DNA from: Anaerobium acetethylicum
Lineage (GTDB): Bacteria; Bacillota; Clostridia; Lachnospirales; Lachnospiraceae
Reading direction: 5' to 3'
Length of the DNA: 64,000 bases
Assembly (NCBI RefSeq): GCF_900096945.1
Contig: NZ_FMKA01000009.1
Coordinates: forward strand, 62,001-126,000
Positions 1-64,000 of this stretch are shown in pieces. Position numbers and translations under genes: made by a program. The first letter of the stretch is position 1, and every line of letters begins with the position of its first letter. The notes under the pieces are model-generated. The model made no database searches, was not told where the DNA came from, and saw only the letters and a list, made by a program, of their open reading frames with translations.

Positions 1-1
1 C

Positions 2-388
2 ATATGGCACTACTGGGGCTATCTGTCGGTCATCTATCTGGCAGCATTAAGGCAGACGCCTACGGATCAGGTGGAAGCGGCAAGGGTGGATGGATGCAAT
101 GCATGGCAGGTGTTCAGATATGTATACTTTCCAAGCATGAAATCCACATTCAAGCTCATGTACGTAATGATAATCATTTTCTCATTCCTGGCATTCGATT
201 ATATCAAGCTTCTGACGGGAGGCGGTCCCGCACACAGCACTGAAGTTCTGGGAACATATGCATATACCTTTGCATTCTCTGCGCTGCAGGTAGGCAAGGC
301 ATCAGCGGTAGGTCTGTTCATGAGTTTCTTCGGGATGATTGCATCCGTTATCTATACGAAATTAAGTAAAAACGAGGAAATAGCATAA
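2..388 (+). CDS. Sugar ABC transporter permease, MalF type (5' truncated by window edge)
   Basis: This is the C-terminal part of a binding-protein-dependent sugar permease, an inner-membrane channel subunit of a CUT1-type ABC importer. The reading frame is open from base 2, so the gene starts outside the window. The visible part carries the EAA loop (EAARVDGCNAWQVF, encoded around 71-112), which docks on the ATPase subunit. A hydrophobic segment (MIIIFSFLAF), the typical LLTGGGPAHST stretch and a final membrane helix follow. The second permease begins 17 nt downstream behind a strong AAGGAGG site. The substrate-binding protein and probably a regulator should lie upstream of the window. The family assignment is firm; the substrate cannot be read from this fragment. 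Confidence 0.9.
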   Translation: MWHYWGYLSVIYLAALRQTPTDQVEAARVDGCNAWQVFRYVYFPSMKSTFKLMYVMIIIFSFLAFDYIKLLTGGGPAHSTEVLGTYAYTFAFSALQVGKASAVGLFMSFFGMIASVIYTKLSKNEEIA

Positions 389-405
389 AGGAGGTTCAGA
401 TAACA

Positions 406-1245
406 ATGGTTTCAACAAAAGGGAAAAAAGTAAGAAAAAATATATCCACACATCTGGTACTGATATTCATATCATGCATTTCGCTTGGACCGATACTGCT
501 GGTAGTACTGAACAGCTTTAAATCTCATGCTGAGATTGTAAGGAATCCTTTGTCGCTGCCGACTGTTTTTCATTTCGAAAACTATGTAACAGCCTGGGAA
601 ACAGGAAAATTTTCGACAGGATTCATCAACAGCATGATTCTGTCAGGAATAACTATAATAATCGTTTTGATAGCAGCATCGCTAGCGGGATACGTTCTTG
701 CCGGAAAGAGGATAAAGGGAAGTGACGGTGTCCTTGTTTATTTCATGATGGCGATGACCGTACCGATCCAGCTGTTCCTGTTTCCTCTCTATTATGCGAT
801 GGCGAGCTTGGATCTGATCGGTAATATTCCGGCAGTCAGCCTGATTCTTTCAGCAACAAGCATGCCTTTGGCAGTGTTCCTCATGAGGACTTTTTTTCTG
901 AATGTTCCAAGGGAACTGGAAGAAGCGGCAAGAATCGATGGAGCTTCCACGTGGCAGGTGATCTGGCACGTAATGAGACCTGTTGTTTCGCCAGGCCTCA
1001 TAACTGTAGCTGTAATTGTAGGCCTGCAGTCATGGAATGAATATCTTATTACATCTACGTTTTTACAGGGAGAGGATTCGTTCACGGCTACATTGGGATT
1101 CTTATCTATGAATGGAACTTATTCGTCTGATCAGGCCATATTGATGGCAGCAGCGGTTATTATGATTGCCCCGATCGTTATTTTCTTTGTTTGTATACAG
1201 AAATATTTTGTGGACGGTATGGCAAGTGGAGCGGTAAAAGGCTGA
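406..1245 (+). CDS. Sugar ABC transporter permease, MalG type
   Basis: This is a 279-residue inner-membrane permease of the CUT1 family and the partner of the preceding MalF-type subunit. It has a short basic N-terminus, a first membrane helix at about residues 15-35, several further helices, and the conserved EAA loop (EEAARIDGASTWQVIW, about residues 170-185). The start at 406 is supported by AAAGGAGGT at 387-395. No dedicated ATPase gene follows, as is usual for CUT1 systems that share an MsmX-like ATPase encoded elsewhere. The TGA stop lies inside a truncated MITE-like repeat (1241-1302). The genes that follow suggest a ribosylated or nucleoside-like substrate, but that is inference. Confidence 0.93.
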   Translation: MVSTKGKKVRKNISTHLVLIFISCISLGPILLVVLNSFKSHAEIVRNPLSLPTVFHFENYVTAWETGKFSTGFINSMILSGITIIIVLIAASLAGYVLAGKRIKGSDGVLVYFMMAMTVPIQLFLFPLYYAMASLDLIGNIPAVSLILSATSMPLAVFLMRTFFLNVPRELEEAARIDGASTWQVIWHVMRPVVSPGLITVAVIVGLQSWNEYLITSTFLQGEDSFTATLGFLSMNGTYSSDQAILMAAAVIMIAPIVIFFVCIQKYFVDGMASGAVKG

Positions 1246-1302
1246 TTTTGAAATTTGTGTGCATCTTATGTGACTATGAAGGACATAGTCCTGAATAGCT
1301 GC
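1241..1302 (+). repeat. Right-hand fragment of the 143-bp MITE-like element (copy D)
   Basis: The sequence matches the right half of the full elements at 53939-54081 and 63159-63301. It includes the GTGCATC block and the subterminal hairpin GTGACTAT-GA-AGGAC-ATA-GTCCT-GA-ATAGCTGC (1270-1302). The left half is missing. The stop codon of the upstream permease (1243-1245) falls inside the fragment, so insertion or deletion of the element may have reshaped the 3' end of that gene. Confidence 0.75.
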
Positions 1303-1327
1303 AAAAGATTAATGAAAGAGGTGTGGA

Positions 1328-3442
1328 ATGAAGGATTATAGTGAGAAGATTTATGCAGGTGTGTTAGGTAAAATTCTGGGCGTATATTTAGGAAGACCGG
1401 TGGAAGGCTGGACATATGAAAAAATCGACAGCACATTCGGCGAAGTATATAATTTCAAGAATCATAAGACTGGAGCACCTCTCATTGTACCCGATGATGA
1501 TATTTCAGGAACGTTTGTATTTTACAGGGCATTGGAAGATAACGGATATGATTTGGAATTGACAGCCAGGCAGATTGGCGACACTTGGCTGAACTATGTG
1601 ATTGAAGACAAGACCATTCTCTGGTGGGGCGGCCTTTCAAGAAGTTCCGAGCATACAGCATATTTGAGGCTAAAAGAAGGCGTTGAGGCTCCAGAGAGCG
1701 GATCAGTTGAGCTAAACGGTGAGAGCATGGCTGAGCAGATAGGAGCGCAGATATTTATTGACACATGGGCGCTTGTAAACCCGAATAATCCAGAGAGGAC
1801 AGCTGATCTGGCAAGAAAGGCGGCTAGTGTAAGCCACGGCGGAATCGCGATAGAAGCAGCCGTATTCCTGGCAGTCATGGAATCACTGGCTTTTGAGGAA
1901 AATGATATAGACAGACTGATTGATGAAGCGGTTAAATACGTAAAGGATGACAGGCTGACAGTATTGATAGAGGAAGTGCGCAAGGTATGCGCTGAAGCGG
2001 ATGACTGGCACGAAGTAAGGGAATGGATAGAAAAAAACCACGGATATGAAAAATACGCGGGAAGCTGCCCGATGGTCACAAATCACCTGGCAGTCATGAT
2101 GGCTCTGTTAATGGGTGGAGACGACTACAATAAATCAATCATGATAGCTACAAGTGCAGGCTGGGATACAGACTGCAACGCAGGCAATGTTGGGTGCCTG
2201 AATGGTATAAGGCTTGGACTTGAAGGATTCGGGACAGGAGCAGATTTAAGAAAAGCAGTTGCAGACAGAATGTATGTGGTAAGTGCAGATGGCGGATCAT
2301 GTATTTCGGACGCGGTACTCGAAACCAGAAAGCTGATAAAAGCCTGCGCAGCTTTGAACGGAGAGGAAGCGAAGCTTCCGGATAAAAGATATTCCTTTGA
2401 ATATAAGGGCTCTGTACAGGGATTCGTACCATACAATAATGATATGGAAGATCAGGTACTTACAGGGATTGAAAATGCCTATGAAAAATATAGACAAACA
2501 GGGCTTGTATTAAGCTATGAGGGCTTGGCCAAAGGAACAAGGGCAGCGGCCTGTATCGATACATTTATCGACCTGAAGCCCAAGGGAAAAGACGGCACAA
2601 GCTATTTCGACGTGCTGTGTTCCCCGACCCTTTATGGCACTCAGGAAGTGGAAGCAGAAATTATCGGTTTATACGATGAAAACCCTGATTTAAGATTCTT
2701 TATAGATTACTTCGATGAGAACGATGAACTGCAGTCAGTTTTTTTAGATCCTGCAATGATTGGAAAGGGAAGAAATGTCATCCGGTTCACAGTGCCGGAT
2801 ACCATGGGACATCCAATCTACCAGCTGGGAATGGAACTGACATGCAGCGGCCGCAGGATGGATGGAGACATTATCCTGAAGACATTGGACTGGTCAGATG
2901 CACCAAAGAATTTCAGGATGGGAATGGCAATGGAGCTTACACCGTCGCTCACACCATGGACAACGACGACGGCATGGATGAAGATGTTCATGAGCTCGGC
3001 AAAGAATTTTGCACCAGACTATACGACCACCATATCTCTTTCACATCCTGAAAAGAACGGTATTGTCACACTGGGTACACATGACTGGAAAAACTATTCC
3101 GTTTCATCAAAAATCACATTCTCTTATCAGGAAGGCGCAGGAATCGTAGCCAGGTCAAAAGGCCATAACAGGTATTATGGGGCAATTCTGAAAGACGGCA
3201 AGGCAATGATCGTGAAGAAAAAGGACCGGGATGTAATAGAGCTTGGCTCAGAAGATTTCAAATATATGGCTGAGGATGTCCATGAAATCAGATTTGATTT
3301 AAAAGACAGCAGCCTGACAATGTACATCGATGGAAAGGAATTCGTGAAAGCGACTGATGACGAATATAAATCAGGCGGAGCGGGGGTTGTTGTAGACAGA
3401 GGCTGCATCCTTGCGGATGGATTGGAAATAAAAAGAAACTAA
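1328..3442 (+). CDS. ADP-ribosylglycohydrolase-family protein with C-terminal accessory domain (paralogue 1)
   Basis: The protein has 704 residues and no signal peptide, so it should be cytoplasmic. Residues 1-330 are an ADP-ribosylglycohydrolase (ARH/DraG) fold. The metal-binding motif DDDISGT lies at 56-62 and the second metal motif GWDTDCNAGN at 278-287. Known family members cleave N- or O-glycosidic bonds to ribose using two Mg2+ ions. Residues from about 350 onward form a beta-rich extension; its last 170 residues read like a concanavalin/laminin-G-type sandwich (GIVARSKGHNRYYGAIL, then LTMYIDGKEF), as in DUF1080-like sugar-binding domains. Family hydrolases are usually near 300 residues, so this is a large fusion. 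A close paralogue follows 14 nt downstream. Substrate unknown; a ribosylated small molecule delivered by the upstream transporter is plausible. Confidence 0.85.
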   Translation: MKDYSEKIYAGVLGKILGVYLGRPVEGWTYEKIDSTFGEVYNFKNHKTGAPLIVPDDDISGTFVFYRALEDNGYDLELTARQIGDTWLNYVIEDKTILWWGGLSRSSEHTAYLRLKEGVEAPESGSVELNGESMAEQIGAQIFIDTWALVNPNNPERTADLARKAASVSHGGIAIEAAVFLAVMESLAFEENDIDRLIDEAVKYVKDDRLTVLIEEVRKVCAEADDWHEVREWIEKNHGYEKYAGSCPMVTNHLAVMMALLMGGDDYNKSIMIATSAGWDTDCNAGNVGCLNGIRLGLEGFGTGADLRKAVADRMYVVSADGGSCISDAVLETRKLIKACAALNGEEAKLPDKRYSFEYKGSVQGFVPYNNDMEDQVLTGIENAYEKYRQTGLVLSYEGLAKGTRAAACIDTFIDLKPKGKDGTSYFDVLCSPTLYGTQEVEAEIIGLYDENPDLRFFIDYFDENDELQSVFLDPAMIGKGRNVIRFTVPDTMGHPIYQLGMELTCSGRRMDGDIILKTLDWSDAPKNFRMGMAMELTPSLTPWTTTTAWMKMFMSSAKNFAPDYTTTISLSHPEKNGIVTLGTHDWKNYSVSSKITFSYQEGAGIVARSKGHNRYYGAILKDGKAMIVKKKDRDVIELGSEDFKYMAEDVHEIRFDLKDSSLTMYIDGKEFVKATDDEYKSGGAGVVVDRGCILADGLEIKRN

Positions 3443-3456
3443 AAAGGAGTCTTGAC

Positions 3457-5544
3457 ATGTCGGTATTAGAATATAGAGAACAGATTTATGCAGGCGTTTT
3501 AGGAAAGTTAATCGGAGTCTATCTGGGAAGGCCCATAGAGGGCTGGTCATACGAAAAAATCACCGAAGAGTTCGGAGATATTAAATACTATGTACACGAA
3601 AAATTAGGACTTCCTCTTATAGTTGCAGATGATGATATTTCGGGAACGTTCGGTTTTTTCAGAGCATTGGAAGACAATGGATACAAAAATATTACCGCAA
3701 AAGATTTTGGGAATACGTGGCTCAATTATATTATTGAGGACAAGACGATCCTGTGGTGGGGAGGTCTGGGAAGATCGACTGAGCATACGGCATTTCTGAA
3801 TCTGAAAAACGGCATAGATGCTCCAATGAGCGGTTCCGTTGAACAGAACGGAAAAACCCTTGCTGAACAGATTGGCGCACAGATATTCATTGATGCAATA
3901 GCCATGGCATGTCCGAATAATCCGGATATGGCCGTCGACCTGGTAAGGAAAGCAGCAAGTGTGAGCCACGGGGGACTGGCTTTAGATGCAGCCTGTCATC
4001 TGGCGGCGCTGGAAGCAATGGCCTTCGAAGAAAAGGACATTGACGTGCTTCTTGACAGGGCACAAAAGTATATAAAAAATGAAGAACTTATCCGCATCAT
4101 CGCCGATGTCAGAAGGATATGCAGCGAGGAGAAGGACTGGAGAAGGGTCAGGGATTACCTGAATCCGAAATACGGCTATGACGTGTATCCGGGATGTTGT
4201 CATATGGTCCCGAATCATGCGATGGTAATTGCATCGATTATCCTGGGCGGTGACGACTTCCAGAAGTCAATTAGCATAGCGACAAGCGCAGCATGGGATA
4301 CAGACTGCAACGCAGGCAACGTAGGTGCATTTAATGGGATCAGGCTCGGTCTTGATGGAATCGATGCGGGAGCTGATTTTAGGACTCCGGTATCGGATCT
4401 CATGTATGTGGTGGCGTCGGATGGCGGTTCGGTAGTAACTGACGCAGTAACGGAGGCAGACAGGATTTTAAAAGCGGCTGCAGAATTAAGCGACGAAGAA
4501 ATTACGATTCCTACTGGAAAATATACCTTTGCATACAGGGGCTCGACACAGGGGTTCGCAATCTGCGAATATGAAGGCGGTTCACAAAATACTGTGAGCA
4601 TACGTAATGGAAACGAAGACGGGGGAATGAACGGACTCGCGATCAAATGCAGCCAGCTGGCTGCAGGAGTAACGGGGAACATTTCAACTCCTACATTTAT
4701 TGATATGAACAGGTTGCAGGCAAACTTCTCTACGATAGCTTCCCCTACCCTTTATTCCTCGCAGATTGTGAAGACAAGAATCAAAAAGTCGGATGACAGT
4801 GAAGTTTTTATGAGGAAGTACATTTTATATTATGACATAAACAATGATGTACAAGCTTTATATTCCGATTATAAGGAACTAAAAGCAGGGATGAACAGTC
4901 TGGAATGGAAAGTTCCGGATACTGGCGGAATGGCAATATTCAAACTAGGTTATGAGGTGAGCTGTAGGAGACGGTATGACGGCGAACTTGTCATTCTGGA
5001 CATCGACTGGAAAGGCGCTCCATCGGATTTTGCCCAAAAGGGAATGCTGATGACCTCCATATGGAATACAAACCCTTTTTGGATTCGAAGCTTTGCAAGC
5101 TCAGCAAAGCAGTTTGCGGCAGATTTCAAGAGGACATACTGTATTTCTCATGTGGAAGCGGACGGACTGGTTACAATCGGTTCAAGAGAATGGGATGACT
5201 ATTCGGTAAGCTCGACCTTGTACTTTTCGCTCCATAAAAACGGGGGTCTCGTACTCAGAAGCAGAGGCCATAAACGCTATTACGGAGCCGTGCTTTCTGA
5301 ATTCAGGGAAGCAGTCATTTATAGGAAAAAAGACAGGGAAACAACAATTTTAGCAAGGGTTCCTTATAAATACCAGGAAGATGAAGGCTATGAAGCTGTT
5401 TTCAAAGCAGAAGGAGACAGGCTTGAATTCTATGTGAACGGCAGCCTGGCAGTTTCTACACAGGATAGTGAGTACAGAAGCGGTGGAGCGGGATTCGTCA
5501 TTTCGGAAGGGACGATGACAGCGGACAGCCTGATTATCAGCTAA
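3457..5544 (+). CDS. ADP-ribosylglycohydrolase-family protein with C-terminal accessory domain (paralogue 2)
   Basis: A 695-residue cytoplasmic paralogue of the preceding protein with the same architecture. The N-terminal ARH/DraG fold has DDDISGT at 58-64 and AWDTDCNAGN at 279-288. A beta-rich linker follows, and a C-terminal sandwich domain contains GGLVLRSRGHKRYYGAVL and a final GGAGFVISEG block. The N-terminal halves are far more alike than the middle sections. This suggests an old duplication in which the hydrolase core was kept and the substrate-recognition part diverged. The start follows AAAAAGGAG at 3442-3450. Both copies keep the metal-binding aspartates, so both are probably active. 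Whether they act on different substrates or anomers is not visible. Confidence 0.85.
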   Translation: MSVLEYREQIYAGVLGKLIGVYLGRPIEGWSYEKITEEFGDIKYYVHEKLGLPLIVADDDISGTFGFFRALEDNGYKNITAKDFGNTWLNYIIEDKTILWWGGLGRSTEHTAFLNLKNGIDAPMSGSVEQNGKTLAEQIGAQIFIDAIAMACPNNPDMAVDLVRKAASVSHGGLALDAACHLAALEAMAFEEKDIDVLLDRAQKYIKNEELIRIIADVRRICSEEKDWRRVRDYLNPKYGYDVYPGCCHMVPNHAMVIASIILGGDDFQKSISIATSAAWDTDCNAGNVGAFNGIRLGLDGIDAGADFRTPVSDLMYVVASDGGSVVTDAVTEADRILKAAAELSDEEITIPTGKYTFAYRGSTQGFAICEYEGGSQNTVSIRNGNEDGGMNGLAIKCSQLAAGVTGNISTPTFIDMNRLQANFSTIASPTLYSSQIVKTRIKKSDDSEVFMRKYILYYDINNDVQALYSDYKELKAGMNSLEWKVPDTGGMAIFKLGYEVSCRRRYDGELVILDIDWKGAPSDFAQKGMLMTSIWNTNPFWIRSFASSAKQFAADFKRTYCISHVEADGLVTIGSREWDDYSVSSTLYFSLHKNGGLVLRSRGHKRYYGAVLSEFREAVIYRKKDRETTILARVPYKYQEDEGYEAVFKAEGDRLEFYVNGSLAVSTQDSEYRSGGAGFVISEGTMTADSLIIS

Positions 5545-5557
5545 GGAGAGAGAGAAA

Positions 5558-6472
5558 ATGGATTATGTTGTAGGTTCGACAGCAGTTACGGATGAGCTGC
5601 ATTTCCCGGACGGGAAAGTGATGAACAACCTGGCAGGCGGAGCCGGAATATATGCGCTGGCCGGAATCAGGCTCTGGTGCGACAGTGTGGAAATCGTAAC
5701 CGGCGTGGGTGAAGATTATGCGGATATCTACGGTGACTGGTACAAAAAGAACAATCTATCAATGAATGGACTTAGGGTAAGAGCTGAAAAGACCCCTCAT
5801 AATGTCATAACCTATTTTGAAGACGGCGAAAGGGACGAAGTGCCGCTTTACGGAGCGGACCATTACCTGTCAGTTGAAGCAAGACCTGAAGATCTTGAAG
5901 GATACTTTGAAACATCGAAAGGAATCTATATTTTTAAGAACAGCAACAGCGCATTCTGGGACAGGATTCTGGAAATGAAGAAGCGCGGGAATGCCAGGGT
6001 GATGTGGGAAATTGCAAGTGATGCAGCCACTTTCGAAAACAAGGATGAGGTAAAGAAAATAGCAGGGCAGATAGACGTGTTTTCAATCAACAGAACGGAA
6101 GCTTTTAGCCTTCTGAAGACAAATGACATGGGAGAGGTCATTGAGGAATTCAAAAAGTGGAACATACCTCTGATATTCCTGAGACGGGGAAAAGATGGCG
6201 CATACATGATTGCGGGAGGGGGAGTGTTCGAAGCCCTGAGCCTTAAAGATATCAGCGTCGTGGATGCCACGGGAGGCGGAAACAGCTCTTCGGCAGCTGT
6301 CCTCTATGGATTTTGCGAAGGCAGGAGCCCGCTGGAAGCAGGGCTGATGGGAAGCATTTCAGCTGCCATGTGCCTTGCACAGTACGGGGTTCCGGCTGTT
6401 ATAGACAGCCAGATGAGGCATCATGCAAATGATCTGCTGAAAAAAATGATGGAAGAAATAGGGAGGAAATAA
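5558..6472 (+). CDS. PfkB-family carbohydrate kinase with variant GGGN motif
   Basis: A 304-residue ribokinase/PfkB-fold protein, expected to phosphorylate a sugar or sugar derivative with ATP in the cytoplasm. The N-terminal part has the glycine-rich substrate strand (NNLAGGAGIYALAGI, about 24-38). The C-terminal signature reads DATGGGNSSSAAVLYGF where the family consensus is D(T)xGAGD. The residue aligned with the catalytic Asp is therefore Asn. Such GGGN/GCGN variants exist in some PfkB subfamilies, so loss of activity should not be assumed. The gene sits 13 nt after the second glycohydrolase and 1 nt before the SIS gene. Kinase plus SIS deglycase/isomerase is the arrangement seen in Amadori-product (FrlD/FrlB-type) pathways, which gives one hypothesis for its role. 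Confidence 0.85.
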   Translation: MDYVVGSTAVTDELHFPDGKVMNNLAGGAGIYALAGIRLWCDSVEIVTGVGEDYADIYGDWYKKNNLSMNGLRVRAEKTPHNVITYFEDGERDEVPLYGADHYLSVEARPEDLEGYFETSKGIYIFKNSNSAFWDRILEMKKRGNARVMWEIASDAATFENKDEVKKIAGQIDVFSINRTEAFSLLKTNDMGEVIEEFKKWNIPLIFLRRGKDGAYMIAGGGVFEALSLKDISVVDATGGGNSSSAAVLYGFCEGRSPLEAGLMGSISAAMCLAQYGVPAVIDSQMRHHANDLLKKMMEEIGRK

Positions 6473-6473
6473 A

Positions 6474-7610
6474 ATGAGCAAATTTGACAATGCGATGAGA
6501 AGGCAGGTATTCAGCCTTCCTGAGCTGATAAAACAGCAGTATGAAGATCTGGAACCGAAAACAAGGAAAGTGCTGACTACACCTGAAATATTTTCAGCAC
6601 AGAGGATTGTGCTGGTAGGATGCGGCGATTCCTATGCGGCTGCAATGGCGGCAAAGAATATTTTTGAACTCCTGACAGGAATCCCTACGGAAGTGGTGAC
6701 AGCCCTTGAATTAAGCAGATATTATGACAGGAAACAATTGGGATTTTCTCCATTAAATCCGCTGGTCATTGCTGTAAGCAATTCGGGAGGAGTCGCAAGG
6801 GTTGCTGAAGCAGTGCAGAGGGCAAAAAAATACGGTGCTTTCGTACTCGGAGTCACAGGAAATGTGGAATCGCTTCTGGCAAAATCATCAGACAGGATTC
6901 TGAAACTGGATATCCCGTCTTTTGAATCCGCGCCTGGAATAAGGTCTTACATGGTGTCGGTAATGTCTCTTCTGCTTCTTGCAATCAGAATCGGAGAAGT
7001 CAGGGGTAGATATACCATGGACCAGGCAATGGATTACAGATACGACATTGCAAGCCAGGCAGATGAGCTCGGGAAGCTACTGCCGGAAATGGATGAAAAG
7101 ATGGAAGTGGTTTCAAAACAATGGAAGGATTTTCCGGCATTTGACTTCGTAGGAGCAGGATTCGATTATGCGGCAGCATGGTTTGGCCAGGCGAAAATCC
7201 TGGAGGCAACGGGAAAATTTGCGATGCATATCAATTCTGAAGAGTGGTTCCACCTGAATTTCTTTGCAAGAAAAGCGAAAGAAATCGGAACTGTAATCGT
7301 GGCAAATACGACAAATCCGGCAGACAGCAGAAACAAGGAACTTGTATATTATGCAAATAAACTTGGAAGGCCGATGATTGTCATCACAGATGGCGGGAAA
7401 GAGGATTTTGAAGTTGACACTACTTATATAAAAGTGCCAAAGACAAAATACCAGATCACGATGCCTCTGACGCAGTATGCACCAACCTGCCTTCTGGCTG
7501 GATACATCTCAGAAATGACAGGTGAAGAGTATGGAAGAGGCTGCAAGGACGAATGGTCATTTGCCGAGGGCGGCGCATGCGTGCAGAACAGCAAGATAAT
7601 CGTAGAATAA
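6474..7610 (+). CDS. Two-domain SIS sugar isomerase/deglycase (GlmS-C/FrlB-like)
   Basis: A 378-residue protein with two sugar-isomerase (SIS) domains, as in the isomerase half of GlmS and in FrlB-type deglycases. The first domain carries VLVGCGDSYAAAMAAKNIF and the typical VSNSGGVARVAEAV phosphosugar-binding loop. The second contains FVGAGFDYAAAWFGQAKILE and INSEEWFHLNFF. There is no glutaminase domain, so it does not make glucosamine-6-phosphate from glutamine. It starts 1 nt after the PfkB gene stop, with GGGAGG upstream, so the two are probably translationally coupled. The expected chemistry is isomerisation or deglycation of the phosphorylated product of the neighbouring kinase. The exact sugar is unknown. 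Confidence 0.85.
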   Translation: MSKFDNAMRRQVFSLPELIKQQYEDLEPKTRKVLTTPEIFSAQRIVLVGCGDSYAAAMAAKNIFELLTGIPTEVVTALELSRYYDRKQLGFSPLNPLVIAVSNSGGVARVAEAVQRAKKYGAFVLGVTGNVESLLAKSSDRILKLDIPSFESAPGIRSYMVSVMSLLLLAIRIGEVRGRYTMDQAMDYRYDIASQADELGKLLPEMDEKMEVVSKQWKDFPAFDFVGAGFDYAAAWFGQAKILEATGKFAMHINSEEWFHLNFFARKAKEIGTVIVANTTNPADSRNKELVYYANKLGRPMIVITDGGKEDFEVDTTYIKVPKTKYQITMPLTQYAPTCLLAGYISEMTGEEYGRGCKDEWSFAEGGACVQNSKIIVE

Positions 7611-7637
7611 GAGGCGGTACAGACGGAGGAAAAAAAT

Positions 7638-8042
7638 ATGTTGAAAAAATTTCAGATACAGACAAAATTCAATGAGGTATACGATATTACGGCGGATGTG
7701 AAAAAATTCGTTGAGGAAAGCAAGGTCGAGAGCGGTTTATGTCTCGTATATAATCCGCATTCGACTGCCGGAATGACAATTACTTCATTCTGGGATCCTA
7801 AGGGATTTGATGATCTACAGGACGAGCTCTGCAGACTGATTCCTACAAGAGTGGACTTCAAGCACCAGCATGATACGCCACAGGATGCGGCAGGACATGT
7901 GAAGTCCTCATTATTAGGGGTTTCCCTTCCGTTCATAGTCGAAGACGGAAAGCTTCTCGTAGGCGGATCCCAGGGGATTTTCTTCGTCGAATTCGACGGA
8001 CCGAGAAACAGGGAATATTATGTGAAAATAATGGCTGATTAA
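7638..8042 (+). CDS. YjbQ/UPF0047 family protein
   Basis: A 134-residue protein of the YjbQ (UPF0047, TIGR00149) family, a small single-domain trimeric fold of unclear physiological role. Some members show weak thiamine-phosphate-synthase activity in vitro. It has the family's conserved polar residues in YNPHSTAGMTI (about 36-46), the HQHDTPQDAAGHVKSS block (about 76-91) and the GGSQGIFFVEFDGPR C-terminal strand. The length is normal for the family. It lies inside the glycohydrolase/kinase/SIS cluster, so a role as an anomerase, lactonase or phosphatase-like accessory enzyme for the imported sugar would fit, but nothing in the sequence proves it. Confidence 0.85.
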   Translation: MLKKFQIQTKFNEVYDITADVKKFVEESKVESGLCLVYNPHSTAGMTITSFWDPKGFDDLQDELCRLIPTRVDFKHQHDTPQDAAGHVKSSLLGVSLPFIVEDGKLLVGGSQGIFFVEFDGPRNREYYVKIMAD

Positions 8043-8066
8043 CAGGAAGAAATGGAGTGTAATGGA

Positions 8067-9020
8067 ATGGACAAGAAGAAAATCATATTAGACTGCGATC
8101 CTGGAATGGATGATTCAATGGCCATAGTCATGGCCTGCAAATCTGAAAAACTGGATGTCAAAGCAATTACGACAGTGAATGGAAACTACCCTGTAGAGGT
8201 GACTTACGTAAATGCAAGGAAAGTGCTTGAGATGGTAGGACGTACTGATATCCCGGTAGGTAAAGGGATGGGAATACCGATGGTAAGGGATGTTCCAAAA
8301 GATCCTTTCACACATGGAAAAGACGGGCAGGCGGAGAATTTCCTTCCGGAACCGAAAATGCCGTTAAGCGAAAAACACGCAGTCGACCTGATCATCGATA
8401 CCGTAAAGGAAAACGCAGGGGACATTTATCTGATAGTAACCGGACCAATGACCAACATTGCCATGGCTATGAGAAAAGCGCCGGAAATCAAGGATATGAT
8501 TTCTGGAATCTATGCAATATCAGGGGCTTTCGGACTCAATAAATATGCATTTGCAAATGCGACGGGAGATACCCCGCAGAGCGAATGGAACGTGTATGTG
8601 GATCCTGAAGCTGCGGAAATCGTGTATAATTCCGGCGTGAAGCTTGTCGCTCTGGGCCTGGATGTAGCGACACACTTTGATGTCAACCTGACAGACAGCG
8701 ATATGGAAGCCTTGAAAAATAGCAACAACAAGGAATCGAAATTCCTTCTCCAGGCAATCAGCTTTGTAAACGGCAGAGGGTTTGAAGCATACTGCACTGT
8801 AATCGACTGTATGGCAGTGGGCTATGCAATCGATCCGACTTTAGTCGAAACGATTACGGGAAGAGTAGGAATTGAAACAGAAGGAAAACTAACTTTGGGA
8901 AATACGGTTCTGGATAGCAGGCATCACCACGTGTGGGAGAACCTTCCGGAAATTGAGATAGGTGCAAAGGCTGATTGCGGTAGATTTTTAAATCTCCTGA
9001 TGGATCTTGTTCTTGCATAA
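8067..9020 (+). CDS. Inosine/uridine-preferring nucleoside hydrolase family protein
   Basis: A nucleoside hydrolase (IunH/RihA-C fold) that splits the N-glycosidic bond of nucleosides to ribose and free base in the cytoplasm. The calcium-binding signature LDCDPGMDDSMA lies at residues 8-19, and the VTGPMTNIAMA loop is in mid-protein. I place the start at 8067 because GGAG at 8054-8057 has proper spacing to it; an in-frame ATG at 8052 would have a ribosome site too close. That gives 317 residues, normal for the family. It is followed closely by the deoxyribosyltransferase gene. Base preference cannot be read from sequence alone. Confidence 0.9.
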   Translation: MDKKKIILDCDPGMDDSMAIVMACKSEKLDVKAITTVNGNYPVEVTYVNARKVLEMVGRTDIPVGKGMGIPMVRDVPKDPFTHGKDGQAENFLPEPKMPLSEKHAVDLIIDTVKENAGDIYLIVTGPMTNIAMAMRKAPEIKDMISGIYAISGAFGLNKYAFANATGDTPQSEWNVYVDPEAAEIVYNSGVKLVALGLDVATHFDVNLTDSDMEALKNSNNKESKFLLQAISFVNGRGFEAYCTVIDCMAVGYAIDPTLVETITGRVGIETEGKLTLGNTVLDSRHHHVWENLPEIEIGAKADCGRFLNLLMDLVLA

Positions 9021-9033
9021 AGGAGGAAATGAA

Positions 9034-10125
9034 ATGTTTAGAAATGAAAGTATCTATATAGCAGGGCCGGAATGCTTCTACACCGGAGGGAATGAAATAT
9101 TGAACGCAATGAGAAGAAGGTCTGAATCTTTCGGATTTTCCGTGACACTGCCGAACGATGACTCTCTTGATCTGAGCCATGAGGATCTACGAAAGAACGC
9201 GGATGAGATTTTTGAAAACTGTGCCAAGAGCATGAATGAATCCACAGCTATAATCGTTGACCTGGAGGCTTTCAGGGGTTCCGAGCCGGATAACGGAAGC
9301 ATCTATGAAATAGGAATGGCTTATGCAAGGGGCATCAGATGCTATGGCTACACAAGGGACAAGAGGAATGTTCTCTGGAAAAACCAAGGCGCGAAACTGG
9401 TTGACGGCATCGTATACGATGAGTCGGGACGGATTCATCCTTATGCTGACCTGCCTTTTGCCCCTTCCGTTATCGGCTCTACCAAGGTTGTGGAGGGCGA
9501 TTTTGATGACTGCCTGAAAATGATGATGATTGATATTGAGGAAGAATATAAAGAAAGTGCAAAACGCTCAGAATATATCGATCACTCAAATAAAACAACG
9601 AAAGCAGAGAGTGACAGACTTTTGGTATATCTCTCCGGCCCTGCAAGATATGACATGGACGGAGAAAGAAAGTATGGCATCATGAAAGAGATATGCAGGA
9701 AATACGGATTTGATGCGGTCTCCCCATTAGATATGGCAGACGGGGTAGAAAAGATTGCAACCGATAACCCCTATATAAGAGCTGCGAATGAATTCGACAA
9801 CTATCAGCAGCATGTGCGGAACTGCGATATCATCATAGCGGACCTGAATGATTTCAGAGGCTGGGAATCCTGCAATGATACCGGATTTGAATGCGGCATG
9901 GCATTCCAGCTGGGCAAGAAGATGTATGGCTATATGGACGATACGACCATCATGAAGAAAAGAATTCCGAATTATGGGGAAGAAGCTGGAAACAGGGACA
10001 TGTGCGGAAGCAATGTAGAGAACTTTGATTATCCTGTCAATCTGATGTTCGCATCTTCAATGAAGATTTTTGAAGGCAGCTTTGAAAATGTAATAAGCAG
10101 AATTGCAGAAGATATAAAAAAATAA
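9034..10125 (+). CDS. Tandem two-domain nucleoside 2-deoxyribosyltransferase-like protein
   Basis: A 363-residue protein made of two consecutive nucleoside 2-deoxyribosyltransferase-like domains, each with the Rossmann-like start I/LxxxGP. Domain 1 (about 1-150) has IYIAGPECFYTGG and, near residue 90, DNGSIYEIGMAYARG. Domain 2 (about 195-363) has LVYLSGPARYDMDG and DTGFECGMAFQLG. In characterised enzymes the Glu of this second motif is the nucleophile; it is present in both domains. Single-domain enzymes of about 150 residues assemble as oligomers, so a covalent tandem is unusual. The start at 9034 is set by AGGAGG at 9021-9026; an in-frame ATG at 9007 lies inside the previous gene. The role would be base exchange or hydrolysis of (deoxy)nucleosides. 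Confidence 0.82.
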   Translation: MFRNESIYIAGPECFYTGGNEILNAMRRRSESFGFSVTLPNDDSLDLSHEDLRKNADEIFENCAKSMNESTAIIVDLEAFRGSEPDNGSIYEIGMAYARGIRCYGYTRDKRNVLWKNQGAKLVDGIVYDESGRIHPYADLPFAPSVIGSTKVVEGDFDDCLKMMMIDIEEEYKESAKRSEYIDHSNKTTKAESDRLLVYLSGPARYDMDGERKYGIMKEICRKYGFDAVSPLDMADGVEKIATDNPYIRAANEFDNYQQHVRNCDIIIADLNDFRGWESCNDTGFECGMAFQLGKKMYGYMDDTTIMKKRIPNYGEEAGNRDMCGSNVENFDYPVNLMFASSMKIFEGSFENVISRIAEDIKK

Positions 10126-10136
10126 GGAGGCCGTTT

Positions 10137-10985
10137 ATGAATCCTGTTTATGAAAAATTACAGAATTGTTTAAAAAGTATAGAAAACAAAGTGAATTTCA
10201 AGCCTCAGATGGCCATTATACTTGGTTCGGGCCTGGGGGATTATGCAGAAGAAATAGAAATTAAGGCGACGCTTGACTATAAGGACATCGATGGCTTCCC
10301 TGTATCGACCGTTGCAGGGCATAATGGAAGATTTATCTTTGGATACGTCAACAAGGTGCCTGTGGTGATCATGCAGGGAAGGGTTCATTATTATGAGGGT
10401 TATCCCATGTCTGATGTGGTGCTTCCGACAAGGCTGATGGGAATGATGGGTGCAAAAGTTCTCTTTCTGACGAATGCTGCCGGCGGTGCAAACCCGGATT
10501 TTGGTCCGGGAGACTTCATGCTGATCAGAGACCAGATTGCCAGCTTTGTACCATGTCCGCTGATTGGAAAAAACATAGACGAACTGGGCCCCCGATTTCC
10601 TGATATGAGTGAAATCTACGATATGGATTTAAGGAACATCATTCAAGATACCGCAAACGAGCTGGAAATCCCGCTACAGGAAGGCGTATACATTCAGCTC
10701 ACCGGACCGAATTATGAATCACCGGCTGAAATCAGGATGTGCCGTGCCATCGGAGCCGATGCTGTCGGGATGAGCACTGCTTGTGAAGCTATTGCGGCTA
10801 ATCATATGGGTATGAGGATCTGCGGTATTTCATGTATATCAAACCTCGCCGCAGGCTTAAGCGAAACTCCGTTAAGCCATGTGGAGGTGCAGGAGACGGC
10901 CGACAGGGTTGCACCATTATTCAAGAAACTGATTACCGGATCAATTATACGAATCGCAGAAAACCTGCAAACAGAAAATCGTTAG
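10137..10985 (+). CDS. punA: Purine nucleoside phosphorylase (trimeric class)
   Basis: A 282-residue purine nucleoside phosphorylase converting purine nucleosides plus phosphate to (deoxy)ribose-1-phosphate and base. Class signatures are visible in order: the phosphate loop ILGSGLGDY (about 28-36), MQGRVHYYEGY (about 80-90), TNAAGGANPDFGPGD, LTGPNYESPAEIR and the VGMSTACEAI strand. The SNLAAG segment carries the Asn typical of enzymes specific for hypoxanthine and guanine nucleosides. A strong AAGGAGG precedes the ATG. The phosphopentomutase that uses its ribose-1-phosphate lies 57 nt downstream, so the two form a standard salvage pair. Confidence 0.95.
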   Translation: MNPVYEKLQNCLKSIENKVNFKPQMAIILGSGLGDYAEEIEIKATLDYKDIDGFPVSTVAGHNGRFIFGYVNKVPVVIMQGRVHYYEGYPMSDVVLPTRLMGMMGAKVLFLTNAAGGANPDFGPGDFMLIRDQIASFVPCPLIGKNIDELGPRFPDMSEIYDMDLRNIIQDTANELEIPLQEGVYIQLTGPNYESPAEIRMCRAIGADAVGMSTACEAIAANHMGMRICGISCISNLAAGLSETPLSHVEVQETADRVAPLFKKLITGSIIRIAENLQTENR

Positions 10986-11042
10986 GTATTGATGGAATGT
11001 CAGATACTTGCAGGAAGCAGCAAAAAGATAAGGAGTGGAAGC

Positions 11043-12194
11043 ATGGCTAAAAGAGTTTTTTTAATAGTCCTTGACAGCGTGGGAATCGGTGAAATGCCGG
11101 ACGCCTTCGAGTATGGTGATGAAGGGAGTAATACCCTGAAAGCATCGTCGACAAGCGTGCATTTTTCAATGCCAAACATGAAACGTCTTGGATTATTCAA
11201 TATTGACGGTGTTAACATTGGTGAAAAGGTGGAAAGGCCTGAAGCGTCATTTGCCAGGATGACGGAAAAATCAAAAGGCAAGGATACCACAATAGGCCAT
11301 TGGGAAATCGCCGGCGTCATTTATCCAAAGCCGCTGCCGACATATCCTGAAGGATTTCCAAAGGAGATCCTGGATGAATTCAGAAGGCTTACGGGACGAG
11401 GAATCCTTTGTAATCTTCCTTATTCCGGAACATCAGTAATCGACGATTTCGGGGAAGAGCATATGAAGACTGGGAATCTTATCGTCTATACTTCGGCGGA
11501 TTCGGTTTTCCAGGTAGCCGCCCATGAAGGCATTGTCCCAATCGAGGAACAGTACCGATACTGCCAGATAGCAAGGAAACTTCTGACTGGCGAACATGGG
11601 GTCGGCAGAGTGATTGCCAGACCATTCATCGGAGAACCGGGTAACTTCAGGAGGACAGGAAACAGACATGACTTTTCCCTGCAGCCTCCCAAAATCACAA
11701 TGCTTGACCAGCTTTCGGAGGAAGGCTTCGACGTCATAAGCGTCGGAAAAATCATCGACATTTTCGCTGAAAAAGGAATCACGGAATATGTGAGAACGGC
11801 TGGCAACGAGGAAGGGGTGGACAGGACTGTCGAATACATGGACAGGGATTTCGAGGGGCTTTGCTTCACGAATCTGGTAGACTTCGACATGCTGTACGGT
11901 CACAGGAACGATATAGACGGTTATGCGAAAGCGCTGACTTATTTTGATGACCGCCTTCTGGAAATACTGGATAAAATGAGGGATGATGATATTCTCATGG
12001 TGACGGCAGACCACGGATGTGACCCCATGACTATATCCACTGACCATTCCAGGGAGTATACGCCTCTCGTGATGTTCGGGAAGAATGCTGGAAGCAGAAA
12101 TTATGGAACAAGGGATACATTTGCCGATATCGGAGCAACGGTGCTGAAGTATTTTGGAATTGTCCCCAAAATCGACGGAACATCTATCATCTGA
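11043..12194 (+). CDS. deoB: Phosphopentomutase
   Basis: An alkaline-phosphatase-superfamily enzyme interconverting (deoxy)ribose-1-phosphate and -5-phosphate with two Mn2+ ions. It begins MAKRVFLIVLDSVGIGEMPDA, containing the first metal aspartate and the DSVGIG signature. It retains DTTIGHWE, the DFDMLYGHRND block and the metal-binding TADHGCDP near the C-terminus. I chose the ATG at 11043 because AAGGAGTGG (about 11029-11037) precedes it and the protein then starts at the conserved strand; an in-frame ATG at 10989 would add 18 unrelated residues. The 383-residue length is usual. It passes punA-derived sugar phosphate to the pentose-phosphate pool. Confidence 0.95.
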   Translation: MAKRVFLIVLDSVGIGEMPDAFEYGDEGSNTLKASSTSVHFSMPNMKRLGLFNIDGVNIGEKVERPEASFARMTEKSKGKDTTIGHWEIAGVIYPKPLPTYPEGFPKEILDEFRRLTGRGILCNLPYSGTSVIDDFGEEHMKTGNLIVYTSADSVFQVAAHEGIVPIEEQYRYCQIARKLLTGEHGVGRVIARPFIGEPGNFRRTGNRHDFSLQPPKITMLDQLSEEGFDVISVGKIIDIFAEKGITEYVRTAGNEEGVDRTVEYMDRDFEGLCFTNLVDFDMLYGHRNDIDGYAKALTYFDDRLLEILDKMRDDDILMVTADHGCDPMTISTDHSREYTPLVMFGKNAGSRNYGTRDTFADIGATVLKYFGIVPKIDGTSII

Positions 12195-12349
12195 TGTAAA
12201 GAAGATGAATATCTGCGGTATTTGATCTTTTGTTATAATAGCCCTTTTGTGGAGCGGTTCAGTAATTCGAGCCGTTCCGGCAATGGGGCTAAAAAAATAA
12301 CTTTTAATTGGGATTTTAACGGCTATAAGCCTGGGAAGGAGCTGTATCA
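12195..12349 (+). promoter_or_regulatory. Leader region upstream of adenine deaminase with -10-like element and hairpin
   Basis: A 155-nt gap in an otherwise tight gene cluster. It contains TATAAT-like sequence near 12235 without a convincing -35 partner. It also contains an imperfect inverted repeat, GGAGCGG at 12250-12256 with CCGTTCC downstream (one G-U pair), and then an A/T-rich run to the AAGGAG site at 12336. It could be an internal promoter with a structured 5' leader. It does not show the conserved core of the purine (guanine/adenine) riboswitch, which I looked for because of the downstream gene. Confidence 0.35.
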
Positions 12350-14068
12350 ATGGATTATAAAAATTACCCTGCCATGTCGCAAGTGGCAAGGGGAATGGGA
12401 AAAGCGGACCTGGTCCTAAAAAACGGAAACGTGCTGAACGTATTTACAGAGGAATTCCACGAAGCGGATATCGCTATCTGCGGAGGAACAATCGTGGGTG
12501 TAGGCTCCTATTCTGGGAATAGGGAGATAGACATGAGAGGAAAATATGTGGTGCCAGGTTTCGTGGACAGCCATCTGCACCTGGAATCAACCCTGGTGCA
12601 GCCATTTGAACTGATAAATGAAGCCCTTAAATATGGAACCACGACTTTTGTGGTGGATCCTCATGAGTCTGCCAATGTGGCAGGTCTCGATGGAATAGAT
12701 TATATACTAGACCAGACTTCTGATGTGGCCGCAAATGTATTCGTGATGGTGCCCTCCTGCGTTCCGGCAGCACCGTTCGAGGATAACGGCTATATTCTGA
12801 ATCCGGGAGAAATGAAAAAATACCTTGAAAATGAGCGGATTCTGGGTCTCGGGGAAGTGATGGACTGCCCTGCCGTAATTACCGGCGACAGTGTCATGAT
12901 GGAAAAACTGGACATGTTCCAACCAAAGATTCTGGATGGCCACGCACCATTTCTGAATGACGGAGATCTTGCAGCGTATGCACTTGCGGGAATCAAAACA
13001 GATCATGAGTGCTGCGATTATGAATATGCTAAAAAGGAAATTGGAAATGGCATTTACGTGCTCATAAGGGAGGGCAGCGCTGCAAAGAATCTGGAAGCAA
13101 TCGTAAAGGGTATCGTATCTGAACATGCATCGACAGAGCGGTACTGTTTCTGTACGGATGACAAGCATATTGAAGAAATAAAAAAGGACGGCCACATAAG
13201 CTTTAACGTAAAAAAAGCGGTAAGTCTGGGTATTCCACCTCAAAAAGCCCTGAAAATGGCAAGCTGGCAGGCAACCGTTTGCTACGGAATGAAGAATCTT
13301 GGTGCGATTGCACCAGGTTATCAGGCAGATGTTGTGGTTCTGGATGATCTTGAAAACATCCGGGTCGCTGATGTATTCCATAAAGGCATGAATATAAAGG
13401 AATACAGCGCCAAAGGACGGATTCCATGTCCAGAAAACATCAAGCATACAGTCCAGGTAAAAGATTTTAATAGGAAAAAGCTGGAGATAGAAACCGGTGA
13501 AAAGGAGTTTCCGGTAATTGAAATAATACCAGGGCAGATTGTTACTAAGAAAGTATTCGAAAAGTTGCCAGCCAAAGACGGGATCTTTATATCGGATAAT
13601 ATTTACAGCAAGATAGCTGTTGTGGAAAGGCATAAAGGAACCGGAAAGGTAGGGGTTGGGGTGCTCAAAGGATTCGGTATAAGGAATGGGGCAATTGCAT
13701 CAAGTGTGTCCCATGATTCCCATAATATAATTGTAGTTGGCGACAATGATGACGATATGGTTGCCGCTGTCAACGAGCTGATAGAAAAACAGGGTGGCTA
13801 TACCATAATCAGCGGAGGGAAATCAGCCGGTACCCTGCCGCTTCCAGTTATGGGGCTTATGAGCGATGCAGGACATGAGGAGGTTGAAGAGAAATTGAAA
13901 ACCATGATTTCAAAAGCATGGGAGATGGGTGTGAATCCTAAAATCGATACCTTTATAAATCTGTCCTTCATGGCATTGCCTGTGATACCTGAAATCAGGA
14001 TAACTGCAAGGGGAATCTATGATGTTGCGGAAAATGTCTTTTACGGGAAGGACGGGCAGGCGAAATAA
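12350..14068 (+). CDS. ade: Adenine deaminase
   Basis: A 572-residue amidohydrolase-superfamily enzyme converting adenine to hypoxanthine plus ammonia. Visible features are the N-terminal urease-like beta strands (VLKNGNVLNVFT), the metal-binding SHLHLEST motif near residue 80, DPHESANVAG, the GLGEVMDCPAVI strand, HAPFL, and CFCTDDKH. The C-terminal domain includes ASSVSHDSHNIIVVGDND, typical of the Ade family. The length matches the family. AAGGAG at 12336-12341 precedes the start. It overlaps the next gene by one nucleotide (TAATG). In this cluster it would process the adenine released by the upstream nucleoside-cleaving enzymes. Confidence 0.95.
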   Translation: MDYKNYPAMSQVARGMGKADLVLKNGNVLNVFTEEFHEADIAICGGTIVGVGSYSGNREIDMRGKYVVPGFVDSHLHLESTLVQPFELINEALKYGTTTFVVDPHESANVAGLDGIDYILDQTSDVAANVFVMVPSCVPAAPFEDNGYILNPGEMKKYLENERILGLGEVMDCPAVITGDSVMMEKLDMFQPKILDGHAPFLNDGDLAAYALAGIKTDHECCDYEYAKKEIGNGIYVLIREGSAAKNLEAIVKGIVSEHASTERYCFCTDDKHIEEIKKDGHISFNVKKAVSLGIPPQKALKMASWQATVCYGMKNLGAIAPGYQADVVVLDDLENIRVADVFHKGMNIKEYSAKGRIPCPENIKHTVQVKDFNRKKLEIETGEKEFPVIEIIPGQIVTKKVFEKLPAKDGIFISDNIYSKIAVVERHKGTGKVGVGVLKGFGIRNGAIASSVSHDSHNIIVVGDNDDDMVAAVNELIEKQGGYTIISGGKSAGTLPLPVMGLMSDAGHEEVEEKLKTMISKAWEMGVNPKIDTFINLSFMALPVIPEIRITARGIYDVAENVFYGKDGQAK

Positions 14069-14721
14069 TGAGAAATGACAGGATGAAAATAATCAGCTGC
14101 CTCAAAAGAGCGGCAGCATATATTCTTGGAGTATGGATCCTGGCCCTGGGCCAGAGAATGTTTGTAGTGGCTTGCTTTGGAGCAGGCTCCCTGGATGCTT
14201 TCTGCGTAGGGCTGGCGGATAGGACGGCTTTGACAGCTGGCCAGTGGGTTGCTGTTTCGGCGTTTGTAATGATGCTGATATCAGCAGTGCTGCTTCGGAG
14301 GAAGCCTGATTTTCTGGTGCTGCTGTCTTCTTACATTTTTGGTTTGTTTTTCGATTTCTGGGGCGGGATCCTCGCGGAGATGTTTGGCCCGATGGGATTC
14401 CTCATGAGGCTGATTGTATACTTTGCAGCATTGCTGCTTGCGCCTTTCGGTACAGCCGTATATTTCAGCTCGAATTTTTCAAAGAGTGCTTTTGATGAAT
14501 TCATAATGGCTGTTAAGGAAAGGTTCAATCTGTCGGTGAGAAAAGCAAAAATAATAGTAGATGTAATTTTCTGCATTCTGGCATTCGTTGTGGGAGGACC
14601 TCTTGGACCTGCCACTGTCATAACAGCAGCTCTCTTCGGTCCTATATTGCAGGGTTTCATGGAGATACATTACAAGGCACGTCTTAGAAAGAAGCTGGAA
14701 GCGAGCATCCATGTGAAATAA
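14068..14721 (+). CDS. YczE/YitT-like integral membrane protein
   Basis: A 217-residue polytopic membrane protein with about five hydrophobic helices. A YczE/YyaS-type signature runs from GQRMFVVACFGAGSLDAFCVGLADRT in the first third to the GGPLGPATVITAALFGPILQ segment near the end. The family has no established transport function. The start codon overlaps the adenine deaminase stop (TAATG), so the two are probably translated together. A purine or sugar-related transport role is suggested only by that position. It ends just before an inverted MITE fragment that separates it from a convergent gene pair. Confidence 0.8.
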   Translation: MRNDRMKIISCLKRAAAYILGVWILALGQRMFVVACFGAGSLDAFCVGLADRTALTAGQWVAVSAFVMMLISAVLLRRKPDFLVLLSSYIFGLFFDFWGGILAEMFGPMGFLMRLIVYFAALLLAPFGTAVYFSSNFSKSAFDEFIMAVKERFNLSVRKAKIIVDVIFCILAFVVGGPLGPATVITAALFGPILQGFMEIHYKARLRKKLEASIHVK

Positions 14722-14731
14722 ATGATAAAGT

Positions 14732-14790
14732 GTGACTATTCAGGACTACGTCCTTCATAGTCACAGATGATGCGCGCAGATTGCAAAATC
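14732..14790 (-). repeat. Inverted right-hand fragment of the MITE-like element (copy E)
   Basis: In reverse orientation this matches the right end of the 143-bp element. On the + strand the hairpin reads GTGACTAT-TC-AGGAC-TAC-GTCCT-TC-ATAGTCAC (14732-14764), a perfect stem with a symmetric internal loop. Sequence resembling the GTGCATCAT and TTTTGCAAT blocks follows. It lies between two convergent genes, where its hairpin may also act as a transcription barrier. Confidence 0.7.
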
Positions 14791-14792
14791 TG

Positions 14793-15329
14793 TCAGTCCA
14801 TGTTTTTTGCATTTTCGTACATCTTTTCAACTTCTTCCCTGGACATGATCTTTGAGAGTATGTATGCGATTAAGATGATGCCGGGGATATCAATCAGAAG
14901 CCTCGCAATGGCGAAACGGCTGCCCAGGGATCCCATTTCGAAAAGGAACATAGGAATTTTTGTGGTCGACCATGCACCGATAAAAATAAGGATATTGCTG
15001 AACTTCACCCCTTTTTTCATAAATACGGCAGCGACCGGGAAGGCTCCATACAAAGGGCCAGCGGCTGCAGAACCGATAAAAAAGGCAAGGAGGATTCCTT
15101 TCAAACCGGAACCTTCGCCCATGTATCTGACCATAGTCTCACGGGGTACCCAGATGTCCAGGAGACCTAAGAGAATGAATACGGGAGGAATGATCAGGAG
15201 CATTTCGCCTATTGAATTGAGGGATATGCCAAGGGCCTTTGTGCCCAGATCGTAATTGATCGCGGTAAGTAGCAGCATTGCAATCAGAACGATAAGAAAA
15301 CCGCGGTATCTTTTTAATATTTTTTTCAT
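14793..15329 (-). CDS. Permease half-protein, DUF318/YraQ-like (second half)
   Basis: A 178-residue integral membrane protein with about five helices, from MKKILKRYRGFLIVLIAMLL through IPPVFILLGLLDIWVPRETMVRYMG to a hydrophilic lysine/glutamate-rich C-terminus. The repeated small-residue segment FFIGSAAAGPLYGAFPVAAVFMKKG resembles the IPGFVAFPMAALLVENGA segment of the adjacent gene product. The two proteins thus look like the halves of one permease of the DUF318/YraQ superfamily, encoded separately and 2 nt apart. Their start is preceded by GGTGGTG. The substrate is unknown; some relatives handle metals or arsenicals, which is not demonstrated here. Confidence 0.75.
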   Translation of the reverse strand: MKKILKRYRGFLIVLIAMLLLTAINYDLGTKALGISLNSIGEMLLIIPPVFILLGLLDIWVPRETMVRYMGEGSGLKGILLAFFIGSAAAGPLYGAFPVAAVFMKKGVKFSNILIFIGAWSTTKIPMFLFEMGSLGSRFAIARLLIDIPGIILIAYILSKIMSREEVEKMYENAKNMD

Positions 15330-15331
15330 GA

Positions 15332-15811
15332 TTATATCACCACCATTCCTATTAATAAGGCCACTATGAAGGAAAATGCAAATGCCAGCATATTTCTGCC
15401 GATAGTGGCTTTTTTGCCGAAATACTTTATTTCAACTGGCATCGTAACGATGCCGACCATCATCAGGGTTGAAATGAAGGCAGCAATCTGCATGTATCCG
15501 GCTCCGTTTTCAACCAGAAGGGCTGCCATGGGAAATGCGACGAATCCTGGTATCAGGGTTATTGAGCCTATGAGGGAGGCAAGGATAACACCGAACCATC
15601 CTGACTCTGAACCTATGATTTTAGAAATCGTTCCGGCATTGAGCAGGGCAAGCATCAGGCCGACCAGCAGAATAACGACGAGAAATTCTGGAAGTATGTT
15701 TTCAAAGGCCTTCCATGCCTTTTTTAATGCCATCTTTGTCTTCTTTTTATCTTTGAAGAAAGAAAGAGTGAGCAGAACTGCTGTGAGTCCGTAAAATATG
15801 TATGAATCCAT
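15332..15811 (-). CDS. Permease half-protein, DUF318/YraQ-like (first half)
   Basis: A 159-residue membrane protein with an N-terminal helix, a basic loop (KDKKKTKMALKKAWKAF) and three to four further helices including LIGSITLIPGFVAFPMAALL. It is the first gene of a two-gene minus-strand operon, with AGGAGGAGG just upstream of the ATG. The second gene starts 2 nt after its stop. Each protein carries one copy of the small-residue loop motif that occurs twice in full-length relatives. A heterodimeric transporter is therefore the simplest reading. It is transcribed divergently from the two-component system genes. Confidence 0.75.
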   Translation of the reverse strand: MDSYIFYGLTAVLLTLSFFKDKKKTKMALKKAWKAFENILPEFLVVILLVGLMLALLNAGTISKIIGSESGWFGVILASLIGSITLIPGFVAFPMAALLVENGAGYMQIAAFISTLMMVGIVTMPVEIKYFGKKATIGRNMLAFAFSFIVALLIGMVVI

Positions 15812-15911
15812 TGGATCCTCCTCCTATTCCGGTAATTAACTTCCTGCTGATTATATCAGCGGCTGTACGGGAGTTCTGTGACAACATCACAAAGCCCCGC
15901 AGCAACAAGTA

Positions 15912-15942
15912 GTTGCTGTTCACAGAGTGAACAGTAATTACA
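15912..15942. repeat. Hairpin related to the GTTACTGTTCA repeat family
   Basis: GTTGCTGTTCAC and GTGAACAGTAAT are separated by a 3-nt loop. In reverse complement this resembles the hairpin at about 50008-50032 (GTTACTGTTCA-TCTG-TGAACAGCAAC). It is probably a decayed relative of the short repeats built on the same terminal motif as the MITE-like element. Confidence 0.5.
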
Positions 15943-16021
15943 ATTATACTGCATAAGCAGGAATTTGAAAATACATCTGTTATTAGCTGCACAGATGGTT
16001 GTATAATAAGAACAAGAAATA

Positions 16022-16090
16022 GTAACTGTTCAGAACCCTGATTTTTATGCATCTCTTGTGAATAGGAAGGTCATAGTCCTGAGCAGTTTC
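16022..16090 (+). repeat. Internally deleted MITE-like element (copy C, 69 bp)
   Basis: The left terminal repeat GTAACTGTTCAGAACCC is joined directly to a right end that reads TATGCATC, GTGAATAG-GA-AGGTC-ATA-GTCCT-GA-GCAGTTTC. The middle of the 143-bp element is absent and the right hairpin has mutations on one side only, so this is an old copy. I see no clear target duplication. It lies 34 bp upstream of the response regulator start. Confidence 0.65.
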
Positions 16091-16123
16091 AAAAATATTC
16101 AATGGATCATGAAAGGTGAGCGT

Positions 16124-16822
16124 ATGGATAAAAAACGAATTCTGGTCGTAGATGACGAACAGGGAATCAGGGACATTATAAAGGAATATCTGGCGCTGGA
16201 GGAGTTTGAGGTGATCGAAGCTGAGGATGGAGCCGATGCCATAAACAAGTTCCGCAATCATGCGGTTTCTATGGTCGTACTGGATGTCATGCTTCCGAAA
16301 CTGGACGGATGGAAGGTGTGCAGGGAGATCAGAAAGATATCAAAGGTTCCAATCATTATGCTGACGGCAAGGGGCGAGGAGTATGATAAGCTCTTTGGTT
16401 TTGAACTTGGGGTTGATGATTATATGGTCAAGCCCTTCAGTCCGAAAGAGCTTTTAGCCAGAATCAAGGCGATTTTTGCCAGGAGCCAGGAAGCGGTGGC
16501 TGCCGTGCCGGAAAAGCCGAAGACGATGGAAATAGGAGAGTTGCAGGTTAATTTCGATGCAAGGAATGTGGTCCTTGGCCAGAATATGCTTACGCTTACG
16601 CCTAAGGAATATGACCTTCTCGCTTTTTTTCTCAATAATCCGGGAAAGGTGTTTTCCAGGGAGCAGATACTCGATTCTGTCTGGGGGTATGATTTTCTGG
16701 GAGATATCAGGACGGTCGATACCCATGTGAAAATGCTCAGGGAAAATCTCGGGGCATACCGCAAGTGGATCGTGACAGTCTGGGGAATCGGATACAAATT
16801 CGAATCGGAGGAAAATGGATGA
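16124..16822 (+). CDS. OmpR/PhoB-family response regulator
   Basis: A 232-residue two-component response regulator. The receiver domain begins MDKKRILVVDDEQG, with acidic-pocket residues D10 and D11, phospho-acceptor D54 (VVLDVMLP) and Lys at about 103 (MVKPFSP). A C-terminal winged-helix OmpR-type DNA-binding domain follows (LTPKEYDLLAFFLNNPGKVFSREQIL). I set the start at 16124 from AAAGGTGAG; a longer frame from 16058 begins inside a decayed MITE. The stop overlaps the histidine kinase start by 4 nt (ATGA), so the two are co-translated. Target genes and signal are unknown; the nearby thioredoxin and ferredoxin would fit a stress or redox role. Confidence 0.92.
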   Translation: MDKKRILVVDDEQGIRDIIKEYLALEEFEVIEAEDGADAINKFRNHAVSMVVLDVMLPKLDGWKVCREIRKISKVPIIMLTARGEEYDKLFGFELGVDDYMVKPFSPKELLARIKAIFARSQEAVAAVPEKPKTMEIGELQVNFDARNVVLGQNMLTLTPKEYDLLAFFLNNPGKVFSREQILDSVWGYDFLGDIRTVDTHVKMLRENLGAYRKWIVTVWGIGYKFESEENG

Positions 16823-18336
16823 AAAGCATAAGGACAAAACTTTGGCTTGGGATGATGGTTCTTGTAGGAATTGTGATCCTGCTGCTGTGGTTTTTTCAGA
16901 TTGTGTTTCTTGAAAAGTTCTATACCTCTTTTGAAGTGAGGGGAGTCCTTGCCGGGGCGGAGGATATCACAGCAGACATTGGAGATCTTGGGGATATCAG
17001 GCTGTTCACCGGCTCGGAAGCTGTGCTGTCAGATATTGATAGGTTTGCCTATTCAAGAGGCGTGTCGGTGAATATTGCGGATTCAGATGGAACCATTCTT
17101 TATCAGAACGAAGCGGAGAATGGAGTGACCCAGCATGGGATGCTTTGGAATGCTTATTCGGAGGCCGCAGGAGAGGCGCTGGCGGGCAGAACGGCTCAGA
17201 TAGAGGCTGTCCATCCAAGGTTTGGAAACAAATTCATGATTCTTGCACTCCCGATAGCCGCAGATGACCAGATCGCAGGTTTCATGATGATTACCCTGCC
17301 TCTGGTTTCAATAGAAGAAACGGTCAATATTCTGGAAAAGCAGCTCATTATTATAACCGTGATTCTTCTGATCGTATCAGTAATTATTTCATACAGGCTG
17401 TCCAAGGCATTTACAGGAAAGATTCTTGCTATCAGCCAGGTTGCCGGAAGATATACGGAAGGGGATTACAGCGCAAGGGTGATGGATAAAAAGGAAAAAC
17501 ATGATGCCAGGGCGGGTGGAAATGGCGAATCAGAAACGGCAGGTGCTGAAGGAGACGGCTCTTCGGATCCCGGGGCAGACGGAGATGAGATCGAGAGGCT
17601 TGCAGAACAGATGAACCTGATGGGCGATAAGCTGGCCCGGAATGAAATTCTGCAGAGGGAACTGATTGCAAATGTTTCCCATGAATTGCGGACACCATTA
17701 ACCCTCATAAGGGGTTATGCTGAAACCTTAAGGGATGTTACCGGAGGAGATCCAGGTAAAAGGGAAAAGCAGCTTGATATCATTATTGCCGAGTCGGAGC
17801 GGCTTGGAATAATTGTAGAGGATATACTGAATCTCTCCCAGCTTCAGGCGGGGGCGGTATTGTTCCATGAAGAGCCATTTCCTTTAAAACCCATGCTGGA
17901 AGGAATTTTAAGCCGCTACGAACCTGATGAGGGTTCCCCGGCATTAAAAATTACAGGGACCGACAGTATTCCAGACAACCTGCTGGGCGACAGCCGCCGG
18001 ATTGAGCAGGTAATCTTCAACCTTGTCAACAATGCCATGCGCCATGCGGGACCGGATGGTCAGGTGGAGATTGCTGCTGAACGGAAGAAGGCCAGGGTCA
18101 GGATTTCGGTGAAAGACAATGGAAGCGGTATCGCACCGGAGGATCTGGAACATATTTTTGAACGATATTACAAAGGAAAATGGGAAAATGGCAAAAAATC
18201 CACGGGTACCGGCCTGGGCCTGGCGATTGTAAAGAGTATTCTTGACATGCATGGCATGCCTTACGGAGTGGAAAGCACCCTTGGGAAAGGGACTGTGTTC
18301 TGGTTCGAACTTAAAACGGAAGGTGGAGAAATGTGA
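16819..18336 (+). CDS. Membrane sensor histidine kinase with low-complexity insert in HAMP
   Basis: A 505-residue sensor kinase partnered with the preceding regulator. A first membrane helix lies at about 8-30, an extracytoplasmic sensor region follows, and a second helix is at about 175-198. A HAMP-like linker leads to the HisKA box NVSHELRTPLTL with the phospho-acceptor His at about 288. The ATPase domain shows N (NLVNNAMRH), G1 (VKDNGSGI) and G2 (GTGLGLAIVK) boxes. Between the two HAMP helices there is an about 30-residue Gly/Asp/Glu/Ala-rich insert, hydrophilic and of low complexity. The start at 16819 overlaps the regulator stop. Confidence 0.92.
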   Translation: MKSIRTKLWLGMMVLVGIVILLLWFFQIVFLEKFYTSFEVRGVLAGAEDITADIGDLGDIRLFTGSEAVLSDIDRFAYSRGVSVNIADSDGTILYQNEAENGVTQHGMLWNAYSEAAGEALAGRTAQIEAVHPRFGNKFMILALPIAADDQIAGFMMITLPLVSIEETVNILEKQLIIITVILLIVSVIISYRLSKAFTGKILAISQVAGRYTEGDYSARVMDKKEKHDARAGGNGESETAGAEGDGSSDPGADGDEIERLAEQMNLMGDKLARNEILQRELIANVSHELRTPLTLIRGYAETLRDVTGGDPGKREKQLDIIIAESERLGIIVEDILNLSQLQAGAVLFHEEPFPLKPMLEGILSRYEPDEGSPALKITGTDSIPDNLLGDSRRIEQVIFNLVNNAMRHAGPDGQVEIAAERKKARVRISVKDNGSGIAPEDLEHIFERYYKGKWENGKKSTGTGLGLAIVKSILDMHGMPYGVESTLGKGTVFWFELKTEGGEM

Positions 18337-18417
18337 CTAACTCACAGAAAACCAGCTAAAAAAGGGTATAATAAAGTCATAGCAATAAAATAAAGCAAAT
18401 TTAAAGGAGAGATAAAT

Positions 18418-18729
18418 ATGGCAGCATTAAAAATAACAAAAGACAATTTCGAAAGCGAAGTATTAAAATCAGACAAACCTGTTTTGATTGATTTCTGGGC
18501 AGAGTGGTGTGGCCCATGCCGCATGCTGGGACCTGTAATTGAAGAACTTGCTGGTGAAGTATCTAACGCAAAAATCGGCAAAGTAAATGTTGATGAACAG
18601 CCGGCGCTGGCTCAGCAGTTTGGAGTTATGACAATCCCTACCCTCATCGTTATAAAAGACGGAAAAGTGGTAAGCAATTCAGTTGGCGTTAAACCAAAGG
18701 CAGAAGTTTTGAAAATGCTGAACGTTTAA
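18418..18729 (+). CDS. trxA: Thioredoxin
   Basis: A 103-residue thioredoxin with the active site WCGPCR (Cys31 and Cys34) after the DFWAEW strand, the conserved cis-Pro in MTIPTLIV and a terminal GVKPKAEVLKML helix. It is a cytoplasmic dithiol reductant. AAAGGAGAG lies 7-8 nt upstream of the ATG. A TATAAT element at 18367-18372 suggests its own promoter, and a strong terminator follows at 18738-18783, so it is probably transcribed alone. No thioredoxin reductase gene is adjacent. Confidence 0.97.
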   Translation: MAALKITKDNFESEVLKSDKPVLIDFWAEWCGPCRMLGPVIEELAGEVSNAKIGKVNVDEQPALAQQFGVMTIPTLIVIKDGKVVSNSVGVKPKAEVLKMLNV

Positions 18730-18737
18730 TATACGAA

Positions 18738-18783
18738 AAGAAGGTGCAGTCAGAAATGAACCTCTGACTGCACCTTCTTTTTG
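18738..18783 (+). terminator. Intrinsic terminator downstream of trxA
   Basis: A 15-bp perfect stem (GAAGGTGCAGTCAGA paired with TCTGACTGCACCTTC, loop AATGAACC) is followed by a run of T residues. It may also stop transcription coming from the convergent ferredoxin gene. Confidence 0.9.
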
Positions 18784-18796
18784 TATTGTCAGAACA

Positions 18797-18885
18797 AAGA
18801 GTCTGCTAAGGCAGACTCTTGTGCCGAGCGCTGTCGTTTTTGCGACATGATTCCCATCACGCGACAGGGGTTCTGAACAGTTGCG
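18797..18885 (-). repeat. Structured 3' region of the ferredoxin transcript with MITE-like end
   Basis: Read on the minus strand after the ferredoxin stop, this begins with CAACTGTTCAGAACCCCTGT, nearly the left terminus of the MITE-like element. Potential stems between CTGTCG and CGACAG follow, and it ends in a clean hairpin, AAGAGTCTGC with GCAGACTCTT (18797-18820). The rest of the MITE is not present. The last hairpin may terminate the ferredoxin transcript. Confidence 0.5.
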
Positions 18886-18895
18886 AAAATGTCTC

Positions 18896-19084
18896 TTATT
18901 GAACTGTGATTACTGATACAGGGCAGTTTTCCTGTGCTTCGATCGCCGCGTCTTCTAACTCCTCTGGAACTTCTTCAACATATACTTCAGCCAGATCATC
19001 ATCTGCCATTCGGAATACGCCTGGGCAGGTAGATGCGCATAACCCGCAGGAAATGCAGCCATCTCTGTCAATAGATGCTTTCAT
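18896..19084 (-). CDS. Small single-cluster [4Fe-4S] ferredoxin
   Basis: A 62-residue acidic ferredoxin, a low-potential electron carrier. The N-terminal motif CISCGLCASTCP supplies Cys10, 13, 16 and 20, and a single distal Cys in ENCPVSVI is near residue 54. There is no second CxxCxxC set. The protein therefore resembles one-cluster Desulfovibrio-type ferredoxins, with Cys10/13/16/54 as likely ligands and Cys20 spare. The start is backed by GGAAGGAGAG on the minus strand. In this genome it could serve [FeFe] hydrogenase or other reductases. It is the last gene of a minus-strand series that includes a cupin and a Crp-like regulator. Confidence 0.93.
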   Translation of the reverse strand: MKASIDRDGCISCGLCASTCPGVFRMADDDLAEVYVEEVPEELEDAAIEAQENCPVSVITVQ

Positions 19085-19204
19085 AATTATCTCTCCTTCC
19101 GTAGTTGAATCGATTGTTGCTGCTGCAACTTATCTGCCTATATTCTAACAAACGAAAGAAAGGAATGCAATAGACAGATAATGAAGTGAAAAAATAAAAA
19201 ACAG

Positions 19205-19549
19205 TTAAAAAATAACGGTAAGCATAAACTTCATTTTCTCGGGAGCAGATACAGCATGTGGAACCTCGGCCGGCATGAGAATTGTCTGGCCGGCAGGGAC
19301 CTGGAATTGCTCTTCACCGATTGTAATCTCTGCGGTTCCGTCAATTACATATACCATAGCATCACCGTGGGAACTGTGCGTGCTGATTTCTTCGCCTTGG
19401 TCAAATGCGAAAAGTGTAAGGCTCACATGCGGATTCTGGGCAAGTGTCTTGCTGACGACCTGGCCATCCTGGTAGTTTACCAGATCCTTCAACTCCATTG
19501 GTGTAGAACTTTTGATATTTTTCATGATTTTATTTTTTGCGTTTTCCAT
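19205..19549 (-). CDS. Cupin-domain protein
   Basis: A 114-residue single-domain cupin with the two metal-binding motifs expected of the fold: around HSSHGDAMVYVIDGTAEITI (about 57-76), and PAGQTILMPAEVPHAV (about 87-102). Such small stand-alone cupins bind a metal or a small ligand and have varied functions; this sequence does not show which. The gene lies between a Crp/Fnr-type regulator and the ferredoxin, all on the minus strand with gaps of about 100-120 nt, so cotranscription is possible. GAGGA precedes the ATG. Confidence 0.88.
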   Translation of the reverse strand: MENAKNKIMKNIKSSTPMELKDLVNYQDGQVVSKTLAQNPHVSLTLFAFDQGEEISTHSSHGDAMVYVIDGTAEITIGEEQFQVPAGQTILMPAEVPHAVSAPEKMKFMLTVIF

Positions 19550-19647
19550 ATGATTATCCTCGCTTTTCTATGATGGTTGTTGTTTATAGTATCATCATAC
19601 TCCGAAATAAAATTAAAAGTGTTGCCATGGCTACAAATATCGAACTT

Positions 19648-20343
19648 TTATTCTTCAGCCAGGGATTCCTTCAGCATGTCCAGTGATGTGATTTTGAAGG
19701 AATTCTGGTAGTAGTCGAGCATGCCGAGGTCTTTCATCCTCGCCAATTCCCTGCACATTGATGTACGGGAGACGTTGAGATATTCGGCCAGTTCATTACG
19801 GTTTGGAACGATCTGGAAGGTAAGGCTTCTGTTCTTTTTAGACTCATTCAATAAATAGGCGGCCAGTTTTGCCCGCATTCCCTTGATCAGAAGCAGTTCG
19901 ATTTTTTTGTTCAGGTTGATGTTTTTATCGCTAAGGATCTGCATCATGTTCTGTATAAGCTTGAAATGGAAGGAACATGAACTGCCACAGGTTTTAATGA
20001 TTCTTTCATATGGAACAAAGAGTATTTTCGATTCTTCCTTGGCCTTCACGGTTACGGGAGATGTGCGCTCTGACGTGCAGACAATAACCTCGGAAAAAAT
20101 ATTTGAGGGGCCTAGAAAATCCAAAATATGTCTTGTGCCTGCAGGGTTCTCTTTGCTGATTTCGAGTGATCCCTTGAGCACAATGCCGACATAGTTTACG
20201 ACATCTCCCGTCAGAATCACATATTCATTGTTGTAGTATACTTTTGTGAAGGCGTTTATACAGGATAGCAGAAGCTTATATTCGTCTTCTGCGATATCTT
20301 TGAAAAGGGGGCATTTTGCCAGTATCGGATAAAATTCGTCCAT
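19648..20343 (-). CDS. Crp/Fnr-family transcriptional regulator
   Basis: A 231-residue regulator with an N-terminal cyclic-nucleotide-binding-like beta roll (YYNNEYVILTGDVVNYVGIVLKGSLEI) and a C-terminal winged helix. The recognition helix region reads RNELAEYLNVSRTSMCRELARMKDLG. The N-terminal cysteine cluster of oxygen-sensing Fnr is not present: only isolated cysteines occur (around residues 11 and 27). Redox sensing through an Fe-S cluster is therefore not supported. The neighbouring cupin and ferredoxin genes downstream on the same strand are the most likely targets. AGCAGG lies upstream of the start codon. Confidence 0.9.
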   Translation of the reverse strand: MDEFYPILAKCPLFKDIAEDEYKLLLSCINAFTKVYYNNEYVILTGDVVNYVGIVLKGSLEISKENPAGTRHILDFLGPSNIFSEVIVCTSERTSPVTVKAKEESKILFVPYERIIKTCGSSCSFHFKLIQNMMQILSDKNINLNKKIELLLIKGMRAKLAAYLLNESKKNRSLTFQIVPNRNELAEYLNVSRTSMCRELARMKDLGMLDYYQNSFKITSLDMLKESLAEE

Positions 20344-20461
20344 TTTTAACCTGCTTTCTACGGGGAAATTCCGTTATGTCTGCCTGTTCAGACAGGGGGC
20401 TGAGCTGATGCATGTATTTTTTGCATAATTATATTTATTGTAATACAATTATTAATGATGC

Positions 20462-20516
20462 GGGTCCCAAAGTCATGCTTTTTCATGCAAGCATGAAAAA
20501 CATGACCTTTTGACCC
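20462..20516. repeat. Long imperfect inverted repeat
   Basis: Two arms of about 26 nt (GGGTC...TTTTTCATGC and GCATGAAAAA...GACCC) are separated by AA. The pairing is nearly continuous, interrupted by small mismatches near the GGGTCCCAAAG / CTTTTGACCC base. It is too large for a normal operator. It could be a repetitive extragenic hairpin or part of a mobile element end. Confidence 0.75.
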
Positions 20517-20581
20517 TGGTATCATTATTATAGCACAACTTTGTTTTTGGTTGTGCTGTTTTGTCTCATAAGAAAGAGTTT

Positions 20582-20650
20582 GTGTTACTGTTCGCGCGTC
20601 ATTTTCGCATCGCAAAGCGTGTTATGGTTCGCTCGTTAAACAGCAACGAG
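20582..20650. repeat. Short element with GTTACTGTTC ends (related to MITE family)
   Basis: The left end is GTTACTGTTCGC and the right end AACAGCAAC, which are inverted copies of the same core. Between them lies GCATCGCAAAGCGTGTT, also found in variant form near 45120 and 49998. It seems to be a short relative of the larger MITE-like element. Confidence 0.5.
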
Positions 20651-20841
20651 TTTACGGCGCCATGAAGGAAAGTAAAGGAAAGCAGGCAAAATGAACGATG
20701 ATTGCAAAGGGTCATGCGGCAGAATATCTGATATATAAAAATACTTTTACAATCAAAGTATTTTTCCTAAAGTATAGAAACGGCATATCCGATAAAATTA
20801 TGGGGCATAAATGAGAAAGAAAAAAGAATGAGGTGGTTATT

Positions 20842-21072
20842 ATGAGTCGGTTGTCACATTTTGATGATGAGGGAAATGCCATAATGGTTGATGTTTCTTG
20901 CGAGGAAGTGACTGTAAGAACAGCTGTTGCAAAAGACAAAATACGGATCAACGGTCTGGTAATGGAAGCTGTGACGGAACACAGGCTGGAAAAAGGAGAT
21001 GTGCTTGGAGTTGCCAGGGTAGCGGGAATCATTGCGACAAAGCAAAGAGTGGAGGAAAAGAATGAAATTTAA
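20842..21072 (+). pseudogene. Truncated MoaC (cyclic pyranopterin monophosphate synthase) remnant
   Basis: About the first 66 residues match the N-terminal part of MoaC: MSRLSHFDDEGNAIMVDV, VTVRTAVAKDKIRI and [17 protein letters not shown]. Full MoaC is about 160 residues; here the frame ends after 76 residues with the unrelated tail RVEEKNEI. The second half, with the LCHPL motif and most catalytic residues, is missing, so it cannot be a working molybdenum-cofactor enzyme. It still has an ATG with GAGGTGG upstream, and its end overlaps the chemoreceptor start by 11 nt. It may survive as a leader that couples translation of that gene. Confidence 0.8.
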
Positions 21073-23113
21073 AAGAATCAGTACAAAAATGTTGGTGATG
21101 TTGCTGCCTGTGATTATGCTGTTTATGTTTTTACTGGTTACTGTCAGCTATATGAGCAGCAGGAAAATCATCAGAGAAGAGATCAGCGGTAAAATGAATG
21201 CCGAAATGACCATTGAAGCCAGAGGCATTACCAGTAAACTGGGTGAAGTTTCCGGAATGGCCGGACAGATTGCCAAAGCAGTGGAATCGACTTATCAGTC
21301 GGTCAGCCTTAAGCAGTATGAAGAATATGCAGGAAAAGCCATATATCAGAATGGACTTGCCCTGGGAAGCGGCATCTGGTTTGAGCCTTATAAATATAAT
21401 CCTGAAGAAAAGTATACAGGCCCCTATATTTTTAAAAATGGCGATAAGCCCGAAGTCACGTATGACTACAGCAATGAAGAATATGATTATTTCAAGTATG
21501 ACTGGTATGAAAATGCAGTGCGCGGGAATGGCCAACCTGTATTTTCAGAACTTTATTATGATGAAACTTTAGATACGACGATGATGTCCTGCACGGCGCC
21601 AATGAATGTCAACGGGGCCTTCCTGGGAGCGGTGACCGTCGATATCGATATCAGTGAAATCCAGAACCTGATCAGCAGTCTCAAAGTTGGAAAAAACGGG
21701 AATGCAATGCTTCTGACGGCAGACGGCACATATATCACGAACAGGAATTCCGAGAAGGTTATGACCGCAAACATCGGGTCGGATGAAAATAAATCCCTTG
21801 TGGAACTGAGCAAAGCCATTCTTAAGAATGGCTCGGGCAGCGGAACTATGACAGAGGATGGAGAAAAATACGACATCTATTACACGACGATCGATACTCT
21901 TGGATGGAAGCTTCTGTTCAGGATCCCGCAATCAGAGGTGAATGCCCCTGTACGTGAACTGATGTTAAAAATGTGCATCTTAGGATTCGCTGCAATTCTG
22001 GCAACAGTAGTGATTATCATTCTGCTTGTAAAAAGCCTGGTCAGAGAAATCAGGAAGGCCAACAGCTTTGCACTCAGACTTGCTGAAGGCGATTTTTCGG
22101 TTGATGCGATTGAAATAAAGGCGGAAGACGAAATAGGACAGCTCTGCAGTTCGCTCAACACAATGATGTACCGTAACAAGGAAGTAATAACATCCATTGC
22201 AGATGATGCGGACAGCATTAGTAGTGTAAGCGGAACACTTGACGATGCCACAGTTACCATGGTGACGAATTTTGAAATGATAGAGGATGCAATCAGAAAA
22301 ATCGGCGAGGATATGACGAATTCAAGTGCGGCAACCGAAGAGGTCAATGCATCTGTGGAAGAGGTCAACGCTGCGGTCCTGTTTCTTTCCCAGGCGACAA
22401 ATGAAAGCCACAGGATGGCAACAGACATCAAAGACAGAGCTGCAGAAATTGAAAAAAAGAGCATATCGTCTTTTGAAGCAGCCACACAGCTTGCCGAAAT
22501 GCATGAAAACAACCTGCATAAGAGTATTGAAGATGCGAAGATCGTTGCATCCGTAGGTGTAATGGCAGAGGCTATTTCCAAAATCGCAGCCCAGGTAAAC
22601 CTGCTTTCCCTGAATGCTTCGATTGAAGCGGCAAGGGCAGGAGAACAGGGCAAGGGATTTGCTGTGGTTGCCGGCGAAATAGGTTCTCTCGCGAGCCAGA
22701 CGGCCGCTACCGTAGGAAACATAAAGAAGACAATCGTGAGCGTTCAGGAAGCATTTAACAGGCTGACGGATAATTCGCAGCAGCTGCTGGTGTTTGTTAA
22801 GGAAACTGTAAACCCGGATTATCAGAGCTTTGTTTCCGCTGCGAATCAGTATGGAAAAGATGCAGGCGACATCGACAGTACGACCACAAGAATCGTAGAG
22901 ATGACCAGCAATATCGAGACCATCCTAAACGAAGTGATGGCTGCCATCCAGAATATTGCGGAAGCATCGCAGAACACTGTAAACAACAGCGACAGCATCA
23001 TAACAAGCGTGGAGGATGCTTCAAAAATGGCAGGAGATATTTCAAAGATGGTATCAGAAGAAAAAATGATTGCTGAAAATCTTGAAACCATGGTCAAGAG
23101 TTATAAACTGTAA
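21062..23113 (+). CDS. Methyl-accepting chemotaxis protein with dCache sensor
   Basis: A 683-residue membrane chemoreceptor. An N-terminal membrane helix (about 10-32) is followed by an extracellular dCache-type ligand domain, shown by [40 protein letters not shown] and [20 protein letters not shown] second helix at about 300-325, a HAMP segment and a cytoplasmic signalling coiled coil follow. The hairpin tip is recognisable as [27 protein letters not shown] chose the ATG at 21062 after GGAGG; the frame is open from 21032. No CheW-binding pentapeptide tether is present at the C-terminus. No flagellar genes are in the window. The ligand is unknown. Confidence 0.92.
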
Positions 23114-23148
23114 AAAAATATTACGAAAAGCCCTGAAAAAACAATGAG

Positions 23149-23177
23149 TTGTTGCAAAAGACAGAATATGATAAAAT
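23149..23177 (+). promoter_or_regulatory. Probable promoter of the DUF4153 gene
   Basis: TTGTTG (23149-23154), a 17-nt spacer and TAAAAT (23172-23177) form a plausible housekeeping sigma-70/A promoter. A GTAACTATTCAGA motif at about 23182-23194, matching the MITE terminal repeat, lies just at the expected transcription start. Confidence 0.5.
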
Positions 23178-23295
23178 ATGTGTAACTATTCAGATACGAA
23201 CAGGAGTTGTGTTTTGTAACAGGGCGGACAAGGACATCCGCAAATAAAAAGAGTTTTAGACAGAAATATAAAGCAGAAAAGAGAGGGATGGTAAT

Positions 23296-25095
23296 ATGGT
23301 AAAAATAGGCAGGTTTGTAAAAAGACTCAAAGGATTAACAGATGCAGTAGCCCGCTTTCCATTGTCAGCCGCGTTCCTGTTAGCGGGGGCGGTCATAAAT
23401 GCCATTGCTATTACCAGCTGGACGGATCAATATTATAAACCGCTTATGGCGCTGTGCGTGGGTGCGGTGTTTGCCGCAGTCGGACAGGTCATCTATGAAA
23501 GGTTCTTTGACAAGATCGCTGTCCGCATCGGAATCATGGTGGCGTCAGCGGTGCTTGCGGGAGGATATTATCTTGCCATAGGAACCGCACCTGAAGTCAC
23601 CATGGAGGTAGCGGTTAAGACAGCCGTTGCGATTTTTGCGCTGCTGATGGTTTTTATCTGGGTTCCGTCAATCAGAAGCAGGGTCACCTTCAACGAGAGC
23701 TTCCTGGCCACATTCAAGGCCTTTTTCATCTCTGTCTTCTTTGCTTCAGTGCTTTTTCTGGGAGTATCGCTGATCATCATGGCAACAGACCAGCTGCTCT
23801 TCAGGGTTGACGAAGATGCAACAGCCCATGCGGCTAACATAATCTACCTTCTGTTTGCGACGATGTACTTCCTCTCCCTGACGCCGTTCTATCCGGGCGA
23901 AAAGGAAAAGGCAGCTTCAGCGGAAGATGCCGGTGCCCATGAGGAGGCTCTTGGCAAGGCCATCAGCTGCCCGAAGTTTCTTGAAATACTGATTTCCTAC
24001 ATCATTATTCCTCTGACTGCTGTTTTCACGATTATCCTGCTTTTATATATCGTGATAAACATAAGGGGAAGCTTCTGGAGCAATAACCTGCTCGAACCTA
24101 TGCTGGTATCCTATTCAGTGATCGTGATCATCGTATATATACTTGCCTGCAATCTTGAAAACAAGTTTGCCCTTGCATTTAGAAAAATATTCCCTAAAGT
24201 GCTGATACCGATCGTTCTTTTTCAGACAATTGCCTCCGTGCTCAGAATCGGAGACATGGGTGTCACGCATGGAAGATACTATGTCATTATGTTCGGCGTT
24301 TTCGCAGTATTTGCAGGAGTCGTGTTCAGCTTTTTGCCTGCCAGGAAAAATGGCATCATTGCACTGGTGCTGATCATTCTTTCTACAATATCCATCGTTC
24401 CGCCAATAGATGCGTTTAACATTGCCGAGTCGAACCAGAAGAACAGGCTCGAGGAAATACTGGCTAAAAATGGAATGCTGGAAGATGGAAAAGTCACTGC
24501 AAACCCATCGGTATCTGACGAAGATAAAACGAAAATCAGAAATACATTCCAGTATCTGAGGGATATGGGCTATACAGAGGATATTGAATGGCTGAAGGAT
24601 AAAGATCTGTATGCGGGTTTCCGTGATATGTTCGGATTTGATGAATATGATTATGAAGGAGAAACAGGGCGAAACATTTATCTTTCTCTTGCTGAGCAGG
24701 AGAGCGGAGCCCTGGATATCGAAAAATATGACAGGTTTGTAATGACCAGTATCTGGACATACAATAGCAGGTCTGAAGAAAGTGAAATCTGCACCATCGA
24801 AAAGAACGGGGAAGAGTATAAGCTCATGAAAACCGTTGGCGCCGGTCTTGCGACAATCAGTCTTCAGGATAAGGAAGGAAATGATATTGTCAGCTTAAGT
24901 TCGGATGCCATGGTCGAAAGATTCAAAGACAGGAATTCTGGAAAAGAGGGTGCTGGTCTGGAGGAGATGACTTTTATCACAGAAGGTGAAGGAGCGGAAC
25001 TATGTATTGTTCTTAGAAGCCTCAGTATCGATAATTACCAGGATTCATCGACTTTGAATGCGGAATTGTTTGTTTTTATTGAAATAAGTAAATAG
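23296..25095 (+). CDS. DUF4153 family membrane protein
   Basis: A 599-residue protein. The first about 375 residues form roughly ten to twelve hydrophobic segments in the DUF4153 pattern (ARFPLSAAFLLAGAVINAIAI at the start, then FNESFLATFKAFFISVFFASVLF). The last about 220 residues are a hydrophilic, probably extracytoplasmic domain with few hydrophobic stretches (FQYLRDMGYTEDIEWLKDKDLYAGF). The function of the family is unknown. The start is preceded by AGAGAGGGATGG. It is transcribed alone between the chemoreceptor and the PTS locus. Confidence 0.85.
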   Translation: MVKIGRFVKRLKGLTDAVARFPLSAAFLLAGAVINAIAITSWTDQYYKPLMALCVGAVFAAVGQVIYERFFDKIAVRIGIMVASAVLAGGYYLAIGTAPEVTMEVAVKTAVAIFALLMVFIWVPSIRSRVTFNESFLATFKAFFISVFFASVLFLGVSLIIMATDQLLFRVDEDATAHAANIIYLLFATMYFLSLTPFYPGEKEKAASAEDAGAHEEALGKAISCPKFLEILISYIIIPLTAVFTIILLLYIVINIRGSFWSNNLLEPMLVSYSVIVIIVYILACNLENKFALAFRKIFPKVLIPIVLFQTIASVLRIGDMGVTHGRYYVIMFGVFAVFAGVVFSFLPARKNGIIALVLIILSTISIVPPIDAFNIAESNQKNRLEEILAKNGMLEDGKVTANPSVSDEDKTKIRNTFQYLRDMGYTEDIEWLKDKDLYAGFRDMFGFDEYDYEGETGRNIYLSLAEQESGALDIEKYDRFVMTSIWTYNSRSEESEICTIEKNGEEYKLMKTVGAGLATISLQDKEGNDIVSLSSDAMVERFKDRNSGKEGAGLEEMTFITEGEGAELCIVLRSLSIDNYQDSSTLNAELFVFIEISK

Positions 25096-25152
25096 ATGTA
25101 AAATATGTGGATAACCAATTGTTAAAAAAGCATAAAGAATCTTAAAAAAAGA

Positions 25153-25181
25153 TTGACTTTGTTAAAACTTAATGCTAAACT
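25153..25181 (+). promoter_or_regulatory. Promoter of the licT-PTS operon
   Basis: TTGACT (25153-25158) and TAAACT (25176-25181) are separated by exactly 17 nt. The expected transcription start lies about 15 nt before the antiterminator target, which fits an attenuation-controlled leader. Confidence 0.75.
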
Positions 25182-25203
25182 GGGTCTATGATAAATATTT
25201 GAT

Positions 25204-25232
25204 GGGTTGTTACTGGTGAAGCAGGCAAAACC
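25204..25232 (+). promoter_or_regulatory. RAT: binding site for a LicT/BglG antiterminator
   Basis: The 29-nt element runs from GGGTTGTTACTGGTGAAGC to GGCAAAACC. It matches the ribonucleic antiterminator target of the SacY/LicT/BglG family, including GTTACTG and GGCAAAACC. Its last bases are also the first bases of the terminator stem that follows, so folding of the RAT hairpin and of the terminator exclude each other. The antiterminator protein is encoded directly downstream. Confidence 0.92.
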
Positions 25233-25278
25233 AAATTTTGCAAAGCAGTTGTTACTGCTTTGCAGGATTTGGTTTTTT
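25229..25278 (+). terminator. Attenuator terminator controlled by the RAT
   Basis: AACCAAAT and GCAAAGCAG pair with CTGCTTTGC and ATTTGGTT, followed by nine T residues. The 5' base overlaps the RAT, so LicT binding should prevent its formation and let transcription enter licT and the PTS genes. Confidence 0.92.
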
Positions 25279-25451
25279 TTTATCTCACAGACGAGATGAA
25301 GAACGAGCTGCGGGGTGATGATAATTGCTATATAGCTTGTGGTTGGGGGACTGCATGCAAATAGATGACATGACAGAATTGTCAATGTCAGTTTCAACGA
25401 AGAGGATTTTAAAATTCGAAATCAGAGAAATACTGCAAGTAGGAGAGGCAT

Positions 25452-26288
25452 ATGAGGATTGAGAAGGTAATCAACAACAACGTGGTAAGTGCAAGAGACC
25501 TGAATGACAGGGAAGTAGTCGTCATGGGGAAAGGCATTGGTTTTAAAGTAAAAGAAGGATGCGAAATCTGTGAGGATAAAATCGAAAAGATTTTTCATAT
25601 GGATAATCAAAATTCATCTGACATATTCAAGGAATTGCTGGTAAATCTGCCAATCGAGCATATCCAGGTATCGAGTGATATTATATCTTATGCAAAAGAC
25701 GTATTGAACAAAAAGCTAAATCAGAATATTTATATTACGTTGACGGATCATATTAATTTTGCCGTAGAACGGTTCAAGCAGGGAATGATGTTTCAGAACC
25801 CTCTTTTGTGGGAAGTGCAGAGCTTCTACCGTCAGGAATATCTGATCGGTGAATATGCTGTTGCCCTGATCAGAAAAGAGCTTGGGATATTCCTGCCTGT
25901 TGATGAAGTTGCGTCCATTGCTCTTCATATCGTCAATGCGGAATATGATACGTGCATGGGCGAAGCCATGAATATAACGAAAATGATACCGGTTGTTCTG
26001 GGGATTGTAAGAGAACATTTCAAGGCTGAAATTGATGAAAGGACCCTGCATTATGAACGTTTCATAACGCACCTTAAGTTTCTGGCCCAGAGAGTAGTAA
26101 AAAGCGAGCTTTTAGACAATAAAGAGACAGAGTTCAGGAGCATGATTGAAAAATTATACCCGGAAGAATATAAATGCAGTGAAGAAATCGCACAGTATAT
26201 TGGGGAACACTTCCAGCATCAGATAACAGGAGAAGAATTGGCATATCTTACCGTACATATCAGAAGAGTTGTATTGGCTGACAGCTAG
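25452..26288 (+). CDS. licT: LicT/BglG-family transcription antiterminator
   Basis: A 278-residue RNA-binding antiterminator. The N-terminal CAT domain (about 1-56, MRIEKVINNNVVSARD) binds the RAT hairpin. PRD1 and PRD2 follow, with the PTS-phosphorylated histidines at the positions known in LicT: His100 (TDHINF), His159 (ALHIVN), His207 (THLKF) and His269 (TVHIRR). Phosphorylation by EIIB-type components inactivates it, and HPr-dependent phosphorylation of PRD2 activates it, in studied homologues. It precedes and should control the EIIA, HPr-like and EIICB genes through the leader at 25204-25278. AGGAGAGG precedes the ATG. Confidence 0.93.
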   Translation: MRIEKVINNNVVSARDLNDREVVVMGKGIGFKVKEGCEICEDKIEKIFHMDNQNSSDIFKELLVNLPIEHIQVSSDIISYAKDVLNKKLNQNIYITLTDHINFAVERFKQGMMFQNPLLWEVQSFYRQEYLIGEYAVALIRKELGIFLPVDEVASIALHIVNAEYDTCMGEAMNITKMIPVVLGIVREHFKAEIDERTLHYERFITHLKFLAQRVVKSELLDNKETEFRSMIEKLYPEEYKCSEEIAQYIGEHFQHQITGEELAYLTVHIRRVVLADS

Positions 26289-26370
26289 TGCATTGTATTG
26301 ATTTAAAGCAGATATTTGTCATCCGCATATGGATTAGTTAAATGTTATAGAAAAGGATAAGGAGATAAAG

Positions 26371-26859
26371 ATGATTGACATTTTAAAAGGGTTATTTGGG
26401 AATAAGAAAGGCGTCATACAGTCGCCGATTGAAGGAAAAGCAGTTCCAATCAGTACTGTCAGCGATCCGACATTCGGAGAAGAAATCTTAGGAAAAGGAA
26501 TTGCAATTCAGCCTGCGAAAGGAAGAGTGGTGTCGCCGGTTGATGGTACAGTTGCTTTGATGTTCGATACGAAACATGCGGTTTCAATCGTCTCTGACGA
26601 TGGAGCTGAGATATTGATTCATATTGGCCTTGACACTGTAAAATTAAAAGGCAAACATTTTACAGCACATGCAAAAGCTGATGACAAAGTAAAGGCTGGA
26701 GATCTCCTCCTTGAATTTGACATAGATAAGATAGCGGCAGAAGGTTACGATGTAATCGCACCTGTAATCATCTGCAATACATCAGATTATGCCACGATTG
26801 ATACAGTGACTGGCAAAAACGTGAAAGAAAGGGACCGGATCATGGTTCTGAAAAAGTAG
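26371..26859 (+). CDS. PTS glucose-family EIIA component
   Basis: A 162-residue soluble EIIA of the glucose/GlcNAc family. It accepts phosphate from HPr and passes it to EIIB. The active-site histidine lies in ILIHIGLDTVKL (His84), with the supporting histidine in TKHAVSI (His69); SPVDGTV and FDIDKIAAEGYDV are also family features. It is a separate polypeptide rather than a fused domain, and the EIICB downstream lacks its own EIIA, so they form one transporter. AAGGAGA precedes the ATG. Confidence 0.95.
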   Translation: MIDILKGLFGNKKGVIQSPIEGKAVPISTVSDPTFGEEILGKGIAIQPAKGRVVSPVDGTVALMFDTKHAVSIVSDDGAEILIHIGLDTVKLKGKHFTAHAKADDKVKAGDLLLEFDIDKIAAEGYDVIAPVIICNTSDYATIDTVTGKNVKERDRIMVLKK

Positions 26860-26917
26860 GGCTTTCTATTAATTTTTTACATAAAGAAAGAACATTAAAT
26901 GGAAAGGGGGCAAAAGA

Positions 26918-27175
26918 GTGCAGGAAGTAAGACACGTAATCAACGACGAATTAGGATTGCACGCAAGACCCGCAGGGTTATTGGTAAAAACTGCAGGGGC
27001 ATTTGGATGCATGATTAAAGTCAGAAATGCGGCAAAAGAAGTTGATGCAAAAAGGATTATGGGTGTTATGGGACTTGGCGCCAAACAAGGCGATGAAGTT
27101 ATGTTTACTTTCGAAGGAGAAGACGAGGTAGACGCAGCAGAAACGGTAGCAAAATTTTTGCAAGAAAATTTGTAG
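26918..27175 (+). CDS. HPr-family phosphocarrier with Arg at the Ser46 position
   Basis: An 85-residue HPr-like protein. The PEP-dependent phosphorylation site is intact: His15 in LGLHARPAG. At position 46, where Gram-positive HPr carries the HPr kinase/phosphorylase target serine (KSIMGVMSLG), this protein reads KRIMGVMGLG, with Arg46 in place of Ser. It can therefore act as a phosphocarrier but should not be regulated by Ser46 phosphorylation or serve as the Ser46-phosphorylated CcpA co-repressor. It starts at GTG behind AAAGGGGG. The gene lies within the PTS operon, so it is probably a dedicated HPr for this EIIA/EIICB; the general HPr would be encoded elsewhere. Confidence 0.93.
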   Translation: MQEVRHVINDELGLHARPAGLLVKTAGAFGCMIKVRNAAKEVDAKRIMGVMGLGAKQGDEVMFTFEGEDEVDAAETVAKFLQENL

Positions 27176-27252
27176 CTATAGCAAAAACAGAAGCAACAAT
27201 GCGTGATGGCTGCAGAAGGCAGCAACGCTAGAAGAAAGGGGCAGTTTTTATT

Positions 27253-28701
27253 ATGATGAAGTATCTTCAGAAATTAGGTAAATCTTTGATGTTACCTGTA
27301 GCAACACTCCCTGTTGCCGGTATCCTTATGGGTATTGGTTACTGGATCGATCCAACCGGATGGGGTGGAAACAGCGCTGTTGCAGCATTCCTGCTGAAAG
27401 CAGGCGGAGCAATTATTGACAACATGGCAATTCTTTTTGCAATCGGTGTCGCTGTCGGTATGGCCGATGACAACGATGGAACAGCTGCTCTGGCAGGCCT
27501 TGTTTCATGGCTGATGCTTACAACTCTTTTATCCACAGGTGCAGTTGCAATGTTCAGGGGAATTCCTGTTGAAGAAGTTCCTGCGGCATTTGGAAAAACA
27601 CAGACCCAGTTCATTGGTATCCTTTGCGGTATCATTGGTTCGACATGCTACAACAAATTCAAGAACACGAAATTACCTGATTTCCTTGCATTCTTCAGTG
27701 GCAAGAGAAGTGTTGCCATCGTTACAGCTGGATTTACAATCGTGGCAGCGCTGGTATTATACTTCGTATGGCCTATCATTTTTGGAGGATTAGTAGCATT
27801 CGGTAAAGGAATCCTTGGTTTAGGCGCTCTTGGTGCCGGCATCTACGGTTTCCTCAACAGATTACTGATACCTTTCGGCCTTCATCACGCTCTCAACTCA
27901 GTATTCTGGTTTGATGTTGCAGGTATCAATGACTTAGGAAACTTCTGGTCAGGAGAAGGTACATTAGGTACTACAGGACAGTACATGGCAGGATTCTTCC
28001 CTGTTATGATGTTTGGTCTTCCGGCAGCAGCTTTGGCTATGTACCATACGGCTAAAGACAACAAGAAAAAAGTTGCAGCAGGTTTATTGGGAGCAGCAGC
28101 TCTCTGTTCATTCTTCACAGGTGTTACAGAACCATTAGAATTTGCATTCATGTTCTTAGCACCAGCATTATATGCAGTACATGCATTATTAACAGGTATT
28201 TCAGTTGCACTTGTTGCTATGCTTCCAGCAAGAGCAGGATTCCAGTTCAGCGCAGGTTTAGTCGATTTTGCGTTAAGCTTCAAAGCACCAATGGCACAGA
28301 ACCCATTATTACTCCTTCCAATCGGTCTTGTATTTGGCGGAATCTACTATGCAGTATTCAGATTTGTAATCACTGCATTTAACCTTAAGACTCCAGGCAG
28401 GGAAGATGATGATATTACTGATGAAGAAATGAACGTCAGATTAGCAAACAATGACTACACAGGAATCGCAGCTACTGTTTTGGCAGGACTTGGTGGAAAA
28501 TCAAACATAACCAGCGTTGACAACTGTATTACTAGACTTCGTCTGGAAATCAAAGATTATACAAAAATTGATGAAAAGAAAATCAAATCAGCAGGCGTAG
28601 CAGGCGTTATCAGACCAAGTAAAAACAGTGTTCAGGTTATCGTTGGAACACAGGTGCAGTTTGTTGCTGACGAATTCAAGAAAATGCTTAAAAACGCTTA
28701 A
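27253..28701 (+). CDS. PTS EIICB transporter, N-acetylglucosamine (NagE)-like
   Basis: A 482-residue PTS permease. The EIIC membrane domain (about 1-380) matches the glucose/GlcNAc superfamily. Several stretches are closest to NagE, among them LPDFLAFFSGKRSVAIVTA, GALGAGIYGFLNRLLIPFGLHHALN and FTGVTEPLEFAFMFLAP, and the linker FNLKTPGRED is NagE-like. The EIIB domain at the C-terminus carries the phosphocysteine in DNCITRLRLE (about Cys425). No EIIA domain is fused; the separate EIIA upstream supplies it. GlcNAc is the best substrate guess, glucose the alternative. A second ATG at 27256 is equally possible as the start. A terminator follows at 28773-28818. Confidence 0.9.
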   Translation: MMKYLQKLGKSLMLPVATLPVAGILMGIGYWIDPTGWGGNSAVAAFLLKAGGAIIDNMAILFAIGVAVGMADDNDGTAALAGLVSWLMLTTLLSTGAVAMFRGIPVEEVPAAFGKTQTQFIGILCGIIGSTCYNKFKNTKLPDFLAFFSGKRSVAIVTAGFTIVAALVLYFVWPIIFGGLVAFGKGILGLGALGAGIYGFLNRLLIPFGLHHALNSVFWFDVAGINDLGNFWSGEGTLGTTGQYMAGFFPVMMFGLPAAALAMYHTAKDNKKKVAAGLLGAAALCSFFTGVTEPLEFAFMFLAPALYAVHALLTGISVALVAMLPARAGFQFSAGLVDFALSFKAPMAQNPLLLLPIGLVFGGIYYAVFRFVITAFNLKTPGREDDDITDEEMNVRLANNDYTGIAATVLAGLGGKSNITSVDNCITRLRLEIKDYTKIDEKKIKSAGVAGVIRPSKNSVQVIVGTQVQFVADEFKKMLKNA

Positions 28702-28772
28702 TTAGCGTAGTAACAGGCATTTGTACAGGGAATTAATAAGTAAGACGATGTTTGGACAAGCATTGTAAAAAG

Positions 28773-28818
28773 GGGATATCTCAGACTGCTTGGGGGAGTA
28801 GTCTGGGGTGTCCTTTTT
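28773..28818 (+). terminator. Intrinsic terminator after the PTS operon
   Basis: A stem formed by GGATATCTCAGACT and AGTCTGGGGTGTCC (with G-U pairs and a mismatch) is followed by TTTTT. The four-hairpin repeat module begins immediately after it. Confidence 0.8.
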
Positions 28819-28820
28819 AA

Positions 28821-28948
28821 ATTCATAAGAAATTCTTCGGATTTCCTATGAATTAGAAACGCTCCGCGAGGAGGCGCATGACGCGCAAGAAGAATATGTC
28901 GCAGAAGCGACCGCGCGTCAGCGCAAGAGTTTCACAAGCAAAACTCTT
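28821..28948 (+). repeat. Four-hairpin structured repeat module (copy 1)
   Basis: Four consecutive hairpins can be drawn. (a) ATTCATAAGAAATTC / GGATTTCCTATGAAT. (b) CGCTCC-GCGA-GGAGGCG with a GNRA-type loop. (c) TGACGCGC / GCGCGTCA enclosing GTCGC-AGAA-GCGAC. (d) AAGAGTTT / AAACTCTT. The second copy at 56864-56991 keeps every stem while its bases differ, including C-G to A-T in stem (c) and an almost fully replaced but still paired stem (a). It carries no ORF. Function unknown; it may be a small RNA, a 3' RNA element or a mobile repeat. Confidence 0.75.
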
Positions 28949-29027
28949 TATTCTTTAATAATCGGCAATATGAGTGAAAAAGCGGACACAAAAAACTATA
29001 TAATATATTAAGGAAAAGGTGAAGAAT

Positions 29028-29795
29028 ATGTTGGCAGCAGAAAGGTACATAAAAATATTAGAACTGATAAACAGAACCGGCAGCGTACAGGTTGATCAAC
29101 TTTCGGCTATATTGGAAGTCAGCCCAATGACCATAAGAAGGGATCTTGAAAAACTTCAGGCGTGCAATAAAATTGAACGGTGTCACGGTGGTGCTGTGAT
29201 CAAGAAGGAGATACAGTTTGGTTCAAAGGAACATGACCACAGAAATGAGAAAATTGAAATCGCAAAGAAATGTGCAGAATATGTAACGCCAGGCAGTTCT
29301 GTGTTTCTGGATGCAGGGACCACCACATACGAAATAGCACTTCTTATCCAGAATGTCGAAAACCTCACAGTGCTTACAAATGATCTTGAAATAGCGGCTC
29401 TTTTTAAAAAGACTGATGCTGAGATTGTTGTGTGCGGAGGTCATGTCAATAAGGAAAATGGAAGAATTTATGGATATCTGGCGAATCAGATGATTGAGAA
29501 TTTTCATCTGAATATAGGATTTTTTGGCGCAGGATCTATTGATGAAAGCTATAATGTACTGACTGCAGATGTAGATAAGGCGTCTTTTAACAGGCTTATT
29601 ATGGAAAAATGCCAGAGGACTTTTCTTGCAATAGATGAATCGAAATTCACAAGTAAGGCAATGTTCAGAATCAATAATTTCAAGGACTACACAGGGATTA
29701 TTACCAATAAGATATACAGTCAGGATGAAATGGGAAAAATGGAAGATTTGGGCATAAATCTAACATTTGCATACATCTTGTCAAATATTTGTTAG
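29028..29795 (+). CDS. DeoR-family transcriptional regulator
   Basis: A 255-residue repressor-type regulator. The N-terminal winged helix reads RYIKILELINRTGSVQVDQLSAILEVSPMTIRRDLEKL, followed by the family HGGAV motif. The C-terminal part is the DeoRC sugar-phosphate-binding (ribose-5-phosphate-isomerase-like) domain, with FLDAGTTTYEIA, LTNDLEIA and a DESKF-type motif. I chose the ATG at 29028, after AAAAGGTGA; a GTG at 29019 would add three residues. A terminator follows at 29915-29957. Its target is not obvious: the PTS operon upstream already has LicT control, and the opp operon downstream has its own promoter. Confidence 0.92.
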   Translation: MLAAERYIKILELINRTGSVQVDQLSAILEVSPMTIRRDLEKLQACNKIERCHGGAVIKKEIQFGSKEHDHRNEKIEIAKKCAEYVTPGSSVFLDAGTTTYEIALLIQNVENLTVLTNDLEIAALFKKTDAEIVVCGGHVNKENGRIYGYLANQMIENFHLNIGFFGAGSIDESYNVLTADVDKASFNRLIMEKCQRTFLAIDESKFTSKAMFRINNFKDYTGIITNKIYSQDEMGKMEDLGINLTFAYILSNIC

Positions 29796-29914
29796 TTATA
29801 TAAGAGAAACAGAAAATACGGTATCGCTGAGAAATAAATCATATAAAGCGATGCTTGCACATATTGATATTCGTTCTTAATAAGGGGTGTTATCTTATTT
29901 TTAAAGGGTGAAGG

Positions 29915-29957
29915 AAAAAGTCTGGAAAGCCATGTAAAAAGGAGTTCTGGACTTTTT
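29915..29957 (+). terminator. Intrinsic terminator after the DeoR-family gene
   Basis: AAAAAGTCTGGAA pairs along its whole length with TTCTGGACTTTTT (two G-U pairs), with the T-run forming the end of the stem. It could work in both directions. Confidence 0.7.
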
Positions 29958-30111
29958 ATGTGGAAGTAGATCATGTGTTTCAGTCATGCATAAAACATAT
30001 AATCTTTTGTCTCTTGCATCATATTATAGAATACCGGTTATATATATAAGCTGAATTAATAAATGCAACAACAAATATGCACAAATTATATAACTGAAAT
30101 GTTTGCGCTTG

Positions 30112-30140
30112 TTGACATTCGTTGACAATAAGGGTTATTA
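30112..30140 (+). promoter_or_regulatory. Probable promoter of the opp operon
   Basis: TTGACA (30112-30117) and TTATTA (30135-30140) are spaced by 17 nt. A second TTGACA begins 10 nt later (30122), so GTTGACA occurs twice in tandem. This could give overlapping promoters or shift the start site. Confidence 0.55.
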
Positions 30141-30208
30141 TTATGTGTGGAGTTTTTTTAAAATGAAAAAAATTTCAAAAAAATAAACAAGTTAGGTAGG
30201 TTGAGTTT

Positions 30209-31129
30209 ATGGCAAAGTACATAGTGAAGCGAATTTTCGGAGCCGTTATTACTATATTTATTGCAGCAACAATCACGTTTCTATTAATGAAATTTGTACC
30301 GGGCAGCCCATTTACGTCTGAGAAGACAAACGAAATTGCAGAGGCCGCACTGAATGAGAAATATGGTCTTGATAAGCCTGTTTATGTGCAGTACGGAAAG
30401 TATTTGAATCAGCTTATACATGGTGATCTTGGCGTAAGCTACAAAATCCAGAAAAACGTTCCAGTTGTAGATATTATCAAACAGTCGTTTCCAGTTTCAG
30501 CGAAAATCGGCGGAATCGCAATTCTTTTCGCAGTTTTGTTTGGAGTTCCGATTGGCTGTGTTGCTGCCCTTAAAAGGGGAAAAGTCCTGGATGGAATTAT
30601 ACGAGTCGTATCGACTACAGGAATCGCTATACCCGGATTTGTTCTCGCAACAGGCTCTATGCTTCTTTTTTCAATTGAATTGAAATGGCTGCCTACATAT
30701 GGCCTCGATAAGCCTTCGAGTTATATTCTGCCGGTATTCACCCTGGGATTTTATCCGATGTGCTATATCGCAAGAATCATGAGATCCAGTATGCTTGAAG
30801 CACTTGGACAGGATTACATCAGGACCGCAAGAGCGAAAGGAATGACACAGTTCATCACGACATTCAAACATGCTATGAAAAACTCCCTTATTCCGGTTAT
30901 TACCTACTTCGGACCACTTGTTGCGTATACGCTTACAGGCGGCTTTGTTGTTGAAAAGGTCTTCAATATCAATGGACTGGGAAGATATTTCATCAAATCT
31001 ATTGAAAACAGGGATTACAATATTATCATGGGTACAACTGTGTTCCTTGCAACACTGATTATTTTAATGAACCTTGTGTGCGACATACTGTACAAGGTAG
31101 TTGATCCAAGAATTAAATTAGACCAGTAG
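30209..31129 (+). CDS. oppB: Oligopeptide/dipeptide ABC transporter permease OppB
   Basis: A 306-residue inner-membrane permease with the OppB/DppB layout. The first helix is at about 10-30 (RIFGAVITIFIAATITFLLM). A long external loop contains NEKYGLDKPVYVQYGKYL and GDLGVSY. A cluster of helices follows, and the EAA-like loop reads EALGQDYIRTARAKGM. It begins a five-gene operon (B-C-D-F-A) and forms the membrane pore with OppC. GTTAGGTAGG lies upstream of the start. Whether the substrate is oligopeptide, dipeptide or another small ligand cannot be decided from this subunit. Confidence 0.93.
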   Translation: MAKYIVKRIFGAVITIFIAATITFLLMKFVPGSPFTSEKTNEIAEAALNEKYGLDKPVYVQYGKYLNQLIHGDLGVSYKIQKNVPVVDIIKQSFPVSAKIGGIAILFAVLFGVPIGCVAALKRGKVLDGIIRVVSTTGIAIPGFVLATGSMLLFSIELKWLPTYGLDKPSSYILPVFTLGFYPMCYIARIMRSSMLEALGQDYIRTARAKGMTQFITTFKHAMKNSLIPVITYFGPLVAYTLTGGFVVEKVFNINGLGRYFIKSIENRDYNIIMGTTVFLATLIILMNLVCDILYKVVDPRIKLDQ

Positions 31130-31143
31130 AAAGGAGCAGAATC

Positions 31144-32151
31144 ATGATTTTAAAAAATACAAAAATATTCAGTAATCAGATTGAAGTTTGTGCAGATGAT
31201 TTTGCACCGGCTACGAACAAAGAGAAGAGCAATCTCGTGACCCTTGGCGAAAACACCAGTTACTGGCAGGATGCATGGAGAAGGCTTAAACAGAATAAAA
31301 TCGCAATGGTATCCCTTGTGATCATCGCAATCGTGTTTATCTTTGCAATTGTGGGTCCGTTATTGAGCCCATATACATATGATCAGCAGGTAAGAGGGGA
31401 TGAAAATCTTTTCCCCTGCCTCAAACATCCATTTGGAACAGATAATCTGGGACGTGACCTTCTGGTAAGGACTATGATAGGCTCCAGAATCTCGCTCCTG
31501 ATCGGTGTGGGAGCATCTGTGCTCGTCCTTGTCATCGGTTCCATCTATGGTGCGATTTCAGGACTTATAGGCGGAAAAGTGGATACAGTTATGATGAGAA
31601 TTGTGGAAGTAATCTATTCCCTTCCTGACATGCTGGTCATCATTCTTCTCCGTATCGTATTAAATGATCCACTGCAGAAAGCTTTTGACAGCGGAAGCTT
31701 TTTGGGCGGTCTCCAGATCTTAGGCCCTGGTATCATAGCCATGTTCATCGTATATGGCCTCCTATACTGGGTAGGCATGGCGAGAATCGTGCGTGGCCAG
31801 GTTTTACAGTTAAAGGAAATGGAATTCGTGAATGCAGCGCGCGCACTTGGTGCTGATAATAAGAGACTTATTAAAAAACATCTGCTTCCAAATTGCGTCG
31901 GTCAGCTTGTTGTTACAACAATGCTTCAGATACCGTCAGCAATCTTCACGGAAGCATTCCTGAGCTTTTTAGGGATAGGCGTCAGCAAGCCGCTTGCCAG
32001 TCTTGGTTCTTTGGCATCAGAGGCCCTGAACGGTATTTCATCCTATCCATACCGATTATTATTCCCTGCGGCAACAATCAGTATCATCATTCTGGCGTTC
32101 AACTTATTCGGCGACGGACTAAGGGATGCGCTTGATCCAAGATTAAAGTAA
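31144..32151 (+). CDS. oppC: Oligopeptide/dipeptide ABC transporter permease OppC
   Basis: A 335-residue partner permease of OppB. A hydrophilic N-terminal extension of about 45 residues precedes the OppC/DppC N-terminal signature (WRRLKQNKIAMVSLVII). HPFGTDNLGRDLLVRTMIG, typical of the family, follows, then several helices and the EAA-like loop EMEFVNAARALGAD. GAAAGGAG sits before the start, 14 nt after oppB ends. The protein works in the cytoplasmic membrane with OppB and the two ATPases encoded next. Confidence 0.93.
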   Translation: MILKNTKIFSNQIEVCADDFAPATNKEKSNLVTLGENTSYWQDAWRRLKQNKIAMVSLVIIAIVFIFAIVGPLLSPYTYDQQVRGDENLFPCLKHPFGTDNLGRDLLVRTMIGSRISLLIGVGASVLVLVIGSIYGAISGLIGGKVDTVMMRIVEVIYSLPDMLVIILLRIVLNDPLQKAFDSGSFLGGLQILGPGIIAMFIVYGLLYWVGMARIVRGQVLQLKEMEFVNAARALGADNKRLIKKHLLPNCVGQLVVTTMLQIPSAIFTEAFLSFLGIGVSKPLASLGSLASEALNGISSYPYRLLFPAATISIIILAFNLFGDGLRDALDPRLK

Positions 32152-32166
32152 GAAGGAGGACATATC

Positions 32167-33177
32167 ATGGCAGAAACAAATAACCAGTCATTATTAAGCG
32201 TGAATGATTTAGAAGTGTCTTTCTTTACTTACGCAGGTGAAGTTAAGGCAGTACGTAAAATATCATACGATTTGAAATTCGGCGAGGTAATGGGAATTGT
32301 CGGCGAGTCCGGAAGCGGGAAATCAGTTTCTTCCTTCGGTCTTATGGGCATCATCCCGGAGCCAGGGAAAATAATAGGCGGAAGCATAGTTTTCGAAGGC
32401 CGCGACATTACAAAGATGTCGGAGAAAGAACTGATAAAGATCCGGGGAAAAGAAGTGAGCATGATTTTTCAGGATCCCATGACTTCACTGAATCCTGTTT
32501 TTACAGTGGGCAACCAGATCGATGAATCATTAAGGAAGCATACAGAGCTCAACAAGGAACAGAGAAAAGAACGAATCATCGAACTGTTCAAACTTGTGGG
32601 CATCAATCAGCCTGAAAAAAGGATCAAGCAATATCCGCATGAATTTTCAGGCGGCATGAGGCAGCGTGTCATGATTGCCATGGCGCTTGCATGTAATCCA
32701 AAACTCCTCATTGCCGATGAACCGACGACTGCTCTCGATGTTACCATTCAGGCGCAGATCCTGGAACTTTTAAAAGAACTCAGGAACAAGATCAACATGT
32801 CAATCATTTTCATTACCCATGATCTCGGCGTTGTGTCTGAAATCTGCGATAAAGTGGCTGTCATGTATGCCGGAAACATCATTGAAAGAGGAAGTATAGA
32901 CGATATCTTCTACAATCCGAAACACCCGTACACCTGGGGACTTCTTAAGTCGGTCCCAAAAATCAACGCAGATGAACATGAACGTCTTATCCCGATAGAG
33001 GGTACCCCGGTCGATTTGATCAATCCGCCGCAAGGTTGTGCATTTGCACCAAGATGCGAACATTGCATGAAAATCTGTCTGACAAAGAAACCGCCTGTCT
33101 GCCAGGTGGGAGAGAATCACGAAGCGTTATGCTGGCTGAGCGTGAAAGAAGAATTTGAAAAGGAGGCCAGCAAATAA
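32167..33177 (+). CDS. oppD: Oligopeptide ABC transporter ATP-binding protein OppD
   Basis: A 336-residue ABC ATPase with Walker A GESGSGKS (about 46-53), a Q-loop region with IFQDPMTSLNPVF, signature HEFSGGMRQR, Walker B LLIADEPTTALD and the H-loop THDLG. The C-terminal extension holds four cysteines in CAFAPRCEHCMKIC, the conserved motif of OppD/F proteins, where some homologues bind an Fe-S cluster or zinc. It overlaps oppF by one nucleotide (TAATGG), so the two ATPases are translated together as a heterodimer. Confidence 0.95.
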   Translation: MAETNNQSLLSVNDLEVSFFTYAGEVKAVRKISYDLKFGEVMGIVGESGSGKSVSSFGLMGIIPEPGKIIGGSIVFEGRDITKMSEKELIKIRGKEVSMIFQDPMTSLNPVFTVGNQIDESLRKHTELNKEQRKERIIELFKLVGINQPEKRIKQYPHEFSGGMRQRVMIAMALACNPKLLIADEPTTALDVTIQAQILELLKELRNKINMSIIFITHDLGVVSEICDKVAVMYAGNIIERGSIDDIFYNPKHPYTWGLLKSVPKINADEHERLIPIEGTPVDLINPPQGCAFAPRCEHCMKICLTKKPPVCQVGENHEALCWLSVKEEFEKEASK

Positions 33178-34157
33178 TGGGTACGATCAATAACAATGAA
33201 AAGCTTATAGAGATTAAAAATCTGAAAAAATATTTCCCGATCAAAGAGGGATTTTTCAAGACAAATCATGTGAAAGCTGTTGATGATGTAAGCCTTTTCA
33301 TAAGAAAAGGTGAAACCTTAGGTCTTGTAGGAGAGAGCGGCTGCGGCAAGACCACTCTTGGAAGAACTATTTTGAGGCTTCATGAACCGACAGAAGGCCA
33401 GATTTTCTATGACGGAAAAGACATAACTCATGTGGACATGCTTCCATACAGAAGAAAAATGCAGATTATTTTCCAGGATCCTTATGCATCACTCGATCCC
33501 CGAATGACAGTGGGAGATATTATAGGGGAACCGCTGGATATCCATAAAATGTACAGCTCAAAAGAGGAAAGAAAAAACAAGATTTATAAGCTTCTTGAAA
33601 CGGTGGGATTAAATGCCGAACATGCTAACCGTTTTCCACATGAATTTTCAGGCGGACAGAGACAGAGGATCGGTATTGCAAGGGCTCTGGCTGTAGAGCC
33701 GGAATTCATCGTATGTGATGAGCCTATTTCAGCCCTTGACGTTTCAATCCAGGCACAGGTCGTAAACATGCTTGAAGATCTGCAGGCGGAGCGTGGATTT
33801 ACCTATCTCTTTATAGCCCATGATCTTTCGGTTGTGAAGCATATCAGCAATAGAATCGGTGTCATGTACCTTGGACATCTTGTAGAATTGACAGATAGCA
33901 GGGAATTATATAAAAATCCTATGCATCCATATACACAGACTCTGCTTTCGGCAATTCCGGTTGCTGATCCGGAGGTGAGCAGAAGCAGGAAACGTATCGT
34001 TTTAGAAGGGGATATTCCAAGCCCTCTGAATCCGCCAAGCGGATGTCCGTTCAGGACAAGATGCCCACGTGCGACGGAAATCTGTTCACAGGTTACGCCA
34101 GAATTGAAGGAATATGGAACGGAACATTTTGTTGCATGCCATAATTTGGAAGTATAA
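33177..34157 (+). CDS. oppF: Oligopeptide ABC transporter ATP-binding protein OppF
   Basis: A 326-residue ATPase partner of OppD. Walker A is GESGCGKT, the Q-loop region FQDPYASLDPRM, the signature HEFSGGQRQR, Walker B FIVCDEPISALD and the H-loop AHDLS. The C-terminal motif CPFRTRCPRATEIC matches the OppF family. The start codon overlaps the oppD stop. The binding-protein gene follows after a 173-nt gap that may contain an RNA-processing site or a weak promoter. Confidence 0.95.
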   Translation: MGTINNNEKLIEIKNLKKYFPIKEGFFKTNHVKAVDDVSLFIRKGETLGLVGESGCGKTTLGRTILRLHEPTEGQIFYDGKDITHVDMLPYRRKMQIIFQDPYASLDPRMTVGDIIGEPLDIHKMYSSKEERKNKIYKLLETVGLNAEHANRFPHEFSGGQRQRIGIARALAVEPEFIVCDEPISALDVSIQAQVVNMLEDLQAERGFTYLFIAHDLSVVKHISNRIGVMYLGHLVELTDSRELYKNPMHPYTQTLLSAIPVADPEVSRSRKRIVLEGDIPSPLNPPSGCPFRTRCPRATEICSQVTPELKEYGTEHFVACHNLEV

Positions 34158-34330
34158 GTAACAAGCTGCCAGACGGCAGGCCGGATAAGGGAGTATCTGG
34201 TTTTTGATATGGGGTATTCAAATATCATCAAGTGCTATATATGCCATAAGGCTTCTATAGAACTGCCCGTGTCTCCAAAGACAGAAAGACAGAAAGGCAG
34301 AAAATACACCAAAAACAAGGAGGAACACAA

Positions 34331-35977
34331 ATGAAAAAAATCGAAATGAAGAAATCCGTAATCGCGTTGGCATTACTCGTTTCCATGTTCTCTACAGTTT
34401 TAGCAGGCTGCGGCGGCGACAACAAGGAAGAAACAACCAAGCCATCAGCAGATGGAGCTTTTGAACTCAGCGTAAACTGCGGACCAGAACCAGGCACAAT
34501 CGACCCATCACTCAACACGACAGTTGATGGCGCTACATTAATCAACCACGCTTTCGAGGGGCTTATGAAGATCGACTCAGAAGGCAAAGTTGTTGAAGCA
34601 CAGGCTGCAAGCTACACAGTAAGCGATGATGGACTTGTTTACACTTTTACAATCCGTGACGACGCAAAATGGTCTGATGGAGAAGCTGTAACAGCTAAAG
34701 ATTTCGTATTCGCATGGCAGAGAGCAGTGGATCCTGCAACTGCTTCCGAATATAACTATATGACTGAAATGGTCGTAAATGCTTCAGAAATCATGAGTGG
34801 CGATAAAGCTCCAAGTGAATTAGGAGTAAAAGCAGTTGATGACAAGACTTTTGAAGTTACGATCGTAAATCCTACTTCATACTTCCTTGAAATCTGTGCA
34901 TTCCCAACAACCTATCCATTAAGAGAAGACCTGGTTTCAGCGAACCCTGATACATGGTCAACTGATCCTTCAACTTATGTTGGAAATGGACCATATGTGC
35001 TGACTGAATGGGAACACCAGTCAAAAATGGTTTATGAAAAAAATGAAAACTACTATGATTTAGCAAAACTTGGACCAGACAAAATCAACTTCGTTCTTAT
35101 GGAAGACCAGAATACAATCCTTTCTGCTTTCAAAAACGGAGAAATCTTATTTGCGGATGATCTTCCAAGCGAAGAGATTGCAGCAATGACTGACAATGGA
35201 TTATACACAGAAGGACAGTTGGGAACATATTTCCTCTGCCTCAATACTGAAAAAGAAGAGCTTTCAGATGCAAAAGTAAGACAGGCACTTGCACTTGCAA
35301 TCGACAGAAGCTTCATCTGTGAAAGCGTTACAGGCGGCGGACAGGTGCCAGCGGATACATTCGTAGGTATGGGTCTTTCCGATGTTGATACATCTAAAGA
35401 ATTCCGCGATGTTGCAGAAAAATGGTATGATGTTGAAGATTATGAAGGAAACATCGAGAAAGCGAAAGCACTTCTTGAAGAAGCCGGATATCCAAACGGA
35501 GAAGGACTTCCTACAATCGAATTAATGTGCAACCCGGGACATGAATCTGTTATGGAAGCGATCCAGAACATGTGGAGTGAAAACCTTGGACTCAACGTTA
35601 CGATCTCTTCACAGGACTGGAATGTATTTGTTGAGACAAGAGTTGCAGGAGAATTCCAGGTTGCCCGTCACGGCTGGTTAGCGGATTACAACGATCCTAT
35701 CTCATTCCTTGACATGTGGGTAACAGATGGCGGAAATAATGATGCCAACTGGTCAAATGCGGAATATGATGCTTTAGTCAAAACGGTCAAGAGTTCATCC
35801 GACCAGGAAGAAAGATATGCTGCAATGCATGATGCAGAAGCGATCTTAGCAGCAGAAATGCCGATTATCCCTATCTACTACTATACAGACCTTTATCTGA
35901 AATCAGACAGCTTAGAAGGATTCTATGCATCTCCTCTTGGATTTAAATACTTCATGTACACTTCAATTGCAGAATAA
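34331..35977 (+). CDS. oppA: Oligopeptide-binding lipoprotein OppA
   Basis: A 548-residue family-5 solute-binding protein. The N-terminal lipoprotein signal runs from MKKIEMKKSVIALALLVSMF to the lipobox LAGC, with Cys27 to be acylated, so the mature protein is anchored outside the membrane. The family signature appears as TFTIRDDAKWSDGEAVTAKDFVF, with later SNPTSYF/YVGNGPYVL-type elements. The order with the receptor last is less common than the receptor first. Codons favour A/T-ending forms more than in the permeases, as expected for an abundant protein. AAGGAGGA precedes the ATG, and a terminator at 36031-36080 closes the operon. Confidence 0.94.
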   Translation: MKKIEMKKSVIALALLVSMFSTVLAGCGGDNKEETTKPSADGAFELSVNCGPEPGTIDPSLNTTVDGATLINHAFEGLMKIDSEGKVVEAQAASYTVSDDGLVYTFTIRDDAKWSDGEAVTAKDFVFAWQRAVDPATASEYNYMTEMVVNASEIMSGDKAPSELGVKAVDDKTFEVTIVNPTSYFLEICAFPTTYPLREDLVSANPDTWSTDPSTYVGNGPYVLTEWEHQSKMVYEKNENYYDLAKLGPDKINFVLMEDQNTILSAFKNGEILFADDLPSEEIAAMTDNGLYTEGQLGTYFLCLNTEKEELSDAKVRQALALAIDRSFICESVTGGGQVPADTFVGMGLSDVDTSKEFRDVAEKWYDVEDYEGNIEKAKALLEEAGYPNGEGLPTIELMCNPGHESVMEAIQNMWSENLGLNVTISSQDWNVFVETRVAGEFQVARHGWLADYNDPISFLDMWVTDGGNNDANWSNAEYDALVKTVKSSSDQEERYAAMHDAEAILAAEMPIIPIYYYTDLYLKSDSLEGFYASPLGFKYFMYTSIAE

Positions 35978-36030
35978 GATATAGCAGCTCTTTCGTAGAA
36001 TTTGAATTGTAAATGACAGAGTAACTGTTC

Positions 36031-36080
36031 AGAACTCCCGTACGGCAGCCAATATGGCTCTCGTGCGGGAGTTCTTTTTT
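36031..36080 (+). terminator. Intrinsic terminator after oppA
   Basis: AGAACTCCCG-ACGG pairs with CTCGTGCGGGAGTTCT and is followed by a T-run. The first bases belong to GTAACTGTTCAGAAC (36021-36035), identical to the left terminal repeat of the MITE-like element. The terminator may have been built on a repeat end. Confidence 0.88.
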
Positions 36081-36130
36081 GTGAATTTTTAAACAAAAAT
36101 GTAAAATTAAGATTTGTTGGAGTGATTTTC

Positions 36131-36159
36131 TTGTAAATAATGACGGCATAATATATAAT
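36131..36159 (+). promoter_or_regulatory. Promoter of the V-ATPase operon
   Basis: TTGTAA (36131-36136) and a perfect TATAAT (36154-36159) are spaced by 17 nt. No other good promoter lies between it and the first ATPase gene. Confidence 0.75.
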
Positions 36160-36306
36160 TAATTTTATATTGTTATGCACTCTGGTATATGGATGAGAAA
36201 CTATGTGACAGTTTTCTTTGTTTTTTGAAGCGGATTGTGAGAAAATGTTTGCATGACAATGGGCAATTTATTATTCATACTTATTTTGATGGCAGGAGGT
36301 GAGGAA

Positions 36307-36615
36307 ATGGCAAAAGAAACAGTGGATGCTGTCCGAAAGGCAGAACTAAACGCTGCGGATACAGAAAAGGATGCCGTTGCAAAAAGCGAAGCGATCATTC
36401 AGAAAGCACAACAGGATGCCAAAGCATTGATGCTGAATTTGACAAAGGAGGTTTCTGCTACAGCTGCCAGTGAACTTGAGAAAGCACAGGAAAAAAATGC
36501 CCGGGTTATGGCAGAGGCTCTCCAGCGTGCTGAAAAAGAGGTTCTCTTCCTCAAAGAAATGGTGAAAAGCAAGGAAAAAGGAGTGCTTGATATTATCATT
36601 TCAGAAGTGATTTAG
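36307..36615 (+). CDS. V-type ATPase subunit G/H (peripheral stalk)
   Basis: A 102-residue, highly charged, Ala/Glu/Lys-rich helical protein (AELNAADTEKDAVAKSEAIIQKAQQDAKAL). It is predicted to form a coiled coil with subunit E as the peripheral stalk of the rotary ATPase. It opens the operon G/H-I-K-E-C-F-A-B-D, equivalent to ntpF in Enterococcus. I chose the ATG at 36307, directly after GGAGGTGAGG; an upstream ATG at 36253 would add a hydrophobic stretch without a ribosome site. Sequence conservation in this subunit is low, so identification rests largely on position and composition. Confidence 0.85.
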   Translation: MAKETVDAVRKAELNAADTEKDAVAKSEAIIQKAQQDAKALMLNLTKEVSATAASELEKAQEKNARVMAEALQRAEKEVLFLKEMVKSKEKGVLDIIISEVI

Positions 36616-36665
36616 CTTTAAGAAGAGATTAGCTGAAATTATGACAGCAAGGAGGTGTTTGTATT

Positions 36666-39156
<2,491 letters not shown>

Positions 39157-39176
39157 AAAGTTAGGAGAGTTTGGCG

Positions 39177-39776
39177 ATGACCGGATTAGAGAAGATACTG
39201 AAGCATATCGAAGATAATGCTTTGGAAAATGCTGAAAAAATAATTGAAGAAGCGAATAAAAAAGCCGGTGAAATCATCCATGCTGCAAATGTGGAAGGCG
39301 AAAAGAAACGAGCGGAAATCAACAGCAGATCTGCGCAGGACGTGAAAGCAGTCCTTGATCGCGGAGAATCCGCAGCCCTCCTGCAGGAGAAAAAGATTAT
39401 TCTCGAAGCAAAGCAGCAGATCATGAGTGATGCAATTGACGGCGCCAGAAAATCTTTACTGGATCTCCCTGATCAGGATTATTTCGAGACGATCCTGAAA
39501 ATGGTGAAAAAACATGCATTGAACCAGCAGGGAGAAATCGTCTTTTCCAAGGATGACAGAAAACGCCTGCCGGGACAGTTTGAAAAGGAAATTAAGAATG
39601 CCATTTCAGATAAGCCGGATGCATCCCTTCGGATTTCAGACATGTCCAGGGATATCGATGGCGGATTCATTCTTATATATGGGGATATCGAAGAAAACTG
39701 TTCATTTGAGGCATTGTTTTCTGCAGCGCGTGAAAACCTGCAGGATAAGGTGAGCGCATTGCTGTTCAATTCATGA
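39177..39776 (+). CDS. ntpE: V-type ATPase subunit E (peripheral stalk)
   Basis: A 199-residue stalk protein. The N-terminal half is a long charged coiled-coil helix (ENALENAEKIIEEANKKAGEI). The C-terminal half is a globular domain that binds the A/B headpiece (SFEALFSAARENLQDKVSALLF). I set the start at 39177, after TTAGGAGAG; a TTG at 39171 would add two residues. Its position between K and C matches the standard operon order. Confidence 0.9.
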   Translation: MTGLEKILKHIEDNALENAEKIIEEANKKAGEIIHAANVEGEKKRAEINSRSAQDVKAVLDRGESAALLQEKKIILEAKQQIMSDAIDGARKSLLDLPDQDYFETILKMVKKHALNQQGEIVFSKDDRKRLPGQFEKEIKNAISDKPDASLRISDMSRDIDGGFILIYGDIEENCSFEALFSAARENLQDKVSALLFNS

Positions 39777-39792
39777 AACGGAGGAATATTAA

Positions 39793-40761
39793 ATGGCTGA
39801 TTCGCTTTATACTTACGCCGTAGCACGTATCCGTTCGAAGGAATTGAGGCTGTTTGACAAGACAGACCTTGAGCAGCTTATGGCCTGCACCAGATATGAA
39901 GACTGTCTCAGAATCCTTTCGGATCAGGGATGGGGAAAGTCTGGTGAGGAGACAGCTGAACAGCTTCTTGCAGCCGAGCGTGAAAAAACATGGGATCTCA
40001 TCAGAGAACTGGTGGATGACATGTCAGTATTTGATGTTTTCCTGTATGAAAAAGATTTCCATAATCTGAAAGCGGCTATTAAGCAGACTTATGTACAGGA
40101 AGAAGTACCAGGAATTTATTTCAATAACGGAACGATTGACAAGGATATTATCATTAATGCTGTGAAGCACCATGACTTTTCGGAACTTCCTGAATTCATG
40201 AGGGCGGCTGCAGAAGAGGCGTTCCAGGTGCAGATGCATACGGGAGACGGACAGCTTTGCGAGATTATTCTTGATAAGGCGGTGCTTGAGGCAATCGGCC
40301 AGAAGGGCAGGACATCAGGAAGCAAACTGCTTGCGGAATATGCGGAACTGAAGACGGCAGTTGCCGACATCAATATCGCCGTCAGAGGCAGCAGAACAGG
40401 AAAGAACAGGGAGTTTTTCAAAAGGGCTCTTGCTTCGTGTACAAGCCTGGATACGGAAAAGCTTGCTGAAGCTGCCCTTTCCGGAATGGAAGCCATAAGC
40501 AGCTATCTGGAAGGAACTGATTACCACGAGGCGGCACAGCTGTTAATGGAATCGCCGTCTGCTTTTGAAAGATGGTGCGACAACAGGATCGTGGAACTCA
40601 TCAAGCCCCAGAAATACAATCCATTTACAATAGAACCGCTTGCGGCCTATATTCTGGCGCGTGAGAATGAAATAAAGACTGTGAGAATCTTATTGTCCGG
40701 CAAGCTGAACGGCCTTCCGGAAAATTCAATAAGGGAAAGGCTGAGGGATATGTATGTATAA
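39793..40761 (+). CDS. ntpC: V-type ATPase subunit C (rotor-ring cap, d-type)
   Basis: A 322-residue all-helical protein homologous to the funnel-shaped subunit linking the central stalk to the K ring. YTYAVARIRSKELRLFDKTDLEQLM at the N-terminus and FTIEPLAAYILARENEIKTVRILLSGKL near the C-terminus are characteristic. It overlaps the next gene (subunit F) by 8 nt. GGAGGAATATT precedes the start. Confidence 0.93.
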   Translation: MADSLYTYAVARIRSKELRLFDKTDLEQLMACTRYEDCLRILSDQGWGKSGEETAEQLLAAEREKTWDLIRELVDDMSVFDVFLYEKDFHNLKAAIKQTYVQEEVPGIYFNNGTIDKDIIINAVKHHDFSELPEFMRAAAEEAFQVQMHTGDGQLCEIILDKAVLEAIGQKGRTSGSKLLAEYAELKTAVADINIAVRGSRTGKNREFFKRALASCTSLDTEKLAEAALSGMEAISSYLEGTDYHEAAQLLMESPSAFERWCDNRIVELIKPQKYNPFTIEPLAAYILARENEIKTVRILLSGKLNGLPENSIRERLRDMYV

Positions 40762-41077
40762 AATAGCAGTTTTAGGCGACCGGGACAGTATTTATGGGTT
40801 TGCGGCACTGGGACTGGAGACGTTCCCTGTCAGCACACCCGAAGCAGGAGCAAAGATGCTCAAAAGGCTTGCAAGCGGCGAATATGCCGTTATCTATATA
40901 ACGGAGGCGCTGCAGGCAAAACTTGAAAAAGAAATCGATGCATACCGAAGCAGCGAGACTCCGGCAATCATACCGATTCCGGGCGTTGCGGGAAACACCG
41001 GAATGGGCATCATGAATGTAAGGAAATCCGTGGAACAGGCGGTAGGTTCCGATATTATCTTTAATGAAAACAGATAA
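40754..41077 (+). CDS. ntpG: V-type ATPase subunit F (central stalk)
   Basis: A 107-residue Rossmann-like protein of the central rotor stalk, with the typical N-terminus YKIAVLGDRDSIYGFAALG and the terminal hydrophobic residue cluster. It binds subunit D inside the A3B3 ring. The start lies within the 3' end of the subunit C gene. A 109-nt gap before the subunit A gene is the longest inside the operon. Confidence 0.92.
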   Translation: MYKIAVLGDRDSIYGFAALGLETFPVSTPEAGAKMLKRLASGEYAVIYITEALQAKLEKEIDAYRSSETPAIIPIPGVAGNTGMGIMNVRKSVEQAVGSDIIFNENR

Positions 41078-41186
41078 TGATGTAAAACTGATGTTACGGA
41101 TTGTTGAAAACTCGTTACGGGCAGGCAGCAAAAGCGGTTGCGAATATCCGCTTTGATAAAAATAAAAAGAAGCAGGTGAATAGGAA

Positions 41187-42956
41187 ATGAGCAAAGGCAC
41201 CATAAAGAAAGTTGCAGGACCGCTTGTAATTGCGGAAGGTATGCGTGATGCTAACATGTTCGATGTGGTTCGTGTAAGCGGACAGCGCCTTATCGGAGAA
41301 ATCATAGAGATGCACGGCGACCAGGCTTCCATTCAGGTATACGAAGAGACTTCGGGCCTGGGACCTGGAGAGCCGGTTGAATCTACAGGGGCGCCCCTTA
41401 GCGTTGAACTTGGACCTGGACTTATTGGAAGTATTTTTGATGGTATACAGAGGCCGCTGGTTGATATCATGAATGCAACAGGCAGCAACCTGACAAGGGG
41501 CGTTGAATTTTCATCCTTGAAAAGGGATACTGTATGGCATTTTGTTCCTTCGGCATCCGTGGGAGATGAAGTCGAAAGCGGAGACATTCTGGGAACGGTT
41601 ATGGAAACGGAAATTGTTGCCCATAAGATTCTGGTTCCTTTTGGCGTGGCTGGAACAATCAAGTCAATTAACGAAGGGGATTATACGATAACGGATACGG
41701 TTGCCGTGATCGAATCGGCAGACGGAAGTACCATTGATGTTATGATGATGCAGAAATGGCCGGTACGCCGCGGACGTCCGTACAAACAGAAATTATCGCC
41801 AGACATGCCCCTGATCACAGGGCAGAGGGTAATAGATACGCTTTTCCCGATTGCAAAGGGAGGCGTTGCGGCAGTTCCGGGTCCTTTCGGAAGCGGAAAG
41901 ACTGTTGTACAGCATCAGCTTGCAAAATGGGCTGAAGCAGATATCGTCGTCTATATAGGATGCGGAGAACGTGGAAACGAGATGACGGACGTTCTGAACG
42001 AATTTCCAGAACTGAAGGATCCAAAGACTGGCCATTCGCTTATGCAGAGGACAGTTCTGATTGCAAATACATCCGACATGCCGGTTGCTGCACGTGAGGC
42101 TTCCATTTACGTAGGCATCACAATTGCGGAATATTTCCGCGATATGGGCTATTCGGTAGCCCTTATGGCTGATTCGACATCAAGATGGGCAGAGGCCCTC
42201 CGTGAAATGTCCGGACGTCTTGAAGAAATGCCTGGTGAAGAAGGCTATCCAGCCTATCTGGGAAGCCGCCTGGCTCAGTTTTACGAAAGAGCGGGAAGAG
42301 TGATCTCCCTTGGCAAAAACGGAAGAGAAGGCGCCCTTTCGGTAATCGGAGCGGTTTCACCTCCGGGCGGAGATATATCAGAGCCTGTTTCTCAGGCAAC
42401 CCTGAGAATCGTAAAGGTGTTCTGGGGACTCGATGCAAATCTGGCTTACAGAAGGCATTTCCCTGCAATCAACTGGCTTACAAGCTACTCGCTTTACGGC
42501 GACAGCATGAGCGGCTGGTTCAATGGAAATGTAGATGAAGCCTGGATGGCAACCAGGGCAAGGATCATGAAGATGCTTCATGATGAATCCGAACTGGAAG
42601 AAATCGTAAAGCTCGTCGGTATGGATGCTCTTTCAGCAGGAGACAGGCTGAAGCTTGAGGCAGCCCGTTCGATCAGGGAAGATTTCCTGCATCAGGATGC
42701 ATTCCATGAAGTAGATACCTATACGCCGCCCCGGAAGCAGTTCAAAATGATGGGACTTGTACTTGCCTTCTATGACATGGGCCTTGAAGCGCTTCAGAAA
42801 GGCATCAGGATCGATGATCTTGTTAAGATGGGAGTCCGTGAAAAAATCGGACGTTTCAAATACATCGCAAGCGAAAATATCGAAAAGGAATATCAGGATA
42901 TCATGCATAAATTAGAACGTGAGATTGAAGACTTATCCAGGAGGGAGGAAGCCTAA
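41187..42956 (+). CDS. ntpA: V-type ATPase catalytic subunit A
   Basis: A 589-residue catalytic subunit. The N-terminal beta barrel is followed by the non-homologous bulge domain typical of A subunits. The P-loop GPFGSGKT lies at about 232-239, and the catalytic region contains [15 protein letters not shown] and [33 protein letters not shown]. It hydrolyses or synthesises ATP at the interface with subunit B. The last base of the stop is the first base of the B start (TAATG). A length near 590 is typical. Confidence 0.97.
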
Positions 42957-44329
42957 TGCCAAAGGAATATAGAACGATTCAGGAGGTTGCCGGTCCTCTT
43001 ATGCTTGTTCGCGGCGTCGAAGACGTCACCTACAACGAACTTGGTGAAATAGAACTTGCAAACGGTGAAAAACGCCGCTGCAAGGTACTTGAAATAGACA
43101 AGGGAAATGCACTGGTGCAGCTTTTCGAAAGCTCAACAGGCATCAACCTTTCTAACAGCAAGGTCAGATTCCTTGGCCGAAGCATGGAACTTGGAGTATC
43201 GGAAGATATGCTGAGCCGTGTTTTCGACGGTCTGGGACGTCCGATCGACAACGGACCTGAGATCCTGCCGGAAAAAAGGATGGATATAAATGGTCTGCCA
43301 ATGAACCCGGCTGCCAGAAACTATCCGCAGGAATTTATCCAGACAGGCGTTTCGGCTATTGACGGCCTGAACACCCTGGTAAGGGGACAGAAGCTGCCAA
43401 TATTCTCGGCCAGCGGACTTCCTCATGCCCAGCTTGCGGCGCAGATTGCAAGGCAGGCTAAGGTTAGGGGAACAGAAGAACCTTTTGCGGTTGTATTTGC
43501 AGCAATGGGTATCACGTTCGAAGAAGCCAATTTCTTTACAGAAAGCTTCAAAGAAACAGGAGCAATTGACCGAGCGGTCATGTTCATCAATCTTGCAAAC
43601 GATCCAGCCGTAGAACGTATCGCGACTCCGCGAATGGCGCTTACCGCAGCGGAATACCTTGCATTCGAGAAGAACATGCATGTTCTCGTTATCATGACTG
43701 ATATCACAAACTATGCGGATTCTCTTCGTGAAGTTTCGGCAGCCAGAAAAGAAGTTCCAGGACGCCGTGGATATCCGGGATATATGTATACCGACCTCGC
43801 TTCTTTATACGAAAGAGCAGGCCGTCTGAAAGGCAAAGCAGGCAGCATCACCATGATTCCAATCCTGACAATGCCAGAAGATGACAAGACCCATCCTATT
43901 CCTGACCTTACGGGATATATAACGGAAGGGCAGATCATTCTGAGCCGTGAACTTTACCGTCAGAACATTGCACCGCCAATCGACGTACTTCCTTCGCTTT
44001 CGCGTCTGAAAGACAAGGGAATTGGAGATGGTAAGACAAGAGCCGATCATGCAAATACGATGAACCAGCTGTTTGCTGCCTATGCAAGAGGAAAAGAAGC
44101 AAAGGAACTTATGGTAGTATTAGGTGAAGCAGCCCTTACCGAAATAGATAAGCTCTATGCGAAGTTTTCAGATGCATTCGAGAACGAATATGTATCTCAG
44201 GGCTACCTGACGAACAGGAGCATTGAAGAGACACTGGACCTGGGCTGGAAGCTGCTTTCCATCCTTCCAAGGACTGAGCTCAAGAGGATCAAGGACGAAT
44301 TCCTTGATCAGTATTACGGGCAGGACTAA
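42956..44329 (+). CDS. ntpB: V-type ATPase regulatory subunit B
   Basis: A 457-residue non-catalytic partner of subunit A. It lacks a functional P-loop but retains the fold, for example in [21 protein letters not shown]. It carries the highly conserved [22 protein letters not shown] and [22 protein letters not shown] segments. It forms the A3B3 headpiece. The start overlaps the subunit A stop by one nucleotide, and GGAGGGAGG precedes it. Confidence 0.97.
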
Positions 44330-44359
44330 CAGGCTGTCAGAGGAAAGGAGGCTGGGATA

Positions 44360-45040
44360 TTGGCTACGGCACATGTGAATCCAACGCGAATGGAACTTAC
44401 CCGCTTGAAAAAGAAGCTGGTGGTTGCAAGGCGTGGACATAAGCTTTTAAAAGACAAGAGGGATGAACTTATGCGCCAGTTCCTGGAGCTTGTGCGTCAG
44501 AACAAGACCCTCAGGGAGGAAGTCGAAAAGGGCATTCTCGAGGCAAACAAAAAGTTTGTACTGGCAAGGGCGGTCACGACGGATGAAGTTCTCAATGTTG
44601 CCCTGATGGCGCCAAAACAGGAAGTATACCTTGAAATAGGGTCCAGGAATGTAATGAGCGTTGACATTCCGGTTTTTCACTATAAGACAAAGACTCCTGA
44701 TGCAAACGACATCTATTCATATGGATTTGCATTTACATCAAGCGATCTTGATGACTCGGTAAAATACCTTTCGGACATTCTTCCGGATATGCTCAAGCTT
44801 GCTGAGATTGAAAAATCCTGCCAGCTTCTTGCGGCGGAGATTGAGAAGACAAGACGCCGTGTAAATGCGCTGGAGCATGTTATGATTCCTCAGATGGAGG
44901 AAAGCATCAAGTTCATCGTGATGAAGCTTGACGAGAATGAAAGAAGCTCCCAGGTAAGGCTGATGAAGGTGAAGGATATGATGCTCGAACAGGCCCATCA
45001 TTACAGCGAGCATGATCATGTATATGGCGATGTAATGTAA
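44360..45040 (+). CDS. ntpD: V-type ATPase subunit D (central stalk)
   Basis: A 226-residue rotor shaft protein. Two long antiparallel helices form the coiled coil in the A3B3 cavity: VNPTRMELTRLKKKLVVARRGHKLL at the N-terminus and a C-terminal helix ending in a His-rich tail (HHYSEHDHVYGDVM). Translation appears to start at TTG 44360, because AAAGGAGG at 44344-44351 is 8 nt upstream and the conserved N-terminus follows directly. It is the last ATPase gene. Confidence 0.92.
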   Translation: MATAHVNPTRMELTRLKKKLVVARRGHKLLKDKRDELMRQFLELVRQNKTLREEVEKGILEANKKFVLARAVTTDEVLNVALMAPKQEVYLEIGSRNVMSVDIPVFHYKTKTPDANDIYSYGFAFTSSDLDDSVKYLSDILPDMLKLAEIEKSCQLLAAEIEKTRRRVNALEHVMIPQMEESIKFIVMKLDENERSSQVRLMKVKDMMLEQAHHYSEHDHVYGDVM

Positions 45041-45058
45041 GGCAGAGCTATTGTTTGA

Positions 45059-45165
45059 AAGGAACTGTTCACACCTTAGTCATGTAGTGCGAAATGGTGT
45101 ATTTCAATCATTTTTTTGTGCATCGCGAAGCGTGTTGATGTTCACTAAGCGAACCGTAACTTGTT
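45059..45165 (+). repeat. Diverged relative of the MITE-like element
   Basis: It begins GGAACTGTTCAC, contains TTTTTTGTGCATCGCGAAGCGTGTT and ends CGAACCGTAAC, so the outer 12 bases are partly inverted copies (about 8 of 12). The GTGCATC block is shared with the full 143-bp elements, but the right hairpin differs. Confidence 0.4.
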
Positions 45166-45192
45166 CTAAAAACAGTGCATTGCATAAAAGTA

Positions 45193-45221
45193 TTGCAATT
45201 TAGCGGAAAGTATGATAAAAA
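45193..45221 (+). promoter_or_regulatory. Probable promoter of the hydrogenase-maturation operon
   Basis: TTGCAA (45193-45198), a 17-nt spacer and TAAAAA (45216-45221). The -10 is imperfect and TATAAC just downstream is an alternative. Transcription would start immediately before the palindrome at 45237. Confidence 0.5.
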
Positions 45222-45236
45222 TATAACATAATAAAC

Positions 45237-45274
45237 AGTATATCTCAGATAAGCTAGCTTATTTGAGATATACT
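45237..45274. promoter_or_regulatory. 38-bp near-perfect palindrome (operator or 5' hairpin)
   Basis: The two 19-nt arms, beginning AGTATATCTCAGATAAGCT, are inverted copies with a single mismatch. It lies just downstream of the candidate -10. It could be an operator that blocks transcription when bound, or a stable hairpin at the 5' end of the leader RNA. There is no T-run after it. Confidence 0.75.
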
Positions 45275-45308
45275 TATATCTAAGAAAATAAATTCGTTCT
45301 GAGCACGA

Positions 45309-45407
45309 GGGTACGCCCGAGTGAAAAGGCGGGATATTATAAAGATGACGGGATTTCGGAGATCCCTTTATCACTGTACCCCAGGCCTTTTTGCGCCTGG
45401 GGTTTTT
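45309..45407 (+). promoter_or_regulatory. Candidate riboswitch/attenuator upstream of hyd maturation genes
   Basis: A three-way-junction-like fold can be drawn. P1 is GGGTAC (45309-45314) with GTACCC (45376-45381). P2 is CGCC (45314-45317) with GGCG (45328-45331). P3 is ATAAA...GGGAT (45339-45354) with ATCCC TTTAT (45362-45371). The 3' strand of P1 overlaps the 5' arm of the following terminator (CCCCAGGC, from 45379), so forming P1 should disrupt the terminator. I do not recognise a known riboswitch consensus. This is drawn by eye. Confidence 0.5.
45379..45407 (+). terminator. Intrinsic terminator in the leader of the hyd operon
   Basis: CCCCAGGC (45379-45386) pairs with GCCTGGGG (45395-45402), loop CTTTTTGC, then TTTTT. 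It lies about 80 nt before the first gene of the operon, in the sense direction, as expected of an attenuator. It could alternatively be the delayed end of the V-ATPase transcript. Confidence 0.88.
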
Positions 45408-45486
45408 GTTGCGTATCGGAGTTTTTTATTCGGGGGAGGCAATCATCCGGGCTGTCATGAGAGGACGCATTAAGGAGGGAATGAGC

Positions 45487-45732
45487 ATGGAGACAAGAAT
45501 CGCATTAATCGGAATTATCGTGGAGGATAATGCCTCATCCGAGAGGATCAACAACGTCCTGCACGAATACGGACAGTATATAGTGGGCAGAATGGGTGTA
45601 CCGTATCACAAAAGGGGCATATCCGTAATCAGCGTGATCATAGATGCATCGAATGATGTAATAAGCAGTCTGTCGGGTAAGCTGGGCATGATTCCGCATG
45701 TTTCGACTAAGACAGTATATTCTAAAATATAA
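45487..45732 (+). CDS. TM1266-type iron-only hydrogenase system regulator
   Basis: An 81-residue ACT/NikR-C-like protein of the family annotated as iron-only hydrogenase system regulator. It begins METRIALIGIIVEDNASSERINNVL and contains RMGVPYHKRGISVISVIIDA. There is no DNA-binding domain in the chain. I chose the ATG at 45487 because AAGGAGG at 45472-45478 is 8 nt upstream; an ATG at 45481 would be too close. It heads the hydE-hydG-hydF operon, which agrees with its usual genomic association. Its ligand is not established here. Confidence 0.88.
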   Translation: METRIALIGIIVEDNASSERINNVLHEYGQYIVGRMGVPYHKRGISVISVIIDASNDVISSLSGKLGMIPHVSTKTVYSKI

Positions 45733-45752
45733 GAAGAAGGTGGTAAATAAGC

Positions 45753-46805
45753 ATGGCTGAGATCAGAGCATTAATCGACAGACTAGAGCGCGACAGGACA
45801 CTGCATAAAGAGGAATTCATAGAGCTACTCACCAGATACACGGCAGAGGATTTTGCATATATAAGGGAAAAAGCCAGAAAGACAGCCCAGAGCATTTTCG
45901 GGGATAAGATCTATACAAGGGGTCTCATAGAGTTTTCAAACTACTGCAGAAACGACTGCTACTACTGCGGGATCAGGCGCAGCAACGGGGAGGTCGACAG
46001 GTACCGCCTCTCGAAGGAAGACATCCTGAAATGCTGCGACATCGGGTATGAGCTGGGCTTCCGCACTTATGTTTTGCAGGGCGGTGAGGACGGAGCCTTC
46101 AATGACGATATCATGACCGATCTCATCGTATCCATCAAGGAGAAGCATCCGGACTGCGCGATTACCCTGTCGGCGGGAGAATTAAGCTATGAAAGCTACA
46201 AGCGCTATTTTGAGGCCGGGGCTGACCGCTATCTGCTGAGGCATGAGACTGCAAATGCAGACCACTATGCGAAGCTTCATCCGGAAAGGCTGACACTCGA
46301 AGCGAGAAAAAAATGTCTTTACGACCTGAAGGATATCGGATATCAGGTAGGGACAGGCTTCATGGTGGGTTCGCCATATCAGACGCCTGAGAATCTGGCA
46401 GAGGACCTGCTTTTCATAAAAGAATTCCAGCCGGAGATGATCGGCATAGGACCGTTCCTCCCCCATCATCAGACGCCTTTCGCTGACCAGGAGAAAGGCT
46501 CCTACGAGCTGACGCTTCTCCTGATTGCCATACTGAGGCTCCTGATACCGAATGCGAACATTCCGTCTACCACGGCATTGGGAACCATCAATCCGAGGGG
46601 AAGGGAAGAGGGCATACTTTCAGGCGCAAATGTGGTGATGCCGAACCTGTCTCCGGTCGATGTAAGAAAGAATTATGAACTGTATGACAATAAGATCTGC
46701 ACAGGGGATGAAGCGGCAGAATGCAGAATGTGCCTGCAGGGCCGAATGGAATCAATCGGCTACCGTCTTGTGAATGAACGGGGAGATTTTCAGCCTCTTA
46801 TATAA
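45753..46805 (+). CDS. hydE: [FeFe]-hydrogenase maturase HydE (radical SAM)
   Basis: A 350-residue radical-SAM enzyme of the biotin-synthase-like family that takes part in building the 2Fe subcluster of [FeFe] hydrogenase (dithiolate-bridge/complex-B chemistry). The SAM cluster motif CRNDCYYC supplies Cys65, 69 and 72. YVLQGGEDGAF and the HETANADHYAKLHP strand are typical. AAGAAGGTGG precedes the start, 20 nt after the regulator gene. The hydrogenase structural gene itself is not in the window. Confidence 0.95.
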   Translation: MAEIRALIDRLERDRTLHKEEFIELLTRYTAEDFAYIREKARKTAQSIFGDKIYTRGLIEFSNYCRNDCYYCGIRRSNGEVDRYRLSKEDILKCCDIGYELGFRTYVLQGGEDGAFNDDIMTDLIVSIKEKHPDCAITLSAGELSYESYKRYFEAGADRYLLRHETANADHYAKLHPERLTLEARKKCLYDLKDIGYQVGTGFMVGSPYQTPENLAEDLLFIKEFQPEMIGIGPFLPHHQTPFADQEKGSYELTLLLIAILRLLIPNANIPSTTALGTINPRGREEGILSGANVVMPNLSPVDVRKNYELYDNKICTGDEAAECRMCLQGRMESIGYRLVNERGDFQPLI

Positions 46806-46888
46806 GCAGTTTTGATACTATATATGTTCCACCAAATGACAATAAGACAACGGGGACATGATCCCGACAGAACAAAGGAGAAGAAGAC

Positions 46889-48307
46889 ATGTACGACGTA
46901 AAATCAAAAAAAGCAGAAGAATTCATCAGCGACGAGGAAATCCTCGATACCATGGCATACGCACAGGCTAATAAGAGCAACAGGGAGCTCATTGAAAGCA
47001 TCATCGAAAAAGCGTCAAAAATGCAGGGAATTTCCCACAGGGAAGCAGCAGTCCTTCTGGAATGCGACCTTCAGGATGAAAACGAAAAGGTTTATAAACT
47101 GGCAAAGGAAATCAAACAGAAATTCTACGGCAACAGGATCGTCATGTTCGCGCCTCTTTACCTTTCGAACTACTGCATCAATGGCTGCACATATTGCCCT
47201 TACCACCTGAAAAATAAACATATCGCAAGAAAGAAGCTTACACAGGAAGAAATCGTGCAGGAAGTCATGGCCCTTCAGGATATGGGACACAAACGTCTTG
47301 CCCTGGAAACAGGCGAAGATCCTGTAAACAACCCTCTTGAATATGTGCTCGAAAGCATCAAGACAATTTACTCGATCAAACATAAAAACGGTGAAATCCG
47401 CCGTGTAAACGTAAATATTGCCGCAACAACTGTGGAAAACTATGCGAAACTGAAGGATGCCGGAATCGGAACCTACATTCTATTCCAGGAGACATACCAC
47501 AAGGAAAATTATGAAGCGCTTCATCCGACAGGACCAAAACATGACTACGCATACCATACAGAAGCCATGGACCGCGCCATGGAAGCCGGAATCGATGACG
47601 TTGGAATAGGCGTATTATTCGGACTCAACATGTACCGTTATGACTTCATCGGGCTCCTGATGCACGCAGAGCATCTTGAAGCGGCAATGGGCGTAGGACC
47701 TCACACTGTCAGCGTTCCTAGAATCCGTCCTGCAGACGACATCGATACGGAAGACTTTGAAAATGCCATCTCAGAGGAAATTTTCGAAAAAATCGTAGCA
47801 ATTCTCCGTATAGCAGTTCCTTACACAGGAATGATCGTTTCTACCCGTGAATCCAAGGCTACAAGGGAAAGAGTGCTGAACCTCGGTGTTACCCAGCTGA
47901 GCGGCGGTTCAAGGACTAGCGTCGGCGGATACGTGGAAGAAGAAGCGGAAGATGACAATTCGGCACAGTTTGACGTTGAAGACAAAAGAACCCTTGACCA
48001 GGTTGTAAACTGGCTGCTTGAGATGGGCTATATTCCAAGCTTCTGTACCGCATGCTACAGGGAAGGCAGAACAGGAGACCGTTTTATGAAGCTCGTCAAA
48101 TCAGGACAGATTGCCAACTGCTGCCAGCCTAACGCGCTGATGACCCTGAAAGAATACCTGGAAGACTATGCTTCAGAAGATACGCAGAAAAAAGGCGAAG
48201 CCCTTATTGCAAGAGAAGTAGAGAATATTACCAACGAAAAAGTAAAAGCAATCGCAAAGGAACATCTTGTGGAACTGCACGATGGAAAGAGAGATTTCCG
48301 CTTCTAA
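46889..48307 (+). CDS. hydG: [FeFe]-hydrogenase maturase HydG (tyrosine lyase)
   Basis: A 472-residue radical-SAM enzyme that cleaves tyrosine to supply CO and CN- ligands for the hydrogenase H-cluster. The N-terminal SAM cluster motif is CINGCTYC (Cys96, 100, 103). The C-terminal auxiliary-cluster motif is CTACYREGRTG with the distal Cys pair in IANCCQPNA. Both clusters are needed in characterised HydG, and both are present. The length is typical. AAAGGAG precedes the ATG. HydF starts 12 nt after its stop. Confidence 0.97.
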   Translation: MYDVKSKKAEEFISDEEILDTMAYAQANKSNRELIESIIEKASKMQGISHREAAVLLECDLQDENEKVYKLAKEIKQKFYGNRIVMFAPLYLSNYCINGCTYCPYHLKNKHIARKKLTQEEIVQEVMALQDMGHKRLALETGEDPVNNPLEYVLESIKTIYSIKHKNGEIRRVNVNIAATTVENYAKLKDAGIGTYILFQETYHKENYEALHPTGPKHDYAYHTEAMDRAMEAGIDDVGIGVLFGLNMYRYDFIGLLMHAEHLEAAMGVGPHTVSVPRIRPADDIDTEDFENAISEEIFEKIVAILRIAVPYTGMIVSTRESKATRERVLNLGVTQLSGGSRTSVGGYVEEEAEDDNSAQFDVEDKRTLDQVVNWLLEMGYIPSFCTACYREGRTGDRFMKLVKSGQIANCCQPNALMTLKEYLEDYASEDTQKKGEALIAREVENITNEKVKAIAKEHLVELHDGKRDFRF

Positions 48308-48319
48308 AGGAGGACGCTT

Positions 48320-49510
48320 ATGGGCTTACATGAAACACCAAGAGCAAACCAGCTTCACATAGGGATTTTCGGGAAGAGAAACAGCGGAAAATCCACATTG
48401 ATCAATGCCCTGACCGGTCACAACACGGCGCTTGTATCCGATGTTGCGGGCACTACTACAGATCCAGTCTACAAAACAATGGAGATTTACGGCATCGGCC
48501 CCTGCGTCCTCATAGACACGGCAGGCTACGACGATGTCGGAGAGCTTGGCGGAATGAGGGTCGAGAAGACGAAGGAAGCCTTGAAAAAGACTGATATCGC
48601 CCTGATAGTGACCTGTGACGCTGACATAGACGAGGAGCTTGCATGGATAAAGCTTCTGAAACAGCAGAAGACACCGTACATCATAATCATCAACAAAATT
48701 GATGAACTGGAAGATCCAGGCGCTATTTTCAAGGCGTTTTTTGATGCCAGCGGAGAAGAACCCCTGATGATCAGCGCAAAGACAAAGACAGGCGTCGAAA
48801 AGATCAGGGAAGAAATCATGAGAAAGCTTCCGGAAGACTATGAGGCGGCCAGCATAACCGGCCATCTGGTCAGTGAAGGCGACGTGGTTCTTCTGGTAAT
48901 GCCACAGGATATCCAGGCTCCAAAGGGCCGTCTGATCCTGCCGCAGGTACAGACTATGAGAGATTTGCTTGACAAAAAGGCGATTGTAACAAGCTGTACC
49001 ACGGACAAGCTGGATGCCGCCCTGTCGAGCCTCTCGGCACCGCCGAAGCTTATCATAACCGACTCCCAGGTGTTCAAGACCGTTTATGAAAAGAAACCAG
49101 AAGAGAGCATGCTTACCTCTTTCTCAGTCCTTTTCGCCGGATACAAGGGAGACATCAAATACTATGCGGAAAGCGCAGCGGCCGTTGACAGCCTCACGGA
49201 GGATTCCAGGGTGCTCATAGCGGAAGCCTGCACCCATGCTCCTCTCGAGGAGGATATCGGAAGGGAAAAGCTTCCAAGGATGCTCCGCAACAGGATCGGA
49301 CAGGGGCTTCACATCGATATCGTAAGCGGTACCGACTTCCCCAAAGACCTCACGGAGTATGACCTGGTCATACAGTGCGGAGCCTGCATGTTCAACCGGA
49401 AATACGTGATGAACAGGATAGATTCTGCAAGAAGCCAGAAAGTGCCGATGTCGAATTATGGGACAGTACTTGCTTATCTTTCTGGAATATTGGATAAAAT
49501 CGAATTATAA
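48320..49510 (+). CDS. hydF: [FeFe]-hydrogenase maturation GTPase/scaffold HydF
   Basis: A 396-residue Era-like GTPase that carries the assembled diiron subcluster and delivers it to the hydrogenase. The P-loop GKRNSGKS lies at 18-25, switch DVAGTTTDPV follows, then the G3 region DTAGYDDVGE and G4 NKID. The C-terminal cluster-binding domain has CTHAPLEEDIGREK and CGACMFNRK, giving the conserved Cys-x-His and CxxC ligands. AAAGGAGG precedes the start. It ends the maturation operon. Two tandem palindromic repeats and a long terminator follow. Confidence 0.96.
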   Translation: MGLHETPRANQLHIGIFGKRNSGKSTLINALTGHNTALVSDVAGTTTDPVYKTMEIYGIGPCVLIDTAGYDDVGELGGMRVEKTKEALKKTDIALIVTCDADIDEELAWIKLLKQQKTPYIIIINKIDELEDPGAIFKAFFDASGEEPLMISAKTKTGVEKIREEIMRKLPEDYEAASITGHLVSEGDVVLLVMPQDIQAPKGRLILPQVQTMRDLLDKKAIVTSCTTDKLDAALSSLSAPPKLIITDSQVFKTVYEKKPEESMLTSFSVLFAGYKGDIKYYAESAAAVDSLTEDSRVLIAEACTHAPLEEDIGREKLPRMLRNRIGQGLHIDIVSGTDFPKDLTEYDLVIQCGACMFNRKYVMNRIDSARSQKVPMSNYGTVLAYLSGILDKIEL

Positions 49511-49512
49511 AC

Positions 49513-49568
49513 AAATGGTACCAGGTACCAAATAAGCTTGAAAAATGGTACCAGGTACCAAATAAGCT
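49513..49568. repeat. Tandem palindromic repeat (two 26-bp units, 30-bp period)
   Basis: AAATGGTACCAGGTACCAAA followed by TAAGCT occurs at 49513-49538 and again at 49543-49568. Each unit contains the perfect palindrome TGGTACC-A-GGTACCA. The pair lies between hydF and its terminator. It may be a REP-like sequence or a protein-binding site. Confidence 0.85.
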
Positions 49569-49574
49569 GGCGAT

Positions 49575-49617
49575 AAGGAATCAGGCCCGTGAATAGCGTT
49601 CACGGGCCTGATTCCTT
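49575..49617. terminator. Long perfect hairpin between convergent genes
   Basis: A 19-bp perfect stem, AAGGAATCAGGCCCGTGAA with its exact complement, loop TAGCG. Only a weak T-stretch follows, but the strength and the position between convergent genes (hydF and a small minus-strand gene) suggest a two-way terminator. Confidence 0.8.
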
Positions 49618-49624
49618 ATTGTGA

Positions 49625-49858
49625 TTAGGTATTAGATTTTTTATCTTTGTTATGTGCTGCTTTCCGAGAGGGGATTTTGTAACCTATCATAAAGGCGGCT
49701 ATAATACCGCATAAACCGGATCCTAAAAAAGTTTCATACATATATTGTCCATAAAAAAAGATTGTGTTGATAATGATAGCGATTAAATAAATAATTCCAA
49801 TACCTCTGATCGTTAATATGGTTTGTTTCTTATTGAAAAAATCATGGATGTTTTTCAT
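49625..49858 (-). CDS. Small membrane protein, two predicted helices
   Basis: A 77-residue protein with a basic N-terminus (MKNIHDFFNKKQ), a first hydrophobic helix (GIGIIYLIAIIINTIFFYG), a second (GLCGIIAAFMIGY) and a lysine-rich tail. I recognise no family. The start at 49858 is preceded on the minus strand by AGCAGGAAA. A longer frame starts at 49960 but without a ribosome site, and its extra residues look untranslated. It is convergent to hydF. The base composition is more A/T-rich than its neighbours. Confidence 0.6.
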   Translation of the reverse strand: MKNIHDFFNKKQTILTIRGIGIIYLIAIIINTIFFYGQYMYETFLGSGLCGIIAAFMIGYKIPSRKAAHNKDKKSNT

Positions 49859-50007
49859 AACATATTTCCTGCTTTCTGGGATTGTATTATCTGGTATCAT
49901 ATAATTATATCTTACTAATATTGAGAAAAACAGATTTAATTGAAAAAAATATCCATGCATAAAGGGGATGATTTGTTGACTGCTGTTAATGCCTTGTTTA
50001 TGCGAAG

Positions 50008-50080
50008 CGTGTTACTGTTCATCTGTGAACAGCAACATTTATTTATCATCAATGCCCGCTTAACATGACTGAATGGTTAC
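50008..50080 (+). repeat. Short relative of the MITE-like element (73 bp)
   Basis: The left end GTTACTGTTCA is followed by TCTG-TGAACAGCAAC (a hairpin). The right end CTGAATGGTTAC matches the right terminus of the full elements (CTGAATAGTTAC). Upstream GCGAAGCGT also recurs near 45127 and 20613. The last bases (GTTACA) overlap the -35 region of the downstream promoter. Confidence 0.55.
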
Positions 50081-50104
50081 AAATAAATGAAAGTGTGATA
50101 AAAT
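50076..50104 (+). promoter_or_regulatory. Possible promoter of the rluF-type gene
   Basis: GTTACA (50076-50081), a 17-nt spacer and TAAAAT (50099-50104) preceded by TGTGA. The -35 hexamer is formed by the end of a repeat element. Confidence 0.4.
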
Positions 50105-50158
50105 AAACCCTGTGCAATAAGCGCAACAGTATGCATTCGCAGACAGGAAAGAGAGAAT

Positions 50159-51286
50159 ATGACAACTATAAAAAGAGAATCAGTGGAACATATAAATGAA
50201 AACGGACAGGAGACGGTGAGGCTCAACAAATACCTCAGCGATGCCGGATTCTGCTCAAGACGTGAGGCAGACCGCCTGATTGAGGAAGGCAAAGTGCTGG
50301 TAGACGGCAGAAAGGCTGAAATGGGTGAACAGGTCAGCCCGTCCCAGCAGATCAGCGTTGATGGGAAACTCGTAGAACCGGAAGAAAAGATGATACTCAT
50401 TGCAGTGAACAAGCCGGTTGGAATCGTGTGTACCACGGATAAGAGGGAGCCGGATAACATCGTGGATTTCATCGGCTTCAAGCAGAGGATCTATCCGGTC
50501 GGAAGGCTCGACAAGGAGTCGGAAGGCCTGCTTCTTATGACCAACAACGGCGACATCGTAAATAAAATGATGCGTTCTGGAAACATGCATGAGAAGGAAT
50601 ACCTGGTAACTGTCAATAAGGTCGTAACGTCTGATTTCATAAAAAATATGTCCTCAGGCGTGCCGATACTGGATACCATAACCAGGGAATGCGAGATTGA
50701 GGCGACGGGAAAATACACCTTCAGGATAGTCCTGACCCAGGGCCTGAACAGACAGATCCGAAGGATGTGCGAATACCTTGGCTACAGGGTTACCAGACTC
50801 CAGCGAATCAGGATCATGAATATCCGCCTGGGGAAACTTCAGGTAGGCGGATACCGGAACGTGACCGATGCCGAACTGAAGGTCCTCAATTCATTGATGG
50901 AAAATTCTTCAAACACCACGGTGATCCCGGCAGCAGGCGGGAAAAGGCCGGAATCCCAGAAATATGAATCCAGGAAGCCAGCATCCGGAAAGCCTAAATC
51001 AGGGAAGCATGAATCAGGGAAGCCTGAATCGTGGAAACCGGCATCCCAGAAACCAGAATCTCAGAAACCAGAATCCCAGAAGCCGGCATTCCAGAAACCA
51101 GCATCCGGGAAACCAGCATCCGGGAAACCAGCATCCCAGAAAACCACCCCATATAAGCAGGAACTACAGAAAAATGCGAAGCAGAAGCCGGCAGGGAATA
51201 AGCCTGGTTATAAGAAAGAAAATTTCACGAACCAGAAGCCAGGCAACAGGAAACCCCAGAACAAAAGCAGGGGATACCAGAAGTAG
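50159..51286 (+). CDS. RluF-type 23S rRNA/tRNA pseudouridine synthase with pentapeptide-repeat tail
   Basis: A 375-residue protein. Residues about 20-80 are an S4 RNA-binding domain (VRLNKYLSDAGFCSRREADRLI). Residues about 85-255 are the RsuA/RluF catalytic domain with GRLDKESEGLLLMTNNGD, whose Asp is the catalytic residue, and GLNRQIRRMC. From residue 263 to 327 there are 13 pentapeptide units of the form KPxS(G/Q), encoded by 15-bp repeats (50945-51139). A further basic tail runs to the end. The family enzyme normally stops near 250-290 residues. The highly basic tail probably binds rRNA without strict sequence need; its length may vary between strains. Confidence 0.9.
   Translation: MTTIKRESVEHINENGQETVRLNKYLSDAGFCSRREADRLIEEGKVLVDGRKAEMGEQVSPSQQISVDGKLVEPEEKMILIAVNKPVGIVCTTDKREPDNIVDFIGFKQRIYPVGRLDKESEGLLLMTNNGDIVNKMMRSGNMHEKEYLVTVNKVVTSDFIKNMSSGVPILDTITRECEIEATGKYTFRIVLTQGLNRQIRRMCEYLGYRVTRLQRIRIMNIRLGKLQVGGYRNVTDAELKVLNSLMENSSNTTVIPAAGGKRPESQKYESRKPASGKPKSGKHESGKPESWKPASQKPESQKPESQKPAFQKPASGKPASGKPASQKTTPYKQELQKNAKQKPAGNKPGYKKENFTNQKPGNRKPQNKSRGYQK
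50945..51139 (+). repeat. 15-bp coding minisatellite (13 units)
   Basis: Thirteen consecutive 15-bp units of the type AAA-CCA-GCA-TCC-CAG encode K/R-P-x-S-x pentapeptides. Units differ mainly at codons 3 and 5 (GAA or GCA; CAG or GGG/GGA). The middle to last units are the most uniform, which suggests recent expansion. Confidence 0.9.
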
Positions 51287-51373
51287 AATTGCGGTATTGA
51301 CGGCTGTCATGAAAAATACAAATAACAACATAGAAACAACATAATAAACAACAACCTCCGAGGAGATCACGTA

Positions 51374-53332
51374 ATGGAAGATAAGATAAAAAGAATAAAA
51401 GAACTGGTAAAGATACTGAACGAAGCCGGTAAGGCATACTATCAGCAGGATACGGAAATCATGAGCAATTTCGAGTATGACAGGCTTTATGATGAGCTGC
51501 TCGAGCTGGAGGATGAAACAGGCATGATCATGGCCGGGAGTCCGTCAGCTCAGGTCGGATACGAATCCCTGGACCAGCTTCCGAAGGAGAGGCATGAAAA
51601 ACCCATGCTTTCCCTGGACAAGACAAAGGACGTATCAGCGCTTGTTAGCTGGGTAGGAAACCAGAAGGCTCTCCTGTCTTGGAAACTGGACGGCCTGACC
51701 ATCGTGCTCACCTATCGTGACGGAGAGCTTCAGAAAGCCGTTACGAGGGGCAACGGCGAAATCGGGGAAGTCATAACCCCCAATGCAAAGGTATTCAAGA
51801 ACCTTCCCCACTCCATCAATTTTAAGGATGAACTCATCATCAGGGGAGAGGCAGTCATCACCTATTCCGATTTTGAAAAAATAAACGCAGAAATAGAAGA
51901 CGTAAATGCAAAATACAAAAATCCGAGAAATCTTTGCAGCGGTTCCGTCCGCCAGCTCAACAACGAAATAACGGCGAAGAGAAACGTGAATTTCTTCGCA
52001 TTTTCACTGGTCAAAGCAGACGACCTGGATTTCGGGAATTCAAGGGAAGAACAGTTCAGATGGCTTAAGACACTGGGCTTTGAAGTAGTGGAATACAAGG
52101 CTGTCACAGCACAAAATCTTGAGACGACAGTCAGGGAATTCGAAAGCAGCATACAGTATAATGATTTTCCGTCCGACGGTCTGGTGCTCCTCTATGACGA
52201 TATGGAATACGGCGCATCCCAGGGAAGAACTGCAAAATTTCCAAAGGATGCCATAGCCTTCAAATGGGCAGACGAGATCAAGGAAACGAAACTCCTTTAT
52301 GTGGAGTGGAGCCCGTCAAGAACCGGCCTCATCAATCCGATCGCCGTATTCGAACCGGTGGAGCTGGAAGGCACCACAGTCAGCCGCGCTTCCCTGCACA
52401 ACATCAGCATCATGAAGAGCCTGGAGCTTGGTGCGGGAGATACCATCGAAGTCTACAAGGCGAACATGATTATCCCACAGGTAGCATCCAACCATACGCG
52501 CAGCGGCGTCAGGGACATCCCTGAAACATGCCCTGTCTGCGGAGGAGCAACTGAAATCAGGCAGGCCAACGACGTTCAGGCCCTGTACTGCACAAACCCC
52601 GAATGCCAGGCGAAAAAAATAAAATCCTTCACGCTTTTCGTCAGCCGCGATGCCATGAACATGGAAGGGCTTTCCGAAGCAACTCTTGAAAAAATGATCC
52701 AGAAAGGTTTCATACATGAATACGCAGACATATTCCATCTTGCAGAACGCAGGGACGAGATTGTGGAAATGGAAGGCTTCGGCGAAAAATCCTATGTCAA
52801 CCTCATTGAAACCATCGAAAAATCAAGGAAGACGACTCTGCCAAAGCTCATATACAGCCTTGGGATCGAGAATGTCGGACTTTCCAACGCAAAAGTAATC
52901 TGCAGGGAACTTGGATTTGACCTGGAAAAAGTAAGGAAAGCCACCAGGGAGGAACTGAATGCAATTGCCGGGATCGGCCCGATCATCGCGGATACCTTTG
53001 CAGCATATTTTGAAAAGGAAGAGAACAACAGGAAACTGGACCACCTTCTGAAGGAGCTGGAAATCGAGGCCGCCCCCGTTGTCAGTGCAGAAGAAAAGAT
53101 TTTCACCGGCATGAATTTCGTCATTACAGGAAGCGTCGAGCATTTCGCCAACCGCAACGAAGTCAAGGACATCATTGAATCAAAGGGCGGAAAAGTAACC
53201 GGTTCCGTCACAGCAAAGACCAATTTTCTGATCAACAACGATGCCGCGTCTTCATCATCAAAAAACAAGAAGGCAAAAGAACTCGGCGTGAAAATCATAA
53301 CCGAAGAAGAGTTCGTCAGTTTGCTGTCGTAG
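51374..53332 (+). CDS. ligA: NAD+-dependent DNA ligase, divergent LigA
   Basis: A 652-residue DNA ligase with the LigA domain order. The Ia domain contains NFEYDRLYDELLELE. The adenylation domain has the AMP-accepting Lys104 in KLDG. An OB fold follows, then a Cys4 zinc finger (CPVCGGATEI...CTNPEC), a helix-hairpin-helix domain (GIENVGLSNAKVICREL, IAGIGPIIADTFAAYF) and a C-terminal BRCT domain (GMNFVITGSVEHF). Around the active site it reads TRGNGEIGEVIT instead of the common TRGDGxxGEDVT, so it is an unusual branch. It may be a second ligase rather than the main one. The start follows CCTCCGAGGAGATC. Confidence 0.88.
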   Translation: MEDKIKRIKELVKILNEAGKAYYQQDTEIMSNFEYDRLYDELLELEDETGMIMAGSPSAQVGYESLDQLPKERHEKPMLSLDKTKDVSALVSWVGNQKALLSWKLDGLTIVLTYRDGELQKAVTRGNGEIGEVITPNAKVFKNLPHSINFKDELIIRGEAVITYSDFEKINAEIEDVNAKYKNPRNLCSGSVRQLNNEITAKRNVNFFAFSLVKADDLDFGNSREEQFRWLKTLGFEVVEYKAVTAQNLETTVREFESSIQYNDFPSDGLVLLYDDMEYGASQGRTAKFPKDAIAFKWADEIKETKLLYVEWSPSRTGLINPIAVFEPVELEGTTVSRASLHNISIMKSLELGAGDTIEVYKANMIIPQVASNHTRSGVRDIPETCPVCGGATEIRQANDVQALYCTNPECQAKKIKSFTLFVSRDAMNMEGLSEATLEKMIQKGFIHEYADIFHLAERRDEIVEMEGFGEKSYVNLIETIEKSRKTTLPKLIYSLGIENVGLSNAKVICRELGFDLEKVRKATREELNAIAGIGPIIADTFAAYFEKEENNRKLDHLLKELEIEAAPVVSAEEKIFTGMNFVITGSVEHFANRNEVKDIIESKGGKVTGSVTAKTNFLINNDAASSSSKNKKAKELGVKIITEEEFVSLLS

Positions 53333-53600
53333 TCCGCTTCTTCCTTGCGGTTTTCTAAAACTGGCATAAATGTTAATTTCATTCACTGGCAATTATACTG
53401 ACGCACTGGACTTTGAAGCCAGTGCAGGCAGTATTGACTTTGATGTTACAAAATGAATCGCTGTGCCAATAATGAACAGACGACTTTTTTGTTAAACCAA
53501 CGAATGTTACAAAAAAGAACGAAAAACACTGCTTTTTAAATTGATACATGAACCGTGATGAATTAGAATATGAGTAATCAAGATGACGCGTAAATGATAA

Positions 53601-53699
53601 ATGAAATGGTTCATATATGAAACCATGGAAGTTAAAATGCTGGCGCTGGATGCGGAAACCAGGCATCTTGAAATGAAACGGCTCACTAAAAGGGAGTAG
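53601..53699 (+). CDS. Possible 32-residue small protein
   Basis: ATG 53601 to TAG 53699 encodes an amphipathic, charged peptide beginning MKWFIYETMEVKMLAL. It looks more protein-like than random sequence, but no clear ribosome site precedes it. It is followed about 60 nt later by a terminator. It could be a real small protein or the tail of a decayed gene. I recognise no family. Confidence 0.3.
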   Translation: MKWFIYETMEVKMLALDAETRHLEMKRLTKRE

Positions 53700-53759
53700 C
53701 AAGCGTGAAAACGCTAATTATTCGTCATCACGGAGAAATCCCGGATAATTATTAAATTG

Positions 53760-53806
53760 CGAGACTTTTGGCTTATATAAATATAAACCAAAGGTCTTTT
53801 TTTGTT
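53760..53806 (+). terminator. Intrinsic terminator
   Basis: AGACTTTTGG pairs with CCAAAGGTCT around a loop that includes TATAT/ATATA, followed by seven T residues. It ends whatever transcript covers 53601-53699, or ligA read-through. Confidence 0.8.
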
Positions 53807-53938
53807 GCGGTCCTACAGATTATGGAAGAGAATGTTGCACAAACGGCGGTTAAAAAAAAGATGTTTGAATAGTTTTTGGAAGAAAAGTGATCTTATGCGA
53901 CAGTGAGTGTGAAGCCTGCATAAGCAAAAAGAAATCAG

Positions 53939-54081
53939 GTGACTGTTCAGAATTGCTATGCCGCGAGGTGTTTTTGTGCTGATTTTGCATAAAAACCCGA
54001 GTTACACATGTGCCAAATTGCTGGTTTTGCAATTTGTGTGCATCAGTTGTGACGATGAAGGGCGTGGCCCTGAATAGTTAC
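53939..54081 (+). mobile_element. Full-length MITE-like element (copy B, 143 bp)
   Basis: It is bounded by GTGACTGTTCAGAA and TCCTGAATAGTTAC-type inverted ends (the right end here reads CCCTGAATAGTTAC). It folds into three hairpins: GTTTTTGTGC/GCATAAAAAC, an ATTGC/GCAAT-centred stem, and GTGACGAT-GA-AGGGC-GTG-GCCCT-GA-ATAGTTAC. The flanks GAAATCAG (left) and AAAGTCAG (right) match at 6 of 8 positions, as expected of an aged 8-bp duplication. It has exactly the same length as copy A. It lies 22 bp before the ATPase start codon. Confidence 0.8.
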
Positions 54082-54102
54082 AAAGTCAGAAAGGGGAACA
54101 TC

Positions 54103-56778
54103 ATGTACTATAATCAGGAAATCAGCGAAGTTCTAAAATCACAGCAGGTAGACCCGGAAAGAGGGCTTACCACAAAAGAAGTGGAAGAAAGACGTGAAAA
54201 GTACGGCTTGAACAAATTGGAGGAAGGCAAGAAAAAGAGTATTGTGGAGCTGTTTCTTGCTCAGCTGAATGACCCGCTCATCTACATCCTCTTAATAGCA
54301 GCAGCTATTTCGGGATTTATGGGTGAAATAAGCGATATGGCCATCATCGGCGTCGTCGTGATCCTCAATGCTGTACTCGGCGTGTCACAGGAGGCAAAGG
54401 CGGAAAAATCCATGGAGGCCCTGAAGAAACTTTCAACACCGAAAGCATACGTTGTGCGTAACAGCGAAATGGTGGAAGTGAATTCCGAGGAAATCGTACC
54501 GGGAGATATCGTTGTTTTAGATGCAGGAAGGTATATTCCATGCGATTTGAGGCTGATCGAAGGTGCAAACCTCCAAATCGAAGAATCTTCCCTCACAGGA
54601 GAATCGGTACCTGTAAACAAAAATGCAAATCTTTTAATAACAGACGAAAAAGTTCCGTTGGGGGACAAGAAAAATATGGCGTTCTCTTCAACGCTTGTAA
54701 CAAATGGAAGAGGAACAGGCATCGCAATAGCAACTGGTATGGAAACTGAAATCGGACATATCGCAAACATGCTGAAGCAGCCTGAAGAAAAGACGCCGTT
54801 ACAGAAAAAACTGGCAGAAATCGGTAGCCTTCTCGGCATTATCGCACTTGTCGTGTGTGTTGCCATGTTCGCTATTGCAGTATTGCAAAAACGAGATATG
54901 TTCGTTATGTTCATGACAGCGATTTCACTTGCCGTAGCAGCCATTCCGGAAGGCATGCCTGCAATCGTATCCATCGTTCTCGCTATGGGCGTACAGAAAA
55001 TGGTCAGGAAAAATGCCATTATCCGTAAACTTCCTTCCGTAGAGACACTTGGTGCGGTTAACGTAATCTGCTCCGATAAGACGGGCACCCTGACACAGAA
55101 CAAGATGACTGTCCAGAAATTCTACGTGAACGGGCAGGTCGTTGCGGAAAGCAAAGTGGACATCAAGGATCCGGTACAGAGGCTTCTGATTGAAAATATC
55201 GTACTCTGCAGCGATGCTTCTTCCAATGCGGAGGGAAGCACCGGAGATCCTACGGAAATCGCTCTGATCAACATCGGAAACAAATATAACATCAGAAAAG
55301 ATGAGCTGAACAAAACCCATCCAAGAGTAAACGAAGCTCCTTTCGAATCAGACAGAAAGCTGATGTCGACAGTGAATGCATACGAGGGAAAATACTATGT
55401 AATGACAAAAGGCGCTACCGACAACCTCCTGAAATTATCAACAAAAGCATATATCAATGGCGAAATCGTTCCGATGACGGAAAAAATCGAAAAAGACTTT
55501 ATGGCAGCTGCCAACAGATTTTCCGACGATGCACTTCGTGTTCTCGGCTCTGCATTCAAAGAAGTTACATCAAGCGATCTGGATCAGGATGGAATGGAAA
55601 GCGAGCTCGTGTTCCTCGGCCTCGTTGCAATGATCGATCCGCCAAGGCTTGAAGTACGCGATTCAATCGCAACCTGCGGACAGTCAGGAATCAGGACAAT
55701 CATGATTACAGGCGACCATCAGAAAACAGCTTTTGCAATTGCAAAAGAGCTCGGAATCGCAGATTCACCAGCACAGACAATATCCGGCGTTGAACTCGAT
55801 GAGTTTACGGATGATGAGCTGATCGATAAAGTAAAAGGCTTAAGAGTATTTGCAAGGGTATCCCCTGAACACAAGGTGAGAATTGTAAAAGCATTCAAGG
55901 GAGACGGGAATATCGTATCCATGACAGGTGACGGCGTTAATGATGCGCCTTCGCTGAAGGCGGCTGATATCGGCGTTGCAATGGGCATCACCGGAACAGA
56001 CGTTGCGAAGGGCGCTGCAGACGTTGTCCTTACAGATGACAACTTTGCCACAATCGTATCTGCGGTCGAAGAAGGACGTAACATCTATGCGAACATCAAA
56101 AAATCCATCATGTTCCTTTTATCCTGTAATATCGGTGAGATATTCTCCCTGTTCTTCGCTATTTTATTTGGATGGGCAACACCTCTGCTTTCGATCCACT
56201 TGTTATGGGTCAACCTTATAACAGACAGCTTCCCGGCACTCTCCCTCGGCGTTGATCCTGGCGACAAGGATATTATGAAGGCAAAACCAAGAAATCCAAA
56301 AGACAGCGTTTTTAAGGGAAGAACACCATTCCTTGTAATCAATGGTGCTACAATCGGTTTCCTTACACTTGCGGCTTTTGCAATCGGAGCAATGAGATAT
56401 TCAGGAATCCACGACCTGTCAGTGCTTCATGAAGGAAGCCTCTCAGGAGACACGCTTACCCATGCAAGAACGATGGCATTCGTAGTCCTGAGCGTTTCCC
56501 AGCTCTTCCATGCGCTAAACGTCAGAAGCGAAACAAAGAGCATCTTCCAGGTAGGCTTATTCACGAACAAATGGCTATTCCTTTCAATCGTATTCGGAAT
56601 CTTCATCCAGTGGGTTGTGATCAGCGTCGGGCCTCTGGCAAAAATATTTAAGGTATTCCAGCTGAATCCATTCGACTGGGTGCTTGTAATCGGACTATCA
56701 CTTGTTCCGGTACTGATCAACGAAGTTGTAAAAGCGATAAAAAGAGCCGGCTACAGAGTGTACGCACCGGAATATTAG
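54103..56778 (+). CDS. P2-type cation-transporting ATPase (calcium-type)
   Basis: An 891-residue P-type ATPase. It has an N-terminal cation-ATPase domain (GLTTKEVEERREKYGLN) and actuator motif LTGESVPVNK. TM4 carries PEGMP, close to the PEGLP of Ca2+ pumps. The phosphorylation site is CSDKTGTLT (Asp325), the hinge region TGDGVNDAPSLKAADIGVAMG, TM5 has NIGEI and TM6 NLITDSFPALSLG. These membrane residues fit a Ca2+ or Na+ exporter of the P2A type. The start is ATG 54103, after AAAGGGGA; the frame is open upstream through the MITE but without a ribosome site. A terminator follows. Confidence 0.92.
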   Translation: MYYNQEISEVLKSQQVDPERGLTTKEVEERREKYGLNKLEEGKKKSIVELFLAQLNDPLIYILLIAAAISGFMGEISDMAIIGVVVILNAVLGVSQEAKAEKSMEALKKLSTPKAYVVRNSEMVEVNSEEIVPGDIVVLDAGRYIPCDLRLIEGANLQIEESSLTGESVPVNKNANLLITDEKVPLGDKKNMAFSSTLVTNGRGTGIAIATGMETEIGHIANMLKQPEEKTPLQKKLAEIGSLLGIIALVVCVAMFAIAVLQKRDMFVMFMTAISLAVAAIPEGMPAIVSIVLAMGVQKMVRKNAIIRKLPSVETLGAVNVICSDKTGTLTQNKMTVQKFYVNGQVVAESKVDIKDPVQRLLIENIVLCSDASSNAEGSTGDPTEIALINIGNKYNIRKDELNKTHPRVNEAPFESDRKLMSTVNAYEGKYYVMTKGATDNLLKLSTKAYINGEIVPMTEKIEKDFMAAANRFSDDALRVLGSAFKEVTSSDLDQDGMESELVFLGLVAMIDPPRLEVRDSIATCGQSGIRTIMITGDHQKTAFAIAKELGIADSPAQTISGVELDEFTDDELIDKVKGLRVFARVSPEHKVRIVKAFKGDGNIVSMTGDGVNDAPSLKAADIGVAMGITGTDVAKGAADVVLTDDNFATIVSAVEEGRNIYANIKKSIMFLLSCNIGEIFSLFFAILFGWATPLLSIHLLWVNLITDSFPALSLGVDPGDKDIMKAKPRNPKDSVFKGRTPFLVINGATIGFLTLAAFAIGAMRYSGIHDLSVLHEGSLSGDTLTHARTMAFVVLSVSQLFHALNVRSETKSIFQVGLFTNKWLFLSIVFGIFIQWVVISVGPLAKIFKVFQLNPFDWVLVIGLSLVPVLINEVVKAIKRAGYRVYAPEY

Positions 56779-56824
56779 AAAGATCTGAACTCACATAATA
56801 TATTACTCCAATAATATAAATAGG

Positions 56825-56865
56825 ACATGCCCCAGGGAATCGATTTCCCCAGGGCATGTTTTTTA
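56825..56865 (+). terminator. Intrinsic terminator after the cation ATPase
   Basis: ACATGCCC pairs with GGGCATGT, with inner GGGAAT/ATTTCCC-like pairing, followed by six or more T residues. The last T residues merge into the first hairpin of the structured repeat module. Confidence 0.88.
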
Positions 56866-56991
56866 TATGCAGGAAATTCCTTGAATTTCCTGCATATAAA
56901 AAACGCTCCGCGAGGAGGCGCATGACGAGCAAGAAGAATATGCCGCTGAAGCGACTGCTCGTCAGCGCGAGAGTTTCGCAAGCGAAACTCT
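56864..56991 (+). repeat. Four-hairpin structured repeat module (copy 2)
   Basis: Stems corresponding to copy 1 at 28821-28948: (a) TATATGCAGGAAATTC with its exact complement; (b) CGCTCC-GCGA-GGAGGCG; (c) TGACGAGC/GCTCGTCA with inner CGC/GCG; (d) AGAGTTTCG-CAAG-CGAAACTCT. Differences from copy 1 fall largely in pairs that remain complementary. Like copy 1, it begins exactly at the T-run of an intrinsic terminator. Confidence 0.75.
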
Positions 56992-57112
56992 ATGTTCAGC
57001 CCTTATGGCTGGTATCCAATAAACTGAAAAGCGTATATAGTTATAAATACTATGAAAAATCTGAAAATATGTTATAATAATCATTATCACTAAGAAAGCA
57101 GGTGTTTAGAAG

Positions 57113-58018
57113 ATGCCAATAAAAATACAAAGCGATCTTCCGGCAAGGGAAGCATTAGAACATGAGAATATATTCGTCATGGACGAATACCGTGCCCTGC
57201 ATCAGGATGTCCGTCCTCTAAATATAGGAATATTGAACCTCATGCCGGTAAAACAGGATACAGAACTCCAGATTCTCCGCGCATTGTCGAATACTCCGCT
57301 CCAGGTAGATGTAACCTTTCTGAACGTCTCAAGCCACGTTTCGAAAAACACCTCCGCAAGCCATCTGAACAAATTCTATTCCTCCTTCGATGAGATCAAG
57401 CATAAAAAATTCGATGGTCTCATCATTACCGGAGCGCCGGTAGAACAGATGGATTTTGAAGAGGTAAACTACTGGGATGAGCTGAAGGATATCATGGAGT
57501 GGTCGAAGACCTACGTTACCTCGACTCTCCATATCTGCTGGGGTGCCCAGGCGGGCCTCTACTACCATTACGGCATTCAGAAGCAGATGCTCGACAAAAA
57601 GATGTTCGGCATATATCCGCATACCGTCCTGAACAGGAAAGTGCCTCTCGTAAGGGGATTCGATGACGAATTTTTCGCCCCTCATTCAAGGCATACCACG
57701 GTATCCAGGGACGACATCCTTAGCGAAAAGAGGCTGACAATGCTGGCAGAGTCAGAAGAAGCGGGCGTGTTCCTTGCATTGGCAGAGGACGGGAAACAGA
57801 TATTTGTGACCGGGCATCCAGAGTACGACCGGTACACCCTTCATGCGGAATATGTCAGGGATCTCGATAAAGGCCTTGATATCGATTTGCCTGTGAATTA
57901 TTATCCGGATGACGATTATACGAAGAAGCCAAGGCTCCAGTGGAGGGCGCATGCGAATAATCTTTATACGAACTGGTTGAATTATTATGTATATCAGGTT
58001 ACACCTTACGAGTTATAA
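57113..58018 (+). CDS. metA: Homoserine O-acetyltransferase, MetA type
   Basis: A 301-residue enzyme of the MetA family that activates homoserine for methionine biosynthesis. The catalytic cysteine is Cys142 in [12 protein letters not shown], and the substrate loop reads [11 protein letters not shown] with Glu at position 111. In studied MetA proteins Glu111 goes with acetyl-CoA use and Gly111 with succinyl-CoA use, so this one should be an acetyltransferase despite the common 'succinyltransferase' label. The later HPEYDRYTL motif carries the catalytic His/Glu. The start follows AAGCAGGTG. Other methionine genes are not adjacent. Confidence 0.95.
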
Positions 58019-58550
58019 GGGAAGTGCCTGAAACCCCTGACTATATGGGGAAGGTCGGACTTTTGTAAAAATATTGCAATGTGTCGTAGAATAGCGTGAT
58101 TTAGTACTAAAATGGGGTACGATGGCGTAAAAAAGCGGTAAAAAATGGCGTAAAACAAAGAGGATTAAGGGACTTATTTTTGTATATTTTTTGAATTTTA
58201 ACAAGAGCACTACAGTCATGAAAATGATTTGTAGTGCTCTTGTTGTATAATGAGCAAAAAGCGAAAAGTACAAATAATTGCCATTTTCTCTATTTATTAT
58301 CATTACATATGTGAGCTTTTTTGTTACAAGCCTGTATGAATAACGGTTGAAGGAAAATCAGTATTTCGAGATAGCAATGTGTCGTGCATATATGAAATTT
58401 AATTTGTAATTGCGAAACAAGTTTGATAAACTAAAATTTAGGTGGTTTTAATGTTTTTTTGTAAATATGGATGACAGAGGAAAATGAATACTGAGAAAAC
58501 AAATAAAAATGTTTAGTAAAGCAGTATAAAGACCAGGAGGTGAGGGACAT
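58019..58550. other. 532-bp A/T-rich region at the start of the accessory cluster
   Basis: No convincing ORF. It contains a hairpin CCCC/GGGG just after metA, a 12-bp direct repeat GCAATGTGTCGT at 58076 and 58374, two ATGGCGTAAAA motifs around 58124 and 58146, and a strong hairpin (58200-58245). The region is more A/T-rich than the core genes on its left. Confidence 0.5.
58200..58245. terminator. Hairpin, probable terminator
   Basis: AACAAGAGCACTACA pairs with TGTAGTGCTCTTGTT around a roughly 15-nt loop. A T-run is weak on the + strand (TTGTTGTA). The direction of action is uncertain. Confidence 0.6.
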
Positions 58551-59939
58551 ATGGCACAAAGGACTGTATGTCTGTGTGATGGAAAATATATAGGAATAGA
58601 AACAATCTATACGGTTATCAATGGCCGACAGGTCAATATTCCAGAAAAGCTAAAAGAACTCCGAGCAAAGAGTCAGAATAGCGAATTGTTTTGTCCCTGT
58701 GGATGCGGGGCCAATCTGATTCTTGTGGCCGGAGATAAGAATCTTAGAGAGCAACATTTCAGATTGAAGGATGGAGCATTTAATCAAGAGTGCCATGTGA
58801 TTACAGAGGGCAGGATTTCTGTTGATTCTAAGATCGTATTGAAATGTTGGCTTGATGACAAGTTAAAGGCAAATGATCTGGAAATGCGTGTTCCAATCCA
58901 GGCTATTGATGGCAGCAGTAGAAAATATGAATTCTCATTTTTATCCAGAGATAAGAAAGTAGCGTTAAGCTATTGCCATGAAAGGGTAAATTTATCTGAT
59001 GAAAAGCTTGAAATACTGGAAGGCAACAGTCAGGGAATTCATATTATTTATGTTGTTGATGCTGAAAATGGCGGAAGTGATGGTCAGTATCCTGAAGGCC
59101 TTATGAAAGTTCAAAATAAGCAGAATTATTGTTTGCTTTTAGAGGTGGCAGATGCAGAGTACAGTGAAGCTATGATGAAGGCAATATTCTATGTCAAAGA
59201 TATCGATGGGTTATGGCAGGAGGTCCTATTTGCAGACGGATACTTAAGTGAATTTTCAATTGATGATAATGGATGTGTGATATATGAAGGCGAGACACTT
59301 GAATCGAAACAGGCTAAGGCAGAGGCTGATTTCAAATATAAGCTTGAAAATGAAAAGGATAAACGAGTTAAAGAAGAAAAACGGCGGTCTGAAAATCTGA
59401 AGAAGCTTTTTGAAGAAGAGCAACGCAATCAGCAAGAACGGCAGATATTAAAGGAAGAAGCAGAGAAGGAACGCCGGCGCAAGGTGGCGGAAGTTGAAAA
59501 GCGAATAGCTGAGCTGGAAGAAAAACATCGTGTTGAAGAAGAAAAACGACAGGCTGAGATTCGCCAGCGTGAAGAGGATTTCAAACGTAATATGGAATCT
59601 GACTTTTCACAGCAGGAGACCCAAGTCAGGGATTCTGATGGTAATCGCTGGATTAAATGTGAGTTTTGCGGAAAGATCGCAAATGAGAATGAGTTTACAT
59701 CCTATGGAGGTGCTGGTCATATAAATCTTGGAACTTGTACGGCTTGTAAGGCTAATAATCCTGCAGTGAAACAGAAAACAGATGAGAAAATGGCTAAAAT
59801 AAAGATGAAATATGATCCTGATATCTGCCCAGCGTGCGGCGGAACATTAAGAGAAAAGAGTGGAAAATTCGGAAAGTTTATGGGATGCAGTAATTATCCA
59901 AAATGCAGGTATACCGGAATAATTCGCCCTGGGAAATAA
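58551..59939 (+). CDS. CoiA-like / topoisomerase-type zinc-finger protein with central coiled coil
   Basis: A 462-residue multidomain protein. Residues about 45-85 resemble the CoiA N-terminal zinc site (LFCPCGCGANLILVAGDKNLREQHF). Residues about 85-170 read like a degenerate CoiA-type nuclease fold (YEFSFLSRDKKVALSYC), without a clear full PD-(D/E)xK set. Residues about 255-360 are a very charged Glu/Lys/Arg coiled coil. The C-terminus has two Cys4 fingers: CEFCGKIA...CTAC, and the topoisomerase-I-type CPACGGTL...CSNYPKC. It should bind nucleic acid. AGGAGGTGAG precedes the ATG. It opens a cluster with a methyltransferase and a nuclease-helicase, which suggests defence or DNA processing. The function is unproven. 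Confidence 0.7.
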   Translation: MAQRTVCLCDGKYIGIETIYTVINGRQVNIPEKLKELRAKSQNSELFCPCGCGANLILVAGDKNLREQHFRLKDGAFNQECHVITEGRISVDSKIVLKCWLDDKLKANDLEMRVPIQAIDGSSRKYEFSFLSRDKKVALSYCHERVNLSDEKLEILEGNSQGIHIIYVVDAENGGSDGQYPEGLMKVQNKQNYCLLLEVADAEYSEAMMKAIFYVKDIDGLWQEVLFADGYLSEFSIDDNGCVIYEGETLESKQAKAEADFKYKLENEKDKRVKEEKRRSENLKKLFEEEQRNQQERQILKEEAEKERRRKVAEVEKRIAELEEKHRVEEEKRQAEIRQREEDFKRNMESDFSQQETQVRDSDGNRWIKCEFCGKIANENEFTSYGGAGHINLGTCTACKANNPAVKQKTDEKMAKIKMKYDPDICPACGGTLREKSGKFGKFMGCSNYPKCRYTGIIRPGK

Positions 59940-59959
59940 GATAGAAAGGCAGATAAAGT

Positions 59960-60547
59960 ATGATTAATACGATTGAATATTACGAAAAGAATGCAAAAAA
60001 GTTTGCTGAAGGAACCAGTTCCGTGGACTTCATGAAAACACAAAACAGATTCTTAACTAAATTGAAAAACGGATCTGCCATTTTAGATTTCGGCTGTGGC
60101 TCAGGAAGGGATACGAAATATTTCCTGGACCAGGGATTTCATGTGGAAGCAACGGATGGCTCAAAAGAACTTTGCAAACTGGCCAGCGAATATACAGGAA
60201 TCAAAGTCAGACAACTTCTTTTCAATGAATTAGATGAAAAAAATGAATATGACGGCATCTGGGCATGTTCTTCCATTCTGCATTTGTCCAAGGAAGAACT
60301 GAAACCTGTACTGAACAGGATGAAAGACGCCCTGAAAGCGGACGGCATTATTTATACTTCCTTTAAATATGGGACATTTGAGGGAGAAAGAAACGGAAGA
60401 TATTTTACAGATATGACGGAAGAATCCTTCGCGGATCTCATAAGCGGTATTGACGGATTGAAGATAGAAGAACAGTGGATCTCATCTGATGTACGCCCGG
60501 GAAGAGGAGAAGAAAAATGGCTGAATCTAATTCTCAGGAAGCAGTAA
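59960..60547 (+). CDS. Class I SAM-dependent methyltransferase
   Basis: A 195-residue Rossmann-fold methyltransferase. Motif I is ILDFGCGSGRDTKYF (about 41-55). The acidic residue ending the second strand lies in VEATDGSKEL (about 70-79), and the motif-IV region is EYDGIWACSSILHL. There is no NPPY or similar DNA-amino-methyltransferase motif, so a small molecule or protein is a better substrate guess than DNA. It follows the zinc-finger gene by 20 nt, and its 3' end overlaps a small ORF. It is therefore likely part of one transcript. Confidence 0.85.
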   Translation: MINTIEYYEKNAKKFAEGTSSVDFMKTQNRFLTKLKNGSAILDFGCGSGRDTKYFLDQGFHVEATDGSKELCKLASEYTGIKVRQLLFNELDEKNEYDGIWACSSILHLSKEELKPVLNRMKDALKADGIIYTSFKYGTFEGERNGRYFTDMTEESFADLISGIDGLKIEEQWISSDVRPGRGEEKWLNLILRKQ

Positions 60548-60672
60548 ATATTGAAGAGGTGCAGATCGGATTAACTGACGTAATGACCGGAGATAAAAAC
60601 AAGGGACGTTTCCTGGGGAAGCTTCTCGTTGTACAGGAATTGATGGAAGCCAACGAGTCACCGAACAAGTAG
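60517..60672 (+). CDS. Small 51-residue protein, overlapping the methyltransferase gene
   Basis: ATG 60517 to TAG 60672, behind a good ribosome site (AGAGGAGA), in a different frame from the methyltransferase it overlaps by 31 nt. The protein begins MAESNSQEAVNIEEVQ and continues with a short helical, leucine-rich stretch (GRFLGKLLVVQELMEA). I recognise no family. Overlap, ribosome site and spacing to the next gene (15 nt) support translation. It could be a small partner or inhibitor of the neighbouring enzymes. Confidence 0.6.
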   Translation: MAESNSQEAVNIEEVQIGLTDVMTGDKNKGRFLGKLLVVQELMEANESPNK

Positions 60673-60687
60673 AAAGGAATGCACAAG

Positions 60688-62550
60688 ATGATTGTTTATG
60701 ACGGCACCAAAGCGGATTTTCTAAAGAGCGTAGAGCAGGATGCAATTGCAGCTGAAATAGAGGAAAATATCTACCAGAAGATGCATCGATCAACTGCAAG
60801 AAATGAATTCCGGTCGTGGGAAAATTCTTTGTTATATATGTATAAAGTATTGAATGATTCTGAGATACCTATAGATGCGGGAATCGCAATCGAATATAAT
60901 ATTCCGCAGACATCCAAGCGTGTTGATTTCTTGATATCCGGTTATGATTCATCAAATAAAGGAAATGTAGTTATTATAGAACTAAAGCAGTGGGATAAGA
61001 TGGATGCGGTTCCCGGACTGGATGCCCTGGTTGAGACTTATACAGGGAATGCGGTTAGACGGGTAGTGCATCCTTCTTATCAGGCCTGGTCTTATTCTAT
61101 GCTGATCAAGGATTATAATGAAGCGGTTCAAAGCAAAGATATCCTTCTTTCTCCATGCTCCTATTTGCATAATTACAGGAGACAGGAGAATGATCCCTTG
61201 GATGAATCCCAGTATGAAACTTATCTGGAAGAGGCACCTGCGTTTACCAGGGGTGAAGTAGAGAAGTTAAGAGATTTCATTAAGAAATCAATCAGTCAGG
61301 GCGATCAGAAAGAATTACTTTATCAGATTGAAAATGGAAGAATCAGACCGTCAAAATCATTGCAGGATTCTCTGGCAGCAATGTTAAAGGGAAACAAAGA
61401 GTTCATTATGATCGATGAACAGAAGATTGCGTATGAAGAAATTATGAGTATATCAAAACAATCACAAAGAGATGGTAAAAAACGAGTAGTGATTGTAAAA
61501 GGTGGTCCCGGAACAGGAAAAACGGTAGTTGCCATTAATCTTTTGGCAGATCTGACAGCAGAGGAACAATTCTGTCAGTATGTTTCTAAAAATAGCGCGC
61601 CACGCAGTGTATATCAGAAGAAGTTGAAAGGTGAAGTCCGAAAGAGCAGCGTAGATAATATGTTCAAGGGGTCTGGCATTTATACGGAAGCGCCGTTAAA
61701 TGGAGTCGATACCATTTTAGTCGACGAAGCACACAGACTAAATGAAAAATCAGGGATGTTCCAGAACCTGGGCGAGAATCAGATTAAAGAAATTATTCAA
61801 GCTGCCAAGTCCAGTGTCTTTTTTATTGATGAAAGCCAGCGGGTCACAATTAAAGATATTGGAAGTATTGATGAAATTGAACATTGGGCAAAAAAACAGG
61901 GAGCACAGATTTATTACCAGGAATTGATTTCTCAGTTCCGCTGTAATGGTTCCGATGGATATCTGGCTTGGCTTGATGATGTATTGGATATCAGGCAGAC
62001 AGCCAATTTTGATATGAAGGATATTGATTATGATATTAGAATAATGGATACGCCGCAGGAGATGCAGCATTTAATCATGGAACGGAATTGCAATAGAAAT
62101 CGTTCCCGGATATTGGCAGGTTATTGCTGGAACTGGCTTAAGCAGGGAAAAAATGATTCCACAGTACATGACATTAAAATCAAAGATTTTGAAATGAGCT
62201 GGAATCTGGGAAATTCAACTACATTTGCCATTGATGAAAGTTCTGTTCATGAAGCAGGCTGTATTCATACCTCACAAGGCTTGGAATTTGATTATGTGGG
62301 TGTTATTATAGGAGAAGATTTAAGATATGAAAACGGAAGAATCATCACTGATTTTACAAAGAGAGCTTCCACTGATCAATCCTTAAAAGGAATCAAATCC
62401 ATGTATAAAAAAGATCCAGAGAAAGCAAATGAAATAGCTGATGAAGTTATAAAAAACACATATCGGACACTTATGACAAGGGGAATGAAAGGATGCTATG
62501 TTTACTGCGTAGACTCTAAGCTTGCAGATTATCTGAGAGAAAGGCTATAG
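60688..62550 (+). CDS. Nuclease-helicase fusion, DUF2075/Schlafen-group helicase type
   Basis: A 620-residue protein. The N-terminal part carries a PD-(D/E)xK-like pattern: Asp80 in KRVDFLISG, and Glu98-x-Lys100 in VVIIELKQW. From about residue 240 it is a superfamily-1-like DUF2075 helicase: Walker A GGPGTGKT (272-279), Walker B ILVDEAHRL (DEAH at 346-349), FFIDESQRV, a YYQELISQFRCNGSDGYL motif, and the C-terminal SQGLEFDYVGVIIGEDL and TRGMKGCYVYC motifs. Such proteins are frequent in defence islands. The start at 60688 fits AGAAAGGA; ATG 60679 is too close to it. The base composition is more A/T-rich than in core genes. Confidence 0.8.
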   Translation: MIVYDGTKADFLKSVEQDAIAAEIEENIYQKMHRSTARNEFRSWENSLLYMYKVLNDSEIPIDAGIAIEYNIPQTSKRVDFLISGYDSSNKGNVVIIELKQWDKMDAVPGLDALVETYTGNAVRRVVHPSYQAWSYSMLIKDYNEAVQSKDILLSPCSYLHNYRRQENDPLDESQYETYLEEAPAFTRGEVEKLRDFIKKSISQGDQKELLYQIENGRIRPSKSLQDSLAAMLKGNKEFIMIDEQKIAYEEIMSISKQSQRDGKKRVVIVKGGPGTGKTVVAINLLADLTAEEQFCQYVSKNSAPRSVYQKKLKGEVRKSSVDNMFKGSGIYTEAPLNGVDTILVDEAHRLNEKSGMFQNLGENQIKEIIQAAKSSVFFIDESQRVTIKDIGSIDEIEHWAKKQGAQIYYQELISQFRCNGSDGYLAWLDDVLDIRQTANFDMKDIDYDIRIMDTPQEMQHLIMERNCNRNRSRILAGYCWNWLKQGKNDSTVHDIKIKDFEMSWNLGNSTTFAIDESSVHEAGCIHTSQGLEFDYVGVIIGEDLRYENGRIITDFTKRASTDQSLKGIKSMYKKDPEKANEIADEVIKNTYRTLMTRGMKGCYVYCVDSKLADYLRERL

Positions 62551-62592
62551 TATGGGGAAAACTGTTTAAATCACCAAAAAAGGAGTGAAACC

Positions 62593-63138
62593 ATGCACAG
62601 AAAAAACATATCAACAACCACAAAATGGTGCCTGACCAGTATCCCGTTACTGTTTTTTATAGGCTCAATTTTCCACTTTCTATTCGAGCTGTCTGGAGAT
62701 TCACCGATTGTAGGAGCGTTTTCAGCAGTTAATGAAAGCGTCTGGGAGCACCAGAAGATGTTGCTGCTTCCTGTGACAGGCTGGTGGGTCATCATCTACT
62801 TTTTCAAAAGGACCAGACATCAGATAGACACACGAAAATGGTTCGCCGGATTAGCAGCCTCATTGATTTTTTCTGTATTAACGATACCGTTGGCTCATTA
62901 TTTTTACACGGAAGCCTTTGGGGTGGGATTTCTGATCGTGGATATATTGATACTACTTTTGGCTGTCGCTGTCGGGCAGTGTATCGGGATCCATGTTTAC
63001 AAGCATTCGAAAGGCATCCCTCTTTATGCTTCCCTTATAGTGGTCCTGTTGATTTTTTTTATATTCATTCTTTTTACCTTTTATCCCCCACAACTGCCCT
63101 GGTTCAGGGATAGTCTGACTGGACAATATGGTATATAA
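62593..63138 (+). CDS. DUF6512-like integral membrane protein
   Basis: A 181-residue protein with five predicted membrane helices and the motif AVNESVWEHQKMLLLPV after the first helix, as in the DUF6512 family. No catalytic residues are evident beyond this motif. The ribosome site AAAGGAG precedes the ATG. It lies 42 nt after the nuclease-helicase gene and is followed by the young MITE copy. Whether it belongs functionally to the cluster is unclear. Confidence 0.75.
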   Translation: MHRKNISTTTKWCLTSIPLLFFIGSIFHFLFELSGDSPIVGAFSAVNESVWEHQKMLLLPVTGWWVIIYFFKRTRHQIDTRKWFAGLAASLIFSVLTIPLAHYFYTEAFGVGFLIVDILILLLAVAVGQCIGIHVYKHSKGIPLYASLIVVLLIFFIFILFTFYPPQLPWFRDSLTGQYGI

Positions 63139-63158
63139 TGAAGAATGATAAAAGCTGA

Positions 63159-63301
63159 GTAACTGTTCAGAACCCCTGTTCCGCGAGATGTTTTTATGCT
63201 GGTTTTGCATGAAAACTCGAGTTCTGCATGCGCAAAATTGCTGGTTCTGCAATTTTTGTGCATCATATGTGACTATGAAGGACATAGTCCTGAATAGTTA
63301 C
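63159..63301 (+). mobile_element. Full-length MITE-like element (copy A, 143 bp) with 8-bp target duplication
   Basis: It begins GTAACTGTTCAGAA and ends TCCTGAATAGTTAC; these are inverted copies with 12 of 14 matches. It is flanked on both sides by the same 8 bases, AAAGCTGA (63151-63158 and 63302-63309). Inside are three hairpins: GTTTTTATGC/GCATGAAAAC, ATGCGCAAAATTGC with its near complement, and GTGACTAT-GA-AGGAC-ATA-GTCCT-GA-ATAGTTAC. There is no coding capacity. It would need a transposase supplied in trans. It lies 27 bp upstream of the Y-family polymerase start codon. Confidence 0.88.
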
Positions 63302-63328
63302 AAAGCTGAAATGTAATGGAGATAAAAA

Positions 63329-64000
63329 ATGGAACAGAATAATCACACCTATATCGCGATCGATCTCAAATCATTCTATGCCTCCGTCGAATGTCTGGAG
63401 CGGGGTCTTGACCCGCTGACCACAAATCTCGTGGTTGCAGATGCAAGCCGGACGGAAAAAACCATCTGCCTTGCAGTATCCCCGTCATTAAAAACCATTG
63501 GGATTTCAGGAAGAGCAAGGCTCTTCGAGGTGGTACAGAAAGTGAAAGAAGCGAATGCAGTCAGGAGCCGGAAAGCACCGAATCATTCCTTTACCGGCTC
63601 TTCTTATAATGATACGGAATTGAGAAAATCACCGGAACTGTCGCTGGATTACATTGCAGCACCGCCGAGAATGGCGAAATATATGGAATACAGTACACGG
63701 ATCTACAACATCTATCTGAAGTATGTGGCACCGGAGGATATCCACGTCTATTCCATCGACGAGGTGTTTATGGATGTGACACAATATCTGCAGACGGCGA
63801 ATTGTTCGGCAAAAGAATTTGCAGCGAAGATGATACGCGAGGTCTATCAGACGATTGGAATCACCGCTACAGCGGGAATAGGCACAAATCTCTACCTTTG
63901 CAAAATAGCCATGGATATCGTGGCGAAACACATACCTGCAGACAAAGACGGAGTGAGAATTGCCGAGCTGGATGAAATGTCATACAGGCGGATTCTTTGG
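63329..64000 (+). CDS. Y-family DNA polymerase / UmuC-like protein (3' end outside window)
   Basis: The first 224 residues of a translesion DNA polymerase-type protein; the frame is still open at the window end. The catalytic motifs of the UmuC/DinB fold are visible: AIDLKSFYASVECLERG (first metal Asp and the steric region) and VYSIDEVFMDVT (SxDE catalytic pair). TAGIGTNLYLCKIAMDIVAKH follows. The insertion after the first strand (SRKAPNHSFTGSSYNDTELR) resembles the UmuC-like branch of Firmicutes rather than compact DinB. The ATG at 63329 is preceded by ATGGAGAT. The MITE just upstream may have separated the gene from, or altered, its original SOS control; no LexA box is obvious in the short remaining leader. 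Confidence 0.9.
   Translation, partial: MEQNNHTYIAIDLKSFYASVECLERGLDPLTTNLVVADASRTEKTICLAVSPSLKTIGISGRARLFEVVQKVKEANAVRSRKAPNHSFTGSSYNDTELRKSPELSLDYIAAPPRMAKYMEYSTRIYNIYLKYVAPEDIHVYSIDEVFMDVTQYLQTANCSAKEFAAKMIREVYQTIGITATAGIGTNLYLCKIAMDIVAKHIPADKDGVRIAELDEMSYRRILW

Follow-up and report, generated by a model that had tools for sequence, protein, structure and literature searches.

The window analysed here is a 64,000-nucleotide stretch of DNA from the gut-type clostridium Anaerobium acetethylicum, in which a co-directional run of genes occupies positions 2–14721 of the + strand. The gene list and shared direction given by the first-pass annotation were confirmed by the open reading frames and by family profile matches. 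The start of the operon, however, lies before the window. Upstream on the contig (C22) are the genes for a LacI regulator (58412–59455), a solute-binding protein (SBP; 60007–61392) and permease 1 (61525–62388); the LacI and SBP_bac_1 family assignments were confirmed. The features of the run are as follows.

2..388, +, CUT1 permease 1, 3′ part (PF00528, E 3e-15; start at contig position 61525)
406..1245, +, CUT1 permease 2 (PF00528, E 1e-23)
1328..3442, +, ARH1, ADP-ribosylglycohydrolase-family domain with a predicted C-terminal CBM66-like lectin domain (PF03747, E 5e-52)
3457..5544, +, ARH2, paralogue of ARH1 with the same architecture (PF03747, E 1e-50; alignment)
5558..6472, +, PfkB-family kinase (PF00294, E 5e-19)
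6474..7610, +, SIS protein, GlmS-isomerase-like (PF01380, E 2e-21)
7638..8042, +, YjbQ/UPF0047 protein (TIGR00149, 117 bits, cut-off 67.75)
8052..9020, +, IU-type nucleoside hydrolase (NH), HD motif changed to ID (PF01156, E 5e-80)
9034..10125, +, NDT2, two nucleoside-deoxyribosyltransferase domains (two PF05014 stretches)
10137..10985, +, punA, purine nucleoside phosphorylase of housekeeping type (NF006054, 357 bits, cut-off 218)
11043..12194, +, deoB, phosphopentomutase of housekeeping type (NF003766, 530 bits, cut-off 256)
12350..14068, +, ade, adenine deaminase (TIGR01178, 572 bits, cut-off 472.5)
14068..14721, +, YitT-like membrane protein (PF02588, below cut-off)

NDT2 and punA are separated by 11 bp, with AGGAGG preceding punA; the deoB–ade gap is 155 bp, and ade and the YitT-like gene overlap by one base. 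An Rfam scan of the window at the gathering threshold gave no matches, and a promoter and terminator scan of the window was near chance level.

The order LacI–SBP–permease–permease–ARH1–ARH2–PfkB–X–SIS–YjbQ–NH–NDT2 was found at four other loci (L013, G046, G170 and G398, with G046 and G398 from one genus). The window's unit keeps this order, except that X, a uridine-phosphorylase-like gene lying between PfkB and SIS in the relatives, is absent. Carriers of the unit include the culturable Lactonifactor longoviformis. NDT2 was present in eight of 397 genomes of the family, all eight being among the 18 with ARH1 or SIS (hypergeometric 3e-12, relatedness ignored), and was located within 10 kb of ARH1 or SIS in seven of the eight. 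In G377, ARH1, NH, NDT2 and an importer are present, PfkB, SIS and YjbQ were not found in the retrieved stretch and a genome-wide search at E ≤ 1e-50 gave no SIS; the PfkB–SIS–YjbQ step is therefore not obligatory.

An 18 bp palindrome, TGATAAATNNATTTATCA, whose pattern was derived from the window's locus and L062, was found at seven sites with at most one mismatch in 16 loci (279,802 bases), compared with none in 60 shuffles. The only such site in the A. acetethylicum genome lies in the gap between the LacI and SBP genes. Of the four relatives with the full gene order, G046 alone meets this threshold: no site within three mismatches was found in L013 or L061, and the one in L063 has two. At two mismatches the palindrome matches many unrelated places (ten in G000, against three for the reversed control). 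In G290, G186 and G408, where no large ARH was found at E ≤ 1e-60, the palindrome lies 5′ of NH–NDT2 or of its LacI gene. A search for a CG-centred LacI operator gave no shared site. The palindrome is probably the LacI operator; since it precedes ARH and importer genes in some genomes and NH–NDT2 in others, it suggests that the two sets form one regulon.

NH keeps the DxDxxxDD motif of the IU nucleoside hydrolases as DCDPGMDD. The His of their HD motif, which acts in leaving-group activation, is replaced by Ile in nine of nine close orthologues, the window's own among them, and likewise in L065 and in one of the copies in L014; three more distant hydrolases have Trp or Phe at the position. Only three of the 17 aligned hydrolases have this His; when aligned with RihA, which has it, the window's NH does not. 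In NDT2, the Glu that is catalytic in nucleoside deoxyribosyltransferases is kept in both domains (8/8 aligned sequences).

ARH1 and ARH2, of ~700 residues each, are 49% identical to each other and match the PF03747 profile with 178 and 174 bits (cut-off 26.2). Their metal motifs are intact, as first annotated: PDDDISGT and GWDTDCN are present, and D56, D57, D58, D280, T281 and D282 are invariant in all 24 aligned ARHs, these two included. The paired Asp residues of the family have a metal-binding role. No signal peptide was seen in ARH1 by eye. A profile of 24 ARH relatives matched the C-terminal ~125 residues to levanase CBM66 (E ~5e-7); with ARH1 as a single query CBM66 was not found, and a Pfam search of the domain gave no family above cut-off. 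The ARH1 model was poor (mean pLDDT 52.7) and therefore its C-terminal match alone was used, giving a TM score by target of 0.68–0.70 against 4b1m (Foldseek). Galactocerebrosidase ranked top in Foldseek for this domain and further lectin folds matched as well. By profile and predicted fold, each of the two ARHs carries a CBM66-like lectin domain at its C terminus.

Nucleoside-gene neighbours were found at three of 18 other ~700-residue ARH loci and one of 20 control CUT1 loci, deoC being outside the families counted; on these counts the idea that ARHs of this size are generally nucleoside-linked was rejected. PfkB genes lay near five of the 18 and one of the 20, a weak difference. In a genome of another family (G510), deoC and a ribokinase gene, both above their equivalog cut-offs, are followed on the same strand by a 59% relative of ARH2. 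The earlier proposal of an imported ribosylated or nucleoside-related substrate is plausible because NH and NDT2 stand in conserved order with a probable shared operator and because of the G510 run. The operon probably imports and dismantles a ribose- or furanose-bearing, nucleoside-related compound.

In a somewhat unlikely alternative, the operon would serve a furanoside oligosaccharide or glycoside that is not a nucleoside; the ARHs would then be glycosidases, and NH and NDT2 would have been recruited to cleave glycosides with an unrelated specificity. Oligosaccharides are the usual cargo of CUT1 importers, and the CBM66-like domain, the loss of the HD-motif His from NH and the 15 of 18 ARH loci lacking a nucleoside-type neighbour among the families counted are consistent with such a substrate. 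Against it, the units repeatedly contain NDT2, X, ribokinase-like genes and DeoD or PunA, the matches to solved structures are nucleoside enzymes for NDT2 (2/2) and for X (among the matches listed, the best 60 of 63), and deoC and ribokinase precede the ARH2 relative in G510.

The PfkB kinase reached no NCBIfam equivalog cut-off, the best match being ribokinase (38.8 of 299.65 bits). Its solved relatives are labelled PfkB carbohydrate kinase, sugar kinase, adenosine kinase (3ubo) and ribokinase, and the labels of the top matches are not nucleoside kinases. The roles of the Glu and His residues of SIS proteins follow the GlmS/deglycase arrangement, and the catalytic pair of GlmS and FraB is spaced by 16 residues. 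E244 and H260 of the SIS protein have this spacing and are invariant in 14 of 14 sequences. YjbQ lies directly 3′ of SIS in 13 of 14 loci; in L097 a 50% homologue of the YitT-like protein is placed between the two. When 338 genomes of the phylum were searched for SIS at E ≤ 1e-45, the A. acetethylicum genome alone matched. Among the papers listed for YjbQ, titles and abstract beginnings assigned it no function.

These genes bear on the earlier Amadori idea, in which a glycated nucleoside or ribosylated amine would be phosphorylated by PfkB and deglycated by SIS, as by FrlD/FrlB, while the remainder would be trimmed by the glycosidases. The likeness to the fructosamine pathways is a PfkB kinase with a two-domain SIS protein that keeps the Glu/His pair; PfkB directly precedes SIS in the window, L065, L098, L099 and L100, and in L098–L100 a BMP importer accompanies twin SIS genes. 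However, PfkB scores 15.4 bits against fructoselysine kinase FrlD (NF007321, cut-off 247), the SIS profile is nearest to GlmS (E 1e-24) and matches 3eua, annotated as a fructose-amino-acid deglycase, much less well (E 8e-9), and the operon has extra N-glycosidases and YjbQ. We consider this reading rather improbable.

The genes punA and deoB are single-copy, each being the sole match in the A. acetethylicum genome at E ≤ 1e-20. In all seven other genomes searched, five of which have a large ARH at E ≤ 1e-60, the best matches of both are located away from the ARH locus. For ade, contig C25 has a second copy with 81% identity, apart from the unit. Linkage of punA–deoB–ade to the ARH unit is not conserved across relatives, the exceptions being deoB in G290, where the best match adjoins LacI–NH–NDT2, and ade homologues upstream of LacI in L013 (46%) and, at a distance of about 6 kb, in G251 (37%). 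The three had been counted as part of the pathway; as they are mostly placed elsewhere in relatives, we rejected them as pathway genes. On this point, one half of the refuting outcome named beforehand in the first-pass annotation was observed. Their attachment to the unit is lineage-specific.

A salvage pathway for ADP-ribose, poly(ADP-ribose) or fragments of ADP-ribosylated proteins, for instance ribosyl-adenosine, would account for the ARH family membership, for ade at or near the unit here and in L013 and G251, and for L070, where a 40% ARH has an adenosine deaminase, a BMP importer and an NH as neighbours. It is very unlikely, since no phosphatase or nucleotidase is annotated in the core unit, the second ade copy stands apart and the sole solved ARH-type match is the hypothetical protein 1t5j. 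That two unrelated units, for ARH-linked sugar use and nucleoside salvage, merely lie side by side is true of punA–deoB–ade but highly improbable for NH–NDT2, which the palindrome, the conserved order and the distribution of NDT2 tie to the ARH and SIS genes.

We therefore return to the nucleoside-related substrate and tentatively read the locus, with a probability of about 0.45, as an operon under LacI control that breaks down an atypical furanosyl N-riboside, yielding ribose or deoxyribose. The observed basis is the gene content, the conserved order, the shared palindromic site and the conserved or altered active-site residues. The substrate could be a nucleoside-like compound with a further or unusual ribo- or deoxyribofuranosyl unit, which the CUT1 importer, by its family, would bring in intact. 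The two ARHs with their CBM66-like domains would then cut a ribofuranosyl-type bond to release ribose or deoxyribose, a proposal supported by the deoC–ribokinase–ARH2 run in G510. The remaining N-glycosidic bond would be cut by the His-less NH and two-headed NDT2 (with X in relatives), whose family chemistry is known. PfkB may phosphorylate the freed sugar or glycosylamine, and the SIS–YjbQ pair may convert it to a central sugar phosphate. Ribose would pass onward via a ribokinase-like protein, DeoD, or PunA and DeoB, depending on the end of the operon in each lineage. The fuller version is doubtful: a new gut Lachnospiraceae pathway whose substrates are ribosylated (‘disaccharide’) nucleosides or furanosyl N-ribosides like them, with the ARHs, carrying a furanose-binding-type module, as ribofuranosidases and SIS–YjbQ as a new sugar-phosphate step.

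The enzymes belong to known families; of the literature entries listed for the gene set, none describes their combination. An oddly assorted gene list becomes a single unit that has a defined core and a probable operator, and the accidental part of the cluster is marked off. This makes testable the non-ADP-ribose substrates of ARH-family enzymes, the role of YjbQ beside the SIS protein that it usually accompanies and the purpose of E. coli yegTUV.

Levanase CBM66 (4b1l, 4b1m, 4azz) resembles the ARH C-terminal ~125 residues in profile and fold; there it is part of a secreted fructanase, whereas here its counterpart is joined to an ARH in which no signal peptide is evident. Pseudouridine catabolism (psuT–psuK–psuG) likewise combines import with a PfkB kinase and a glycosidase whose substrate is a modified nucleoside, but no PsuG-type family is among the operon's Pfam and NCBIfam matches, which give ARH, NH and NDT instead. 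The E. coli yegTUV operon, with yegW (ggaR), is described in the available part of PMC10819704 as having no clear function known as of 2024. It similarly joins a predicted nucleoside symporter, an ARH-family protein and a PfkB kinase; the transporter there is of the MFS type and the ARH short, compared with the CUT1 importer and 700-residue ARHs here, and no SIS, YjbQ, NH or NDT is annotated in its 14 kb stretch. YegU matches two 700-residue ARHs weakly (best E 2e-5), the window's own not at E ≤ 1e-3, and is 33–35% identical to small ARHs beside SIS–YjbQ in L094 and L096. Should the ribosylated-nucleoside pathway be true, YjbQ and yegTUV would both gain a testable role.

The operon is already under way where the window begins (genome G000, contig C22, positions 62001–126000). 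Its upstream part lies in the fetched stretch L012: first comes a LacI-family regulator and then, after roughly 550 bp between genes, the solute-binding protein gene (SBP) and permease 1 (perm1). All of the genes named in the first-pass annotation were found, on the plus strand of the window. The double deoxyribosyltransferase gene (NDT2) and punA are 11 bp apart, with AGGAGG ahead of punA, and deoB and ade are separated by 155 bp. Two adjacent membrane proteins, by eye resembling permease halves, are encoded on the minus strand at window 14793–15811, convergent to the operon. An Rfam scan of the window gave no families at the gathering score.

The window genes were compared with the fetched loci using tblastn. 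The order LacI, SBP, perm1, perm2, ARH1, ARH2, PfkB, X, SIS, YjbQ, nucleoside hydrolase (NH), NDT2 is common to L013, G046 (L059/L060), contig 35 of G170 (L061) and G398 (L063), G046 and G398 belonging to one genus. It is followed by a ribokinase-like gene in three loci (under the ribokinase cut-off in L013, 229 versus 300 bits) or by deoD in L061, which scores above the cut-off. X, a 304-residue PNP_UDP_1 protein, is nearest to uridine phosphorylase yet falls under the cut-off (147 versus 280 bits); the window is without X between PfkB and SIS. The cluster is a real, conserved catabolic unit, and this unit is probably co-regulated. Searches of the open-access literature listed no description of the gene set.

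Reduced or rearranged versions of the unit.
L065: single ARH; SIS ahead of X; deoD last
L097: two ARHs, of which one is large and the other small; YitT homologue within
L014: genes split over two runs
L062: only LacI, importer, ARH1, NH and NDT2

A 5-formyltetrahydrofolate cyclo-ligase family protein is encoded inside the ARH1-PfkB-X-SIS run of L097 (L097:7923–8669).

The proposal that punA, deoB and ade form part of the pathway was not borne out: the best punA and deoB matches lay outside the ARH locus in the seven other genomes searched, except for deoB in G290, where deoB (50%) and deoD adjoin LacI-NH-NDT2. In the window genome punA and deoB have a single match each, and a second ade, 81% identical to that of the window, is located on contig C25 (L125:14690–16426) in the same 20 kb stretch as a CUT1 set. 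In G046 and G398 punA and ade are paired by themselves at another place. From these locations, the three therefore look like housekeeping salvage genes attached to the operon in this lineage. A loose purine-salvage link remains, since ade homologues occur ahead of LacI in L013 (46%) and in G251 (37%, at a distance of about 6 kb), and the last gene of the unit encodes a nucleoside phosphorylase in L061, in L065 and in one L014 run.

Comparison of the upstream regions yielded the candidate palindrome TGATAAATNNATTTATCA. In 16 loci (279,802 bases), 2, 7, 10 and 16 sites were found at up to 0, 1, 2 and 3 mismatches, against means of 0, 0, 0.17 and 2.4 in 60 dinucleotide shuffles. The window and L062 sites are not independent because the pattern was drawn from them; the independent loci are L060, L063, L095, L096 and L123.

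Positions of the palindrome sites.
Window genome: LacI-SBP gap
L060, L062, L063, L095, L123: upstream of LacI
L062, further sites: LacI-ARH1 gap; upstream of importer
L096: between LacI and NH-NDT2
L064 (2 mismatches): lies elsewhere

The best match was no closer than 4 mismatches in L013, L061, L065, L014 and L094, and no closer than 3 in L097. Genome-wide at up to 1 mismatch, the LacI-SBP gap site is the sole site in G000, as is the LacI-NH-NDT2 site in G290 and G186; G046 and G377 each have one additional site, and G398 (own site with 2 mismatches) and G251 have one each, elsewhere. Sites at up to 2 mismatches are frequent (3–15 per genome among the matches listed, which give only some of those in G170 and do not extend to G408; 0–4 for the backwards pattern). 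The LacI regulators adjoining a site are 39–50% identical to that of the window and, where aligned, have the helix-turn-helix in common; the L061 LacI is 45% identical, yet no site was found there. We infer that LacI uses the palindrome as its operator. In G186, the LacI gene adjoining NH-NDT2 (L095:2965–4075) is present as two overlapping frames, possibly owing to a frameshift or assembly error.

Among 397 family genomes, ARH1 was found in 14 (E ≤ 1e-60), SIS in ten (E ≤ 1e-50) and NDT2 in eight (E ≤ 1e-30). All eight NDT2 genomes are within the 18 having ARH1 or SIS (hypergeometric 3e-12, relatedness ignored), and NDT2 is at most 10 kb from ARH1 or SIS in seven, the exception being G290 (separate contig). 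In the phylum sample (n = 338), SIS was found in no genome besides the window's own (E ≤ 1e-45) and ARH2 in six (E ≤ 1e-60).

NH retains DCDPGMDD and has Ile at the position of His in RihA and in two L063 hydrolases. This Ile is present in all nine close orthologues (window included), in L065 and in one L014 copy; the residue is Trp or Phe in three distant hydrolases and His in 3 of the 17 aligned. The NDT2 Glu is retained in both domains of all eight sequences. SIS residues E244 and H260 are invariant (14/14), and GlmS ranked first in a SIS profile search. Of 14 loci compared, the window among them, 13 have YjbQ directly 3' of SIS, the exception being L097, where a YitT homologue separates the two; two remoter SIS paralogues each in L098 and L099 (27–29%) are without an adjoining YjbQ.

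ARH1 and ARH2 both carry the ARH motifs. Using a profile of 24 relatives, their C-terminal domain matched levanase CBM66 (E of about 5e-7), a module whose ligand is terminal fructofuranose. Foldseek, run on a model weak overall (pLDDT 52.7) and better in the C-terminal part, returned the same CBM66 structures (TM by target of about 0.69; 4b1m_A, r.m.s.d. 1.7 over 125 columns), with galactocerebrosidase ranked top and further matches to numerous laminin-G and galectin folds. Pfam gave lectin-type matches only, all sub-threshold. In G510, one of the six phylum-sample genomes with ARH2 and a member of another family, three genes follow one another on one strand (L118:8076–12046). They are deoC (278 bits, cut-off 117), then ribokinase (340 bits, cut-off 300) and, 23 bp beyond ribokinase, an ARH2 relative (59%). 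This run is the most direct pointer to a possible release of ribose or deoxyribose by the ARH. The substrate class of the unit is most likely an atypical furanosyl N-riboside.

A nucleoside-type neighbour, with deoC left out of the families counted, was found at 3 of 18 further 700-residue ARH loci (L070, L075 and L076) versus 1 of 20 control CUT1 loci of the window genome; the nucleoside theme is therefore a property of the core clade rather than of the whole ARH type. At L070 (G406), a 40% ARH adjoins adenosine deaminase, a nucleoside hydrolase and a BMP importer.

In L094 and L096, the CUT1 found with SIS-YjbQ is a different one, and the other neighbours include a HAD hydrolase, a xylose-isomerase-like TIM barrel and a GntR regulator. 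In L098, L099 and L100, a BMP-type ABC importer and PfkB occur together with two or more SIS genes, a BtpA-family protein and several YjbQ domains (a fused pair in one L098 protein); this set is an ARH-free relative of the module. In G186 a radical-SAM protein is encoded between YjbQ and a ribokinase-like gene (L095:8198–9040). A small YegU-like ARH, absent from the L095 stretch, adjoins SIS-YjbQ and the GntR regulator in L094 and L096. It is 33–35% identical to Escherichia coli YegU, and its position beside SIS-YjbQ offers a lead on the function of yegTUV.
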